A model generated the notes under the pieces. The model did not search any database. It was not told the origin of the DNA and saw only the letters and a program-made list of their open reading frames with translations. A stretch of 64,000 nt of DNA, from the NCBI RefSeq assembly GCF_027942865.1, contig NC_134507.1:36385711-36449710 (forward strand). The letters run 5' to 3'. Numbering within the stretch: the stretch's first letter is position 1; each line of letters begins with the position of its first letter. Shown piece by piece: positions 1 to 64,000 of the stretch. The position numbers were made by a program, and so were the translations under genes. The stretch is from Odontesthes bonariensis (lineage: Eukaryota; Chordata; Actinopteri; Atheriniformes; Atherinopsidae).

Positions 1-129
1 TGAAACTGTTGGTGGCCACAGAAGTGCTTTAAATTAAAGGCCAAACTGAAGCTAAAGTAATGATGACAACACTGATAATCTAATGACTTGGATCCAAAGG
101 GAAAGTTCCCATGAGCCTTTGCAGTCAGC

Positions 130-177
130 ATGAAGCAGCCCATGGTCAGAGCCTCCTCTGACCATGGGCTGCTTCAT
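130..177. repeat. Perfect 22-bp palindrome with 4-bp loop
   Basis: Bases 130-151 are the exact reverse complement of 156-177, with loop CCTC. The right arm runs into two direct copies of a 23-bp unit (about 171-217) ending in TGTATGTGGCCCT. It sits exactly where the head of the adjoining SINE-like repeat is missing, so it may be a foldback scar from repair. Confidence 0.9.
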
Positions 178-346
178 GGCTGTATGTGGCCCTGCTTCAT
201 GGCTGTATGTGGCCCTGCGATGGACTGGCGGCCTGTCCAGGGTGTACCCCGCCTCTTGCCCATTGACCGCTGGGATAGGCTCCAGCCCCCCCGCGACCCG
301 ACTGACGGATTCAGCGGTATAGATAATGAATGGATGGATGATATAG
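178..346 (+). mobile_element. SINE-like teleost repeat, 3' part only
   Basis: The segment contains GATGGACTGGCGGCCTGTCC, then a CCCCGCCT block, a GGGATAGGCTCCAGCCCC block and a (GGAT)n-type end. This is the 3' half of an abundant fish repeat whose full copy, with a tRNA-like head, lies at 23335-23680. The promoter-bearing head is absent here. Confidence 0.8.
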
Positions 347-907
347 ATGAGAAGACATAGTTTATGTGTGTGAAAACAGCATTATGTTGGGAATAAAATA
401 ACTGCACAGTCAAATAGCCACTTAATATTTATGTTACAGTGTAAAACATGATCAAAATGAGACTCCATGCCGAGGTCCCACTGCTTTATCCACCATCAGT
501 GGATCATTTTCACACTCACCAGGTTCCCAGGACTTGGCATGGGAATTGTTAGAAATTGACCAATTCCGGTTCCATTATCGATGTCGCTTATAGATTCTCA
601 TCCAGTTATATACAGTGCAAATATAGTACAAATGTCTTTGGCTGCAGAAACACTTTCATTTCAAGTATGCAGCAACATCTGATGTATTTTGGTCTCAGTC
701 CTTTGGCTTTTCCTGCCTGGATGAAAGGGGGAGCTGCAGGTATGCGGGAGCCTCTGATCCTGAACGTCCCAGAGATAATCAGCTTCAATCCTTTCTCCTG
801 GAGTTGTGTTTCCTGCAGCTGGAACTGTGTGTGTTTGTTTTCAGAGTCTCCAGCAGAGCCAGATGTCCTCTATTCTTCACTGAGGTAGTCCACCAGTCCA
901 ACCACTG
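347..907. other. Unassigned sequence, no recognisable gene
   Basis: Short ORFs occur on both strands but none resembles a known family. A pyrimidine-rich stretch ending in TTGTTTTCAG near 833-842 could act as a splice acceptor on the plus strand, but no matching coding exon can be supported. Confidence 0.5.
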
Positions 908-1519
908 ATGTCCAGCTGCTGGGACCAGTTTGCTGCACCAAACCACCAGTTTAGCTTCATGAATGGATCAGAATCTGACAACAAGCCAAAGCTGTTTAAT
1001 GTCCTCAGAGACTTTCCCGTTATTCATGTTGTATTAATGAGTTCTGGACTCAGCTGCTGTTATCTCAGCAGCACTCTGCTTTCTTTGAAGACGAGCCAGA
1101 GAAGAGCTCCTGCTTCGCCACCCAAGGACCCAGCAAAGGATTCAGCCACAGCAGCCACAGCAGCACCTCCAGCATCCCGAACACAGGATTTAGCAGCTCC
1201 ACCATCGCCTTCACCACGGGCCTCACCACAGGCCTGGGACCCACCTGCTGCATCTACACCCTCCAGAGATGTTTCACCATCGTTCTCTTCTCCACCGTCA
1301 CCCAGGAGATTTCCTGATCACCTTGAAAGCTTGGTGAAATCGGGGATTAAAATGGTTCCTCTCACGCCAAACATGGCAAGATCAAGAATTCTATCCTCAA
1401 AGAAGCATCGAGCCCCTCTCCCTCCCCAGCCTACTCCATCGACCAAAGCCCCCCCAGCTTGGCCCCCACCACCGGTGCCCACAGCTGTCATTTCCAACAG
1501 CGTCAATGCTGTTGTCTAG
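908..1519 (+). CDS. Proline/serine-rich ORF, unrecognised
   Basis: A 203-codon open frame with an unremarkable first third, then a low-complexity P/S/A-rich segment from about residue 60 and a PPPP-rich tail. No domain, signal peptide or membrane span is evident. It ends just before the point where L2 endonuclease homology begins on the same strand in another frame, so it could be untranslated 5' LINE sequence, a captured exon or a chance frame. The proline bias follows from a CCA/CAG-rich sequence and is weak evidence of coding. I do not assign a function. Confidence 0.25.
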   Translation: MSSCWDQFAAPNHQFSFMNGSESDNKPKLFNVLRDFPVIHVVLMSSGLSCCYLSSTLLSLKTSQRRAPASPPKDPAKDSATAATAAPPASRTQDLAAPPSPSPRASPQAWDPPAASTPSRDVSPSFSSPPSPRRFPDHLESLVKSGIKMVPLTPNMARSRILSSKKHRAPLPPQPTPSTKAPPAWPPPPVPTAVISNSVNAVV

Positions 1520-1536
1520 GACACTAAGGGCCTCTA

Positions 1537-4050
1537 AGGGCACATAACAAGGAAGCTAAAGAGCTCACTGCTGTCCTTGAAATGTTTGGTCTAACTCAGC
1601 ATGTGACTGAGCCCACCCACAACAGAGGGCACACTCTAGATGTGCTCATTTCAAGGGGTGTTGTTATTTCAAACGTGAATGTCGTCGATGTTGCTTTATC
1701 TGATCATTTCTGTGTTTTCTTCGACCTATCTACTTTACCCAAAACACCAGCTGGGTCTGCAGTCGTTCGGGGAAGACTCATAAATGACAGAACAGGGACA
1801 CAGTTTATGGAAATGATTAGGTTTGAGAACACCCTGTGTTCTGATGTTGATGATCTGTTGAACTCTTACACATCAAGTCTCTTAAATGTTTTGGATACCA
1901 TTGCTCCTGTCAAGGTTAGAATGGTTAAAAGTAGGTAAAGGGCGCCATGGAGGAAAGAAGAGTCGGTCAGGGCACAGAAAAGGGAGTGCGGAGATGGCGC
2001 AAGTCAAAGCTCCAGGTTCATTATGAGACTTACAAAGAAAAGCTATGTGTGTTCAACCAGACTTTGCGTAGAACAAGGGAGAGTTGTTTTTCTGAAATCA
2101 TCAAAAACTGCAGTAACAACTCTCGTGTCCTGTTTGCTACAGTAAACAGATTAACAAACCCTCCAGTTTCACTGCCTTTAGAACTCATTTCTACATCCAA
2201 GTGTAATGAGTTTGCATCATTCTTTAATGACAAAGTTCAAGGCATTAAAAATGCAATAATTTCCACAACACAAATAACTACTCTGCAGCCAGCTGGACAC
2301 CTAGAGCTGACACATTTCACACCTGTTACTGACAAAACAGTCGAAGAGACCATCTGCAGTCTGAGTTCATCAACGTGCTGCCTTGATGAGTTGCCCATTA
2401 GATTCCTAAAGTCTGTGCTGAGCAGTTTGTTACCACAACTCGCTCATCTAGTCAACATCTCACTCCAGACTGGAACATTTCCAAAGGCCTTAAAAACTGC
2501 TGTCATTAAGCCTCTTCTAAAGAAGAGCAATCTTGATGCCACAGTACTGAACAACTACCGGCCCATATCAAACCTGCCATTCTTAGGCAAAGTCCTAGAA
2601 AAAGTTGTATACCAACAGCTTAGTGACTTTCTCCTGTCTAACAATGCTTTTGATACTTTCCAATCAGGCTTTAGGCCCCACCACAGCACTGAGACAGCTC
2701 TGATCAAGGTGACAAATGACATCCGCCTGAACACAGATGCAAGTAGAGTCACAGTCTTAGTTCTGCTGGACCTGAGTGCTGCCTATGACACAGTTGACCA
2801 TGCGATCTTATTACAGAGGTTAGAAGACTGGGTGGGAATCTCTGGTCGTGCTTTAAACTGGTTCAAGTCCTATCTGGAGGACAGGAAATATTTTGTTGAA
2901 ATTGGTAACTGTGTCTCAGACCAAATGGCTATGACCTGTGGGGTTCCCCAGGGGTCAATCCTGGGACCCGTATTGTTCAATCTGTACATGCTTCCACTAG
3001 GCCAGCTAATACGCAGCTATAATGTGTCCTACCACAATTATGCAGATGACACTCAGATCTACGTGTCACTGACGGCAGGAGAACACGGGCCTGTAGATAC
3101 ACTGTGTCGCTGCATCGAACAGATCAGTGTGTGGATGCAAAACAATTTCCTCCAGCTAAACTCAGACAAAACTGAAATCATTGTCTGTGGCCCACAGAAA
3201 CAAAGAGAAAGTGTTATCAGTCACCTTGAGACTCTCTCTCTAAAACCTAACTATCAAGTTAGAAATCTCGGGGTAATACTGGACTCAGACCTGAACTTTA
3301 ACAGCCACATTAAATCTGTAACATCAGCAGCTTTTTACCATCTAAAAAACATTGCCAGAATCAAAGGAATAGTGTCTAAACCAGACTTAGAGAGACTGAT
3401 CCATGCGTTTGTCTCCAGCAGGTTAGACTGCTGTAACGGCCTGCTCACTGGGCTCTCTAAACGGGCTGTAAGACAGCTGCAGTACATCCAGAACGCTGCT
3501 GCTCGAGTCCTGACTAGAACTAGGAAATACGACCATATTAGTCCAGTGCTCAGGTCTCTGCACTGGCTTCCTGTCGCTCAGAGAATAGACTTTAAAACAG
3601 CTCTGTTTGTGTACAAGTCTCTTCATGGTCAAGCGCCAAAGTACATCTCTGACATGTTAGAGCCATATGAACCAACTCGGGCTCTGAGAACCTCAGGGAG
3701 GGGTCTCCTGCTGGTGCCCAGAGTCAGGACTAAACAAGGTGAGGCTGTGTTTCAGTTTTATGCTCCTAACATCTGGAACAGTCTTCCAGAAGATGTGAGA
3801 CAGGCCTCAACTCTGACAATGTTTAAATCCAGGCTGAAAACAGTTCTATTTAGCTGTGCATATGACACCTGAAAGTATTTTATCTGCACTCTTCACTTTT
3901 TAATTAATGATTATTTTAATGGGTTTTAAATTTCTTTTTTTTATTCCTTTTTAATGGTTTTATTGCCTTCTTGTGATTTTATGTAGCTGTAAAGCACTTA
4001 GAATTGCCCTGTGTATGAATTGTGCTCTAGAAATAAAATTGCCTTGCCTT
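1537..4050 (+). mobile_element. L2-clade LINE, 5'-truncated
   Basis: Homology starts inside the apurinic endonuclease domain (GLTQHV...THNRGHTLDVLIS) and continues through the full reverse transcriptase to an L2-type 3' end, AAATAAAATTGCCTTGCCTT at 4031-4050. The same 3' end recurs at 14391-14600, about 31985-32013 and, reversed, at 49335. Truncation at the 5' end is typical of target-primed insertion. No target-site duplication is evident. Confidence 0.92.
1582..3872 (+). pseudogene. L2 LINE ORF2 (endonuclease-reverse transcriptase), broken
   Basis: This is an endonuclease/reverse transcriptase that once copied its own RNA into DNA. The first open segment (1582-1938) carries the end of the endonuclease domain. 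A TAA at 1936-1938 stops it, and near 1990-2000 a small indel moves homology into another frame, which stays open for 641 codons (1947-3872). That segment contains the RT fingers (NNYRPISNLPFLGKVLEKV), the LVLLDLSAAYDTVDH box, GVPQGSILGP and the catalytic YADD at about residue 365, then the L2 C-terminal WNSLPEDVR region. The catalytic box is intact, but 5' truncation, nonsense and frameshift make the copy inactive. A second, more decayed relative lies at 50347-53257 on the other strand. Confidence 0.92.
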
Positions 4051-5225
4051 CTGATGAAGCCTCATCGAACAGCAGAAGGTCCAGATGCATCTCAGGGAAT
4101 TTCTGCAAAAATGCCATTTCATGCATGTTAAACTGTTATTTTTATAGATGCAACCAAAGAAATGGGAACAGATGAGAAATTCTTCCCATCCCTGAATTTT
4201 ATCTTGAGGAGCTACTGATGATGCAGCCCTTTTGGCCACCTGGTACCTGCTTCAGGTCAACCTCCTGAACAACCCAACACAAAAGGCCTTTTCTTCTTGA
4301 ATTTTTCCCTACAAGCAGGTCCTATGCTACTGTCCTGATAGGCAATGATGACCTTCTGGCCACACCTCTGCAATTGAGGCTGAGAGGCTCCTTTCAGTTT
4401 CCATGACCCAACCTCAATGGTAATGTATACATTTAATAAAAATACTCAGCTTTGTGTTTCAGATGTCATGAACAGGGTCCTCCACTAGATGTTTGCCCCC
4501 ACCACCTGATCCAATTTACTTCCAGGTAGTGAGTAAGTGACAACATTGAGCCTATAAATTTTGTTTACAAGCCACTTCACTAAAGGTAGCTGCCACATCT
4601 TTTGATTTGTGTAGCACAAGCTTCATTACAAGTATTCAGAGTACAAGACCTTTGCAACCACAGACGATATTATGAAGCCATCCTCGGTCATGGACTTGCA
4701 GAAACTGTCCAGGTTTCACATGGCCCCAGCATCTGATGGGTCTGCCCTTACCCAGAGCTGTAGGGTGAGGACTGCTACAGAGTGGAAAGGTTTCCCCCTC
4801 AGCACAATATGCAGCAGTGGAATCTTCTGATAGAGCTCAAGGCCACACCTTTACCCACTGCTGTCAGAGCTGCAGTTGGCTTTTCAGCCATTTTTAGTTG
4901 GGAATACATTCCAAGCTGAAGCTGTCAAGACCTTCACGAGCTCACCTTTGAGCAGATACCGTCCTTAAGTTAATGCCAACACCTTATTTATAGGATTAAG
5001 TCATGTCAACTTGTCAGGCCCTCAACTATCCCCTCCAACCCACAACTGGATGACCCAGAGACAGCTAGGAGCCATTTGATGGTGCAACAAGGTATTCAAG
5101 TTAAAGCCATTTATTCAAGCGGTAGCAGCAGCGATGCCTCTAGAATATGCAGATCTGCAAGACAAAGAAAGTCAGTCACCTACCAGCAGCTACAGAGAGC
5201 ACACATGCAGAGTAAAATGAGCCTC
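4051..5225. other. Unassigned stretch downstream of the secreted-protein gene
   Basis: No long frame or known repeat is recognised. A GT-type donor (GTGAGG) lies 12 nt past the stop codon of the minus-strand gene at 5239, so this stretch could hold a 3'UTR intron and terminal exon. That is inference only. Confidence 0.4.
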
Positions 5226-5238
5226 ACCAGAAAGATCC

Positions 5239-5971
5239 TCAGAAGCCGCTCTGAACTTGAACCTTGTGCTGAGATGTTTTGCCGTGGTCTGGCTCAGATT
5301 CTGTTGGGGTGTAGCGGAACTGGCTGAACAGCACACGCTTCTTGTTGTAGCGGGACCGAGATTTGTAAGCGTAGACTTGATCCTCGTCGGCCACAGCAGT
5401 GAAGACTGGCTCATCCTCGCCGCTGGTGTCAGATGAAAGGCTCCAGCTCCCATCTTCAAACTGGTAATTGCTGCCAGGAGCTCCAGACTGACCTCCCTGA
5501 GCACCATGCTGCTGTGCTCCAGAACCACTGGTTCCAGTTTGTTTCTGATACGTTGGCTTAGATTGATCTTGCCCATAAACTGAATACATGGGTGAGGAAA
5601 CAGAGAATTAAGATCAGCCTTCCATTTACACCCCGAGTCAATTTAAACTGCTTTTAGTTGCTGAGCTTTGATTGGGATCAGCTTACCGCTTTGTGCAGGA
5701 ATGCAGGCGATGCTTCCAATCAGCACACAAGAAATCCACAAAACCCTGCAGAAACAGGGACATCATATGAAGTTCTGAGTACATTTAGAGACCAGTGGGG
5801 GTCCAACCACCACCTCCCCTTAACATGCCCAGTCCTGTTGAGCTTAACTGCATATTCATAGTGTAATGCTGCGACCAAATGAGGTTCTGCTTGCCTCAGA
5901 CATTTAAGGCAGGAGAGGTTCAGTGCCCCCACTTAGAAGCACTGGGATAGACTAGAAGTTACTCACCTCAT
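5239..5971 (-). CDS. Small secreted protein, three exons, family not recognised
   Basis: Three minus-strand exons join into one clean frame of 134 codons: exon 1 at 5971-5967 (ATGAG, then donor GTGAGT), exon 2 at 5745-5687 (acceptor CTGCAG, donor GTAAGC) and exon 3 at 5579-5239 (acceptor ATTCAG after a pyrimidine-rich tract). The coding total is 405 nt, a multiple of three. The N-terminus MRVLWISCVLIGSIACIPAQ is a textbook signal peptide, implying secretion. The mature part is rich in Gln, Gly and Ser, then acidic (SGEDEPVF), then basic with tyrosines (YAYKSRSRYNKKR) and ends QSGF. There is no cysteine pattern or known domain. A TATA-like CATATGAAAG lies about 105 bp upstream. The splice geometry makes a real gene likely, but the function is unknown. 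Confidence 0.72.
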
Positions 5972-6202
5972 TCTGCTGCAATATAATTAAAGCTTGCCTG
6001 GGACCTGCTCCTGCCAAACTGCACTAACACAAAGTTCAGAGCCCTGTGACACTAACCTGAAGCTGCAGGAGCTGCTTTCATATGATCCTCAGTGCAGAGG
6101 GAACTGATTGCTCAGCGGTAACAGCTGCTGCTGAAAGGTGCGAGGCTGCAGTTAACTGGCAACAATGGACTAACATAGTTGTCCACGAGTTGACACGTAG
6201 TC

Positions 6203-6932
6203 TTAGGCCACATTTACACATAGCCGGGTATTTAGAGAAACAAATATTCCCCCCCCCTCCGTTTTCCAAAATAACATCGTGCACACAACATCGTTTTCAA
6301 AAAACTTGTCATTTACATCAACCCGCATAAATACGCCGTCAAGCGCCATAATAACTATGCCAAACCTATTGGTGGCAGTGTAGGGAAAGGAATAAAGCCA
6401 TGCAAGCCAATCAAAATCCTCAGAATCAAGGACTTTCCTCATGTGAAGGAGGAGATAACGCGAGCAAATATCACAACAAAACTGGAGGCAATAAGAGGGA
6501 AATATAGACAGTCAGTGCATACTGGACGCAGGAGCGGCCACGGAAGAGTGGTGCTCCTCTATTTTGAACTGTGCGAGCAGGTTTGGGGTGGCAAATATAA
6601 TAAGGCCAGAATCGTTTGCACAAACGTAAAAATTAGTAGAACTTTAACATCATCCATGATAATCCTGATCAGTAGCCAAACAAACTGTAAACATAAGGCG
6701 CTCGCATGACGTTAAGCATTTTCTGGCGCATAATGTGACATTTAAGAACCTAAAACGCCGTTTCTCCCAGTTGAAGACGGCAACACATAACCGGCGTTAT
6801 CAGAAATCTCCACTTTGGCCGGAGGTTTTAGAAATAATCGTTTTCTGTGATAAAAACGGGGTTTTGGTGTAAATGAGAGGCAAAACCGCAGGAAAATATC
6901 TGCATTTTCCTATCGTGTAAACGGGGCCTTAG
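6203..6932. mobile_element. MITE with TTTACAC-type inverted termini, TTA flanks
   Basis: The left end TTAGGCCACATTTACACA and right end TGTAAACGGGGCCTTAGG are inverted copies of each other, both flanked by TTA. TTA/TWA duplications suggest the PIF/Harbinger group. The interior has short frames without recognisable transposase, so this is a non-autonomous copy. Confidence 0.65.
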
Positions 6933-6986
6933 GTCATGCATAGATTTCAAAGCAAAGCAGAGATACAAGGCCAATAAACCAGGGAA

Positions 6987-7058
6987 GGGCTCGTCCGGGA
7001 TTTGAACCCGGGACCTCTCGCACCCAAAGCGAGAATCATACCCCTAGACCAACGAGCC
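6987..7058 (-). tRNA. tRNA-Pro (anticodon TGG)
   Basis: A 72-nt gene reading GGCTCGT...ACGAGCC plus discriminator C. All stems pair: a 7-bp acceptor, CTCGC/GCGAG anticodon stem with loop TTTGGGT (anticodon TGG), and CCGGG/CCCGG T-stem. The A box (TGGTCTAGGGG) and B box (GGTTCAAATCC) are intact. The sequence matches the vertebrate tRNA-Pro pattern with no degenerate position. There is no strong T4 terminator immediately 3', only shorter T runs within about 20 nt. Confidence 0.95.
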
Positions 7059-7418
7059 AGGGTTTGCAACTTTAGGCGTCACACGAGCGCCGCGGGCCAC
7101 AGATAGCAAAACGATACCCTCGGAAGGTACGTTCGATCATCGAATAGAAACATCCTACAACTTTCAGTTCAGCGCACTCATTGTCAGTGTTGCTTCCATC
7201 TTTTTTATTTCATAAACAAGGTCCAGAGACTCTCTCAAAACTAACTGTGATTTCTAAAAACGTTTTCATCAAGTCTGACCAAAGAACAGACTCACAATAA
7301 CCATGATGCTCATTGAAAGGTCCATCATTTGATGAAGAGCAACAATGCAAAGCATTGAGTAGAACCCTGCTAACAACCAGTTTCTTATACTAAGTCATAG
7401 CACACTATGATGGACTTG

Positions 7419-7492
7419 AGGCACTGCAGGGATTTGAACCCAGGATCTTCTATTTACAAGACAGGCACTTTGACCAACTAAGCCACAGCACC
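7419..7492 (-). pseudogene. tRNA-Thr(TGT)-like copy A, degenerate
   Basis: Same 74-nt scaffold as the copies at 9784 and 10476, but with a C-A mismatch at the base of the anticodon stem (27-43) and a T-T mismatch in the T-stem. The anticodon loop still reads CTTGTAA. Mismatches in two stems suggest a tRNA pseudogene within the tandem array. Confidence 0.75.
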
Positions 7493-7953
7493 ACATGGTT
7501 CATAAAACTGATGAAGGAATAAAGAGCAGGAACTGCATCCACCTCAGGAAGTGGTTTTTGTGATTTATTTCCGAAATTCATGTGATATCTGCATAAAACA
7601 GGGCATGATATTATTCAAATAATCTGCAAATGTGAAAACATTCAATTAAGTCCCAGTTCAATCTTCTGTACTTCAAGAATAACTAAAGCCATTAGATGAA
7701 GTGCCCCCAAGTACAGACTGTTTTGGAAGTCCAGGGGCCTCATGTACAAAGACTTGCGTGGATTTCCTACTGAAACTTGGCGTACGCTCAAACCCAAATG
7801 ACGTCCAACGTCGGATGTACGAATCTGTGCGCGCGCATGTATCCGAGCACATATCGTTTGTACGTCCCAATCAACGTGGAATTGAGCGCACATGTCGGAG
7901 CAGCCGACTCCTCCCTGTCCACGCCCCTACTTAAATACGCAAATCCTATTTAA

Positions 7954-8410
7954 ATGAGCCCTGCACCTGCGATTCCCCTCTGTGTACGGTTAGAAAATAA
8001 AGAAAAAAGACTGAATAAGACGGGAAAAAAGAAGAATTTCACGGAAAGCGATATGTCGGTGCTACTTTCTGAAGTGGAGGCCCAAAAAAATTTGTTCTTT
8101 GACACGGTGTCCTCCGGCATAAGCATCAAACTAAGAGGAGTGGGTGGGAGAGCGTGAGGCTGTCAATGCTGTGGGGTCTGAGAAGCCTCACAAGCAGAGG
8201 TGAAGAAGAAGTGGTCCAACATTAAGGTGGATGTGAAGCAGACTGGCTGCCCACTGCCGCAGTATGGCCAAAACAGGCGGGTGGGGGGGTGACCGACTCT
8301 GTTTGAATAGAGAGTCGGCGCAACAATGGGTGACACTGCTCTCTCTTGGGGTGGTGGGAGCTCATGTGGGGGACTGATTACCCCCAAGCTAAATACTGAT
8401 GTTTTTGTGT
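7954..8410 (+). pseudogene. Harbinger Myb/SANT-like DNA-binding protein, decayed
   Basis: The open part begins MSPAPAIPLC and contains KKNFTESDMSVLLSEVEAQK, the first helix of the Myb/SANT-like domain of Harbinger accessory proteins. Homology continues out of frame as EVKKKWSNIKVDVK and later as FE-RVGATMGDTAL. In this superfamily the Myb-like protein accompanies the transposase and helps it reach DNA. A stop after residue 67 and further frame changes make this copy nonfunctional. Confidence 0.78.
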
Positions 8411-8701
8411 AACTCACAACAACGTGTTGATACAGTAACGTGCAGAAGTGCGCCGGGGAAAAGGTGAGGCTGATTAAGACCTTTCACACTTTACGCACAG
8501 GGTTATTAACATTTGCCCACAGAGACGATCAGGGGCTTGTTAGAAAGATCTTAAACTGGAGTTTAACCAGCAAAAAACAGCAACAAACTAACTTTAACCA
8601 CCGACTGATGCTGTGAAGACGGGATAGAAACTGGGGGCGCACATACTCAATGCGCGTCACGGGGAATAATATTAGGACAAAACAAGAATAAAGTTACTCA
8701 C

Positions 8702-9275
8702 CAAGAAGCCAGCCATCACGCACAGTGCCAGCTTGTAGTCTGTTCCCAACGATGCTGTTACTCAGAATGTATGAATCGTGCGTTGAACCAGGCCACCTCG
8801 CCACACTTTTGGTTAATTGCATTTACGCATCACATATGATCTGTACATCGATCGAATGAAAATGTTTCCTGTTAACATACAAATTCATCATGTGATGGCG
8901 CTTTTATAACAATGTGTGCGCAGTCGATAGCTCCGATTACAAAACCGGCTCTCGCTTCAAATTGAGCTTTAATGTTGGCCTGTTGGGAACTTGATATACG
9001 TGGCTGAGATGCAGATAATTCTGTCCCACACGGCTGGCATGGCTCGGCTCAGGGTAGACTGGCACAGTCCCAATCGGTTGGCCAGCTCCCTCTGGAATGC
9101 CCCGGTTGCTATAGGAACCCCAGTGTGCACATCACCTCTGGAATGCTCCGGTTGGAACCCCAGTGTGCACATCACCTGTGAGCACAGGCAGCGCATGCCT
9201 CCTCGCTGTGTTGCGCTCCAACGCCGGCCTCAGCTCTGCGCACAGTTCCAGGAGGATTTCCCTCAAAACAGCTAA
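8702..9275 (-). pseudogene. Harbinger DDE transposase (HARBI1-like), decayed
   Basis: The minus strand encodes ELANRLGLCQSTLSRAMPAV (helix-turn-helix region), then GFVIGAIDCAHIVIKAP with the first catalytic Asp, then VARWPGSTHDSYILSNS and RDGWLLG, ending at a splice donor GTGAGTAAC at about 8701. Frames change several times. Two imperfect copies of a repeat containing GATGTGCACACTGGGGTTCC lie in the N-terminal part (about 9090-9180); the sister element at 53455 has five. It is inactive. Confidence 0.82.
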
Positions 9276-9783
9276 TGTGTCGCCATTATATGCCAGCTAA
9301 TCCTCTCTGTTGTAGTGAACACACGCTCTCTTTGAATTGCACCATTTGCAAAGTCTTCTAATACTTTTCAAGCAGCCATTGTTTTTAATGGTATGCATTG
9401 CACCACTTTGCGCTGCTTTTATATCCACTCGTGTAAATGGAGACACATGGGTGTGTTAATTGTTGATCAGTATTAATTGTTCATCCATCTCAAATGTGCA
9501 CATCACTGTCTGAGGACAAATTGTTTTCACATTTATTTATTATAACAGTTTCCCAACATCACCTTAGGTGTCGCCAAAGAATCATCAGCTGCAGAAACGT
9601 GCGTATGCCAGCCCTGAAGCTGCCGTGAGGCACCGCACATTTCCACGGTCTTTTCGTTCTTGATACATCTGATCGTTGACGTGAAAAGGTGCGAACGCAC
9701 CCTTTGTACATGAGGCCCCAGCACTCCTGAAGCACTGCCGTAAACAGTTATGGCACCATGTTGATGTAAATAGTAACACCTTA

Positions 9784-9857
9784 AGGCACTGCTGGGATTT
9801 GAACCCAGGATCTCCTGTTTACAAGACAGGCACTTTGACCAACTAAGCCACAGCACC
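9784..9857 (-). tRNA. tRNA-Thr (anticodon TGT), copy B
   Basis: A 74-nt gene with all arms intact: acceptor GGTGCTG/CAGTGCC (two G-T wobbles), D-arm GGCTTAGTTGGTC, anticodon stem CCTGT/ACAGG with loop CTTGTAA (TGT), T-arm CTGGG/CCCAG, discriminator T. The body follows the vertebrate tRNA-Thr(AGT) scaffold apart from the first anticodon base, so this may be an isoacceptor switch. It is the best-preserved copy of the array. No long T-run terminator directly follows. Confidence 0.8.
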
Positions 9858-10011
9858 ACATGGTTCCAAAAACTGATGAAAGAATAAAGAGGAGGAACTG
9901 CATCCACCTCAGGAAGTGGTTTTTGTGATTCTGTACCTCAAGAATAGTTAAAGCCATGAGTAGAAGTGCCTCCAATTGGTTCAACACTTCATCATATTTT
10001 GCAGATATTGT

Positions 10012-10072
10012 TGGGTTTTCAACTCAGATCCTGGTGTTCATGAGGAAGGCACTTTCACCAGTTACAGCCTGA
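10012..10072 (-). pseudogene. Degenerate tRNA relic in the array
   Basis: The minus strand reads GTAACTGGTGAAAGTGCCTT, then CATGAACACCAGGATCTGAG, then TTGAAAACCCAACA. This aligns with the D-arm, anticodon and T-arm of the neighbouring tRNA-Thr copies with many substitutions. The anticodon position reads CAT. It looks like a dead fourth copy. Confidence 0.55.
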
Positions 10073-10079
10073 TCTCATG

Positions 10080-10380
10080 AAGCGGTGTACTCATTACACG
10101 CCAAGTCATTGACCCTGTTTTTACAAGGTTTTTTATGCTTTTGTGTATTATTTTACACTTCATATTTTGAGGAAATGACGTCCTGCCCTCAGCTTTTACT
10201 CTAACTCTGACTATTTCACGGTTTGTACGTTCATTTTGATGTTATGTAGTGTGACAGGAGGAGAACCTCCACCGTACTGTACCCTAACCAATTGACTTGT
10301 TATGTGAACGGAGTAAAATTACACTCCGAAAGCATAAAATAGGCATAAATGACACTTTAAAAGCTGTGGGCTATTTATAT
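10080..10380. other. Spacer within the tRNA array
   Basis: AT-rich DNA with a short section (TGTGACAGGAGGAGAACCTC, then TACTGTACCCTAACC) that reads like a dispersed repeat. No gene is seen. Confidence 0.4.
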
Positions 10381-10475
10381 GCACTTTTATTAAGTGGACC
10401 AGTGAGAAGCATTTAGTAGAACCCTGATAATAAGCTGTTTTATATGCTAAGTCATAGCACGCTCTGAAGGACCAC

Positions 10476-10549
10476 AGGCACTGCTGGGATTTGAACCCAC
10501 GATCTCCTGTTTACAAGACAGGCACTTTGACCAACTAAGCCACAGCACC
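10476..10549 (-). tRNA. tRNA-Thr (anticodon TGT), copy C
   Basis: Identical scaffold to copy B except for one base that creates a G-G mismatch at the base of the T-stem (GTGGG/CCCAG). The anticodon loop CTTGTAA and the A and B boxes are intact. It may be functional or an early pseudogene. Confidence 0.65.
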
Positions 10550-10848
10550 ACATGGTTCATAACACTGATGAAAGAATAAAGAGCAGGAACTGGATCCACG
10601 TGGTTTTTGTGATTTATTTCTGAAATTCATGTGATCTCTGCATAAAACAGGGCATGATGTTATTCACATTATCTCTATATGTGAAAACATCGGATTAAGT
10701 CTCAGTTTAATCTTCTGTACCTCAAGAATATTTAAAGCCATGAGATGAAGTGCCTCCAAGTACAGACTGTTTTGGAAGTCCAGCACTCCTGAAGCACTGC
10801 TGTAAACAGTTATGACACCATGTTGATGTAAATAATAACATCTTAAGG

Positions 10849-11000
10849 CGACAGCAGCGCGAGGTCCCGCTGTTGAGAAAACACTTCTTTTCTGTCCATG
10901 AGCGAAGTGGTGAACCCATCCACGCAGTGAACATGTGGAAGCCTGCCGGGGGACCGAGGCTCGCCTTCAGCTCAGCGGGACCTCGCGCTGCTGTCGCCGC
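10849..11000. repeat. 26-bp inverted repeat bridging the tRNA unit and fringe exon
   Basis: GGCGACAGCAGCGCGAGGTC... at 10849-10874 is the exact inverse of 10975-11000 inside the fringe exon. The next bases, GTTGAGAAAACA, are the inverse of GTTTTCTCAAC near 11081-11092. Short inverted patches copied from the neighbouring exon suggest a template-switch or foldback repair junction. Confidence 0.75.
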
Positions 11001-11239
11001 GGTCACCTGTCGGCTGGTGGCCGGGATGCTCTGCTCACTGGCGGACACCAGAAGGAGCTGCCGGCTGCAGGGGGCGCGGATGTTTTCTCAACTTATTTCA
11101 GGCGGCTGGCCCGGGAGAGGAGAGCGGTGAGCAGCTCACACAGGCTGACCTGTTCGTGGCTGTGAAAACCACCGGGAGGTATCAGCGGCAGAGACTGGAG
11201 CTGCTGCTGGACACCTGGGTCTCCAGAAACGCACCACAG
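10873..11239 (+). pseudogene. Fringe-family glycosyltransferase exon 1 (lunatic/manic/radical type), frame-broken
   Basis: Fringe proteins are Golgi beta-1,3-N-acetylglucosaminyltransferases that modify O-fucose on Notch. The 3' part encodes ADLFVAVKTTGRYQRQRLEL and then LLLDTWVSRNAPQ, followed directly by splice donor GTGAGT at 11240. This matches the end of fringe exon 1 (FIAVKTT...RLxLLLxTWISR). Just upstream, VFSTYFRRLARERR, also fringe-like, is in another frame, and a possible ATG segment (MWKPAGGPRL) lies in the third. At least one indel therefore separates conserved blocks. No later fringe exons are seen downstream. It may be a duplicated, dead exon, or a real exon with assembly indels. 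Confidence 0.65.
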
Positions 11240-11923
11240 GTGAGTCAGGCTGGAGACTGCAGAAGCTCTGCACTGAAAACAAATGAACCCTTAATTCACA
11301 GCTTATTTGCATAAAAGTGACAGAGCCCTTTAAACGGCTCAATTTGGGAGAGACTGAAACTTGCAAGAATAGAGCTGGTGAAATCTCTTTATGTGAGAGT
11401 GATTTTGTGCAAAGAACTTCATGGACATGTTTTGTATAGCCCATAGACCAATTCTAACTTGTTTAAAGAGGTAAAATATGTCTCCTTTAACAAAGCAAAC
11501 TTTGAATATTTGGCACTGAAAATGCTCCTATCTGTGTATTTAAACAGCGTGTTTCAATGTGATAGAAGATGATTCCCATGAGAAGAGAACTGCTTTTCTA
11601 CATGACTGAGAACAGGCTAATGTGTCTACATCTGAAATAAAACTGTAGAAAAAGGGGACACCTGATAGAGGACATTTAGAGGCATTCCTTTTTAAATGTT
11701 TGGTGAGCTGATCTGTCAGTGTTAAAGAAGCAGAAATGAGAAACTCCTCTGAAGCTGATCAGAAATTGAAGTTTTACGGAGCACCAAAGAAAAATGTTTC
11801 ATTGATATCAAACGTCAAACTTGATCAGTCAGTCATATTTTGTCAAAATGTTTCATCACTGATCAGCCTTTAACGTTTAAAAGATGCTTTATTTCGTTCT
11901 TCGACAGCAAATTAGCTCGCTGA
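11240..11923. other. Unassigned sequence between fringe exon and 7SL gene
   Basis: No coding or repeat signature recognised. If the fringe exon is live, this is the start of its first intron. Confidence 0.4.
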
Positions 11924-11931
11924 TGACGTCA
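11924..11931 (+). promoter_or_regulatory. CRE/ATF site upstream of 7SL
   Basis: A perfect TGACGTCA lies about 50 bp before the 7SL start. Vertebrate 7SL genes are known to use an ATF/CRE-type element at this distance along with internal pol III signals, so the spacing supports a working promoter. Confidence 0.7.
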
Positions 11932-11973
11932 GGATCAAAAAGCCCAAAACCTGCTTGAATGAGAGCAGCTGTC

Positions 11974-12268
11974 GCCGGGAGCGGGGGGGCGCGCCTGTAA
12001 TCCAAGCTACCGGGAGGCTGAGGCTGGTGGATCGCTTGAACTCAGGAGTTCTGAGCTGCAGAGGACTATGTCCATCGGGTGTCCGCACTAAGTTGGGTAT
12101 GGATATGGTGCGCCTGGGGTAGCCCGGGAACACCAGGTTGTCTAAGGAGGGGTGCAACGGCCCAGGTGGGAAACGGAGCAGGGCAAAGCCCCCTTGCCGC
12201 TCAGTAGTGGGATCGTGCATGTGAGTAGATGCTGTAGTGCAGCCTGAGTAATACAGCAGGACTCAGTC
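11974..12268 (+). ncRNA. rn7sl: 7SL RNA (signal recognition particle RNA)
   Basis: About 295 nt, colinear with vertebrate 7SL from GCCGGGAGCG through CGCGCCTGTAATCC, GGGAGGCTGAGGCTGG, GGATCGCTTGAACTCAGGAG, GGGTGTCCGCACTAAGTT, AACACCAGGTTGTCTAAGGA, GGAAACGGAGCAGG and GATCGTGCATGTGAGTAG to AGCCTGAGTAATACAGC. Both Alu-domain ends and the S-domain elements are present: helix 6/8 and the GGAGCAGG loop bound by SRP54. 7SL is the scaffold of the particle that targets secretory ribosomes to the ER. The upstream CRE, full length and immediate T-run favour a gene over a retrocopy; there is no A-tail. The stretch around 12080-12110 differs most from the human pattern. Confidence 0.9.
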
Positions 12269-12273
12269 TTTTT
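12269..12273 (+). terminator. Pol III terminator T5 after 7SL
   Basis: TTTTT directly follows the 7SL 3' end, as expected for RNA polymerase III termination. Confidence 0.75.
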
Positions 12274-12430
12274 ACACTCTTTCTGCTCTTCCACACACAC
12301 AACACACTGCACGCGCGCTACAACGACACGCTTTGACATCTTTTAGCAGCTTCCTCGCTGCTTCTCTGGCTTCTCTTTCCCTTACAAAGCACAGCTGTTT
12401 CATGCTCCTGCAGTATGGGATCAAATAAGG

Positions 12431-12504
12431 GTCAGAAAGATTTTGCACTTGTACAATGATGTGTGCCTCCCCTGGAGGCGTGGGTTCAAATCCCACTTCT
12501 GACA
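12431..12504 (+). pseudogene. tRNA-Leu-like pseudogene
   Basis: A 7-bp acceptor stem GTCAGAA/TTCTGAC and the 3' half CTCCCCTGGAGGCGTGGGTTCAAATCCCACTT (in two parts: CTCCCCTGGAGGCG and TGGGTTCAAATCCCACTT) match the variable arm and T-arm of vertebrate tRNA-Leu. The D-arm and anticodon arm between them are unrecognisable. The B box is intact but the A box is lost. Confidence 0.7.
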
Positions 12505-12997
12505 TTGCAGACTTCTCCTGGAGAACTATTTTCACTGGCAAGGCAACCCAAGTTTACTCCTTGCTTAGCAATACCATGCCGTATTGCTATTTTGGCACTG
12601 CATCATCTAGTTTAAAGATTATTACGGCCGCTTTACCTCCAAAGAGTTCTCGCTTCCAAATGCTATGCCGACTATTTGTTTGCCTCAGGAGCCCTGTAAA
12701 ACAACAGCCAAGGGACTTGTTGCATGAGAATCTTCTGACCACAGCTCAACTAGCTGTGTTGTCACAACCTTCTACAGTGCTTTGGGCAGGACAGAATCAT
12801 TAGCAAAAGGCACATTATTGATTATAAGGTTTTGGTTTGCACTCAACACCACAGTAAATGGGAAAGGGCTTTTGACCGAAGCAACCTGGCCTCATGTTAG
12901 GCTAATTGAAGGGGGCTATTGATATTTAGGCCGAAGATGGGTGAGAGTATCAAAACAATCATCACTTGGTGGCAGGCAGCTGATAAAAGACAGAGCT
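12505..12997. other. Unassigned sequence between tRNA relics
   Basis: No supported gene. A 115-codon frame overlaps the tRNA-Leu relic and has no family resemblance. Confidence 0.4.
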
Positions 12998-13069
12998 CTC
13001 CCCGTTAGGGAATCGATCCCCGATCTTCCACGTGTCAGGCAGAGTTACTGTCCATTATACTAACGAGGA
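12998..13069 (-). tRNA. Asp-type tRNA with GAC (Val) anticodon, possibly a pseudogene
   Basis: The 72-nt body TCCTCGTTAGTATAATGG...GGGGA follows vertebrate tRNA-Asp, with a paired acceptor stem and discriminator G. The anticodon loop reads CTGACAC, so the anticodon is GAC (Val) rather than GTC (Asp). The anticodon stem TCTGC/GTGGA keeps pairing with wobbles. T54 is A, weakening the B box, and the T-stem has one mismatch. It is either a pseudogene or an identity-shifted tRNA. Confidence 0.6.
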
Positions 13070-13639
13070 ACTTCTGTGTGGCAGATACAGTCATCACATG
13101 AAAAGATAACTATCGCCAAGGAGTGAAATAAGATTTTCGTGTCCCGTTTCAAGGTCTTGCTTGTTAGTATAAATTCAGATAAAGGAGAATTCCGCGTTGT
13201 GAACTGTATTTAATTCTGTTTTCTCTCCACAGCTTGAGAAACATGAAATAATAATTAAACAATTCAACACAACTTGAACTCAAACTTGTCATTATTGTAC
13301 GGTTCATGCAAAGTGTTAGAAATGTGTTTTTTACATTTATATTTATAGTGGGGTGCCATGACCTAAACGTGTGGAAAGTTATAAATCATCTCTGTATATT
13401 TAGCCTTCTTACACTTGCTCTGACTTAAACTGCTACTGTGTCAATGCTAAATTATGAAAAGAAGTTCTAACTCAAAGGTCACAACAATAAGGATCAAAGG
13501 AAATATGGGTCCCTGTATAGGTCCCTCACTGTGTCAGGAGAAACTGAGTCCTTTCAGGCACTACAACCTGCAGGGAATCAAGGAGGAAAGACTTGAGCCT
13601 GAAAAGTTGTCCACAAGACAAAATGTATAAAATATGAAG
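13070..13639. other. Unassigned sequence
   Basis: AT-rich, with no gene or repeat recognised. Confidence 0.4.
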
Positions 13640-13698
13640 TCTAAGCAATGAACCTGTATTTAATTTGGCCAAAGGTCATTTCTATCCGTGCCCTTGTT

Positions 13699-13750
13699 TT
13701 AGCATGTGCATGTGTATGTGCATGTGCATGTGCATGTGCATGTGCATGCC
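13699..13750 (+). repeat. (TGTGCA)n microsatellite inside transposase remnant
   Basis: About eight TGTGCA/TGTGTA hexamers. On minus they read as alternating His-Ala, extending the short HAHAR-type motif of the transposase. Confidence 0.85.
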
Positions 13751-14390
13751 CTTGTTCCTGGATCAGGATATGGCGTGAGGAGGTACGGCCAGCATGCATA
13801 GCCTCTGTCCCCAAGCAGGACACCATTGAACTCTCCTGCAGAATAAGAGAAATGTTGGATGGATATACATGTGTTAAGACTTGGCAATTTGATGCAATAT
13901 ATGCCTTATAAGGCTATCTATAATAAAGTATGACGAGCACTTTAAATTCCTTAAGATGACCTCTCCACCTGACCTCTCATTACATCACCAAAATTCTGCC
14001 TATGCTACACCTTACTTCAAAAGTACACTCCTTCGGGTAAGTAAAATTCTTTCGCCTTGTGCAAACCTCTGTGCCAGTGAGGATGCTCGGAAGATCCTAG
14101 AATCATGAACTGCTCCCGGCCATTTAGCCTCAATGTTGGAAATGAAATGACCTCCATCACAGATCATCTGTTTGCACGGAGGATAGGAGTCAATGATGAG
14201 GTTCCACAGGGCATAAATGTAACATTGCTCAGCATTACTCAAAGGGGTTGATGTGGTGTTTTTCAAAAAGAGAATTCCAGTTCAGAGTCTATGGACAATT
14301 ATCCCCAAGTGTACCTGTACATTTAGGATATGGAAAAATGTTCGGTTTAGATAGTCAGCCTCCACGGGTCCAGCAGGGGCCTGGACAATG

Positions 14391-14600
14391 TGACGATGTT
14401 TAAATCCAGCGTGAAAACAGTTCTATTTAGATGTGCAAATGACACCTGAAAGTATTTTATCTGCACTCTTCACTTTTAAATTAATTAATTAATGATTTTT
14501 TTTGTTTTTTGGAATGATTTTATTGCCTTCCTGTGATTTTATGTAGCTGTAAAGCACATAGAATTGCCTTGTGTACAAATTGTGCTCTACAAATTGCCTT
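14391..14600 (+). mobile_element. L2 3'-end fragment
   Basis: Near-duplicate of the last ~210 bp of the L2 at 3815-4050: the frame end GTTCTATTTAG...GACACCTGAAAG, the TGTAGCTGTAAAGCAC block and the AAATTGCCTT end. It interrupts the Harbinger transposase remnant, so it inserted later. Confidence 0.9.
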
Positions 14601-14665
14601 GGATGCGTACATGGGCACAGTGTAGTGCACCGATAACATTAGGGAAGCCTGAGGGAGATGATGAA

Positions 14666-15335
14666 CTTAATGCAAATACTTCAGCCAGTGGGTTGTTTTA
14701 CATTATCGGCTACTGTAAATGTTGAGCAGCAGCCTGAAAGGATAGAGGTCATATTTTTAATATGGTAAGATGTTTTAATTCCTGCGTTTTATCTAATATC
14801 TGGTTTGTACAGTCCTTGACTGTACAAATAATTTGTATCATTAACATTATTACCTGTCCCCCATTTTTCTGAGTCTGGTCCTACGTGGGTGTAGATCGGA
14901 TGTTTGTTAGGTATTGATTAGTTTTAATGAATACCATGTTCTCTCTCATTTAATGTCATGCTCAATACGTGTGTATAGTTGCGTTTCTTTAGTTTCACTG
15001 GCACCGACTGATTGATTTTTCGAGACAGTGAAAGTGGTGATAAGATAACCACAGTTTTTGTTTCGTTTTTTAGACAAGACATGAGTTGCGGGAGCGCAGA
15101 ATTCTAGGTGAACATTTCTTTCCGGAGTCTGTTTCAGCTGGTCGGACATTTTTTGAGTTGCAGCTAAGCTAAGCTTCAACTTTAGCCTGCCCGGGACCAG
15201 GCTAGTTCAGCAGCATAAGTTACTATGGTTACTCAGCGGGCGTTCAAATAAGTCACCTTTATGGAACCGAACTCTCGCTTAATTTAGCCAGAAGTAGCGA
15301 AATAAGCCAGGCTTTCCGCTAAGCCAGCTTCTAGG
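14666..15335. other. Unassigned, probably degraded transposon flank
   Basis: Includes GCTAAGCTAAGCTTCAAC and AAATAAGCCAGGC sections that look like subterminal DNA-transposon sequence, but no end pair was defined. Confidence 0.35.
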
Positions 15336-15543
15336 AATACCCCCCAGGTTAGGTTCAGAGAGTCTGTTACTACGGTAACTGACCGAGAGCTTAAGTTACT
15401 TCTCTTTGTGAAACAGGCTAGAGTTACCCCTCTTACTCGGGGTTGAGTTACCTCCCTTTGTGAAACAGAAAACTCAGGGTTTCCCTCATTTCAGGGTTAA
15501 TCTACTCAGAGTTTTCAGTAAACCTGCTTCGTGAAACGGACCT
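15336..15543. mobile_element. DNA-transposon end, copy 1 (GTGAAACGGACCTC type)
   Basis: A block with GAGTCTGTTACTACGGTAAC, AAACAGGCTAGAGTTACCCC and AAACTCAGGGTTT, ending CCTGCTTCGTGAAACGGACC. It is nearly identical to 31085-31280. The end resembles the inverted terminus of a common fish MITE; the partner terminus was not found. Confidence 0.65.
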
Positions 15544-15555
15544 CAAAGCGACTTG

Positions 15556-16222
15556 TAGGTAAACAACAACAACATACCTAAACAACCTGCAGGTAAACAA
15601 CAACAACAACAACAACAACATACCCAAACAACCTGCAGGTAAACAACAACAACAACATACCCACACAATCTGCAGGTAAACAACAACAACATACCCACAC
15701 AATCTGCTGGTAAACAACAACAACATACCCAAACAACCTGCAGGTAAACAACAACAACAACATACCCAAACAATCTGCAGGTAAACAACAACAACATACC
15801 CAAACAACCTGCAGGTAAACAACAACAACATACCCAAACAACCTGCAGGTAAACAACAACATACCCACACAATCTGCAGGTAAACAACAACAACAACATA
15901 CCCAAACAACCTGCAGGTAAACAACAACAACAACAACAACATACCCACACAATCTGCAGGTAAACAACAACAACATACCTAAACAACCTGCAGGTAAACA
16001 ACAACAACATACCCACACAATTTGCAGGTAAACAACAACAACATACCCAAACAACCTGCAGGTAAACAACAACAACAACAACAACAACATACCCACACAA
16101 TCTGCAGGTAAACAACAACAACATACCTAAACAACCTGCAGGTAAACAACAACAACAACATACCCACACAACCTGCAGGTAAACAACAACAACAACAACA
16201 ACATAACCAGACAACCTGCAGG
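15556..16222. repeat. Compound minisatellite with internal (CAA)n, 18 units
   Basis: Units GGTAAACAACAAC...ATACCCAAACAACCTGCA repeat 18 times. Unit lengths range from 31 to 46 bp, almost entirely because of (CAA)n copy number. Spacers alternate CCCAAACAACCTGCA and CCCACACAATCTGCA. Open frames on minus (YLQVVWVCCC-type) are repeat artefacts. Confidence 0.95.
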
Positions 16223-16515
16223 TCAACAGTATTATAGCATATTATCTTGAGTTCTCTCTTTAGAAAATCTCTGATTATAGTATCTTACGTGGGCAGTCTA
16301 CACTTGTGAATCAGATGACCTAACTGCACTGACTAAATAACACAACGGCAGCATTCGCCCCGATGTTTAGTTAGTGGATGTGTATAATACAAACATGCAA
16401 AACAACCAAATTATCATAGGGAAAACGGACAATGTACCTCAGAAGACATGGTCGCTGTCGTTTATCTGCCAGGTTGCACGAATAGGTCAGAGGTCTCATA
16501 CATTCATTGCACTAT

Positions 16516-16542
16516 GGGGGGGGGGGGGGGGGGGGGGGGGGG
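16516..16542 (+). repeat. Poly-G tract (27 G)
   Basis: An uninterrupted run of 27 G. Such a run may be unstable or a sequencing artefact. Confidence 0.9.
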
Positions 16543-18124
16543 CATTTTTACGACAGTGTAGAATTTCAGGTTGACCAGTAGAGATCGCTATACTGCCGCT
16601 AAATTACCTTGTATCCCTTTAAATCTTCTCCAAAAAAGGTCGAGAACAAACTGAAACAGGACACACAGAAATCAAAGTGACACCTCTGAGAAGGGCGTTC
16701 CTACCAATGACGTCACCCTCTTACGCACGTGTTCTGCCTCTGATCTCAATTGAAAAAAAAAAACGAATTCGAAGGTGGATTATAAGGCACAGAGCACGCA
16801 ACTTTTCAATATCATCTCTGGTCTTAGAAAATCAAGCAGCCAAAAGCTTGAGCTATTGTTGATGAAATTTGGGAATTTATGATGAGGAATTAGAGGGAAA
16901 AATACAAAAGGGAAAAAAGAAACGGATCCGAGACCTTCCATAAACGCTGTCTGACAGGATCAAAAAGCTCATTTGTTACTAACAAAATGCCCCATTCCAA
17001 CTTTGTGTCTATCTGTACTGTTATTCTCTTATCGGTTATCCTCGGTTATTGTAAAGATGTTTGCGTATGTTGCATGTAATTTATTAGATATTCGGATAAA
17101 GGGCGTAGGGTTTCAGCAGAACCACGGACAGCGCTGTTTGTTTGCGCTGTCCATAGTACTGAAAGCTGAAATTGAATAACCTCTCAGAACGCCGCTCTGA
17201 AGCTGCTTTTAAAGACTTCCCACGAAACTCTTTGTTCTGTTAAGTACTGTGTTAAGGCACGTATTGTATGGCATATGTGGTGTAAAGTTGGCTAAGCATT
17301 TGAGTGAAGTTCTTTTGATGGGAAAACTCAGTAGTACTGAGTCTGCACTACTGTGTGGTTGTCGCTTGGGTTTGTCATTGTCACAATTCATGCAACACAA
17401 CTCTTTATCAGCAGTGCATTTCTGATATCTGCTTTACAGTAGCTCTTCTGTCAGCTCAGTGAAATACTAAAAATATTGAACTAAAATACAATCATGACTA
17501 GCATTTGTACTCTTAAGTCCACTCTTAAGTAAGACCTCTCGCCTTTTATTTGTCATTACAACAATTATCACTCAAATCAGAGAACTGAGAAAATGAGTCT
17601 GTTTTCCTTAATGTTACTTCTTGAATTTAGCTTTGAGCATCTTTATGGTCTTCACTGTTATAAAGTCTTCTATTGTTATAAAGACAAAGCCAAGTATGTC
17701 CCCGTAAACTTTGTTTTTCTCTTCATAAAACAACGACCAGCAGGATGGTTTTATTTGGATAGCCGTGTCGTATTAGTATTTCTGTCTGAAGGTGACTGAA
17801 AGTGGCTTTTCTTGTACAAAAGTCATTCAATCTGTGATCATTCTGACCGTAACATGTTAGGATACAGGTGGCTTATCATCTCACCTATTTGGTCATGAAC
17901 CTTTATTCTTTTTCTTTTCTTCTGTCTTGCTATTTTCCACCTAAAAGAGGTCTTCATTGTCCTTGTCTCCTTCCCCTGTCCCCAGGTGCCGCTTCCCTCA
18001 CGTTTTACATGTTCTGAAATCAGCATGCTTGCATCCACGTACCTGATCATCCCCAGTTGTATTCAAACTTCCAGCTTTCTATCAGTCCTTTGTGCAGTTT
18101 CCTCCTGGCTACCCAGTTTTGTAT
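16543..18124. other. Unassigned sequence
   Basis: No gene or repeat recognised. A TGACGTCA site lies near 16706, without a recognisable gene beside it. Confidence 0.4.
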
Positions 18125-18172
18125 TGAAATGGAATGGAATGCAATAGAATGAAATAGAATAGAATGAAATGA
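18125..18172 (+). repeat. Imperfect GAAT/GAATA-type microsatellite
   Basis: A run of GGAAT, GCAAT, GAAAT and GAAT units. Confidence 0.7.
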
Positions 18173-20440
18173 TATTTTATCAACACAAGAGTGAAATTGT
18201 AATGTTGTTGTTTCATTGCATGGAATTATTGCTGTTGGCAGGAAACACCGCCCCTATCGTTCCATGTTGCAGCAAAGCTGAAGAAGCCTCTGACAGAACA
18301 CACGTGACTCTTTAATTACTATGAAGAGAGCGTGTAGCGTTGTTCTTCATGTTGAGCAGCTTTTGCAACATTCTCCTGTGCACAACCAGCTCCAGGGCAG
18401 TACCCAGCACAAAGTCAGTCTTCTTTATTAGTTAGTTCAGTTTCTTTGAGCCACTGGCTCGGACATTCAAGAGAAACTAATTGTTTCCATGCCATGTATG
18501 GGACGACCAGTTCACAGTACTCAGCCTCTTGTCCATCACCAACACATTCCCATGACTGCAACTTTTTTTGGATTAATGAGCCCTTGACATGATTTCAACG
18601 ATACATCTAGTATCGTACCTCATCCAGGCATAAATATCTGTCCTCATCTAAATTGAGACTACATTTACCCCTAAGCAGTTTACTCATTATTTCTTCTTCA
18701 TGTTTCAATCATAAAATCTTTTTCATCCACTTTTCAGTCACCAAAATTAGATAAGCAGACAGTGGTAACCAAGCAGCCTGTGGAAGTAAATGAGAGGACG
18801 GCAACTCATGCATCTTGGTCATGCTTCTGTAACTAAGATGCAGAAGCAAACTGGAAAAGTGTTTCTTTGTCCACGTTTCTGTTTAGAATGTAACTACTGT
18901 TCACTTTGTTGTCACTGCAGTCTGTGGCCGCCAGCATGAACTAGAAATTGACCGCTACTAGGTCTTTTTTGGATGGTTATAAACAAAAAACAGAGAGGAT
19001 GTAACTTTATTCTTTCAGTTAGTGTTGTGTGTATCTTGGGCGCATGAAAGAAGTTAAACTCATGTCTTTATTAGCAAAGGTGGAATTGATTGATATGCTC
19101 ACAATTCTGTAAGTAGGTGACATTCCTTCTTTATCTATTATATTTGGAATTGATATTCTTCAAAGTATATACATATATGTACTGTTTCTGTATGTTCCAC
19201 AGCTCGTCCGAGGTGTCCATAAATGTGATGTGCTGAATTTGAATGAACTGGAATTTTACAGCAGTACCTTTACTTGTACGCAGGTAAAATATCAGAAAAG
19301 AAAGATACTGCAAGCAGATGGTGGTTCCAGGTTTGACTTCATGGTGACACCTCCTGACAGGAACTGCAGCTTTCAAATAATCAAAGCCTAAGAGATTATT
19401 TTACAGTATAATAGGGACACACAAAAGAACGTAGATATGTCAATTTTGTTTGTTTATTTCACCAGGAAGCCCAACTAAGATGTAGTTTGTGCCACAGACT
19501 GCAGCACTAAGCGCGTCAACAGTAGGTGGCGGCAGAGTACCGCACAATCTGCTGATGAAGAGAAAGAAACTAAACTACAGTACTTTCTTGTCAGTGGTTG
19601 GATCAGGTCCTGCATTTGGCAGGGATATAGGTACTTGGCCTCTGCCAAGTGTTCAGTAGTCTTATACTTGGTCCTTTTACTGACCCATCCAAAAAAAAGA
19701 GATTAAGTTTATTGCTTACTTGCATCTAAAATGAGTTAAACTTATTTTTACAACTGAAAGTTAAACATTAATAAAAAAATATCTGATGAATATATAGAAG
19801 TCTTTTACATGAGTTGTACACTTAAACGCCTAAAAGTCCTACTTAACATTGGGTTTTATTTTGCATCACTTATCCTAATGTAGCTTTCAGCCTGCATCAC
19901 ACAGCCATTTTGTTGAACTATCAGGGTAGGGATTTCTGACACTTCATTTTTGCTTCAGATTTAGTTCAAACAGACTGATTTGAAAGCTTTGACAAAGTGC
20001 ATCACTTAATCTAGTAAAGTAAAGTAGTGGGCATAAAGGCTTAAGTGACAAAACACTTGATATTCAACTGAGATGTGCAATGTGTGTATGTAGTCTGCAG
20101 TATGAACTATACCCCACATAAACCTCACAAGTTCAGAGGCCCACTGATACATGTCTCACATTCACAGCTCACACATTGCGTCAATCAAACGAAAGCAAGC
20201 AGACATCGTGAAAATTATAAACAGCCAGAGGACAGGTTTCAGTTCATTGCAAACGTCAGTTTTTGTGATAAACATAAATAATTGAATATTCATAAATGAA
20301 AATGTTGGTAGGCTACTCGTGCCTCATGCCGTGCAGCATGCATCTGTGTGCATCTGGTCTGTGCATGCTCGGTGCGCACGCACGCATATCGAACATTCAA
20401 ACAACTTTACATTAAACACGTGCGATCAGTGCAGCCGAGC
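18173..20440. other. Unassigned sequence
   Basis: AT-rich and without supported exons or recognised repeats. Short frames near 19131-19376 and 20075-20281 have no family resemblance. Confidence 0.4.
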
Positions 20441-20460
20441 TCAGTTGGCTGGAAGCGCTA

Positions 20461-20763
20461 TGGAGGACATTAAAAGAAAAATAGCTTCTGGAGAACTGAA
20501 AGTCGTGGAAAATGAGAGGGGGAAATCCACTGTGTGCAAACGCTTTAAGCTATAATGGATTATGGTGGATAATGGTGCGCTGTCACCAATGTGTATTCAC
20601 TGATTAGGGTGCGCCGTCTTGCGTTGGTCACTGGTCTCGGGCTTCCGGCGGGCTCGGACACAAATATTTTAATTAATCTCGGGCTCGGGTCGGATTTGAG
20701 AACTTTTCTGTCGGTTGAGGGCCGGGCTCGGACAGAAAAATCCGGCCCGAGCCAGGCTCTAGT
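20461..20763 (+). pseudogene. hAT transposase N-terminal fragment (BED-finger start) with terminal repeat
   Basis: The frame at 20461 begins MEDIKRKIASGELKVVENER and then GKSTVCKRFKL. This is the N-terminus of Ac-type hAT transposases leading into a BED finger, but the expected Trp is Cys and a stop follows. About 150 bp further, GGGCTCGGGTCGGATTTGAG and the inverse AATCCGGCCCGAGCC form a subterminal inverted pair typical of hAT ends. The catalytic region is missing. Confidence 0.6.
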
Positions 20764-22066
20764 GGTGAAGGCAATAAAACGTTGGGTTCAGTGCAGTTTT
20801 TATTGCGAGTAGATGTACGAAGTGCTGTGGGTGCGTGTGTTGCCCTCAGCAGCAGCAGCTCACACCACCGGGGACAGAGGAAGCAGAGAGACCCGCGGTC
20901 TTGTGTCTGTGTCTCCCTGTCCGCCGCCTCCTCTCTGGTGAAATCAACCGGAGCCATCCCGCCGTGTTCAGCTCCCTGCGGTGCGGACACTCAGGGGGAA
21001 TCCACCTGGCGGAGAGCGGACACACCTCGGGATGGTTGCCCTGAAATCAGCGATCATCTTGATGATCGCTCTGCCGAGATTTCTACTCTCCACCTGGCGG
21101 AGACCTGGCAGTTTGCCAAATTCGAGTCAAATGTGGTGATAGTTTATTGGGCCTAATCAGGACTATGCAGGGGCCTAAAATTATTTTAAATTCATAAAAA
21201 AAATCCATGGTATATAAGGAATCGATCTGCTATTTCAGTTTTGTGCAAAAAAATCACCTTCCTGTAGGCCTTTAAGTGCATGTAGACACCTTAATCTGAC
21301 TAAGAACTGGATCGGATCGGATTGAGACCCCGAGATAACTGGGTTGAAAGTCACACTAAACCTGCTTGTAGACGCTGAAGCACGTGGTGAATCAGACTTT
21401 GCGTTCTGCGCATGCTCCAGATGTTTTCCCGGGGTCGGGTCACGAAGTCAAAGGAGACGATATTCCTGTTGTTGTCGCCGTCAGAAAGAAACAAACAACG
21501 CGATGGAGAATGCTCCGTTGGGCATCGAGTTTGTGCAACAAGCAGCTCATCACAGACCAAATGTAGAGGGACGTAGCTTCATCTGGCTCTGCGTTCTCCA
21601 TCTTTCTCCAATGCCTGAGTTTGTTGTTGTTGGTGGTGGTGCAGAGGTCAACAGGAAGTGGCTCTGTTAGCAACAGCTGGAATGGGTACAGCGCCACCTA
21701 TCATACCGGGGTATGACACGCTTTGTGCCTCTGATACGATTCATTCACCGCCACATATCCAAGGAGAATTACCCTCGCCCAAATAAGGAGCAGAACCCAA
21801 CTATAGCTGTAATGGAGTTCCTCTCATCATGTGGACCCACTGAGTGACACTGCCCACAGGAACAGGACAGTAAAATGGGGATTTGACAGAAATAAGGAAA
21901 TACTTTCTGCTGACATGGGACACTCGCTTTAACTGGAAACACTTGAGATATTTCAGTCTGAATGGAAGGTTTGGACTAAAACTGTCAGTAAAACATACAT
22001 TAATGCACACAGTATAATCATCACCAGTCCACACATTCATTCAGTATTTCCAGGTGACAGTATCTA
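20764..22066. other. Unassigned sequence, likely transposon debris
   Basis: GC-richer at 20800-21150 with frames on all strands and no recognised protein. The segment 21270-21720, with AACTGGATCGGATCGG and an ATG frame at 21504, looks like a decayed DNA element, but its ends were not found. Confidence 0.35.
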
Positions 22067-22080
22067 GGGGGGGGGGGGGG
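22067..22080 (+). repeat. Poly-G tract (14 G)
   Basis: Fourteen consecutive G. Confidence 0.9.
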
Positions 22081-22969
22081 ACTGAGTCCTCTCCCTAAAA
22101 GTCATAGATTCATAAATTCCTCATTTGGGAAAGACAGAGTTAGACAGCGTCAGACTTACCTTTGCAAACGAAGAAGAGTGAGCCGTTTAATGTTCAGAGA
22201 CGTTCAGGGGCATGACGAGTATTCCAAATACAAAATTTAGATGTTTCTTTTAATGAAATCATGTTACAGTTGTTCACCTTCAAAAATAATTTAGAAAGAA
22301 TCATATTCTGACAACCCCTATCAGTTTAAACATTGTTACATATCCATTGTACCTGTTGTACTCTATTCTAACATTCTGTGGATTGAATGTTTTTACACTA
22401 ACACTGCATTTTATTTTCATTCAGTTGCAGTTAAATACAACTTATGTAATTTATGTAAGCAGCTAAACTTTCATAGTTTATCAAATTGATGACAGACCGG
22501 GGTGGGGAGCGTCTCACCTTCTGGGAGAACGCGAATAAAAACCAGATGTTCACAGGGCATTCGGAAAGGTCCAAGAAGTGACGACTGTGTGGCGCAAATG
22601 TTTGTAAAAATCTTTAAACTGAAGATGTTTCACTAGCTTTAAGTATCATGTACAATTGTTTTAATAAATACATCAATTTGATATTTCATTGAATTAAATC
22701 ATGTGACTGATGTGTATCACCATGTCCCCATGCACTGTGGAACTGCTCTTTGCTCTCTCTATGATGCTTTACTGGCTCATTTGAACCTTTTAGCAGAGGT
22801 ATGTGACTATGTGAGTAAAAAAATAGCTGAATCCAATACTGAATAAACATTTAATGATGAAAAACAAACAAAATACAAACAAATAAACAAAAAAAATAGA
22901 TTTTTTTACATTTAAAGTTTCTAAATTTGAACAAAAAAAAGAACTGATTGAAAACTAAAATACATTTAA
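22081..22969. other. Unassigned AT-rich sequence
   Basis: No gene seen. An AATAAA-rich stretch near 22845-22900 lies downstream of the minus-strand gene and may hold its 3'UTR. Confidence 0.35.
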
Positions 22970-25151
22970 TTAAGTGGAGCCTCCACTGCTTTTATTTGCT
23001 CCCCTCATTTGGAGGTCCACATATAGCCTCCCCTCGGCGAGGAGCTCCTCCATGGGCTCCCAGAGGGCAGCACTGATGTTAACCTGGGAGTCGTCTCCCA
23101 GGATGAGGTCCACTACGCCCTCCGTCTCCCCCTCCAGAACCCCGAGCACCTCAATGGCCAAGGCCGAGGTTGGACTGGCACTAAGCATCTGTGAGGGAGA
23201 CAACAAATTAGTCTCATCAACATGATAATATGTCACATCAACAAAATGGGGGATACAAGCCCTGTTTACATCTGTGATGTATACACGTTAGTGGTCTTTA
23301 GCTTTGTAAACATTTAGTTCTCGACTAGTTTTTCTGGGGTGGCACGGTGGTTAGCACTGTCACCTCACAGCAAGAGGGTTCCATGTTCAGTTTCTTTCTG
23401 TATGGTTGTATGTATGTGTGGCTTCTCTCCGGGGACTCTGGCTTCCTCCCATCATCCAAAAACATGCATGGCAGGTTAACTGGTGTCTCTAAAATCGTCC
23501 CTAGGGGTGAGTGTGTGTGGTTGTTCGTCTGGTGGGTCTCTGTGTGGCCCTGTGATGGACTGGCGACCTGTCCACAGTGTACCCCGCCTCTCACCCAATG
23601 ATGACTGGGATTAGGCGCCAAGCCCCCCATGACCATGAGTTGGATTAAACGGGTGTAGAAAATGGATGGATGGATAGTTTTGCCAGGTTACATTATTTTT
23701 TTTATCAGAATTATGGCAGCACAAGTCAGTTTTGGGTGAATTATGAAGTGTTTTGGTGGCTGTAGTGCATTTAAAGATGGCATTTTCACCAAAGAATTAG
23801 TAATGTGTATTTGGTGTTGACAAAAGTGTTAACGAAACACCTTTGATGCCTCATTATTCATGTTATTCATGTTTATTAGAAAATATATACTATTTACTGT
23901 GGTGCCTTTATTGTTATAATTGTTTTATGTTCTCATCATTTAAAAATTTACCTCCAGCACCGAATAATTTGTGCTGTTCAGCTGGTCCTGATACGCTGAC
24001 TTTCCCCTTTTTAAACGTGTGACCTTGAGGGTGGCCCCAGCTTCCACCTTAGCGATGGCCACCTCCCTCCAGAGGGCCACATCGACCTTGGCAGCCCCCT
24101 GTACATAAAATAGATTGTTGTGGTTATAGTCCTCATAGAGTACTGCTCTGTAATTCTAATACAACTGGCTTAAGTAAACATAGGTGTTTTATTTTTAGAT
24201 ATATATGAAAAGAACTTTAGCACATGCCACAATTCCAGGCCGACTGTAGAAAATATTAAACTTGAGTGCATTAAAAAGCAGATCTGACACCATCAGTTTG
24301 TTCAGTTGTTCAGAAGTCTGCTTCTCCCACCCAATCCTTGTCCTCTTCACAATGTCTCGTCTTACCTCCTGAAGCTGCAGGGTCCTCATTGGGACCGGCT
24401 CTCTCCCCATCACGATCTTCTTTATTGCAGATAACTAAAAAACAAAATGGATGAAAGTGTTAATAACACCATACATACTCACAGTAGTCAGTCAATTAGA
24501 TCATTTTAATAATGATGAATAATTACAGAAGTGTTCTAAAAAGTTGATGGTTATGGTAAAATGACAGATTTTCACTGTTATCTTATCAAATACTCTTCTT
24601 CCTTAAATTGCAAGAGGGTTAGCAAAGTTGGCTGACAGCAGGTGCTGTTAACTTTGTTATGTTGATTTATCTCTGTGCATTATGATGTGATGTTTCATCT
24701 TTACATAGAACTAACTTACTTCCATGACCTGCCCCACAACCGTCATGAGGCCCTTTGCCTGTTGGATTTCTCCAACTTGTGTGTCCTTGGACTCAGGGAA
24801 AAGCAGAGCCTGGGCCTGGCTCTTGAGCTCTGGGGATATGTCTAATGGGGGGCTCCTAAAAAACTGGGTCTACCTGCTCACCCAAATGGTGCGAGGAGGA
24901 GAAACCCCTTTCAGGGTGTACCCTCTCATGAGGTACCCCTTCCCATCATCCACTTTGGAGGAAAATTCCTCCAAAAGTGTCAGAGTAGTGACTTGTTCGT
25001 CTTAGTACAGCGGGGGGGTTGCTGACACCTCACTGAAGTCCCAAGCAACCACCCTCGCGTGTCCTCTGCTGCACAGTACCTGCACTCGCAGCGTAGGGGG
25101 CTTAAAATGTGGCCCCAGGGCCTTTTTGGTCAGCAGCTCTTTTAGTGCCAT
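22970..25151 (-). pseudogene. Four-exon gene with OB-fold-like (RPA1-like) features, two internal stops
   Basis: Minus-strand exons at 25151-24720, 24434-24366, 24098-23952 and 23188-22970 (each within a base or two) are bounded by GT-AG sites, are all in phase 0 and total 288 codons. Exon 1 starts MALKELLTKKALGPHFKPPT, directly after an acceptor TTTGCAG. Exons 2-3 give VMGREPVPMRTLQLQE then VDVALWREVAIAKVEAGATL: a 'label, then ALW' strand pattern like the OB folds of RPA1-type single-stranded-DNA-binding proteins (inference). Exon 4 is acidic and ends KSSGGST. Exon 1 has an in-frame TAA (about 25002-25004) and TAG (about 24890), so this copy is probably dead, though all splice sites survive. 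I recall similar multicopy fish proteins but cannot name a family. A SINE sits in the last intron. Confidence 0.6.
23335..23680 (+). mobile_element. SINE-like repeat, near full length
   Basis: Starts GGTGGCACGGTGGTTAGCAC (tRNA-like head), passes through TTCCTCCCATCATCCAAAAA, GACTGGCGACCTGTCC and CCCCGCCTCTCACCC, and ends in (GGAT)n. It lies in the last intron of the minus-strand gene, in antisense orientation. It is the most complete of three copies in the window. Confidence 0.85.
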
Positions 25152-25644
25152 TCTGCAAAGACAAGAGGAACACAGACAAAGGAATGAGTTCAATATTTAC
25201 AGATATATAAACACACATCCACATATGTATATATATACAATTTTCTGTTTAAAAAATGACAAGTACAAACATTCCCTTGGAATTTCCTTGTACCTAGCTT
25301 TACCATTATGTTAGTCACATGTTACAATTGTGTTCATCACCAGAACAATGAACCATCACTCACTTACCTGTATATGTTTGATTTATTTAGTAAATTACTA
25401 CAATAGCATATACAGTTCTATTGGTGAGGAGTTGTGCATTTCCCATGAGCACCTGAATACCTCCTTAAAATTGCATGGTTGTGGTTTACGGAAGGTCCCG
25501 CCTCTGTTTCCCATCATACATTGCTTAACTGAGCAGTTCATTATGTCTAAGGTTAATTTCCTGTGCACTCATTTTCATAGTGCCTGAAGTTAGCTGTCCA
25601 AAAATGATACCGAACTGGTTTTGTACTGAATCGGCAATTTATGT

Positions 25645-25885
25645 AAACTCCATCCATCCATCCATTTTCTACACCCGCTTAATCCGTCGGTCGGGTCGGG
25701 GGCTGGGGCCTATCCCAGCGGTAATCGGGCGAGAGAGACAAACGAGACGAACAACCACACACACGCTCACACTCACTCCTCGGGACAATTTGAGACACAG
25801 TAATTAACCTAACATGCATGTTTTTGGACAGGGAAGCCGGAGTACCCGGAGAGAACCCACACGACCGCACCACCGTGCAGCCTTA
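25645..25885 (-). mobile_element. SINE-like repeat, minus strand
   Basis: Starts with (CATC)n, then CATTTTCTACACCCGCTTAA, TTTTTGGACAGGGAAGCCGG and GAGAGAACCCACAC. This is the inverse of the element at 23335, with the tRNA-like head partly lost. Confidence 0.85.
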
Positions 25886-26489
25886 TTGAAAATCAATTTA
25901 TTTAATTTTCCAAAGCAAAAGCGTACCATTCCCATTACCCAGTACCATTTAAAATACACGTGTTTACATATATAAACACAGCGCCGTCGAACACCTCTAG
26001 TAATTTACACTACATAATTAGTTTCAACAAGAGCAATGCATTGACAACTATTATGGGCGGCCATTTTCTTCAAAGCGGTTAACTGTCGAAGAACATTTAT
26101 GACCATGACGCCCTCTGGTGTCAAAACTCGTTCGTAGCTTGTGAAATATAATTCTTTCTTCCCCTTTTCTTCCCCGTTTATGAAACACATTATCCAAATA
26201 AAGAAATGTTCGTCTTAATGGACAATTCTTTTCAGCATAATTGGGAACCTGCTTAAGCTAGCCCAGGAAAATGTCTTTGTCTTGTGTCAAGGCAAAGACA
26301 TTTTTCCCCCAAAAAACGTTTGTAATGAATTATATTTATATTCAATTGACATAATACTTTCTTAAAGAAGGAGACACATATGGCACTAAACATGTTTTTA
26401 AAAAACGAACTTAACCACTCACCTTTCTCGCAGACTGTACTCACTCGCAATAGCGCGCCGAGCCGAAGCGAGCTGGTGGAAAAGCGCCA
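25886..26489. other. Unassigned sequence
   Basis: No gene recognised. CGCCCTCTGGTGTC near 26110 is a common end motif of fish retroelements but is too short to classify. Confidence 0.35.
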
Positions 26490-26493
26490 TTAA

Positions 26494-27673
26494 AGGGATA
26501 GTTCGGGATATTTGACATGGATCTGTATGGCATCACCATAACCAGTGTCGTGCATTCAAACTGACTTACCCCCGACAGTGTCCTGTGAGCCGAGTTTTTG
26601 TCCAGTGTTGGTCAAGGCGAAAGTAGTCCGGCTTGTTTGTAGGGTCAAGAAATTAGCGCGTTTTTCTTCCCAAAACAGTACGTGTGCTAAAGAGTGATTT
26701 ATTTCATCACAAAAACCGAAGCCGGCAAAAGTCACTCCTCGTTATCACTTGGGCCCTATACTGTCTCTCATTGTGTATCAGTGCGCACGTCATTCTGACC
26801 GCGAGCTGTGCGCACGAGTTCACTTTGTTTACTGCTCGGGAAGATGTCTGACAACGAGAGCGACGAGGAACATATTGACTTCCGTTCAGAGCCAAGGGGG
26901 TATCTTTATGAACCCGTTTATACTGAGGAGGAAGTTCGCCAAATGGACTTAGATCGGGCAGAAAGAGAGAGGGTGGACAGAGAAGTGATGGAAACAGAAG
27001 CTGGAGCCACTGCTGGAGCTGCGATACCCAGGGTGGCCGACAAATCCTGGTGCACTTGTTTGAAGTGCGAAGTAATGCAGACAGAGGTGGAATGTTACTG
27101 CTGCCACGAGTGGGATTTAGTTATGCCCCAGATACAAAACCTTTCCATAGATGAGGATGTCGGCGGCCGCGGGACAGCTGCTGCCTGCATCACAAATAAC
27201 GGGGACTTCCCTGCACTCCTGAATGCAGGCGTCTTGAGAACTTTTTTCCATGTTCCCAAGATCAACTGGAAGAGGCGTCCCAGACCAGCTGGACCCGATG
27301 GCCAGTTGTCTGCAGAGTAAGTGTTGAGCACTGCCAAAGAACAGAAAGACTCGTGCGCACAGCTCGCGGTCAGAATGACGTGCGCACTGATACACAATGA
27401 GACAGTATAGGGCCCAAGTGATAACGAGGAGTGACTTTTGCCGGCTTCGGTTTTTGTGATGAAATAAATCACTCTTTAGCACACGTACTGTTTTGGGAAG
27501 AAAAACGCGCTAATTTCTTGACCCCAGCAAACAAGCCGGACTACTTTCGCCTTGACCAACACTGGACAAGAACTCGGCTCACAGGACACTGTCGGGGGTA
27601 AGTCAGTTTGAATGCACGACACTGGTTATGGTGATGCCATACAGATTCATGTCAAATATCCCGAACTATCCCT
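26494..27673. mobile_element. TTAA-flanked DNA transposon with 325-bp inverted termini (Kolobok-like)
   Basis: Left arm 26494-26818 and right arm 27350-27673 are near-identical inverted copies beginning AGGGATAGTTCGGGATATTT, flanked by TTAA at 26490-26493 and 27674-27677. A TTAA target fits Kolobok or piggyBac; the very long termini and start sequence favour Kolobok. The 530-bp interior carries one ORF and no transposase, so the element is non-autonomous. Confidence 0.9.
26844..27320 (+). CDS. P2X7 ballast-domain-like protein carried by the TTAA element
   Basis: A 158-residue ORF starting MSDNESDEEH just inside the left terminal repeat. An acidic and Glu/Arg-rich N-terminal part (to about residue 55) is followed by WCTCLKCEVMQTEVECYCCH and then ACITNNGDFPALL. 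This cysteine spacing resembles the zinc-binding cytoplasmic ballast domain of P2X7 receptors and of many fish P2X7-like loci. There are no transmembrane segments, so it is not a channel. The end coincides with GCAGA/GTAAGT, a plausible donor: the frame may be an exon whose downstream partner, carrying the usual C-terminal part, was lost when the element shrank. Function in the element is unknown. Confidence 0.65.
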   Translation: MSDNESDEEHIDFRSEPRGYLYEPVYTEEEVRQMDLDRAERERVDREVMETEAGATAGAAIPRVADKSWCTCLKCEVMQTEVECYCCHEWDLVMPQIQNLSIDEDVGGRGTAAACITNNGDFPALLNAGVLRTFFHVPKINWKRRPRPAGPDGQLSAE

Positions 27674-28379
27674 TTAATGAAAGAATGAATGCAGGAGAAA
27701 ATGAGAATGAATGGAGAAGTGAATGCGGAAGGGAGAAAGTAGGAATGCAAGCTTGAATGATGTGAGGAATGCAGGGGAGGATGCGAAAGACGGCGGCTTC
27801 AAAAAGGAGCTGACAGTGATTGTGGAGCTAGCAGGGGACGACAAAGTACTGCGGTCACGTCATCTGCGCTTCGGAGAGGCACGCTCGCGCTAGCTACACT
27901 TGAAAATCGAGTGCCCGTTTACATCGCGTCGTACGGTAAAGCGTGTGAGTGGATTTATGGTGCATTCAAGTGCACCCCATAAACTCAGAAATCTATATCG
28001 AAGTTGATTTTTCATTTGTTGGAGTATACACCTGTCATTACTTGGTTGTTTTTTTTACTACATTCTTTTTAATGATTAAAACAAAATGATAGAACAAAAT
28101 TATTGAAGCATATTCAGAATCAAACTCATTTCTGCATATTCAGATTTGAAAACTTCATTTAGAACCAAATCAAAATGTTCTCTCCACCAGATTCTTGTTC
28201 TACATGTCCCCAGCTACCTCTGTGGTGATTTTCAAGTTATTTCACTGCATCATTGTTTAATAATTTGATGCTGAAATCATCGGTCACATCCCCCCATCTC
28301 TTTATATCACTCTTCTTCTTTCCTTTTTCATAATGTGGTTTCATTTCACCATTTTTGCCTTTTACTTGCTTGATGTCCT

Positions 28380-28403
28380 TGTGTGTGTATGTGTGTGTGT
28401 GTG
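28380..28403 (+). repeat. (TG)n in the left arm
   Basis: About 11 dinucleotides with one interruption. It is the counterpart of the expanded (CA)n in the right arm. Confidence 0.85.
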
Positions 28404-28559
28404 ACCATATTCCTTATTGGACATCCAGCCCTACTTGCACCAGCCCAAATCAACTGGTCATCTCTACCCTGTCTGCACCTCTCATCAGTGCACTACAGCC
28501 AAACAGGGAAGAGACAGAACCAAACTGAAATTATCACCACAACACCTCACAGTGAGCAG

Positions 28560-29439
28560 TTTAAAAAATAAGCAAGCTAACTCAAAACTGTGTATGAAGG
28601 AGGCCCAGGCATGACCTGATTCTTGACTTGAAGTGATGTGACGTTGTGGAGCTTTAGCACCATGGACTGGCAATTCCAGAGCTCAGAGCAACAGTGGATG
28701 TGACAAATATATATGCGGCATGTAATCTAAAACACATCTCCAGATACTCCTATCCTGGCTTTCATGTTGCTTTACTGTTGCATATTCCTAAATATTGAGA
28801 TTTCAAACACAAGGTTCACGGCTACGTCTGACATAGCTTTTGTTCATGTTGGAATTAAAAAATACACTGTTAAATAAACAAAACAAACAATTTGTCCTTT
28901 TTTTTCAGCTGTTGCCCAGATGTTCCTGTGTAATACCATGTATTTTATCGAGATGTGGTTTTATGGGGTTAAATATACCATATCTCTCCATTATTTATCT
29001 GCACTCCTTCATTTTTTGACTTATTTCCCTATTTCCTTTTAAGTTTCACATCTCCATGTTAAACTTAATTGTCCAGCTTTTTAGAAAAAGTTTGCATTCA
29101 TATGACACAGCAAATAAACTATTTCTTGATAACAATTTTATGTTGTACACAGCTAGATAGATCACCTATACCCTTAAACCTATAGCCACACTATATCGAC
29201 AGTTCAGTGTAGGCATTAGGATGGAAAATAAATTATAGTTTTAGTTGTGTAACGGCTTAACTGTAATGTCCTCATTATGTGATCTTCAATATAGTTCTGT
29301 TAAATCATTTCTAAATATGTTAAATCTGATTGTTACATCAGATTTATCAATATTAAGTTTCTTTGGGAATCTGAGAAGACATTTTATTCAAATTCTCAAC
29401 AAAATCTTCCATGCAAGTGGCCACTATGATAGGGTGTAT
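28560..29439. other. Central spacer of the long inverted repeat
   Basis: AT-rich; no recognisable gene or repeat. Confidence 0.4.
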
Positions 29440-29525
29440 TAATTAAACTGCTCACTGTGAGGTGTTAGTGCACTGATGAGAGGTGCAGACAAGGTAGAGA
29501 TGACAAGTTGATTTGGATCTGGTGC

Positions 29526-29729
29526 TGTCACGCCCATGGACTCATGTTTTAAGTTTTTTGTGTTTCGGGTCATGTCTTGGTTTTTGGTTTTGCCATTGCT
29601 CGTCTCATCTCGTCTCGTCCCGCCCTGCCCTGCTTTTTGTTTGTACTTTGTTTTTGTTAATAAACCCAGTATTCTATATTGAAGTCCGCATCCGTGTCCT
29701 ACCTTCACCTCCCCTACACCCCCCTGACA
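29526..29729 (+). mobile_element. Solo LTR, 204 bp, TSD GGTGC
   Basis: Begins TGTCACGCCC and ends CCCCTGACA (TG...CA), with AATAAA near 29660 as polyadenylation signal, flanked by GGTGC at 29521-29525 and 29730-29734. The left arm of the surrounding inverted repeat has the uninterrupted site. No internal retroviral or retrotransposon sequence remains. Confidence 0.85.
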
Positions 29730-29769
29730 GGTGCAGGTAGGGCTGGATGTCCAATAAGGAATATGGTCT

Positions 29770-29771
<2 letters not shown>

Positions 29772-29825
<54 letters not shown>
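29772..29825 (+). repeat. (CA)n microsatellite in the right arm
   Basis: About 27 CA repeats versus about 11 in the matching left-arm position. Confidence 0.95.
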
Positions 29826-29830
<5 letters not shown>

Positions 29831-30369
29831 ATACTGGGGACATGTAGAAGAAGATTCTGGTGGAGTTTGCAGAAAACAATTGTTTTTTTTTTATTTTTTA
29901 TTAATATTTTAATCTGCTGTTAATCTAATATATTATCTTTAATATTTTAAAACATCATGCATTGGGTATGATTTCAACATCAGATTATTAAACAAAGATG
30001 CAGTGAAATAACTTGAAAATCACCACAGAGGTAGCTGGGGACATGTAGAACAAGAATCTGGTGGAGAGAACATTTTGATTTGGTTCTAAATGAAGTTTTC
30101 AAATCTGAATATGCAGAAATAAGTTTGATTCTGAATATGCTTCAATAATTTTGTTCTATCATTTTGTTTTAATCATTAAAAAGAATGTAGTAAAAAAAAC
30201 AACCAAGTAATGACAGGTGTATACTCCAACAAATGAAAAATCAACTTCGATATAGATTTCTGAGTTTACGGGGTGCACTTGAATGCACCATAAATCCACT
30301 CACACGCTTTACCGTACGACGCGATGTAAACGGGCACTCGATTTTCAAGTGTAGCTAGCGCGAGCGTGC

Positions 30370-30984
30370 TACCCAGGCTCCGCCCTCGCAGTGACGCAAC
30401 ACCTTCGGCTCTGCTACACTTACTCAGGCAAACTGCTCATTCAGGTGGATTCGAGTTCCCGAAAAAATGGGAACTCCACCCACTTTGTCGGGAAGCAATC
30501 AACTTTGAGCAGCGCCAACGGCCCATGGTAGAGGCGTGTTCAAGGTAGTGACATGGTTGAACTGCCACTCAACCCATGGATTGTACACGGAAGCTCTTCA
30601 TTCAATATCAACATGGAGCAGCGTCAAGCTTTTGACACTGCTGTAGATGCTGTAATGAAAGTGTTCGACGGGAGATTCTCGTTAAAAATCGAGCAAAGAA
30701 CAGCCCTTGAATCATTTCTTGACAGGAAAGACGTTTTCGCCTGGCTTGCTCCCTACTGGCTTTGGTAAGAGTTTAATCTACCAGTTAGCCCCGCTGGTAG
30801 CTAAATCATACGTCAGAGGAAAGAGTCGTGTGATTGGCTTAAGCTTAGGCACAGCCTTTTCTGGCCACAACCAGTAGCAACCCGAGGGAGGCGGGTTGAC
30901 CAGGCCATTTCGAATCGTATTCGTTATGGTCTTGGTCAGACCAGAATCTCGAAGAGATTTGAAAGTCTATGTTAATCAGGCTAT
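30370..30984 (+). mobile_element. hAT-like non-autonomous element with helicase fragment, TSD GAGCGTGC
   Basis: A 615-bp insertion in the right arm, bordered by GAGCGTGC at 30362-30369 and 30985-30992. Removing it with one copy of the 8-mer restores exact homology with the left arm. The 8-bp duplication points to a hAT-type mechanism. The ends (TACCCAGGCTCCG and ATTAATCAGGCTAT-like) are only weakly inverted. Confidence 0.8.
30613..30850 (+). pseudogene. RecQ-like helicase N-terminal fragment (frameshifted)
   Basis: The frame MEQRQAFDTAVDAVMKVFDG, then FSLKIEQRTALESFLDRKDV, is the start of a RecQ-like SF2 helicase domain (ATP-driven DNA unwinding). The Walker A continuation LPTGFGKSLIYQLAPLVA is present at about 30745-30800 but one frame over, because of a single-base indel before it. 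No DEAH box or later motifs follow. A relative with its Walker A in frame lies at 32722, in an unrelated host element. Confidence 0.75.
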
Positions 30985-31084
30985 GAGCGTGCCTCTCCGA
31001 AGCGCAGATGGCGTGACCGCAGTGGCTAAATGAGGGCGGAGACAGAAAGAAACTCGAGGTTTCTTGAATAAAACCTGGTCCCGA

Positions 31085-31280
31085 CCAGGTTAGGTTCAGA
31101 GAGTCTGTTACTACGGTAACTGACCGAGAGGTTAAGTTACCTCTGTGTGAAACAGGCTAGAGTTACCCCTCTTTCTCGGGGTTGAGTTACCTCCCTTTGT
31201 GAAACAGAAAACTCAGAGTTTCACTCATTTCAGGGTTAACCAACTCAGAGTTTTCACTAAACCTGCTACGTGAAATGGAC
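31085..31280. mobile_element. DNA-transposon end, copy 2 (GTGAAATGGACCTC type)
   Basis: Near-duplicate of 15336-15543, ending CCTGCTACGTGAAATGGACC. It abuts the inverted tRNA-Thr unit within a few bases, so it probably inserted into that unit. Confidence 0.65.
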
Positions 31281-31319
31281 CTCTGCTCTTTATTCTTTCA
31301 TCAGTTTTATGAACCATGT

Positions 31320-31392
31320 GGCGCTGTGGCCTGTTGGTCAAAGTGCCTGTCTAGTAAACAGGAGATCCTGGGTTCAAATCCCAGCTGTGCCT
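31320..31392 (+). pseudogene. tRNA-Thr(AGT)-like, degenerate
   Basis: 73 nt with anticodon loop CTAGTAA (AGT), intact anticodon and T stems and B box GGTTCAAATCC. One base is lost in the A-box/D-arm (GGCCTGTTGG instead of GGCTTAGTTGG) and the acceptor stem has a T-T mismatch. Flanks TTCATCAGTTTTATGAACCA and TGCCATAACTGTTTACAGCA match the 7.3-10.8 kb units. This copy keeps the ancestral AGT anticodon. Confidence 0.75.
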
Positions 31393-32721
31393 TATGGTGT
31401 TATAATGTACGTCAACATGGTGCCATAACTGTTTACAGCAGTGCTTCAGGGGCCCGTTGCACAAAACTAAGATAAGGGATTAAGCCAGGATACGTTGGCT
31501 ATCCTGGATCAACTTATCCGTGATCCAGTTGCACAAAAGTGGGATGGAAGTGGGATATGTTCAGACCTAAATTACCATGGAGATTTATTCTGTGAAGCTA
31601 GCCTGCTCCAGACCAGGCTAAGTTCCAGGATCTATTTAATCTCATTCCTTATCTCAGTCGGCGGTCGCCACAAATGGAAACCAATATTTATTCCACTGCC
31701 TAGAACATATTTTTAAAACATTTAACTATACCCACTATCATTATTGAAACATTTGTGATCATTAATTGCAATCATCAGATAATTTAGTTTCCCACACACT
31801 ACACATAAAGTACATCACCATATAAATATAAATACACATTAGAGAGTACCATGATGTTCCTTTATTGAACAAGGATGAATCAAAGCAAGTAAACCATCAG
31901 CTCCTTTCAAAACTGAAGTCACACAGTGCTCTACATGACAAAAAGCACAGAATCAAAGCATGCAGTTTGAGACAAACTGTAAAAATGGACTATACAAATA
32001 AAATTGCCTTGCCTATACAGCACAAAAACCTAACAAAAAATCCTCTGCCATTGCAGGCCCAAATTAAATCAACATGCATATTAATTAAACTAATTTAACA
32101 CATATTGGTCTCTGACCAGCCGACCACAGTCGTCATCCGGGAAGATGGCAGGATTGTCCCAGTCTATGAGAGCTGGCACTCTGGGGGCCCTCTCCTTTCT
32201 CAGGCAGGCCACATTGTGAGGCACAGCACAGGCCACAATGATATCACATGCCCTGTCTGGGCTGACTCTCAGGTGGGTCAGACACTGAAAGCGTGCCTTC
32301 AGTAGGCCAAATGTCATTTCGATCCGGGCCCTTGTTCTGGCATGGGCATGGTTGTATGCCAGTTGTGCCTCCAGAGCAGGGGTCTCCAACACGTCGCTCG
32401 CGAGCTCCAGTAGCTCGCCGCCCCTTTCCAAGTAGCTCGCCAAAGGGCCAATGAATCATACATTAATTTGAAAACTTAATTGGTGTCTCGGCAAATCTTG
32501 ATGAGTGAGTGGTGATGTGAGATTCTCACATCACCACTGACCAACGACCGCAAATTGAATTTGCTCCCGGGCGCAGTCTCGTCACTTGTGGTCGTTTTGC
32601 CAGGCTGAAAATCGAAACTTAATCAGGCCAATCAAATCGTGAGGAGCGGGGTCGGGGCCGGGCTACCTAGTGACAACAGAGGTGCTACGTTTCAGTGTGT
32701 AGTTCCAGAGAGAGGTAAACA

Positions 32722-32958
32722 GTGGCTGCGCCCAGCCAACAGGCTTTCGAGTTGGCTTTGGCAGCAACTCTAGAAGATTTAAATATAAAATTTTCTTTGC
32801 GAGACGAACAGATAACTGCACTTCAGTTTTTCTTGAAAAAAAAGGACGTTTTCGGAGCTTTGCTCACCGGGTACGGTAAAAGTTTAATTTACCAGCTTGC
32901 TCTGTTGGTGGGACGACGCTCTGATTGGTTGTTGCGCCATCCTATTGCGTGGCGTTGA
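32722..32958 (+). pseudogene. RecQ-like helicase N-terminal fragment, second copy
   Basis: MAAPSQQAFELALAATLEDL, then FSLRDEQITALQFFLKKKDV, then Walker A GYGKSLIYQLALLVG in the same frame, followed by non-helicase sequence and a stop at residue 78. No motif II or later. Alignment with 30613-30850 shows the same domain start truncated at nearly the same place, suggesting a shared exon boundary or deletion. The surrounding 32600-33010 looks like an insert within the hAT, but I could not fix its ends. Such a short piece cannot be an active helicase. Confidence 0.72.
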
Positions 32959-33083
32959 GTGCAGACGCAACTTGACAGGCAACCGTTTATCCCGCCCACA
33001 CTGCTATCCAGCGTCAATAAAAGCTGTACAGGTCTGGCTGCTAGGCCAGTGAGAAGGAGTTTACGATGGCGACAACATGATCA

Positions 33084-33552
33084 GTGTTGTCGTTCAGTGC
33101 AAAACGGTCATTGTACATTCAGCAAGTGAAAAGCAGAAGATTTCAGCCCTTCCCCTCTATCTCAAAGATGCTGGACAGTCACACAGGTGCAGCCAACGTT
33201 TTAAATGTGTCCCAGTATTGTGACTCTTATCAAGGCTTGGACAGGAGTTTGCTGACAGATTCAGTGACTTTGAGAAACTTGAGCCCTGTGGAGCTTGGTG
33301 GAGCCATATGATTATGAAAATCTTCACCAAGCAGCTCTGAAAATGTCTGCTTTGTTTGGGTCTACATACCTCTGTGAGTCAGCTTTTTCTGACATGAATG
33401 TCCTGAAATCAAAGCTCAGAACGAGACTGACTGATGAACATTTAAATGACTCCATAAGAGTGAACTTAAGTGGATACACTCCAGCATACACCTCTCTTGC
33501 TGACTCCTTGCAGTGTCAGTCATCTCACTGGCTAAAAAAGCTGAACTTCTGA
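33084..33552 (+). pseudogene. hAT transposase C-terminal dimerisation region
   Basis: Two overlapping frames give NLSPVELGG and then ALKMSALFGSTYLCESAFSD and KLRTRLTDEHLNDSIRV, the C-terminal hATC dimerisation domain (L-FGSTY-CE-FS signature) of Charlie-type transposases. A frame change near 33300 and loss of most of the N-terminal part make it inactive. Confidence 0.88.
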
Positions 33553-33561
33553 ACATATTCT

Positions 33562-33680
<119 letters not shown>

Positions 33681-34611
33681 TCACTGCTCAATATTGAACT
33701 AAACTAAATGGTTTTTATTGTGAATGCAATTTTTGTTCTTTATTTTTGTGATGTTTTAATACAGAATGTGAGATGTGGACAGTTACATATTGCAAATGTT
33801 CAGGAAAAGAAGGCTTATTGAGTTTGTTTGTTCAAAATGAGCGATGATAATAAATGTTACAAAACACAAGTAGCTCTCGGCCATTTTTATTTTGTGAAAG
33901 TAGCTCTCAGAGGGAAAAAGGTTGGAGACCCCTGCTCCAGAGGGTCTGCAAATGGAGTGAGCAGAAAAGGCTGGCAGGCGTACCCTCTGTCACCCAGCAA
34001 TACACCCAGGAATTCACCTGTGAATACAAAATGTTACCATCACAACCTCATAAGTAGTGACAGTCTTAACACAGCCATGAAGTTAAAAGTGGTTATCAAT
34101 AGAGGTTCTGTGGCTCACCTTATGATGGGCGCCGATAGATCTCTGAGTTCCGAAACACTCGGGAGTCGTGGACCGAGCCGGGCCACTTTGCCACAACATT
34201 ACTGAACAAATAGTCAGGATTGCAGACCATCTGAAATGATAAGATGTTAAACCAATTAATGCACATCACAGGCAATGTACAGTGTTCATTAATTAACTTT
34301 ATCAAAAGTCATGTTCACCTGTACATTATTATCATGGCCACCTGAGGGGGATCTTATTTTGATGTGTGTGCAGTCCACTGCACCAATGACATTGGGGAAT
34401 CCTGTAATGCGATGCAATGAGTATCTTACTCTGAATGTTAACATTGTAATTGTAACTGTAATTTTAAAAAAAAAATTTCTTACCTGCAATCCTATAAAAC
34501 TCCTCCTACAAATATGTTTTCAAATATGTTAATTAACATTTGATTTGGATTGTAGCCCAATTGTGATAGTTTCAGTGGAGTGGTGAGTGTGTATTTGTGC
34601 ACTACTTACGC

Positions 34612-34767
34612 TTTCAGGCGGTCAGCAATGGTTTGCCACGCTTGCTCCCTTTGTTTTTTAACTGTGGCAGTATTTCCTTTGTTTTATTTTCTCCTTCACC
34701 TCTTCATATGCTTCCATTAATAATTATTGCTCCGCTGGGGAGAAATACGCCGCCCTTGTTGCCATGG
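34612..34767 (-). pseudogene. Harbinger Myb/SANT-like exon, broken
   Basis: Minus: MATRAAYFSPAEQ, stop, LLMEAYEEVKEKIKQRK, then in another frame a KQREQAWQTIADRL-like end, followed by donor GTAAGT at about 34611. It is the accessory DNA-binding protein of the Harbinger element, destroyed by a stop and an indel. Confidence 0.75.
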
Positions 34768-34988
34768 TGAATCAGTGAATCTATGATCGATCGTGGGGTC
34801 TGTTTAAGCAAGCCGTGTGCAGCACTTATCCAGGATCGCTTTCACCTGGCTTAATGAATCCGTGTCTGCTCATCCTGGCTTGGCCTTTGTGCAACCAACT
34901 AAGCCTGGGCGCCGATGTTTTGGATTCCTTGAACCTGGCTAAGTAACTCATCCTGGATGTCTAAATCTTACTTTTGTGCAATGGGCCC

Positions 34989-35536
34989 TCGGTTCGGTTC
35001 CACCTGAACCCAAAACATTTCATCCGGAGCCAAAAGCTTCCATCCAATTTCAATTCAAATTCAAAAATACTTTATTTATCCCAGAGGGACATTAAATGTT
35101 GATGTAACTCAATTAAATCAAGGAGTTATTATAAATGCTGACGGCTGTGGGCAGGAAAGATTTCCTGTAGCGGTCCGTTTTGCATCCAAACTGAAGAAGC
35201 CTTTGACTGAAGAGTCAAAGGGTTAGGGTTAGGGGTACCATCAATCTAAAATTCTAAACAACTAAAGCTGACATATGAGTTTATTATTTAATTTTTTTTA
35301 ACTAGAATTATATTACGGTGGAATTCTGCAGTTAAAGAAAGAGGAAAACCTCCATTTAACCATGAGTTACAGCAGATTAAATCTATAAGTTAGTGTAAAT
35401 ATAAATATATATGGTGAGAAACACCAACTTCATGGTCGCACTGGAGGAAACTCAGGTATTCTGCAGAAGCACAGGAGTTCATCCCCTTCAGATTATGAAT
35501 ATCTGACGTTGAATCCTGTTTTTAAAAGAATCTATA
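34989..35536. other. LINE 3' scrap and unassigned sequence
   Basis: About 35045-35205 reads on minus as a LINE 3' end: a CAAAACGGACCGCTACAGGA block followed by GGGATAAATAAAGTATTTTT, the latter similar to the tail at 48870-48900. The remainder is AT-rich and unrecognised. Confidence 0.5.
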
Positions 35537-36336
35537 GCCCCTTTCACACTGAGACCCGTTACCTTAGCGGGTCCAAATTGCCACTTCGACCCGCGTCGAG
35601 CAATGTGAACGCTTTGCGTATTAGGTGACCCGTGTCACCTGAAGCAGAGTTCAGGGGGCGTTGCCTAGTGGCAGAGCGTCACACGAAACACATAAAATGC
35701 TGGGCGTGTACAATGACGTAGGCCCAAGCCATGCGTCGGAGGTATGGTTAAATACACCTTGAGGACTTGTTTTTGCAATTGTATATGCAGTTCACAGAGA
35801 TGTTATTTTACGGGGTGTGGATGGTCACGACGTGGGATGCTGCCGAAGAACATATGCGGAGAATACAAGAGCACTATAATCTCCAAGTTAAAGAAATCCA
35901 GCGACAATTTGAAGTAGAAGAACGCGAACAGCCAGCCCTTCCAGCAGAGGTCCATCTTTCACCGTCCCCGACATGTGGCAGTAAATAACATCCTCTGCTC
36001 GGAGGCTGAGGAGCTCACGGACCTCCTTGTCTCCCCAGTTGGCCATCTTCAAAAACGTCTCGAACTTGAAGTAAAACAGTAAAACTTGTCCTCACCTGTC
36101 GCTGTTGCTCTGAATCAGCTGTCCATTCTGTCTTTTAAACTCCTCATGTCACGCCCACGTCCGACCCGCGTCAATTGCTTTCACATCAAACTCGGCTCAG
36201 CAAAAAGACTAGGGTCCGACGCGGGTCGAATGGCGAGTCGAGTTGCCACGCCAGCCCGGGTCGTCAGTGTGAAAGGAACAGCGGACACGCTAAATTCACG
36301 AATTAAACGCGGGTTCTTCCTCAGTGTGAAAGGGGC
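35537..36336. mobile_element. 800-bp TIR element (GCCCCTTTCACACTGAG ends)
   Basis: GCCCCTTTCACACTGAG at the left and CTCAGTGTGAAAGGGGC at the right, flanked by TA. Internal CGACCCGCGTCGA motifs recur. A 73-codon frame at 35767-35988 encodes a coiled-coil-like segment (EEHMRRIQEHYNLQVKEIQR) without recognisable family. Non-autonomous; superfamily uncertain. Confidence 0.75.
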
Positions 36337-36744
36337 TAATGAGAAATCCCCACCAGTGAGACGACACTGCCACCAGGAGGTCAGATTGGAACATTACACT
36401 ATTGTTTGGATCCAGCACTGTGTTCTTCAACAACCTTCAGTTTTACAGATCATTACGGAGGTGGAAAAAGTGAACACAAACTACTGAAAAACACTGAAGC
36501 ACAGAAGCAGCGTTCAGTGTGCTTTGGGAGCAGGAACCCCAGAAAGACTTCTGGGGACTGAGGGTATTTTCCTCATTTTTACGTCCCTTCATTCATTTGC
36601 CTTTTTCAAGCACTTGTTATTACTTATTTGAATTGGCTGATGAGACAATTCTTCATGCTGCTTCCTGATTTTGATTAGTTTCAGGTGTAGTCTGAGTAAG
36701 AGGAGAGAATAATGCAAAACAAGAAACTGCAGCACTGATCAGAC

Positions 36745-36860
36745 ACGGCTGGATCTCAACAGAAAACACTCACTGAGAACCAGATCTAACGTGTGACTTC
36801 CACTGTGAGTCAGCTCAGTTAAAAACTGGGTATAACTTCTGAGGTTCGTCTCTGACTGAG
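36745..36860 (-). pseudogene. LINE endonuclease scrap
   Basis: Minus: SYTQFLTELTHSGSHTLDLV, the conserved C-terminal part of an L2-like apurinic endonuclease. Too short to classify further. Confidence 0.6.
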
Positions 36861-38471
36861 GGACTGTCTCTGTCACGCTCACAGCCCCCCGGCTGGCTCG
36901 CCATGTTTTGCCACATATACACAACATGACGGGGTTCATTCGGGGGAGGTGACTTCACTGATGACCATCTGCATACAGGAAGACAGTCCTGCCTAACATT
37001 CAGTCGCTACAGCGACTGTCTTGCATTTCTGGAGGCTACTTCCTGTTCAGCCAGGACCGTAGCGCCAGTCGCTAACACACAAAAGTCACCGCTGATCACA
37101 TCTTTAGACCAAAGTGGGATTTGTCGGTGAGATTCTCCCACTGTGAGCGGCACAAAGCGCTTTCTAAGAAACTCTTAAGGACATAATAGCTGTGGGGACG
37201 TAGTTACCACAAGAACACAATACAACTCCAAGTCTGTGCTGAACATTTTCCACTGAAATGCTCAGGGTACGCCAAACACAGTCAGCTTAAAACTAAAGGG
37301 AACAAAAACAGCCTGAGGCAGGTTTAAATCATCAGCGTTCGAGTTTGTAGATACAATCCAATAAAGTATAAGGGTGTCATGTGCACACTCTGCCACCAGG
37401 TGTTCTGGGTAAGTTGTGTAGCCGTCGGGGCAGAAGAAGAAGAAGAAGAAGAGTTGTGGACTAAAACAATGTGAGCAGCGCGACTGAGAGCATCTGAGAT
37501 TACAGCAGAATGTCTGTTTGGTAAATCTGCTCAGTACCTGATTGTGTGAGTAACTGAGCAGTTGTAGAAGCAACAAACAGATCAGCTCAGTTTTCTCCTG
37601 TTAAACGGTTCAATTCAAAGTACCGTTAGCCTGCTTAGCTGCCTTTTCCCTCAGTGCAGCCATGACGTTTGGACTAAAATGCGTTCACACATCTGATTCC
37701 AACACAACAGACATTTGAAAGAGTTTCACAGCTTGAAGTTGAGCCTTGTGCCCTTTTAGTGTTGGAACAGCCTTAACTTTCAGCTTCAGTCGTGAGCATC
37801 ATACAGCTGTCTGGGAAGTACAGGGAACAACTCCAAACCTTTTTCAGACTGCGTTAAAGATTTCTGGGTCTTTGGGGAAGATGATAAGGGTCAACTTTCC
37901 CTCGTAACGAAACACACATTGTCTTCAAAAATATTTGTGTAGCAAGAACAGGAAAAGAATGAGAAAAGTTAACATCTGACCTTTAATGAAATGCAGAACA
38001 ATGAAATACAGACGAGTGTAAAGCTTGACTTCACATCAAACTGGAATGAAATATTGCTTCTTCAGATGTTTACATAAATACCCACAGCTGGTGCAAAGCT
38101 ACTTTGTGGATCTTAACTTTAAACAAAACAAATATGTTCAGTATAACAGAATAAACATGTTTCTACTTTCAAACAGACTGCATTTTGTTCTGTCCATCAA
38201 CTCACAATTGATGCCATGTTTCTCTTGAATGTCAGGAGATCCGTCCCCAGTTAAAGCAATCCCAACAAATTATAAAGCACTTTCAATGGTTCTTCAAACA
38301 TGTGCTCCCCACAGAACATTCAGAACTAAAGTCCTGACAAGAGAAGGTGGTAATCCACAAAGAAGATTTTTAATCTGAACAAATGCAAGGCTTCTGATTG
38401 GTAGTTCCTGTTGATGCTCTCAGGTGAATGTTTGCTTATCTGCCGTGAAAATTGTTGTTGATTTAAGCCAA
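36861..38471. other. Unassigned sequence, probably 3'UTR of the zinc-finger gene in its right part
   Basis: An (AAG)n run lies at 37432-37452. The last kilobase before 38472 is downstream of the minus-strand zinc-finger stop codon and may be its 3'UTR. Nothing else recognised. Confidence 0.4.
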
Positions 38472-39428
38472 TCATTTCTCTGCAGTGTGAATACGTTGGT
38501 GTCTCTTTAGATGAGATAATTGAGTGAAAGTTGCCCCACACTGACCACAGATGAAAGGTTTCTGTCCTGTGTGAATACGTTGGTGTCTCTTTAGAGTAGA
38601 TAATTCAGTGAAAGCTGCCCCACACTGACCACAGATGTGTGGCTTCTCTCCGGTGTGAATGCGTTGGTGTGCCTTTAGATGAGATAATGTAGTGAAAGCT
38701 GCCCCACACTGACCACAGCTGTATGGCCTCTCTCCTCTGTGAATACGTTGGTGTGCCTTTAGATGAGATAATTGAGTGAAAGCTGCCCCACACTGACCAC
38801 AGCTGAAAGGTTTCTCTCCTGTGTGAATACGTTGGTGTGCCTTTAGATTACCTAATTGAGTGAAAGCTGCCCCACACTGACCACAGCTGAAAGGCTTCTC
38901 TCCTGTGTGAATACGTTGGTGTGTCTTTAGATTACCTAATTGAGTGAAAGCTGCCCCACACTGACCACAGCTGTAAGGCTTCTCTCCTGTGTGACTACAT
39001 TGGTGTGCCTTTAGCCTAAATAATGCAGTGAAAGCTGCCCCACACTGACCACAGATGTATGGCTTCTCTCCTGTGTGAATACGTTGGTGTCTCTTTAGAT
39101 GAGATAATGCAGTGAAAGCTGCCCCACACTGACCACAACTGTATGGCTTCTCTCCTGTGTGAATACGTTGGTGTGCCTTTAGACTAGATAATGCAGTGAA
39201 AGCTGCCCCGCACTGACCACAGCTGAAAGGCTTCTCTCCTGTGTGAATGCGTTGGTGTGTCTTTAGATTACCTAACTGAGTGAAAGCTGCCCCACACTGA
39301 CCACAGCTGTAAGGCTTCTCTCCAGTATGAATTATCTGATGATACCTCAGACGAGATCGTTTGATAACTTTCCCACAGTCCTTACAGCAGTGCCATCTGG
39401 ATCCCTCTTGGGCTCTAATTTTCTGCAA
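38472..39428 (-). CDS. C2H2 zinc-finger protein, final exon with 11 fingers
   Basis: A 318-codon frame with eleven consecutive C2H2 fingers in 28-residue units and canonical TGEKP linkers. The first (CCKDCGKVIKRSRLRYHQIIH) is divergent; the other ten are nearly uniform (CGQCGAAFTxLxxLKxHQRIH), differing mostly at helix positions that contact DNA. This is typical of fish KRAB-less poly-zinc-finger transcription factors. The frame opens right after a splice acceptor (TCATTGCAG) at about 39429, so this is the last exon of a longer gene, and the initial Met is not necessarily a start. One finger has HQCSH for HQRIH, one linker is HRGERP and the last is HTAEK then stop. Upstream exons are not visible; a LINE lies immediately beyond the acceptor. 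Confidence 0.88.
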   Translation of the reverse strand: MQKIRAQEGSRWHCCKDCGKVIKRSRLRYHQIIHTGEKPYSCGQCGAAFTQLGNLKTHQRIHTGEKPFSCGQCGAAFTALSSLKAHQRIHTGEKPYSCGQCGAAFTALSHLKRHQRIHTGEKPYICGQCGAAFTALFRLKAHQCSHTGEKPYSCGQCGAAFTQLGNLKTHQRIHTGEKPFSCGQCGAAFTQLGNLKAHQRIHTGEKPFSCGQCGAAFTQLSHLKAHQRIHRGERPYSCGQCGAAFTTLSHLKAHQRIHTGEKPHICGQCGAAFTELSTLKRHQRIHTGQKPFICGQCGATFTQLSHLKRHQRIHTAEK

Positions 39429-39439
39429 TGACAGAGAGG

Positions 39440-41795
39440 AAGAAGACTTAGATCCTTTTGAAGTTGTATTTTATGATAATCTTCAGACAATCTTAAATCA
39501 CTGCAACTCGAAAAAGGAAATCATCCTACTCGCTGATTTTAATATCAACTGGGACATCAAGTCAGGGAAAAAATTAAACAGCTGATGTATGAGTACAATT
39601 TGACACAAATTATAAAAGGACCGACAAGAATAACTAATACATCAAATACAACAATTGATCTAATATTTACTAATAATCCTGAAAGAATCTCTGAGACTTT
39701 TAATCTATTATCAGGCCTTTCAGATCACAACTTGTGCTCATGGAAAATTAAGAGGAAGCATTTAATGGCATCCACCAGAGGTCACCAGTTCTACTTCATA
39801 CCCAAAAGCCAGCAACAATTCCTGAATGAGGAAATCCAAAATCTAGAATGTCTAATATTCTGGAAAATAACGACATTGACGCTAGCTCAGATGCTTTATT
39901 AAAAAAAGTCAATGATATTATAACGCACTTATTAAAAAAAAGGGGTAAATCTAAGCAACATAGAAATAATCTACCTTAATTGAACAATGAAATTATAAAA
40001 TGAATGAAAAATCGAGATAAAGTCTTAAGGATTACCCGTAAGGTGAAAGCAGATTCTATATTGAGGCCATAAATGGGGCAAATGGCAATTAAAAGCTAAT
40101 ATGGAACAAAATTAATAATATTAAACTACACTAGAAAAAATAGTAACGTTGAGTCGTTGTATCGTTGTAAAATATAAAGTTGAGTCTACAGTCATAAACT
40201 TTGAATGAGGTCTCTGTGACATTGTATGGCTAAGTTATGATGCCTCCAAAATAGGACAGTTTTTGGCTCGTTAAGCGCTTTTCAATGCATTTTCCCATTG
40301 CATTGTGGGTCATTTCAAACTTAACTTAACTATCAGTTTAAAGGAGAAATGCAGATCAGATTTATAACATGAAGCTGTTATAATAGGGCAGCCATCTTGG
40401 CTCTGCCCTCATAAGCAGTGTCAGAACAGTGCAGGCTAACAAGGCGTTGCCCCGGTAACAGGAGCAGGTGCGGCTCGTCTTTGTCACTGACATGTACGCT
40501 CACTATGGCTTCTTAAAATTGCACTATAATTTTGACTGCAGTCGACTATCTCGACCAAACGGTCACTGTTCGAAAAGCAAAAGTCATATCCGAATAATTC
40601 TTGAACCGTCAGCGCCCCAAGAGACGGCATAAGCCAGCGGTGTAATTTTAGTTCGGCTACTATGTGTGGCTCGTTTTTTATGGCAGTTTTAAAATCATTT
40701 TCACCTGAATTTTCTGATTTTAGGCCTTTATAATGGGTGGAATATCAGCTGGAGGGCCGACTCTCTGGGCTCAGAGGCAATTTGTGATAAAAATGCCGTT
40801 TTGAAGTAAAATTTGTCCAGATCGGGCAGATATTTTGGACATGAGAGACATTTGTTTGAGGAATTGGTGCAGTATTACATTCAGAGTGAGAAACATAGTG
40901 GGAGAGACACCTCAGCTGAGATGTAGTCTTCCTAAAACTTAAACCGCCGTTGTGTCAAAGCTGTATAATATATATACAAACCCTTTGATTCAGTTAAATC
41001 CGAGAGTCTCCTGTCACATATAAACTTTGAATGAGGTCTGTGTTATGCTTTATGGCTGAGTTATAAGGCCTCTAAAATAGGCCATAGTACTTCATAAGTG
41101 CTTTTCAATGCATTTTCCCCATTCACAATTTTCCGACTTTTTCCCATTTTGTCGGAATTCCTTTAGACAAATGAGAGCCAAACATAATAGCATACCATTC
41201 CCGATCGATAAGCACGCAGGCCGGTCGGACCATCGCTGCTAGACTAGTAGCACGCCGAACTTTAGGGCGGAAACGGGAGAATAAAAAGTCTGGCAACAGA
41301 TTAAATATGTCTAATGCCTTCGGCTGGCGCCCATAATTATTTATCTCCCCATCTTAGTGGTCTACAGCTCCATGTAAACTATGAGCTAACTGAACAACCT
41401 GGAGATTACTGTGAGTTATCAATAGATTTTTCAGTTGAGGAACTTGCGAAGCCCTTTAAATGCTCACATATTTCATCTCTAAAAAGGCCAGAGATTCATT
41501 TGGTCTTACTAGTGACCTTTTAAAGACCAATAAACAGGCTCTTGCTGACCCAGCTGCACATCTTGGAAATGTGTCCATAAAACAAGGAACGGTACTATCG
41601 ACGTCTTTAAGGCCGACAAAATCTATCGACCCATAAGTATTTTACCTGGAATTTCCAAAGTAGCGGAGAAATAGGTTACCACAGAACCGATTGAACACTG
41701 AAATAATGGCCATGCCACTCTTCATCCAATGCAGTTTGGATTTAGGAAATTCCATTCAGCAGAGACAGCAACTTGTTATTTCCTAGAAAACTTAA
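39440..41795 (+). pseudogene. LINE endonuclease-reverse transcriptase, 5' part, broken
   Basis: Plus-strand frames give LADFNINWDIKSGKK, KGPTRITNTSNTTIDLIFTN and LSGLSDHNLCSW (endonuclease, 39440-39900). After a foreign block at about 40128-41280 the RT starts: YRPISILPGISKVAEK-like, then HPMQFGFRKFHSAETATCYF-like sequence to 41795. Stops and frame changes are frequent. The RT stops abruptly where the Rex1-like LINE begins. A matching C-terminal piece reappears at 54152-54578. Probably a jockey-superfamily fish LINE; the exact clade is uncertain. Confidence 0.78.
40128..41280. repeat. Block with long direct repeats interrupting the LINE
   Basis: Two direct copies of a ~110-bp unit (40197-40310 and 41028-41125) share ACTTTGAATGAGGTCT, a TATGGCT(A/G)AGTTAT block and GCTTTTCAATGCATTTTCCC. 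No protein is recognised between them. Its absence from the LINE reading suggests an insertion, but its ends are not defined. Confidence 0.5.
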
Positions 41796-42069
41796 AGAAG
41801 CCCAGGAAGAAGGAGGCCTTCAGGGCAGGAGACAAGGCCCAGATGAGGAGCATCCAGCACGACCTGAGGGACAAACTGCGGCAGTGCAAGGACTTCTACA
41901 GGAGGAAGCTGGAGGCCAAGCTCCAGCAGAACAACACCAGAGATGTGTGGTCGGGGATGAAAGACATAACCGGCTTGAAGGTGAAAGGCAGACAGACTGT
42001 GGGCACCCTGGAGAGGGCTAACGAGCTGAACACCTTCTTCAACAGGTTCAGCTCCCCACCCTCAAGCCT

Positions 42070-42761
42070 GATTCTTACTCGGCGCAACCGCGCAACTGTT
42101 CTGGCTCGAGAACCATTAATGACGTCATCGAAAGCGCCAGCCCCTTCACAGTTCCTTCAGCTTATAAGCGCAGTTTGCGCCGAGTATGCGTTACAGTTCT
42201 CTCCAGACCAGCGGGCGTCACTGTTGAGGAAACAAGCTGAAGAACCGGACGAAGAAAAGCATACACAATGCCACCTGTGGTGTCACGTCAGCAGAGGCTG
42301 GCACATCTGATGGAATGAATTTACTCTGGGTGTAGAACTGTATATGTATCTCAGAGCTAAGCGGCTGCGGCAAAAACAAAATGTGCACGGATGCATTTCC
42401 ATGTTTTCTTCACATCCACCACCGACTGCCCCAGATGCCTGCCAAATTCCCCCCAGGAATTCGACACTGCCGTGTTGTCCCAGTGTAACTTCATAGACGT
42501 GTCGTACAGATGTTTGTAGAGGCGCACCCTCTCGGTCACCGCGGTCTCTGCAGTGTTCATGTTTCCTTTCTCTTGGTCAGCTGTTTCCGGTTGAGCTCGC
42601 GCGAAGTCAGAAAAAAAGTTGTGTGCACGACCTTGCGACGCGCGAGGATTTTTTAGCTTGTGACGGGGGGCGTGGCGGAATTTTGGGTCACGTGACCGTT
42701 TGCGCCATTTGCAACCAGCTAGTAAGAATGGGTCAAAGCGAGGTTGCGCCGAGTTAGAATC
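42070..42761. mobile_element. TIR element carrying a MADF/Myb-like exon, inserted in the LINE
   Basis: Ends GATTCTTACTCGGCGCAACC and, inverted at right, GATTCTAACTCGGCGCAACC. Flanks AAGCCT and AAGCTT may be a 6-bp duplication with one change. LINE homology breaks at 42069 and resumes at 42762. Confidence 0.8.
42357..42560 (-). CDS. MADF/Myb-SANT-like domain exon
   Basis: Minus frame from MNTAETAVTERVRLYKHLYD, followed by NTAVSNSWGEFGRHLGQSV and DVKKTWKCIRAHFV. This matches the MADF fold (LYD..., WxEIxxxLG, V--KW--IR-R) found in Adf-1-like factors and in accessory proteins of PIF/Harbinger transposons. The frame continues a few alanines past the domain and stops. No DDE transposase is present, so this is probably the accessory gene of a non-autonomous copy. 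It may have been the only gene kept because its product still binds the termini (inference). Confidence 0.65.
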   Translation of the reverse strand: MNTAETAVTERVRLYKHLYDTSMKLHWDNTAVSNSWGEFGRHLGQSVVDVKKTWKCIRAHFVFAAAA

Positions 42762-44101
42762 AAGCTTCAGCTGTCTCCTCCACTTCACACCTCGCCCCCC
42801 CACCACACATCCTGCGGACATCAACCCCCGACTGCTCTCAACGCCTTTGTCCTCCACTTCTCAACCCCCCCTGCTGAGTGCATTGGACTTCAACACCTCT
42901 CCTCCAGACTGCTTTTACCCCACTGAGGCATCAACCCCCCTCCCCCGCCTGATGTGAGTACTGGCCAGGTGAAGAGACAGCTGGAAAGACTCCACCTAGG
43001 CAAGGCTGCAGGACCTGATGGCATCAGCCCCAGAGTTCTGAGGACCTGTGCCAGCCAGCTGTCTGTTTAACCTGAGCCTGTACCTAGAGAGGATCCCAGC
43101 ACTGTGGAAGACGTCCTGCGTGGTTCCTGTCCCGAAGAAGATGACACTATTCTGGACTCAATGATTACCGACCAGTAGCTCTCACATCTCATGTGATGAA
43201 GGTGCTGGAGAGACTGGTCATGACGCATCTCAGACCGCAGGTGGCTTCTTCCCTTGACCCTCTACAGTTTGCCTACCAGCCTCACCTGGGGGTGGATGAT
43301 GCTGTTGTTTACCTGCTGCAGCGTGCTCACTCGTACCTGGATGGATCTGGTTGCACTTTGAGAATCACATTCTTTGATTTTTCGAATGCATTCAACACAA
43401 TCCGGCCGGGTCTACTGAGTGACAAACTGCAGGTCATGGGGGTAGACACATCCATCATCTCCTGGATTGCTAACTACCTGACAGACAGACCACAGTATGT
43501 CCTGCTGGGCAGTGTTCTGTCTGATGTGGTGGTTGGCAGTGCAGGAGCTCCTCAGGGGACTGTGCTGTCTCCTTTCCTGTTTACCTTGTACACCACAGAC
43601 TTTAAATGTATAAGGGATGGACAGGAGGGGGAGTACAGAGCGCTGGTAGAGGATTTTGTGGATTGGTCTGGCAGAAATCACCTGCTTCTGAATGTGGCAA
43701 AGACCAGAGAGATGGTCATTGACTTCAGAAGGAGGAGGACGGCTCCAAAACCTCTGTGCGTTCTGGGAGAGGATGTTGCAGTGGTGGAGGACTACAAGTA
43801 CCTGGGAGTGCACCTGGACAACGGACTAAACTGGAGGACCAACACCGATGCTGTCTACAAGAAGGGAACTCTATTTTCTGAGGAAGCTGAGATCCTTCAA
43901 TGTGTGCAGCAAGATGTTGGAAATAGGGCTGTCGCGATAACCGCAAAATGTAATCACCGCCGTGCTGAGAGGACCTCCGCGTTGCATGTCCAGGCCACCG
44001 CCACCACCGCCCACCGCACGCCCCCTTGCGCGCGCAGAACAACTCGAGAAACTAAAAGAGTTTTTAAGAATGCACAGTACATACAAAGCGACTGACAGAA
44101 C

Positions 44102-44786
44102 TAGGGGTGCAACGGATCAAAACTCTCACGGTTCGGATCGTTCCTCGGATCAGAGTCACGGATCGGATCATTTTTCGGATCAGCAAAAAAAAAACAAAAA
44201 AAAAAAACATGTTTTGTCTTTTTGTTTATCAACACTTTTAAATTATTAAATTGAAATATATAAAATCAACTTAAAGAGCGCAATTAACATCTTCTTTTCA
44301 ACATAATCAAAGAAAAACAACTTAAAGTGCAACATAAAAACACACCGATACTGTTTGTGATCGCTTTAGCCCGGTCAGATTGTGAAGGAAGGGGCTGCCT
44401 AAATGCCGCGGTTGTTCACCCGCTTTCGGTTTCACTCCTGTCAGTGAAACACCGGGGTGATGTCGCTGCAAAGTCTGCACCGAAGTCTAGCCTACTTTTA
44501 TTTTCCATGCCCACTGTTCTACATGTTTTACGCTGAGGACAATAAATCATAAACGAGCCATAGGACTGTTTGCTTATTGAAGAGGGAACTGTTGTAGACT
44601 TTTACCAAGAGCGTGGAAAGTAGCTCTGTCCCTAGAAACTAGCAGGAATGGTAACAGCTGTGTGAGGACTGAACATGCGCACAATTTTTTTTTTTTCCAT
44701 AAAGCAATCTGCGGATCATGTGTTTGCCGAACCAAAATAATTGATCCAAACGGATCACGGATCAATGATGATCTGTTGCACCACTA
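44102..44786. mobile_element. hAT MITE (TAGGGGTGCAACGGATC ends), TSD GACAGAAC
   Basis: Perfect 8-bp duplication GACAGAAC at 44094-44101 and 44787-44794. Ends TAGGGGTGCAACGGATC and GATCTGTTGCACCACTA. Subterminal CGGATC repeats are present. No coding content. Confidence 0.93.
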
Positions 44787-45337
44787 GACAGAACTGATAC
44801 TTTTTTTAAGCCAGCACAGTAATAATGATAATGAGTGTTTGTAATCTATCTCCGGGTGTTCCCTCAATAAAACACACATGCACCATCATTGCATAAATTG
44901 GTCAAGGGCCATGCTTTCCAGTAGGGCTGCAACTAACGACTATTTTAATAGTCGACTAGTCACCGACTATTGAAACGATTAATCGGATAATTACTAATTT
45001 TTTCTTAAATTTAGGATGAAGTTGCTTTAATTATGTGGCAAATGATAATAAACACAAGAAAGATGGGTACTTCAATGAAAAATGCATCTTTTATTCAACT
45101 TTGCTGCTGATTCATACAAAAAGTAAATAAAAATGTCCTATCTAAAACCAATTAGGCACAGTGCTCGGTCAGTATAGACATAAATCCATAAATAAATAAA
45201 CCTCTGTCCATTTTTTAAGGACAGGCAAATGTATTTTATAAAAAATAAATAATTACAATCAAGTAAACATTTTTTTTCCTGTAAACCAAGGACAGGCTCG
45301 TTAGCAGCAGTAAAACAGTAAATAAAACAAATATTAA

Positions 45338-45756
45338 AGCTGCAGTCGGCAACTTTTTTTTAGTCATTGAACTGGCTTGAACTGTCATGGGATTCTAGAA
45401 GTAGAATATTAAATAGGCTGTTTAGGAAAAATAACGAAATCTGTAGCTCCCTCTGAAGCCTGTAATCATGCTTGCAAAAACCGAGCACTCCCAACTGTTT
45501 TTAACCAATCAAGTTAGGGTGGAGGAATCCTACCTGTCAATCACAGCTTGTGCACACGCTGCTGAGCATGAGTCTGCCCCAGCTTGTGTGCGCTCACACT
45601 GGTGTGAACTCACGTGCACAACCTCGTCCACAGAGGGGGAGGGGTTTGGGGGGCGATTCGGAGCTTGTTAGAGGTTGGGGGAGGGACCTGAAAGTTGTAT
45701 CAGTTCGAATTTTCCGACTTTAGACTCGCAATTTTGAAAACCTGCCGACTGCAGCT
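45338..45756. mobile_element. TTAA MITE (AGCTGCAGTCGGCAAC ends)
   Basis: Inverted ends AGCTGCAGTCGGCA and TGCCGACTGCAGCT-like, flanked by TTAA at 45334-45337 and 45757-45760. 419 bp, no coding content. Confidence 0.85.
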
Positions 45757-45954
45757 TTAAGTGCATTTTGTGAAGTAAATTCAGTGGTCAACTGCACAGT
45801 CTGTTGCAAAAGAACTTTACAATTCTCAATTGTCCGCTTTACAATTCTCCGCTTTTAACAACACAGCTGAAAATAAAGCATTCAGAGTTGTCCAAAATCA
45901 AGTAAACATGGACTGTGTGATACAACCTGGACACAAACCTGTCATGGTGGGGGG

Positions 45955-46171
45955 CGGTCAGTGGCATAGTGGGTTAAGCAGCCGCCCCATGTACAGAGGC
46001 TTAGTCCTCGATGCAGCGGGCCCCGGTTCGATTCCCGCATCTAGCGGCCCTTTGCTGCATGTCTTCCCCATCTCTCTGCCCCCTGCTTCCTGTCTCTCTC
46101 ACACTGTCCTATCATTAAAGGCATAAAAAGCCCAAAAAAATACTTTAAAAAAAAAAAAAAAAAAAAAAAAC
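45955..46171 (+). mobile_element. tRNA-derived SINE with poly(A) tail
   Basis: A-box-like GTGGCATAGTGGGTTAAGC, B box GGTTCGATTCC (46025-46035), a CTTTGCTGCATGTCTTCCCC body and CTATCATTAAAGGC, ending in a long A run. A common fish SINE pattern. Confidence 0.88.
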
Positions 46172-46892
46172 CCTGTCGTGGTGGACAGACCAGGTTTAAA
46201 ATCAACATGAGTCTCAGGCTATGTCGTTCAGTTTGTTCATCCTAAGAAAAGTCAGCATATCCACATGCTCTCGTGTGAGGCTTGCTCTCTTCTGGGAGCA
46301 GATATTTCCTGCTGCTGAGAAGATTCGCTCTGCCGGGGTGGATGTTGCAGGAATGCACAGAAGAGATCTTGCTAGGTTTGACAGTGTGGGAAAATGTCTC
46401 TCATTTTCTCTCCACCATTTTCAACTTACCGAGGCGAGTCAGACTCCGTTTCGTTTAACTGCCCAACGTGCTTTCTCTTTAAATGTTCGTGCATCACCGA
46501 GGGTCTGCTTTGCAAACCTTGCAAGTTATCTTTTTAGTCGCCGTATCCTGGCTAAAATGCTCCCGAACTTTAGAAGTTTTGGCACGCATTAGCTAATGTG
46601 TTGGACGCCGCCATTTCTGTGTACATTACCGCTCGACAGAGACGCATGTGAGAGTGCATGTGCGACTCTCGGAAGAGATTGTAATTAAGTGAGATGCCTC
46701 ACTCTGTTTGAAAAACACGTCTGGCGACAATAGTCGACAATGGAATTCATTGTCGACTATTTCTATTATCGAAATTTGTCGACAACGTCGACTCATCGTG
46801 GCAGCCCTACTTTCCAGGAAACATCGGTGAGTAACTTGATATCAGTCATGTTCCTTAACTTTTAAGTTTTAGGGCCTAGGTCTGTAGGCCTA

Positions 46893-46921
46893 TTTAAAAA
46901 AAAAAAAAAAAAAAAAAAAAA
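46893..46921 (+). repeat. Poly-A tract
   Basis: About 27-29 A with no recognisable retroelement directly upstream. Confidence 0.85.
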
Positions 46922-47495
46922 TTTAAAAATGTGTCGTGCCAGAAATAAGCTCTAACAACTTCGCGGAAACAGTTAAAGTTCAGCTTGGGTTTGTTGGACG
47001 GCGGGCAGTCTGTTTAAAGAAAACTGTATCCCGGACACGTGAGCTCAACTGCTGCGCTGATCTGCTTCGTTTTGCTCCCTCATTACTAAACGAAACGTGC
47101 GCAGGTCTGCAACAATGTTGATATTTGCCATGTGGCACTGGCAACAATGTTACAGAACTGGGGTATGCGCTGCTTGATCTCCGCTATGTTGGTCTGTGAG
47201 CGAGTAAATGACAGGCAAAGCAAAGTGAAATGTCAGAATCGCTGGGAAAAAAAGACGGATTATGCGCTCGATTTTCATCTAACATTGCGTGTCGTGGAAA
47301 GTAGCCTAATGAACAAAAATGCGATATCACCGCATACCGCGCTGTTGAGAGGCTCTGAGTCACCGCGGTGGGAATTTCCTCACCGCGACAGCCCTAGTTG
47401 GAGATGTTCTATCAGTCTGTTGTTGCCAGAGCACTCTTCTTCGCTGTGGTCTGCTGGGGGAACAGCATCAGAGCCGGTGACACCAGCAGGCTTAA

Positions 47496-48415
47496 AGGGG
47501 AACTCCGGGGCATTTGAAGCGTGTTTCCATTGCTAGAGGTTGTCAAATACTGCTAGTAGGACACAGAGAGGTCCAGATCTGCGCTCCCTGTGTGGAGATC
47601 GCTCTGTCCGCACAGCCTGTCATGCGAGGCTAATACGTGGTGGCTAAGGGGCAAGCGCTAACCTTTCCACGTAAAACAACAACTTGCACACTGCAGAAAC
47701 GTCACACCACTTTATAACCCATCCGACAATAAAGTCACAAGCCTTACCATCAAAACCATATGCATGGTTCTCACATTACTGGCATGGGGACGTTACAAAA
47801 CAACTTTATAAACAGCATTTAACTCGCCGGCTGGTTGTAGGCTCGCGCATGTGAAAGCCCAAAAGAGTCGATGGACGATAATCCCATATACAAAACAATT
47901 ATATTCTCTAGAAAAACTACGTTCAAGTATTTAAAACATTACAACAATACATGCCCAGTAATATTGTTGTAATGTTTTAAATACTTGAACGTAGTTTTTC
48001 TAGAGAAGATAATAGTTTTGTATATGGGATTATTCTCCATCGACTCTTTTGGGCTTTCACATGCGCGAGCCTACAACCAGCCGGCGAGTTAAATGCTGTT
48101 TATAAAGTTGTTTTGTAACGTCCCCATGCCAGTAATGTGAGAACCATGCATATGCTTTTGATGGTAAGGCTTGTGACTTTATTGTCGGATGGGTTATAAA
48201 GTGGTGTGACGTTTCTACAGTGTGCAAGTTGTTGTTTTACGTGGAAAGGTTAGCGCTTGCCCCTTAGCCACCACGTATTAGCCTCGCATGACAGGCTGAG
48301 TGAACAGCGCGATCTCCACACAGGGAGCGCAGATTTGCACCTCTCTGTGTCCTACTATCATTATTTGACAACCTCTAGCAATGGAAACACGCTTCAAATG
48401 CCCCGGAGTTCCCCT
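47496..48415. mobile_element. 920-bp palindromic TTAA foldback element
   Basis: From AGGGGAACTCCGGGGCATTT at 47496 to its inverse at 48415, flanked by TTAA (47492-47495, 48416-48419). The arms of about 450 bp are near-identical and meet at a ~14-nt loop near 47955. There is no unique interior and no ORF. Removing it joins the Rex1 frame at ...SRL|NKLIKKAG. Confidence 0.93.
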
Positions 48416-48887
48416 TTAATAAACTCATTAAGAAGGCTGGTTCTGTCATCGGCTGCAAACTGGACTGATTTGAATCGGTGGTGGAGAGGAGGACACTGAA
48501 CAAACTGTTATCCATCATGGATAACCCCACCCATCCTCTCCACCAGCTGCTGGTTGGACAGCGGAGCTCCTTTTCCAACAGGCTCATCCAGCTCCGCCGT
48601 CACAAGGAACGATTCAGGAAATCCTTCCTACCAGCAGCCATCACCATATACAACACCTCCCCTCTGGCTGGAAGAGAACTTCAAGCTCAATAGGCCTGAA
48701 GTCTCTCCTAAAAAACAATAACAAAAAAAAAACTCTTCATACTGTAGATTTGTACATAGCTAATATTTATTCACTATTTTTATTTTATTTTATTCTATTT
48801 GCTTGTTTTTACTTTAATTGTTTACATATCTTTTACTGTATGCTGCTGCAACACAACAATTTCCCAAATTGGGATGAATAAAGTACT

Positions 48888-48914
48888 TATCTATCTATCT
48901 ATCTATCTATCTAT
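48888..48914 (+). repeat. (ATCT)n LINE tail
   Basis: Six to seven ATCT units at the 3' end of the Rex1/CR1-like LINE. Confidence 0.9.
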
Positions 48915-49372
48915 TACAGGATTTCATAAAGACAGAATCCTCTAGAGTAAACACCAGGGGCCTCATGTACAAAGCGTGCGTACGCACAAAATAGTGGCGT
49001 ACGCACCTTTTCACGTCAACGATCAGATGTACCAAGAACGAAAAGACCGTGGAAATGTGCGGTGCCTCACGGCAGCTTCAGGGCTGGCGTACGCACATTT
49101 CTGCAGCCGTTGATTCTTTGGCGACACCTAATGTTGGGTGATGTTGGGAAACTGTTATAATAAATAAATGTGAAAACAATTAGTCCTCAGACAGTGATGT
49201 GCACATTTGAGATAGATGAACAATTAATACTGATAAACAATTAATACACCCATGTGTCTCCATTTGCATGAGTGAATATGAAAGCAGCGCAAAGTGGTGC
49301 AATGCATACCATTAAAAACAATGGCTGCTTTAGCAAGGCAAGGCAATTTTATTTATAGAGCACAATTCATAC

Positions 49373-50149
49373 CAGTGACGCGCGGAATGTGAACGACGAA
49401 AAAAAACATCCCGCAACCGACCGCTTTGTCCTCTAACCCGCCCGTTAACTCAGACCGCAAGAAATATTTTTGAAAAAATGTTGACCCGACCCGCTTCCCG
49501 TCCCGCTTTTAAAAAAAGTGGCCAATGGTCTTAATGAACATCATAGTGTCATTGGCAACGCACAACGGACCTCATATAGCCTACCTGCATTCATTTTTAA
49601 GGTGGTAAAATTGTAAGATTGCATTGCTTGTAAGTTTATGTTGACAAACTTTCCCCGCTTCAGCATTCAAGTTAAATTAGCGCTCACCATCTAAAAAAAT
49701 GCAATAGAGGTAGCCTTCCCACAACAATTTGCTATAGGCAACTTCGTCACATGGAAGAATAACATATGCTCTCACATCACATCTTTGATGATCTCGGCGA
49801 ATGAGTCCCAAACCTTACTTTTTTTGCGTGTGTGTTTGCGGAGCTTCCACTCTCCCAACTTGACCTTCTCTCTTGCCGTCTCCATACCTACTGTACTTCT
49901 GACCACGTACGTCATCTCTGCGGAAGTTATTCAGCCGATAAAGTGTATTTATTTAATAGAACATTGTGTCTACTGTTTGAATTACAAACGTTTACCACGT
50001 TATTTTTTAATGTTTATCTCAAACGACAAAACGATCCGACCGATTGCAACCCGAATATCATTAAAAATATTTTTTTATGACCCGCAACTGCGGGTGACTG
50101 CGGATGCCTGCAGGCGCCCGCTGGCTTCGGGTCAGCCCGCGCATCACTG
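49373..50149. mobile_element. hAT MITE in L2 3'UTR, TSD ATTCATAM
   Basis: Ends CAGTGACGCGCGG and CCCGCGCATCACTG; 8-bp flanks ATTCATAC and ATTCATAA. Subterminal CCCGC/GACCCG repeats. No transposase. Confidence 0.9.
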
Positions 50150-50542
50150 ATTCATAAACAAAGCAATTCAAAGTGCTTCACAGCTATATAAAATCACAAG
50201 AAGGCATAAAAAAGAAATAAGAACATAAGAAAAAATACAAATAGATAAAATCAGAGAAATAAAAAGCATCATTTAAATTGTAAACAAAAAGAAAGAAATA
50301 AGAACAATATAAAATCAGTAGTTAAAATGTGATTACGTTTTGAGCTTTATTCAAACGCAGATGAAAATAGGTGTGTCTTCAACCTGGACTTAAATACACT
50401 GAGCGTTTCAGCTGATCTGAGGCTTTCTGGGAGTTTGTTCCAGACATGTGGAGCATAGAAGCTGAATGCAGCTTCTCCATGTCTGGTTCTGACTCTGGGA
50501 ACTGATAGAAGACCGGATCCAGATGACCTGAGGGGTCTGGAA

Positions 50543-51441
50543 TAGAAACCGACCGATCGATCGGCCAGCCGATTTAATCTTATAAAAAAATTTTCAAAAA
50601 TGATTTCATTTTTTTTTTTAAACCGAAGTAATAATGCTTTGCCAGGCTCAGACATTAAAAGACACCCGACGGAACGCTATCCGCGCAAAACCCCTGGTCC
50701 CGGCTGACGACTCACCACCTTGACTAAGCAATTTCCTGCGGGAAATACTGTATAGTAACAATAATCTAAGTGGAAATATAACAAAAAAGAGGACGCTAAT
50801 CTAACATGTGAATGCTTTATAACATTGTCATCCCATGTCCATTTGTTTTCAACTGCATTGGAGTTGAAGAAGAAATGAAAGTTGCTTAGCGTTGTGGTTA
50901 CAAGTGCGTTGGGAATGCGCCGACTATGCAAGCCCCCTCAACGCTGGCTCTAAATTAACACCAGCCAACCGGCCAAATGCTGGTGAAAATTCAGTTTGGC
51001 TGGTAGAAAATAAAACTTACTAGCCACTTCGACCCATTAGTGAGTGTGTGTTTGGCTAGAAAGATTAATATCCACTAGCCATTTTGGCTGGAAGTGTAAA
51101 GAAAAAAAGTTAATTTAGAGCCCTGCTGGGGACTGCTATGTTACGATCTAAACTGAAGTAACGGACAATCTAAGTGAAATATTAACAAAAAGAGAACGCA
51201 CAAATAACAAGTGAACGTTTTAAAACATTGTCATCCCATGTCCATTTGTTTTCGCGATGCATACATGTTTGAAGTTTACAAGTGTTGTGCCTTACTAGTA
51301 TGTTTTATTTGCATGCCAATTAAGGATAATATGATAGCATAAAAAAAAAAAAAAAAACGGCAGGTCACATCGGCCATCGGCTGACTCTGACCGCTAAATA
51401 TCGGTATTGGCTTTAGAAAAACCCATATCGGTCGGTCTCTA
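50543..51441. mobile_element. hAT element (TAGARACCGACCGAT ends), TSD GTCTGGAA
   Basis: Perfect 8-bp duplication GTCTGGAA at 50535-50542 and 51442-51449. Ends TAGAAACCGACCGAT and ATCGGTCGGTCTCTA. 899 bp, no transposase; hosts a smaller MITE. Confidence 0.93.
50946..51124. mobile_element. Small MITE (GCTCTAAATTAAC ends)
   Basis: GCTCTAAATTAAC at the left and GTTAATTTAGAGC at the right, with GCTGG/CCAGC motifs inside. It lies within the hAT at 50543-51441, the innermost of four levels. No target duplication could be read. Confidence 0.7.
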
Positions 51442-53279
51442 GTCTGGAAGGTTCATACTGGGTCAGGAGGTCACTGATGTATTTTGGTCCTAGACGATTC
51501 AGAGCTTTATAGAGCAGCATCAGAACTTTAAAGTCTATCCTCTGATGGACAGGCAGCCGGTGTAAAGACCTCAGAGCTGGACTGATGTGGTCCACTTTTT
51601 TGGTCTTAGTGAGGACTCGAGCAGCAGAGTTCTGAATAAGCTGCAGTTATCTAACAGACTTTTTAGGTAGACCTGTAAAGATGATGTTACAGTAATCAAG
51701 CCTACTAAAGATGAATGCATGGACTAGTTTCTCCAGGTCCTGCTGACACATCAGATCCTTTAACCTTGATATATTCTTAAGGTGATAGTAGGCTGACTTT
51801 GTTACTGCCTTAATGTGTTTTTCCAAATTTAGGTCTGAGTCCATCACTACACTGTAATCGTTTCTCTTTGGCTCCAAAGACAATTACCTCAGTTTTGTTT
51901 AGCTGGAGAAAAGGTCTCCTGGTGACATTGTAATATATATCTGCGTGTCATCTGCATAGCTATGGTAGTTTATTCTGTTGTTTTTTTATAATCTGTGCCA
52001 GTGGGAGCATGTAGATGTTAAACAGAAGAGGTCCCAGGATGGAACCTTGGGGAACTCCACATGTGACTCTTGTCTGCTCAGATGTAAAGTTACTTATTGA
52101 CACAAAGTACTTCCTGTTCTCCAAGTATGTTTTGAACCAGTTTAGTACAGTTCCGGAAAGACCCGCCCAGTTTTCCAGTCGTTTCAGTAATATTTTGTGG
52201 TCAACTTTATCAAATGCAGCACTGAGATCTAGTAAAACTAAGACTGACATTTTTCCACCGTCTGTATTCAGACATATGTCGTTAAACACTTTGGTCAGAG
52301 CAGTCTCAGTGCTGTGGTTCTGTCTAAAACCTGACTGGAAGGTGTCATAGCAGTTATTTTGTTTAAAAAAGTAATTAAGCTGTTGAAAATCCGCTTTTTA
52401 AATGATCTTACTTGAAAATGGGAGATTTGAGATAGGCCTGTAGTTGTTCATTTGTGTCTTGTCAAGATTGTCCTTTTTCAGCAGAGGTTTGATTACAGCT
52501 GTTTTTAGTGGCTCTGGAAACACACCCGACATTAAAGACAAGTTCACAATCAGTAACAGGTCTGACTGCAAAATCTTTGAGACCCTTTTGAAAAAAGCTG
52601 TTGGCAGGATGTCTAAACAGCAAGAGGAGGAGTTCAGCTGACGTAAGATGTCCTCCAGGTCTTTGCTGTTAATGGGTTGGAACTGTGTCATGGTGTTTAA
52701 ACGGGTTTTCGGTGGAGACGGTACATATGCTGAACCTGCTGCTGATGTACCAACTGCTTGTCTAATATTTTGGATTTTGTCAGTGAAGAATTTGGCAAAG
52801 TCATTGCAGGCCATGGTGGAATGAAGTTCAGTTGCCACTAACACAGGAGGGTTTGTTAGCCTGTCAATTGTAGCAAATAAGGCCCGAGCATTATGAGCAT
52901 TATGATGTCAGAGAAGTAGGACTTTCTTGCATTCCTCAGTTGTAAATTATAAAAGTGAAGTTTCTCTTTATAGATGTTATAATGAACCTGGAGATTTGTT
53001 TTTCTCCATCTGCGCTCAGCTTTCCGACACTCTCTTTTCCCATTTTTCACTAGTGTGGAATTTCGCCATGGAGACTTCTTCCTTCCAGAGATAACCTTCA
53101 CCTTAATGGGAGCAATAGCATCCATAACATTTAACATTTTAGTATTGAAGCTACTGAGGAGCTCATTGACTAAAGCCCCGGACAGGGCAGGTGTTAAAGA
53201 GAAGACCTGGTTAAAGATCTCACTACTGTTTTCAGTTATACACCGTTTTGAGATCACTGCTGCAGTATTAGAAGACTTT

Positions 53280-54065
53280 GCAAATGGTGCAATTCAAAGA
53301 GAGCGTGTGTTCAGAGACAGAGAGGATTAGCTGGCATATGATGGCGACTGACTCATTAGCCGTTTTGAGGGAAATCCTCCTAGAACTGTGCGCAGAGCTG
53401 CGGCCGGCGTTGGAGCGCAACACAGTGAGGAGCCATGCGCTGCCTGTGCCCACAGGTGATGTGCACACTGGGGTTCCAACCGGGGCATTCCAGAGGTGAT
53501 GTGCACACTGGGGTTCCTATAGCAACCGGGGCATTCCACAGGTGATGTGCACACTGGGGTTCCTATAGCAACCGGGGCATTCCACAGGTGATGTGCACAT
53601 TGGGGTTCCTATAGCAACCGGGGCATTCCACAGGTGATGTGCACACTGGGGTTCCTAAAGCAACCGGGGCATTCCAGAGGGAGCTGGCCACCCGATTGGG
53701 ACTGTGCCAGTCTACCCTGAGCCGAGCCATGCCAGTCGTGTGGGACAGAATTATCCGCATCTCAGTCAAATTCCCAACAGGCCAACATTAAAGCTCAATT
53801 TGAAGCGAGAGCCGATTTTGTAATCGGAGCTATCGACTGCGCACACATTGCTATAAAAGCGCCATCACATGATGAATTTGTATGTTAACAGGAAACATTT
53901 CCATTCGATCATGTACAGATCATATGTGATGCGTAAATGCAATTAACCAACATTGTGGTGAGGTGCCCTGGTTCAACGCACGATTCATACATTCTGAGTA
54001 ACAGCATTGTTGGGAACAGACTTACAGGGCGGAACTGTGCGTGATGGTTGGCTTCTTGGTGAGTA
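53280..54065 (+). pseudogene. Harbinger DDE transposase, second copy, disrupted by a 46-bp tandem repeat
   Basis: Plus frames: MATDSLAVLREILLELCAEL, then the repeat zone, then LGLCQSTLSRAMPVVWDRII, an IGAIDCAHIAIKAPS-like block and WLLG before donor GTGAGTAAC at about 54059. Counterpart of 8702-9275. The 46-bp repeat (not a multiple of three) shifts frame with each added copy. Confidence 0.83.
53455..53680 (+). repeat. 46-bp minisatellite within transposase, about five units
   Basis: Unit CACAGGTGATGTGCACACTG followed by GGGTTCCTATAGCAACCGGG GCATTC (46 bp), with the first unit shortened. The sister element at 9090-9180 has two. Confidence 0.93.
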
Positions 54066-54151
54066 ACTTCATTCTTGTAATTGTCCTAATATTATTCCCC
54101 GTGACGTGCATTGAGTATGTGCGCCGCAAGTCTTTGTACATGAGGCCCCAG

Positions 54152-54578
54152 AGCACTAGAGGAGACTGATGTGCAATGATGCAGGACTAAGTTTGGCCAA
54201 ATGGTGGAGTCCATCAGAGGAACAGTGCTGGAACACACTGCCAACTCGTGTTAGAAACTGGGACAATTCCACCACCTTTAAAAAAGACCCTTAAACAGTG
54301 GTTGAAAACAGCCAGAGCTGCTCTCATGGGTCACCTCTTCGTCTTTTCCCTTTTGTGTACGGACTCTTAACTTTGATGTGAATCTTTCAAAATATTTTCT
54401 GTTTGTTTGTTCTTTAGTTTTTTGTCATGGTGTATTGTCTGTATGTTTTTATGATACTTGCCTGACGACAACGGATGAAATTTAGCAACTGTGCTAACTC
54501 ATATTTACATAGATGCTTTGCTGATATGTTGATTAATGTGCAGTGTCCTAACCAAATAAATAAGAAATAAAATAAAAA
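54152..54578 (+). pseudogene. LINE C-terminal and 3'UTR fragment
   Basis: Frames give WNTLPTRVRNWDNSTTFKK and KQWLKTARAAL, the C-terminal tail of a jockey-superfamily LINE, then a 3'UTR with CGACAACGGATGAAATTTAG and an AT-rich end. It may be the distal part of the LINE at 39440-41795, separated by the nested insertions; the RT middle is missing. Confidence 0.65.
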
Positions 54579-54648
54579 CCTCCTCCACACTGACCTGTGG
54601 CCCGGTGGACCCAGAGGATGAGCGGGCTCGTTTCCTGGTGGAGGGGTT

Positions 54649-54996
54649 CTGCTCCTGGTTCAGCTCCTGGTTCTCCTCCTGGTTCTCCTCCTGGTTCTCC
54701 TCCTGGTTCTCCTCCTGGTTCTCCTCCTGGTTCTCCTCCTGCTTCAGCGCCTGGTTCTGCTCCTGGTTCAGCTCCTGGTTCTCCTCCTGCTTCAGCGCCT
54801 GGTTCTGCTCCTGGTTCAGCTCCTGGTTCTCCTCCTGCTTCAGCGCCTGGTTCTGCTCCTGGTTCAGCTCCTGGTTCTGCTCCTGGTTCTGCTCCTGGTT
54901 CTGCTCCTGGTTCTGCTCCTGGTTCTGCTCCTGGTTCTGCTCCTGGTTCTGCTCCTGGTTCAGCTCCTGGTTCAGCTCCTGGTTCAGCTGCTCCAT
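54649..54996. repeat. 12-bp minisatellite with 48-bp higher-order structure
   Basis: About 29 units of GGTTCWSCTCCT. In the middle a four-unit block with a GCTTCAGCGCCT variant repeats three times (48-bp period). All six frames stay open, giving artefactual Q/E/N-rich, P/G/A-rich and W/F/S-rich proteins. Confidence 0.95.
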
Positions 54997-55196
54997 TCTG
55001 GTCCGACTGATGGACTCTGCAACTGTCAGCACATACGATAAGATCCAGCTGTGGCGTGCAGCGGGTTAAACCACACCCACTTTTCTTCTTCTCTTGATAA
55101 CCTTTCTGCACAGTTTTTAACCATCCAGTCACATTCCATTAAGGCGAGACACGCCAGGCAAAAACAGTGATTTTTCATACACTTACAAAATCTCTC

Positions 55197-55665
55197 TGCT
55201 CACCTTCCACTGCCTGCATGGTAATGCTCCATCTTACTTAAAAGACCTTCTCAACCTTCACTGTCCTTCACACTCTCTCCGTTCCTCCAACACCAACCTT
55301 CTTCACACTCCCAGAACCCGCTCCCGCACCATGGGAGACCGGGCCTTTACCTGCGCTGCCCCTCGGCTGTGGAACGCTCTGCCTCCACATCTGAGGGCTC
55401 CACAGACTGTGGAACACTTTAAAACAGGCCTGAAAACCTTTCTTTTTACCCAATGTTTTAATGATCTCCCTTTGAATGCTCTGTCCTGTATTTATTTCGT
55501 TTTTGCATTTAAACGACTCACTACTTTTATTTGTGTATTTTATTTGCATTTTACTGTCCCTGCTTTTGAACCTAATATTTGTCTTTTATCCCACTGTAGC
55601 ACTCCGAGATTTTATTGTAAATGTAAAGTGTGTTATAAATAAAATTTATTATTATTATTATTATA
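55197..55665 (+). mobile_element. L2-like LINE 3' end, second family, (ATT)n tail
   Basis: Frame HCLHGNAPSYLKDLLNLHCP, then PRLWNALPPHLRAPQTVEHF and KTFLFTQCFN, a 3'UTR, then AAATAAAATTTATTATTATT. This is a different L2 lineage from the copies ending in GCCTTGCCTT. 5'-truncated. Confidence 0.85.
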
Positions 55666-55992
55666 TGTGTTCTTTAGACCTGCTATAAAGAAAACGTTGA
55701 AAACATAAATTCAAAGGTTTATTTTATTACATTTTGTTAACTAGCACGTTTCGCCCAAATTTACCAAAAAGTTAGCATTCCAACGCGCCATGCCGAGCTT
55801 TGTCTATTTACTGAAGTCTGTCATAACCAGTATCGCTGTAAAGCTCTGAGTCTCCTACAAAATGATGTCACCCAAATAACGGCACTTCCTTTCTATCAGT
55901 AACCAATCATGGATGTCTAAAGGCGGATTTATAGCTAATGACAGAAGCTCATTGGCTGCTGCTTATTTCTGCTAACGTGATTTGCTCAGACG
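55666..55992. other. Unassigned sequence
   Basis: No gene recognised. Confidence 0.4.
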
Positions 55993-57314
55993 TAGGGCTG
56001 TCACGGTTACCGGTGTACACGGTAACCACGCTAAAATATTTTGACGGTGAGATAACCTTCTGAACTTCAAAACACGGTGTTATCTCGATGGGTTACCTTA
56101 CCGCACACCGTTACACCGGGAGAGCTTTCATTTCCCTAATACTCCCACGGTTACACTGTATTACACTGTTACTGCGCTAAATACTTTGCATTTCAAAACA
56201 TAATGTTATCTAGGTGCGTTACTAGAGCTCTACACCGCACACGTGACACTTTCGAACGTTCGTGGGCGCCACTAGTCCGAGGTTCTTTTCTCACACTCTC
56301 TCATTTTAAGCATGGCAGCAGAAGAAGGAAGCCGCGATGGTACCATTTTTCCACCTTCTAAGCGCACAAAATCGGAAGTGTGGTCCTACTTTGGATATTT
56401 CAAAAACTCTGAGGGGCAACTGGTGGAGGACGGTGCCCCCGTGTGTAGGACATGCCGGCGGAAGGTATCCGCGAAAGGGAGCAACACATCCAATTTGATC
56501 ACTCACCTACGAGACCATCACCCGCAGCTGCACAGCCAGTGCAAGGTATATTTGTTATATTAACACATAGTTTTAGCTGAAATGCTCGAAATAACTTTTG
56601 CCTTCGGGTAAAGGGGAAATGTAACAATTATATCCGACTGTCAATAATGTTAAATCGTGATAATAATCGTTTACATTACATTAGCAATGCACCTGCTTCA
56701 GTGTGTTCACCATTCTTAGATGGGCGCTAAACGCCATTCTAAGCTAAGTTGAATAGCTAAACTTTGATATGCCATGAGACAGTGAAAATAGTGCAGTGAA
56801 ACACATTAATGATTAAGTTACTTCTGACTTTGGGTCAAGGGAAAATGCAACGATATACCCGATTGTCTATAATGTTAAACCTTGATATTAAACGTCAGTG
56901 TCGAAGCACGCCCACTGCTAGCATTTTAAAATGCATCCTACTGCGGTGCCATGCTCTATTCGTTGGTAGCTAGTGCACTACTAAACGCCATTCTAAGGCG
57001 CTAAACAGCTTGGTTCTCATACAGTTCTGGCTTCTTGCTTACTCGCTCATGGAACGTTCGCTAAATGTTCCCGCGGGTTTAATTGCCATAGCTTTCAAAT
57101 GCACTGTACCTGTGTTTATTACACCACGTGTATTATAAATGATTGCGCAATGTAAGACAGCGTTGTTGTTCGAGGTTTTCGGATCGGTACCTGGTCACCT
57201 TATAATGTTAACACTAAAAAAAAAATAATAATAATTACCGAGATAATATCGTAAACCGTGGTAATTTTGGTCACAATGACCGTGAGCCGAAAATTTCACA
57301 CCGTGACACCCCTA
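55993..57314 (+). mobile_element. hAT (Ac-like) element, TSD CTCAGACG
   Basis: Perfect 8-bp duplication CTCAGACG at 55985-55992 and 57315-57322. Ends TAGGGCTGTCACGGT and ACCGTGACACCCCTA. Carries a BED-finger exon but no catalytic domain. Confidence 0.93.
56312..56563 (+). CDS. BED zinc-finger exon of a hAT transposase (ZBED-like)
   Basis: An 83-codon frame starting MAAEEGSRDGTIFPPSKRTK. The BED finger spans about residues 20-72: SEVWSYFGYF, CRTCRRKV (Cys pair) and NLITHLRDHHP (His pair). BED fingers bind transposon ends or host DNA. Directly after TCCAGTGCAAG-like codons there is a donor GTATAT, so this is exon 1 and the rest, with the RNaseH-like core and hATC domain, is absent from this shortened element. 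No stop precedes the donor, so it could still be spliced to host exons. Confidence 0.78.
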   Translation: MAAEEGSRDGTIFPPSKRTKSEVWSYFGYFKNSEGQLVEDGAPVCRTCRRKVSAKGSNTSNLITHLRDHHPQLHSQCKVYLLY

Positions 57315-57322
57315 CTCAGACG

Positions 57323-58371
57323 CATCACGTGGTCGACTCTGACACTTCTGTGTTTAGCTTTCGCTGAATCTCTGAAAATGTCCGGTAACACCGCAACTTT
57401 CAAAGAAGAGAAAGCAACAATTGCGCTTTGCAAGATGCAATAAAAGAAAATGACGGAGTTAATGACGATGCCTGTGCGACACAGCAGTGGCACCGTCATA
57501 AGTCATACATGTCGCACGTCTCAACGAATTGATATGCCATCTTTTATTGTTTTGAGCATGTATTATTTATTATGATTATTTTATTCAATATTAGTATTAC
57601 TAAGGGCCTGAGCATTTATTCTGTTTTTGAGCAAATACAAATGCATTGAATCCCCCTATTTAAATCTTTAAATGCCGTTTTCTCAAAATCAGTTTTTTGT
57701 ATTTTTCCAGTATCAATATCTCAGCCTATGGAGCACCTATTAACACCAAATTTTCCAGTGATACACGTAGCAGTATTCTGAAGATATTTACAGAACGATT
57801 TGTTGATAAATAATTCCTGGCCTGATTTATATGACATTACAATACAAAACAAAAAGGCAAAAATCGATGTTTTTTAGACTATGGACAGTGTATTTTGATT
57901 TCCTAGGAAATCAAAGAAGATATCCCGAAATCCCTTTGCACCTGGCTTTATCATATGTTCAGATCTATCTTCTGGAAATATATGCAAATGTGCACATATT
58001 TAATGAGATAATGCCTAATTTGCATAATTAAACATACACATTTCTAAAACTTGTAATACCTTTTTTTTCATACTTGTATAAGTAATCAACTGAGGAAGTT
58101 TCATAGTGATATTTAAAATATTACCCTATTCACCTGTAGTGTCTCACCTTAAACTCATTACTGTGTTTTTTATTTAAATCCCTGTGAACTTTAAAATGCT
58201 TCTTAAAAGACCCATTAAGTTCACAGTTCAAAATATTTGTAGCTTTTTGATCAAATTCAGAAAAAAATGTAATAATATACTCTGTAGACCGCCACCCACT
58301 GTGTGCAATATCCCATAAATCGCAACTGAGTCAGTGGAACACCATCAACTTAAATCATTTTACTACTGTAT
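57323..58371. other. Unassigned AT-rich sequence
   Basis: No gene seen. A short ATG frame near 57377 has no relative. Confidence 0.4.
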
Positions 58372-59551
58372 TTTCCGCACCATAAGGCGCACTTAAAAGC
58401 CTATAATTTTCTCAAAAAACAAAAGTGCGCCTTATAACCCGGAGCGCTTTATATATGGATTTATTCTTGTTAGCTTACGGACCCCGAAGCGATTTTGTGT
58501 GGTACACGGCGCTCTGTCAAAATGTTTTTGTAAGACTTTGGTAAACTACAAAGCCGCACCGCAGCATTACGGCTACAGTAGTCATGAGCGTAGCGGAGTA
58601 ATATCTATTGTGATTCACCATAATAATAACAAAAGTGAACAGTGGGTTATTAAACAGAGAGCAGCAGGTAGAAGCGTCTCTACAGTCTCTATTCGACTGA
58701 AGGCAACAGCGTTAGCACGGGACATGAATATCAGTGTCAACAGGACGTTCAAAGTTAAACTGCGAGCTGCGTGGGAGCAGGGGGTGACAGAAGGCGAACA
58801 CACATTCACCAAGGGAGGGAGACAGCGCCGGGCGACTTTCGCTACTATCTGCAGTGGCGATTCTAGAGATTTATTCATGGGGTGGTAGAGGGGTGGCAGG
58901 CATATATTGTAGGGTGGCAATTTTTTTAGGAAGCCCATCGTACTTTGTACTTTATATGAGCCCATATACAACCGTTTTTTTCAACACCCAAGTGTGATAA
59001 ATTCAATATTTGGTCTACATACATGAGCATTCCACTTTTTAGTACATTAAAACAGTGTTTCCCTTGGGATTATTGTAGCAGCAGAAATGTTTCCCCCCAT
59101 TAACAATAACAAAATATGTATATCAACTGATTGCTATTCAGTATCAAATTTACAGAAGCTGTATGTGACGATTGCTGTGCTGTGCAGCAAATCTCTTAAC
59201 AAACTCATCCAAATCTAATTTTTTGCACGTTTAGACTCAATCTCAAACTGAGAATTGCTAAACCTGTGAGTCTGTTCTCTGACGTAGTTGAACGCAGTTG
59301 ATTTTTGAGTTTAAGAGCTGAAAAACTCCTGTATGGTTCCAAAAAAACGGATATTCTGCTAGCCTTAGCCACCACTAGCATATTAGCCAACGCCAACTAG
59401 CAGACTTTTTAAGAACGGTTCATACAACAAAAATGATATGAAATGCCACAACTTCAATTGGTTTCAGCTCAATATGTCAAAGGCTAGCCAGAGGCTAGCT
59501 AGTTATCAACGTTTTTCAGTTAGGTAGCGCCAGCTATCTAGTTACCGAACT

Positions 59552-59698
59552 CAGACATCCCAAGTTCCAAAAACTCATTTCACGGAGATGACTCGACTAG
59601 TCTAAAATCCGGGATATTTTATCCGACTCGCGGGCATCCGTGATTAACTATCAATATCAGGGAGACTCCCGGACCTTCCGGGAGACTTGGGATGTCTG
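59552..59698. mobile_element. 147-bp MITE (CAGACATCCCAAGT ends)
   Basis: CAGACATCCCAAGT and ACTTGGGATGTCTG, flanked by CGAACT on both sides (59546-59551, 59699-59704). Confidence 0.85.
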
Positions 59699-59841
59699 CG
59701 AACTGGCTTGAAAAGCTATCTTGTGGCTAACCCTGACATGAGGTAAAACGTAGCTTGTGGTTATTGGAGATTTTCTTGTGCAAATCCGTTTCATGAATGA
59801 GACCCGAACTGGCTTGAAAATAATAATAATAATAACAATAC

Positions 59842-60109
59842 TGTAGTGACTTCACGGAGGCTCTGAGACCGGCGGTTGCCGAACTGCTCTTTATTAAGTT
59901 TTACACTAGCAGTACAATCACAGAACACGGGTGACTCTCAGTCCTGCTCCGCAACCAACCCCAGGAGAGCACCAGACCTGCCCACGCCCACTCCTCTCCC
60001 CCAATCACCAGCCCACACCTGAGTGACATGACCTGCGGTCCAGTGATTGACAGGGAGAGGAGGAAAAAAGCCAGTCCGTGTGTTTTTACCTTAATTCTGG
60101 GTCGTTACA
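59842..60109 (-). mobile_element. Solo LTR, 268 bp, TSD ATAC
   Basis: Starts TGTAGTGACTTC and ends GGGTCGTTACA (TG...CA), flanked by ATAC at 59838-59841 and 60110-60113. AATAAA occurs in minus orientation (complement at about 59890), suggesting minus-sense transcription. No internal sequence. Confidence 0.72.
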
Positions 60110-60113
60110 ATAC

Positions 60114-61100
60114 TTTTATTTTGTACAGCGCCTTCTATCTATGAGGAATTATAAACGTTTCGAAACCATATTACACTTTGATGAATGTATCATGATTTTG
60201 TGTGAATGACAATTTATTTTCGCTGCGTTTGAACAACAGGATTACGATATACATTTGTGGTCAAATATGTACCGCATGTTTAGCTATGGATGGGTGAAGT
60301 CACACTCTGAAGTAGACCTGCGCTGTGGGTTACAGGGGGCTGGTGACCGTGATCTGGACTTCACTTCAATGAATCAATCCAACTTTACTTAAACTCTAGT
60401 TGTTACTTCTTCAAATGGGTTGAAGACACGGACAAGAGGCTCCTCACTGTCAAAATCACCACAACTTCAGAGTCCGGCTTACTTCAAACGTTCACTTCAT
60501 GTGCTAGGTTTCGACATACAGCAGGATAAATTAGTACTACTGCTGTCTGTATCTTACTCATGAAAGTACCCAACTTTCGAGAAACGTGTGCTGCTCCTGT
60601 CCTGAACGGTTTCATATTCAATTTATCCTGTTAGAAACAACAAAAAAGAAACTGACTAACTGGTTTGCAGGCTGCGGTTTTAGCTAAAACGTGTGCCCTC
60701 CTCTCGTCTTTTAGCTGTTCCTCTTACATAAAGTTTGCTGAATAAAGTTCCCCTGCACACTCAGAGCAAATTACGACATAAATCATTATATTACCATACC
60801 TTATTGTATGAATCCGATAAATCCAGTTAATGGATGCGGGCTCTCTGATCCTGTTTCGCGGGAGCTGCAGGTGACAGGCAGTGTTCATCTCGCGTTGACT
60901 ACTGAGCAGGGTTGCCAGATGTTGAACGATAAAATAAACCAAAGCCGCCCAGACCTGCATGGTCACTCGAAAAACTGATCAGAAATCAGCTCTCTGCAGC
61001 ATCAGTCCGACCATTATTGTGTTAGTTCAAAATGTAAAACTGATCCGTCAGCCAGCCATCACCATTGACTGACAGCGTTTCTCTTGTTTGTTGTGTTGAC
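60114..61100. other. Unassigned interior of the hAT
   Basis: No recognisable coding sequence; AGGGTTGCCAGATG at about 60908 is a frequent vertebrate-repeat motif, not classified. Confidence 0.35.
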
Positions 61101-61479
61101 GAACTTGATCAATTACCTATCAGATCTAGGGTGGCCATTGGGGTGACCAATGACATTTCAGTGGTGGCCCTGGCCACCCTTGGCCACTACCTAAAATCGC
61201 CATTGACTATCTGCCAATGGATCGTGGATGCCTGGGCTAAGGTATCAGTCTCAACTGTGGTCCGAGCTTTCACGAAGACCGGTGTTCAGTCGATTTGTGC
61301 TACTTCTCGAGAATTGGTTTTGTCCATGCGCCGAGACGATTTTATAAGTTTCGTTTTCGAATCATCACTGAACTGCCAAGTAACAGCAACGACACTGTTT
61401 TGTTTCGCTTAATGCGCCTTATAACCCGGTGCGCTTTATATATGGATTCAATATAAACACAAGAAACTTGTGCTAAAGA

Positions 61480-63282
61480 AAATAAAAAATAAAATAAAAT
61501 AAAGGACCAGACTCAGTGAATGATTCCCTACACTCCGTATTATATAGATCAATGAGCAGTGCTGACCAACATATCATTGGGGTCATCAGGTGGGAACCTC
61601 CTTTCATCAGTGTTTCGTCTAGTTGGGCCCACGACACCTCCAGGAGGCTAGACAATGACCACTGGCGTCCCAGAGTCACCCCCCTAATGCCAGCCAACAC
61701 TGCCCCTCACACCACAACGACCATAATCTACCTCAGCCTCTCACCAACTGCACACCAGTTAAAGCGGGGTGGGGATGCAAACCCTGGTTCGGGTAGGGGG
61801 AAGAAATAAAAGAGGTAAGAAAAGCAGGAATGGGATTCAAACCCTGGTTCGGGTAGGGGTAGTGAAAATATAGAGGGTGCCAGAGGTGGAGGAAGGATAA
61901 GACACACTAGCAGATTCAGCAGACAAACTCACCTAAATAGTCCTATAATTAGTGATGTGGCGTTTGAAGCGAGGCCTCGGAGCATGTGTCGAGCAAAAAG
62001 GGGCGAGCCAGATGAAGCGTTGGTTCGAGGCTTGTATCGTTTCCATAAAAATCACGTGACTGATGACAAAGGAGGCCTCGAATTCAGTGTACACGTCACT
62101 GATTCATTTTGAGCGTCACTATCGCATAAAAAGGGTTTGAACCTTGCGGCACTTCGAGGGTTTTGCGTTGGTTGTATCAGAGTTAGTGGTTAAGTTCAGT
62201 TATTATATCAGTCATATCATCTATTATTATTATTATTATTATTATACTGCTGAATATATCGTAATTAGGTTAGAATAGTGTTAGAATAGTTATATAGGAT
62301 ATGAACCCTCGTTTTCCGCGGGGGTTAAGTTCCACAAAGAACCCGTGATAGGCAAAATCCGTGAAGTAGTAACCTTTATTTTTTTTTTTTTTACAAATAA
62401 CTACTGTACTGTAAAATAATAATTTGAATCATCAATACGAACTGAAGGCTTCAAATTGCGGAGATCAGCACCGCCCCACCGCGACCCGAGTCATTGGATT
62501 AGAACGGGAGAAAATGAAAAATGATTATGAAAAAAAAAAATACAAAGTACAGTAGGACAAATAGTGACTCACGTGTATTTCACTGCTCTTCTGACTGAGC
62601 CGCTGCATCCTGACTCCGCTCTGTAGCGTTTTTTTTCTTCTAAAGCCCGCGGTGCAGGTGTGTTTTTTCTTCTGGGCATATTAAACCGCAACGTTATTGA
62701 CACACATTTTTTTAAATAAAAAACAATAACTTATATTTGTCTTGTTGCCCATGCTGCTCGGTTGCAGTTTATTCCTGACTCCCGGTCCCATAAGCACTTT
62801 CATACTCCCAGTTCCATAAGCACTGTAGTCAGTGTACATCATTAATATATTTCATTTGAGTGATCAACACCATAGCACTCAATAATACTTCCATATATGC
62901 AGTTTTCACACGTTTATTTTCATTGAGACACAGTGACAACAATTGTTTATTTTATATTGCAGGATGCTCTTACTCAGGGTTAATTTAGTCTGTCATATAT
63001 TCCTTTTGCACAGCAGGTGTCACTAGAGAGACCGTTTCAATGAGGCTTCGGGTAATGAACCTTTTGGCGAACCTTTGGGCTGGAAAGCCTCATTGGTTCA
63101 TGAAGCCTCGTTTTGCCATCACTACCTATAATCACTAAAATACCAGCAAAAACAAATCCACACAACTCACTCCAAGCCAACTCACCCAAAATGGCCGCCT
63201 GGTTTCAAAAGGATCACATGTGCCAAACCCTCCACTTAAATAGCTTGAACTTCTTCTTTGCTTTTTCAAAAGTCTGTTTACC
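61480..63282 (-). mobile_element. 3'UTR of the REL-type LINE, interrupted by a hAT
   Basis: Follows the minus-strand frame at 63283. After removal of the hAT (61950-63124) the 3'UTR continues to about 61480, ending in (TTTTA)n on minus. It holds two direct copies of CAAACCCTGGTTCGGGTAGG (about 61778 and 61837). Confidence 0.6.
61950..63124. mobile_element. hAT element, TSD CCTATAAT
   Basis: Perfect 8-bp duplication CCTATAAT at 61942-61949 and 63125-63132. Ends TAGTGATGTGGCG and GCCATCACTA, with GAGGCTTC-type subterminal repeats. Includes an (ATT)n run near 62222 and a block starting CCTCGTTTTCCGCGGGGGTT (about 62306) that may be another inserted repeat. Confidence 0.9.
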
Positions 63283-63999
63283 CTAAGTGCTCCCCCTGCT
63301 GGGCCCCCAGCTGCTATTGCATCTTCTAATCCAAATCCACTGGCTGGATTGTAATGCTTTATCTGAAACCTCCTGCACTATTTTTCTCACACTCTGTCCA
63401 GTTACACCCAGCTCCCTCAACAATGAGACAACAGACTTTGCAACAAATCCTCTACATCCTACTTCCACTGGACAGATTCTAACCTTCCATCCTCGCTGCT
63501 CTGCTTCTGCCCCCAACTCCACATATCTAAGCTTTTTCCTTTCATATGCTTCCTCTACCAATTCCTCCCAAGGAACAGTCAGCTCTATGAAATAGACTCT
63601 CATTCTACTCCTAGACCACAAGACTATATCAGGCCTTAAGTTTGTAGAGGCTATTTTCTGGGGAACAACAAGCTTATTTCCTAAATCTACCTGCATCTCC
63701 CAATCACAAGCATCCTCCAAGCTGCCGTGCCTCCTTATCGTCTTTTTAACTTTCTCCCCCTCTTGAACAAACTGAATTGCAATTCTCTGTACCTTGGACC
63801 CTCCTAAGTTTACCTGCCTTCGTTTATCTTCAATACCTGCAGCTAAACTTCTTAATACTTGGTCATGTCGCCATGTATACCGGCCTTGTGACAGACTAAC
63901 CTTACAACCTGACAAAATATGCTTTAGAGTTGCAGTACCTGAACATAACGAACATAATGGGTCTCCATTTACCCAGAGTTTTAGGTTCTGGGGAGTAGG
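63283..63999 (-). CDS. C-terminus of a LINE protein with CCHC knuckle and restriction-like endonuclease (partial)
   Basis: A 238-residue minus frame open to the window edge (5' part beyond it). Near the start is a zinc knuckle, CSLCSGTATLKHILSGC, followed by SLSQGRYTWRHDQVLRSLA. The middle has the PD-(D/E)XK-type segment IASTNLRPDIVLWSRSRMRV with YFIELTVPWEE and YERKKLRYVEL, then VEVGCRGFVAKS and a Trp-rich tail. This layout belongs to non-LTR retrotransposons of the early-branching REL-endonuclease type (R2/NeSL-like), where the nuclease nicks the target to prime reverse transcription. The key D and E are in place and no stop or frameshift is seen in this part, unlike every other LINE frame here. 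The RT lies outside the window. Confidence 0.83.
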   Translation of the reverse strand, partial: PTPQNLKLWVNGDPLCSLCSGTATLKHILSGCKVSLSQGRYTWRHDQVLRSLAAGIEDKRRQVNLGGSKVQRIAIQFVQEGEKVKKTIRRHGSLEDACDWEMQVDLGNKLVVPQKIASTNLRPDIVLWSRSRMRVYFIELTVPWEELVEEAYERKKLRYVELGAEAEQRGWKVRICPVEVGCRGFVAKSVVSLLRELGVTGQSVRKIVQEVSDKALQSSQWIWIRRCNSSWGPSRGST

Positions 64000-64000
64000 C

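Follow-up and report, generated by a model that had tools for sequence, protein, structure and literature searches.

A short TTAA-flanked element of Odontesthes bonariensis read as a deletion derivative of a KolX-bearing Kolobok

Within a 64,000-nucleotide stretch of the Odontesthes bonariensis genome (the whole of which we refer to as the window), a short element with long terminal inverted repeats encodes part of a protein related to the cytoplasmic ballast domain of P2X7. We conclude with high confidence that this element is a copy of a young, amplified, non-autonomous family that derives from a Kol0-type Kolobok by one deletion of ~6.4 kb and that carries the first exon of the accessory gene KolX as a passenger, and our confidence rose because a full-length parent was found. 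A preliminary description of this DNA had proposed a TTAA transposon packaging a P2X7-like domain; the transposon and the domain it carries both stand, while the special domain cassette gives way to a deletion derivative of a Kolobok. The element thus provides, in one genome, a worked case of a published idea, comprising a two-exon KolX Kolobok together with a derivative formed by deletion across a 3-base microhomology, and it shows that the KolX exon is dispensable in cis for the spread of the element.

The element and its ~325-bp inverted termini were recovered at 26494-27673 as previously described, with arms of 326 and 325 nt (Table 1). Its ends are AG...CT, i.e. 5'-RR...YY-3'. The two arms are identical in 321 of 327 alignment columns (98.2%, E 1.9e-160) and differ by three substitutions and three gap positions, and the left arm matches its counterpart in the full-length parents described below at 96% identity. 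An AATAAA motif is present at 27463 (+ strand) in the right arm and, as its mirror image, at 26698. Of the 32 nt separating exon 1 from the right arm, comparison with the parents showed that only the first 8-11 nt are intronic and that the remainder is parental sequence beside the right arm. We found no second copy of the element within the 64-kb window and no Rfam match in a scan of 26000-28200, and RNA folding of the element core gave no signal (z -0.94). A separate inverted repeat of 17 nt with a 3-nt loop lies ~190 bp to the left of the element, at 26268-26304.

Table 1 Features of the element and its immediate flanks, in window coordinates
Feature	Position	Strand	Comment
Left TTAA target-site copy	26490..26493	.	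Flank of element
Element between TTAA copies	26494..27673		1180 bp, AGGGATAGTTC...GAACTATCCCT
Left terminal inverted repeat	26494..26819	+	326 nt, begins AGGGATAG
Leader before start codon	26820..26843	+	24 nt, same in both parents
KolX exon 1	26844..27316	+	157 codons and 2 bases
KolX intron start	27317..27324	+	Donor GTAAGT, phase 2; unspliced reading GAG TAA
TGA, 3-base microhomology at deletion junction	27325..27327	+	~6391 bp of parent absent here
Sequence adjoining inner side of parent's right arm	27328..27348	+	
Right terminal inverted repeat	27349..27673	-	325 nt
Right TTAA target-site copy	27674..27677	.	Flank of element

The 158-codon ORF (26844-27320) begins 24 bp inward of the left arm and its stop codon (27318-27320) falls within the GTAAGT that starts at 27317, so the coordinates agree with the original account of a frame that opens just inside the left terminus and closes at a splice donor. 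It covers the N-terminal part of KolX and the cysteine part of a P2X7-type ballast domain, and the cysteine layout is as claimed (WCTCLKC...CYCCH, then ACIT; C70, C72, C75, C84, C86, C87, and C115). Nine other ORFs of at least 50 aa in the element and two stop-to-stop frames had no Pfam match above cut-off, two weak sub-threshold matches having E-values of 0.047 and 0.069; the statement that nothing else is encoded therefore holds at the level of Pfam domains.

Among 73 candidate proteins, a relationship to the ORF was confirmed at E <= 1e-3 for 23 (best 3e-82), and the 13 named relatives are all from fish. Fifteen of the 23 were aligned, with P0013-P0017 and P0019-P0021 omitted as broken or partial, and share 47-82% identity with the ORF. 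All ten full-length relatives among these 15 read on past the donor with Q-[YC]-RL-[VI]-AYR and have Cys at seven columns; the ORF has six of these, and the seventh is encoded on exon 2. No relatives were confirmed in viral contigs (5 and 52 pattern matches, and an empty third search) or in prokaryote contigs (47 pattern matches). We also assembled a wider set of 123 proteins above a minimum length, to which a second search contributed the best 120 of 124. In 37 of the 66 proteins without a named source, the last profile position is 152-156 and is followed by no more than 3 residues; another 16 stop short of 152, 10 extend to at least 200, and 3 behave otherwise. For the 57 with a named source, the corresponding numbers are 49 that reach 200, 4 that end before 152, and 4 others. 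These end points are consistent with an intron position common to the relatives, although some of the contigs may be transcripts. In P0120 and P0124, a terminus reads into KolX and the family likeness is lost after ~46 and ~36 residues, respectively, and P0125 has a terminus followed by other sequence.

Several relatives are unusual in their own right. The frame of P0019, almost the same as that of P0001, loses its likeness to the family beyond CCHEW, as though it entered an intron or insertion at that point. P0021, a predicted Astyanax collectin protein, has KolX exon 1 as its N-terminal ~65 residues followed by a C-type lectin, and is either an exonised transposon or a gene-model fault. The last 61 residues of the Labeo rohita "myosin heavy chain" protein P0101 are KolX exon 2 from the intron boundary onward. 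Finally, P0102 is a KolX fragment on a 1786-bp contig filed as Vibrio parahaemolyticus, most likely fish contamination.

The profile comparison with P2X7 proposed in the preliminary description succeeded for the relatives and fell short for the ORF on its own. Alone, the ORF, which is a partial domain, matched P2RX7_C (PF20478) with E 0.002 and 18.5 bits, under the gathering cut-off of 23.5, and a PDB search with it returned six weak matches (best E 0.43), none of them P2X7. By contrast, 14 of the 16 aligned members matched P2RX7_C at E <= 0.01 (best 4.3e-15), and their profile matched P2X7 chains in the PDB (best 6u9v, rat P2X7, E 1.5e-4), a match that rests chiefly on the C-terminal half, the cysteine part scoring 3.0 bits. 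Predicted structures were of poor quality (mean pLDDT 45.9 and 46.2). The P2X7 ballast shares the WCxCxxC, CC, and CIT cysteine layout with the window ORF, and LPSC and GQYxGFK with the parent's exon 2; unlike P2X7, the element lacks a P2X channel domain, and no other domain was recognised in it.

Two full-length parents are present in the same genome, at 328-7902 of locus L068 (7575 bp) and 367-7934 of locus L070 (7568 bp). Each is bounded by TTAA at either end and has arms of 329-330 nt, and the two elements share 98.9% identity. They were first seen as L052 and L053, the two of 20 loci of a protein search that carry an arm, exon 1, and exon 2. The parental KolX has two exons and reads inward from the left end, and its exon 1 is 96.6% identical to that in the window. 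The intron (L068 1152-1707, 556 nt, GTAAGT...TTTCAG) is joined as A-CAG-TAC to give SAE|QYRL, after which exon 2 runs to a stop. Exon 2 matched P2RX7_C above cut-off (E 6.9e-9, 36.3 bits, cut-off 23.5), and exon 1 alone was below it (E 0.012). On the minus strand, a transposase-like gene that reads inward from the right end and is absent from the window copy contains a THAP domain (L068 7139-7471; E 2.4e-14, 54.3 bits, cut-off 23.9). Another minus-strand ORF contains DPWH, which may correspond to the C/DxxH signature of Kolobok-type transposases, and matched MULE weakly (E 0.0051, 17.6 bits, under the cut-off of 27.6); the other matches among the nine parent ORFs scanned (HET, ISL3, DPM2, and MIF4G) were all weak and below cut-off. 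Thus, the longer copies that had been anticipated exist, with the same termini, a downstream exon, and a transposase-like gene, and parental exon 2 holds the C-terminal half suspected to lie on a lost exon behind the GTAAGT. Among the best 150 of 503 candidates in a search with exon 2, the parents came top at 90 and 88%, followed by three matches at 85-88%; the rest were at most 74%, except for one partial match (31 residues, 90%). Both parents lie within or beside long satellite arrays with a period of ~167 bp (L070 1-366 and from 7935 on; L069; the end of L068).

The relation between parent and short form is written in the junction. The window reads GTAAGTGT-TGA-GCACTGCC. In the parents, the left side is GTAAGTGT-TGA-CACC and the right side is CCTGC-TGA-GCACTGCC, so that the loss of 6391 bp in a single deletion (1160 to 7551 in L068), with the TGA in common, accounts for the window sequence. 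With at most two mismatches allowed in 19 bases, 53 of the 59 loci L009-L067 contain this junction; the parental intron takes its place in L052 and L053, and L048-L051 have neither. The distinct copies with the junction number 53 (window included, L062 = L047 counted once) and are all the distinct short copies examined. Because one junction is common to 53 distinct copies, the deleted form spread after the deletion; a one-off deletion confined to the window copy, which we also considered, is incompatible with so many copies carrying one junction. Fourteen of the junction copies (L054-L067) came from the protein search. A DNA search of the genome (945 Mb, 187 contigs), in which the best 40 of 1544 first-look candidates were scored, gave 40 full-length copies (window included) that are 98-100% identical to the element; these are the copies nearest to the window and do not represent older ones. 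Each of the 40 is bordered by TTAA at either end, and no two have the same flank pair. Among the copies sampled, the short form outnumbers the parent.

Several of these properties match what is published on Koloboks. According to passages of Kojima and Bao (2022, PMC9587614), Koloboks of the Kol0 lineage carry genes for a transposase and for KolX, a protein that shows the ballast fold and resembles P2X7 residues 476-595, and Koloboks have 5'-RR...YY-3' ends and a C/DxxH signature; the THAP domain is reported in Kolobok transposases in passages of PMC6004289. Here, the 4-bp TTAA target-site duplication is found in the window, all 40 copies, and both parents, the window element and parents share AG...CT ends, and L068 has THAP in its transposase gene as does XKol. 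That its KolX belongs to the P2X7-ballast family is indicated by the P2RX7_C match of parent exon 2 and by the relatives. The parent accordingly resembles the Kol0 Koloboks of PMC9587614, as there described, in TTAA, RR/YY ends, a ballast KolX, and a separate transposase gene, while the window form is without transposase and KolX exon 2. The T2-MITEs and XKol of Xenopus, as presented in passages of PMC6004289, are alike in their TTAA target, an AGGRR terminus, and the existence of short non-autonomous Kolobok forms, and THAP in their transposases resembles the parent here; the window element differs in keeping arms of ~325 nt and a coding exon. The passages of PMC9587614, PMC7016195, and PMC6004289 on which we draw give no role for KolX in transposition.

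The link between KolX and P2X7 is already in print and the idea is therefore known: in those passages, Kojima and Bao conclude that a P2X4-like gene and KolX fused to form P2X7 and regard nanor as a likely domesticated KolX (PMC9587614). Rump and colleagues (PMC7016195, passages) had earlier recognised the ballast domain in nanor and other short proteins of animals, and their paper makes no use of the word stem 'transpos'; those nanor proteins are likewise short proteins with the ballast domain only, but they are host genes. The preliminary description had left two directions open. That P2X7 took its tail domain from such an element, namely from KolX, is the published reading (PMC9587614, in the passages cited) and is probably correct; since Kol0 Koloboks ordinarily carry KolX as an accessory gene, there is no need to assume that a transposon captured the domain. 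One difference may be informative. The parental intron separates the cysteine part of the ballast from its GDP-binding part, whereas P2X7 carries the whole domain in exon 13 (PMC7016195, passages as above), and mapping of introns could therefore show which KolX lineage was the donor to P2X7.

Because the 40 copies of the DNA search are only 0.17-1.02% from the majority sequence, the short family is young. Frames are intact in 32 of the 40, giving 20 distinct proteins. A stop at codon 87 is present in five copies (L023, L028, L029, L031, and L041), L029 having a further stop at codon 58, and stops are found at codon 104 in L024 and L037 and at codon 4 in L040; for the stop common to five copies, gene conversion is a possible means of spread as well as transposition. 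Conserved cysteines are lost by C72F in L036, L038, and L041 and by C70W in L046. The distinct changes from the majority are 32 replacement, 10 silent, and 3 stop, against 27.0, 11.3, and 1.6 expected from the change spectrum outside the ORF (binomial P for replacement against neutral expectation 0.50 without and 0.41 with stops). The ORF carries 0.095 derived changes per site, and the two arms carry 0.089 and 0.086. L054-L067 were kept out of this comparison because they were picked by protein score and lean to intact frames. Judged by these changes, exon 1 in the short form looks like a neutral passenger. Between families, dN/dS is 0.31-0.34 for the window against L049-L051 and 0.32 and 0.14 against the two parents (10 changes each), which fits constraint acting in the full-length lineages.

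KP derivatives of the P element act as repressors and offer an analogy for a truncated KolX. The short form might by this analogy be maintained as a coding element for a product with a trans-acting, for instance repressive, function, and both the 32 intact frames of 40 and the between-family dN/dS below 1 could be taken to favour it. However, intact frames are expected in copies so close to their majority sequence, low between-family values can stem from full-length lineages, and the within-family changes fit neutrality. Because of this neutral pattern, the stops common to five and to two copies, and the lost cysteines, we regard such a coding role as very improbable; the neutral pattern and the shared stops also led us to reject a special cassette under selection as the main reading. 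Slightly less improbable, and still unlikely, is that full-length Koloboks make KolX both as a spliced and as an unspliced short form, the latter ending exactly at a phase-2 GTAAGT donor seen repeatedly among fish families, that the short form is fixed in the deletion family, which floods the cell with it and so titrates transposition, and that P2X7 would descend from an intronless KolX lineage. A piggyBac element that acquired the ballast domain would share the TTAA target; it is scarcely credible given that the ends are RR/YY as in Kolobok, that most of the conserved cysteines are missing in piggyBac proteins (PMC9587614, in the passages cited), and that the parent carries THAP, its gene content effectively refuting this origin, with no piggyBac match among the nine parent ORFs scanned. 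As for a chance ORF or an assembly artefact, 8 of 5000 first-order Markov resamplings of the 529-nt core produced an ATG ORF of this length and inverted repeats can be assembled wrongly, but the homology to 23 proteins rules out chance and the dozens of independent copies with differing flanks leave the probability of either practically nil.

We therefore return to the deletion derivative, for which we propose the following course. A parent of 7.57 kb with ~330-nt terminal inverted repeats, a two-exon KolX reading from the left, and a THAP transposase-like gene reading from the right would have suffered one internal deletion of ~6.4 kb, in the direction from parent to short form, with its breakpoints at TGA just inside the KolX intron and at the base of the right arm, so that both arms and KolX exon 1 remained. 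The short form would retain everything that the transposase must see at the ends and would multiply by transposase supplied in trans, with exon 1 drifting without selection as a passenger. Because the two parental genes read inward from the arms, each arm probably holds a promoter, and the left arm, directly upstream of KolX, probably contains that of KolX; the AATAAA in each arm could end transcripts coming from the opposite side.

KolX exons abound in this genome, with at least 146 places matched by P0004 in a protein search that scored the best 146 of 2211 candidate places. L049 and L050, of another KolX family, are fold-back elements of 1378 and 1371 bp in which an inverted copy of the first 248 nt of KolX precedes the right arm and the inverted repeat thereby extends into the gene. 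A second uniform exon set matches P0004 residues 45-194 in at least 35 places at ~62%, most with one internal TGA, and is probably another amplified short family. Some exon-2 matches (e.g. C20:6971294 and C19:37436088) lie in open frames of 170-220 codons; these are perhaps intronless KolX families and would then be relevant to the single-exon ballast of P2X7.

Elsewhere in the window, reverse-transcriptase ORFs (Pfam RVT_1) lie at 1935-3872 (+), open across 645 codons, 43145-44095 (+), and 51960-52397 (-). A MADF DNA-binding domain was matched at 42357-42860 (-; E 2e-5), and 38472-39470 (-) holds a C2H2 zinc-finger array of 84-bp units, open for 332 codons. Five tRNAs, three of them Thr(TGT), are predicted within 6 kb at 6987-13070 (-), and a minisatellite at 54645-54989 consists of ~29 copies of a 12-bp unit with several frames open.
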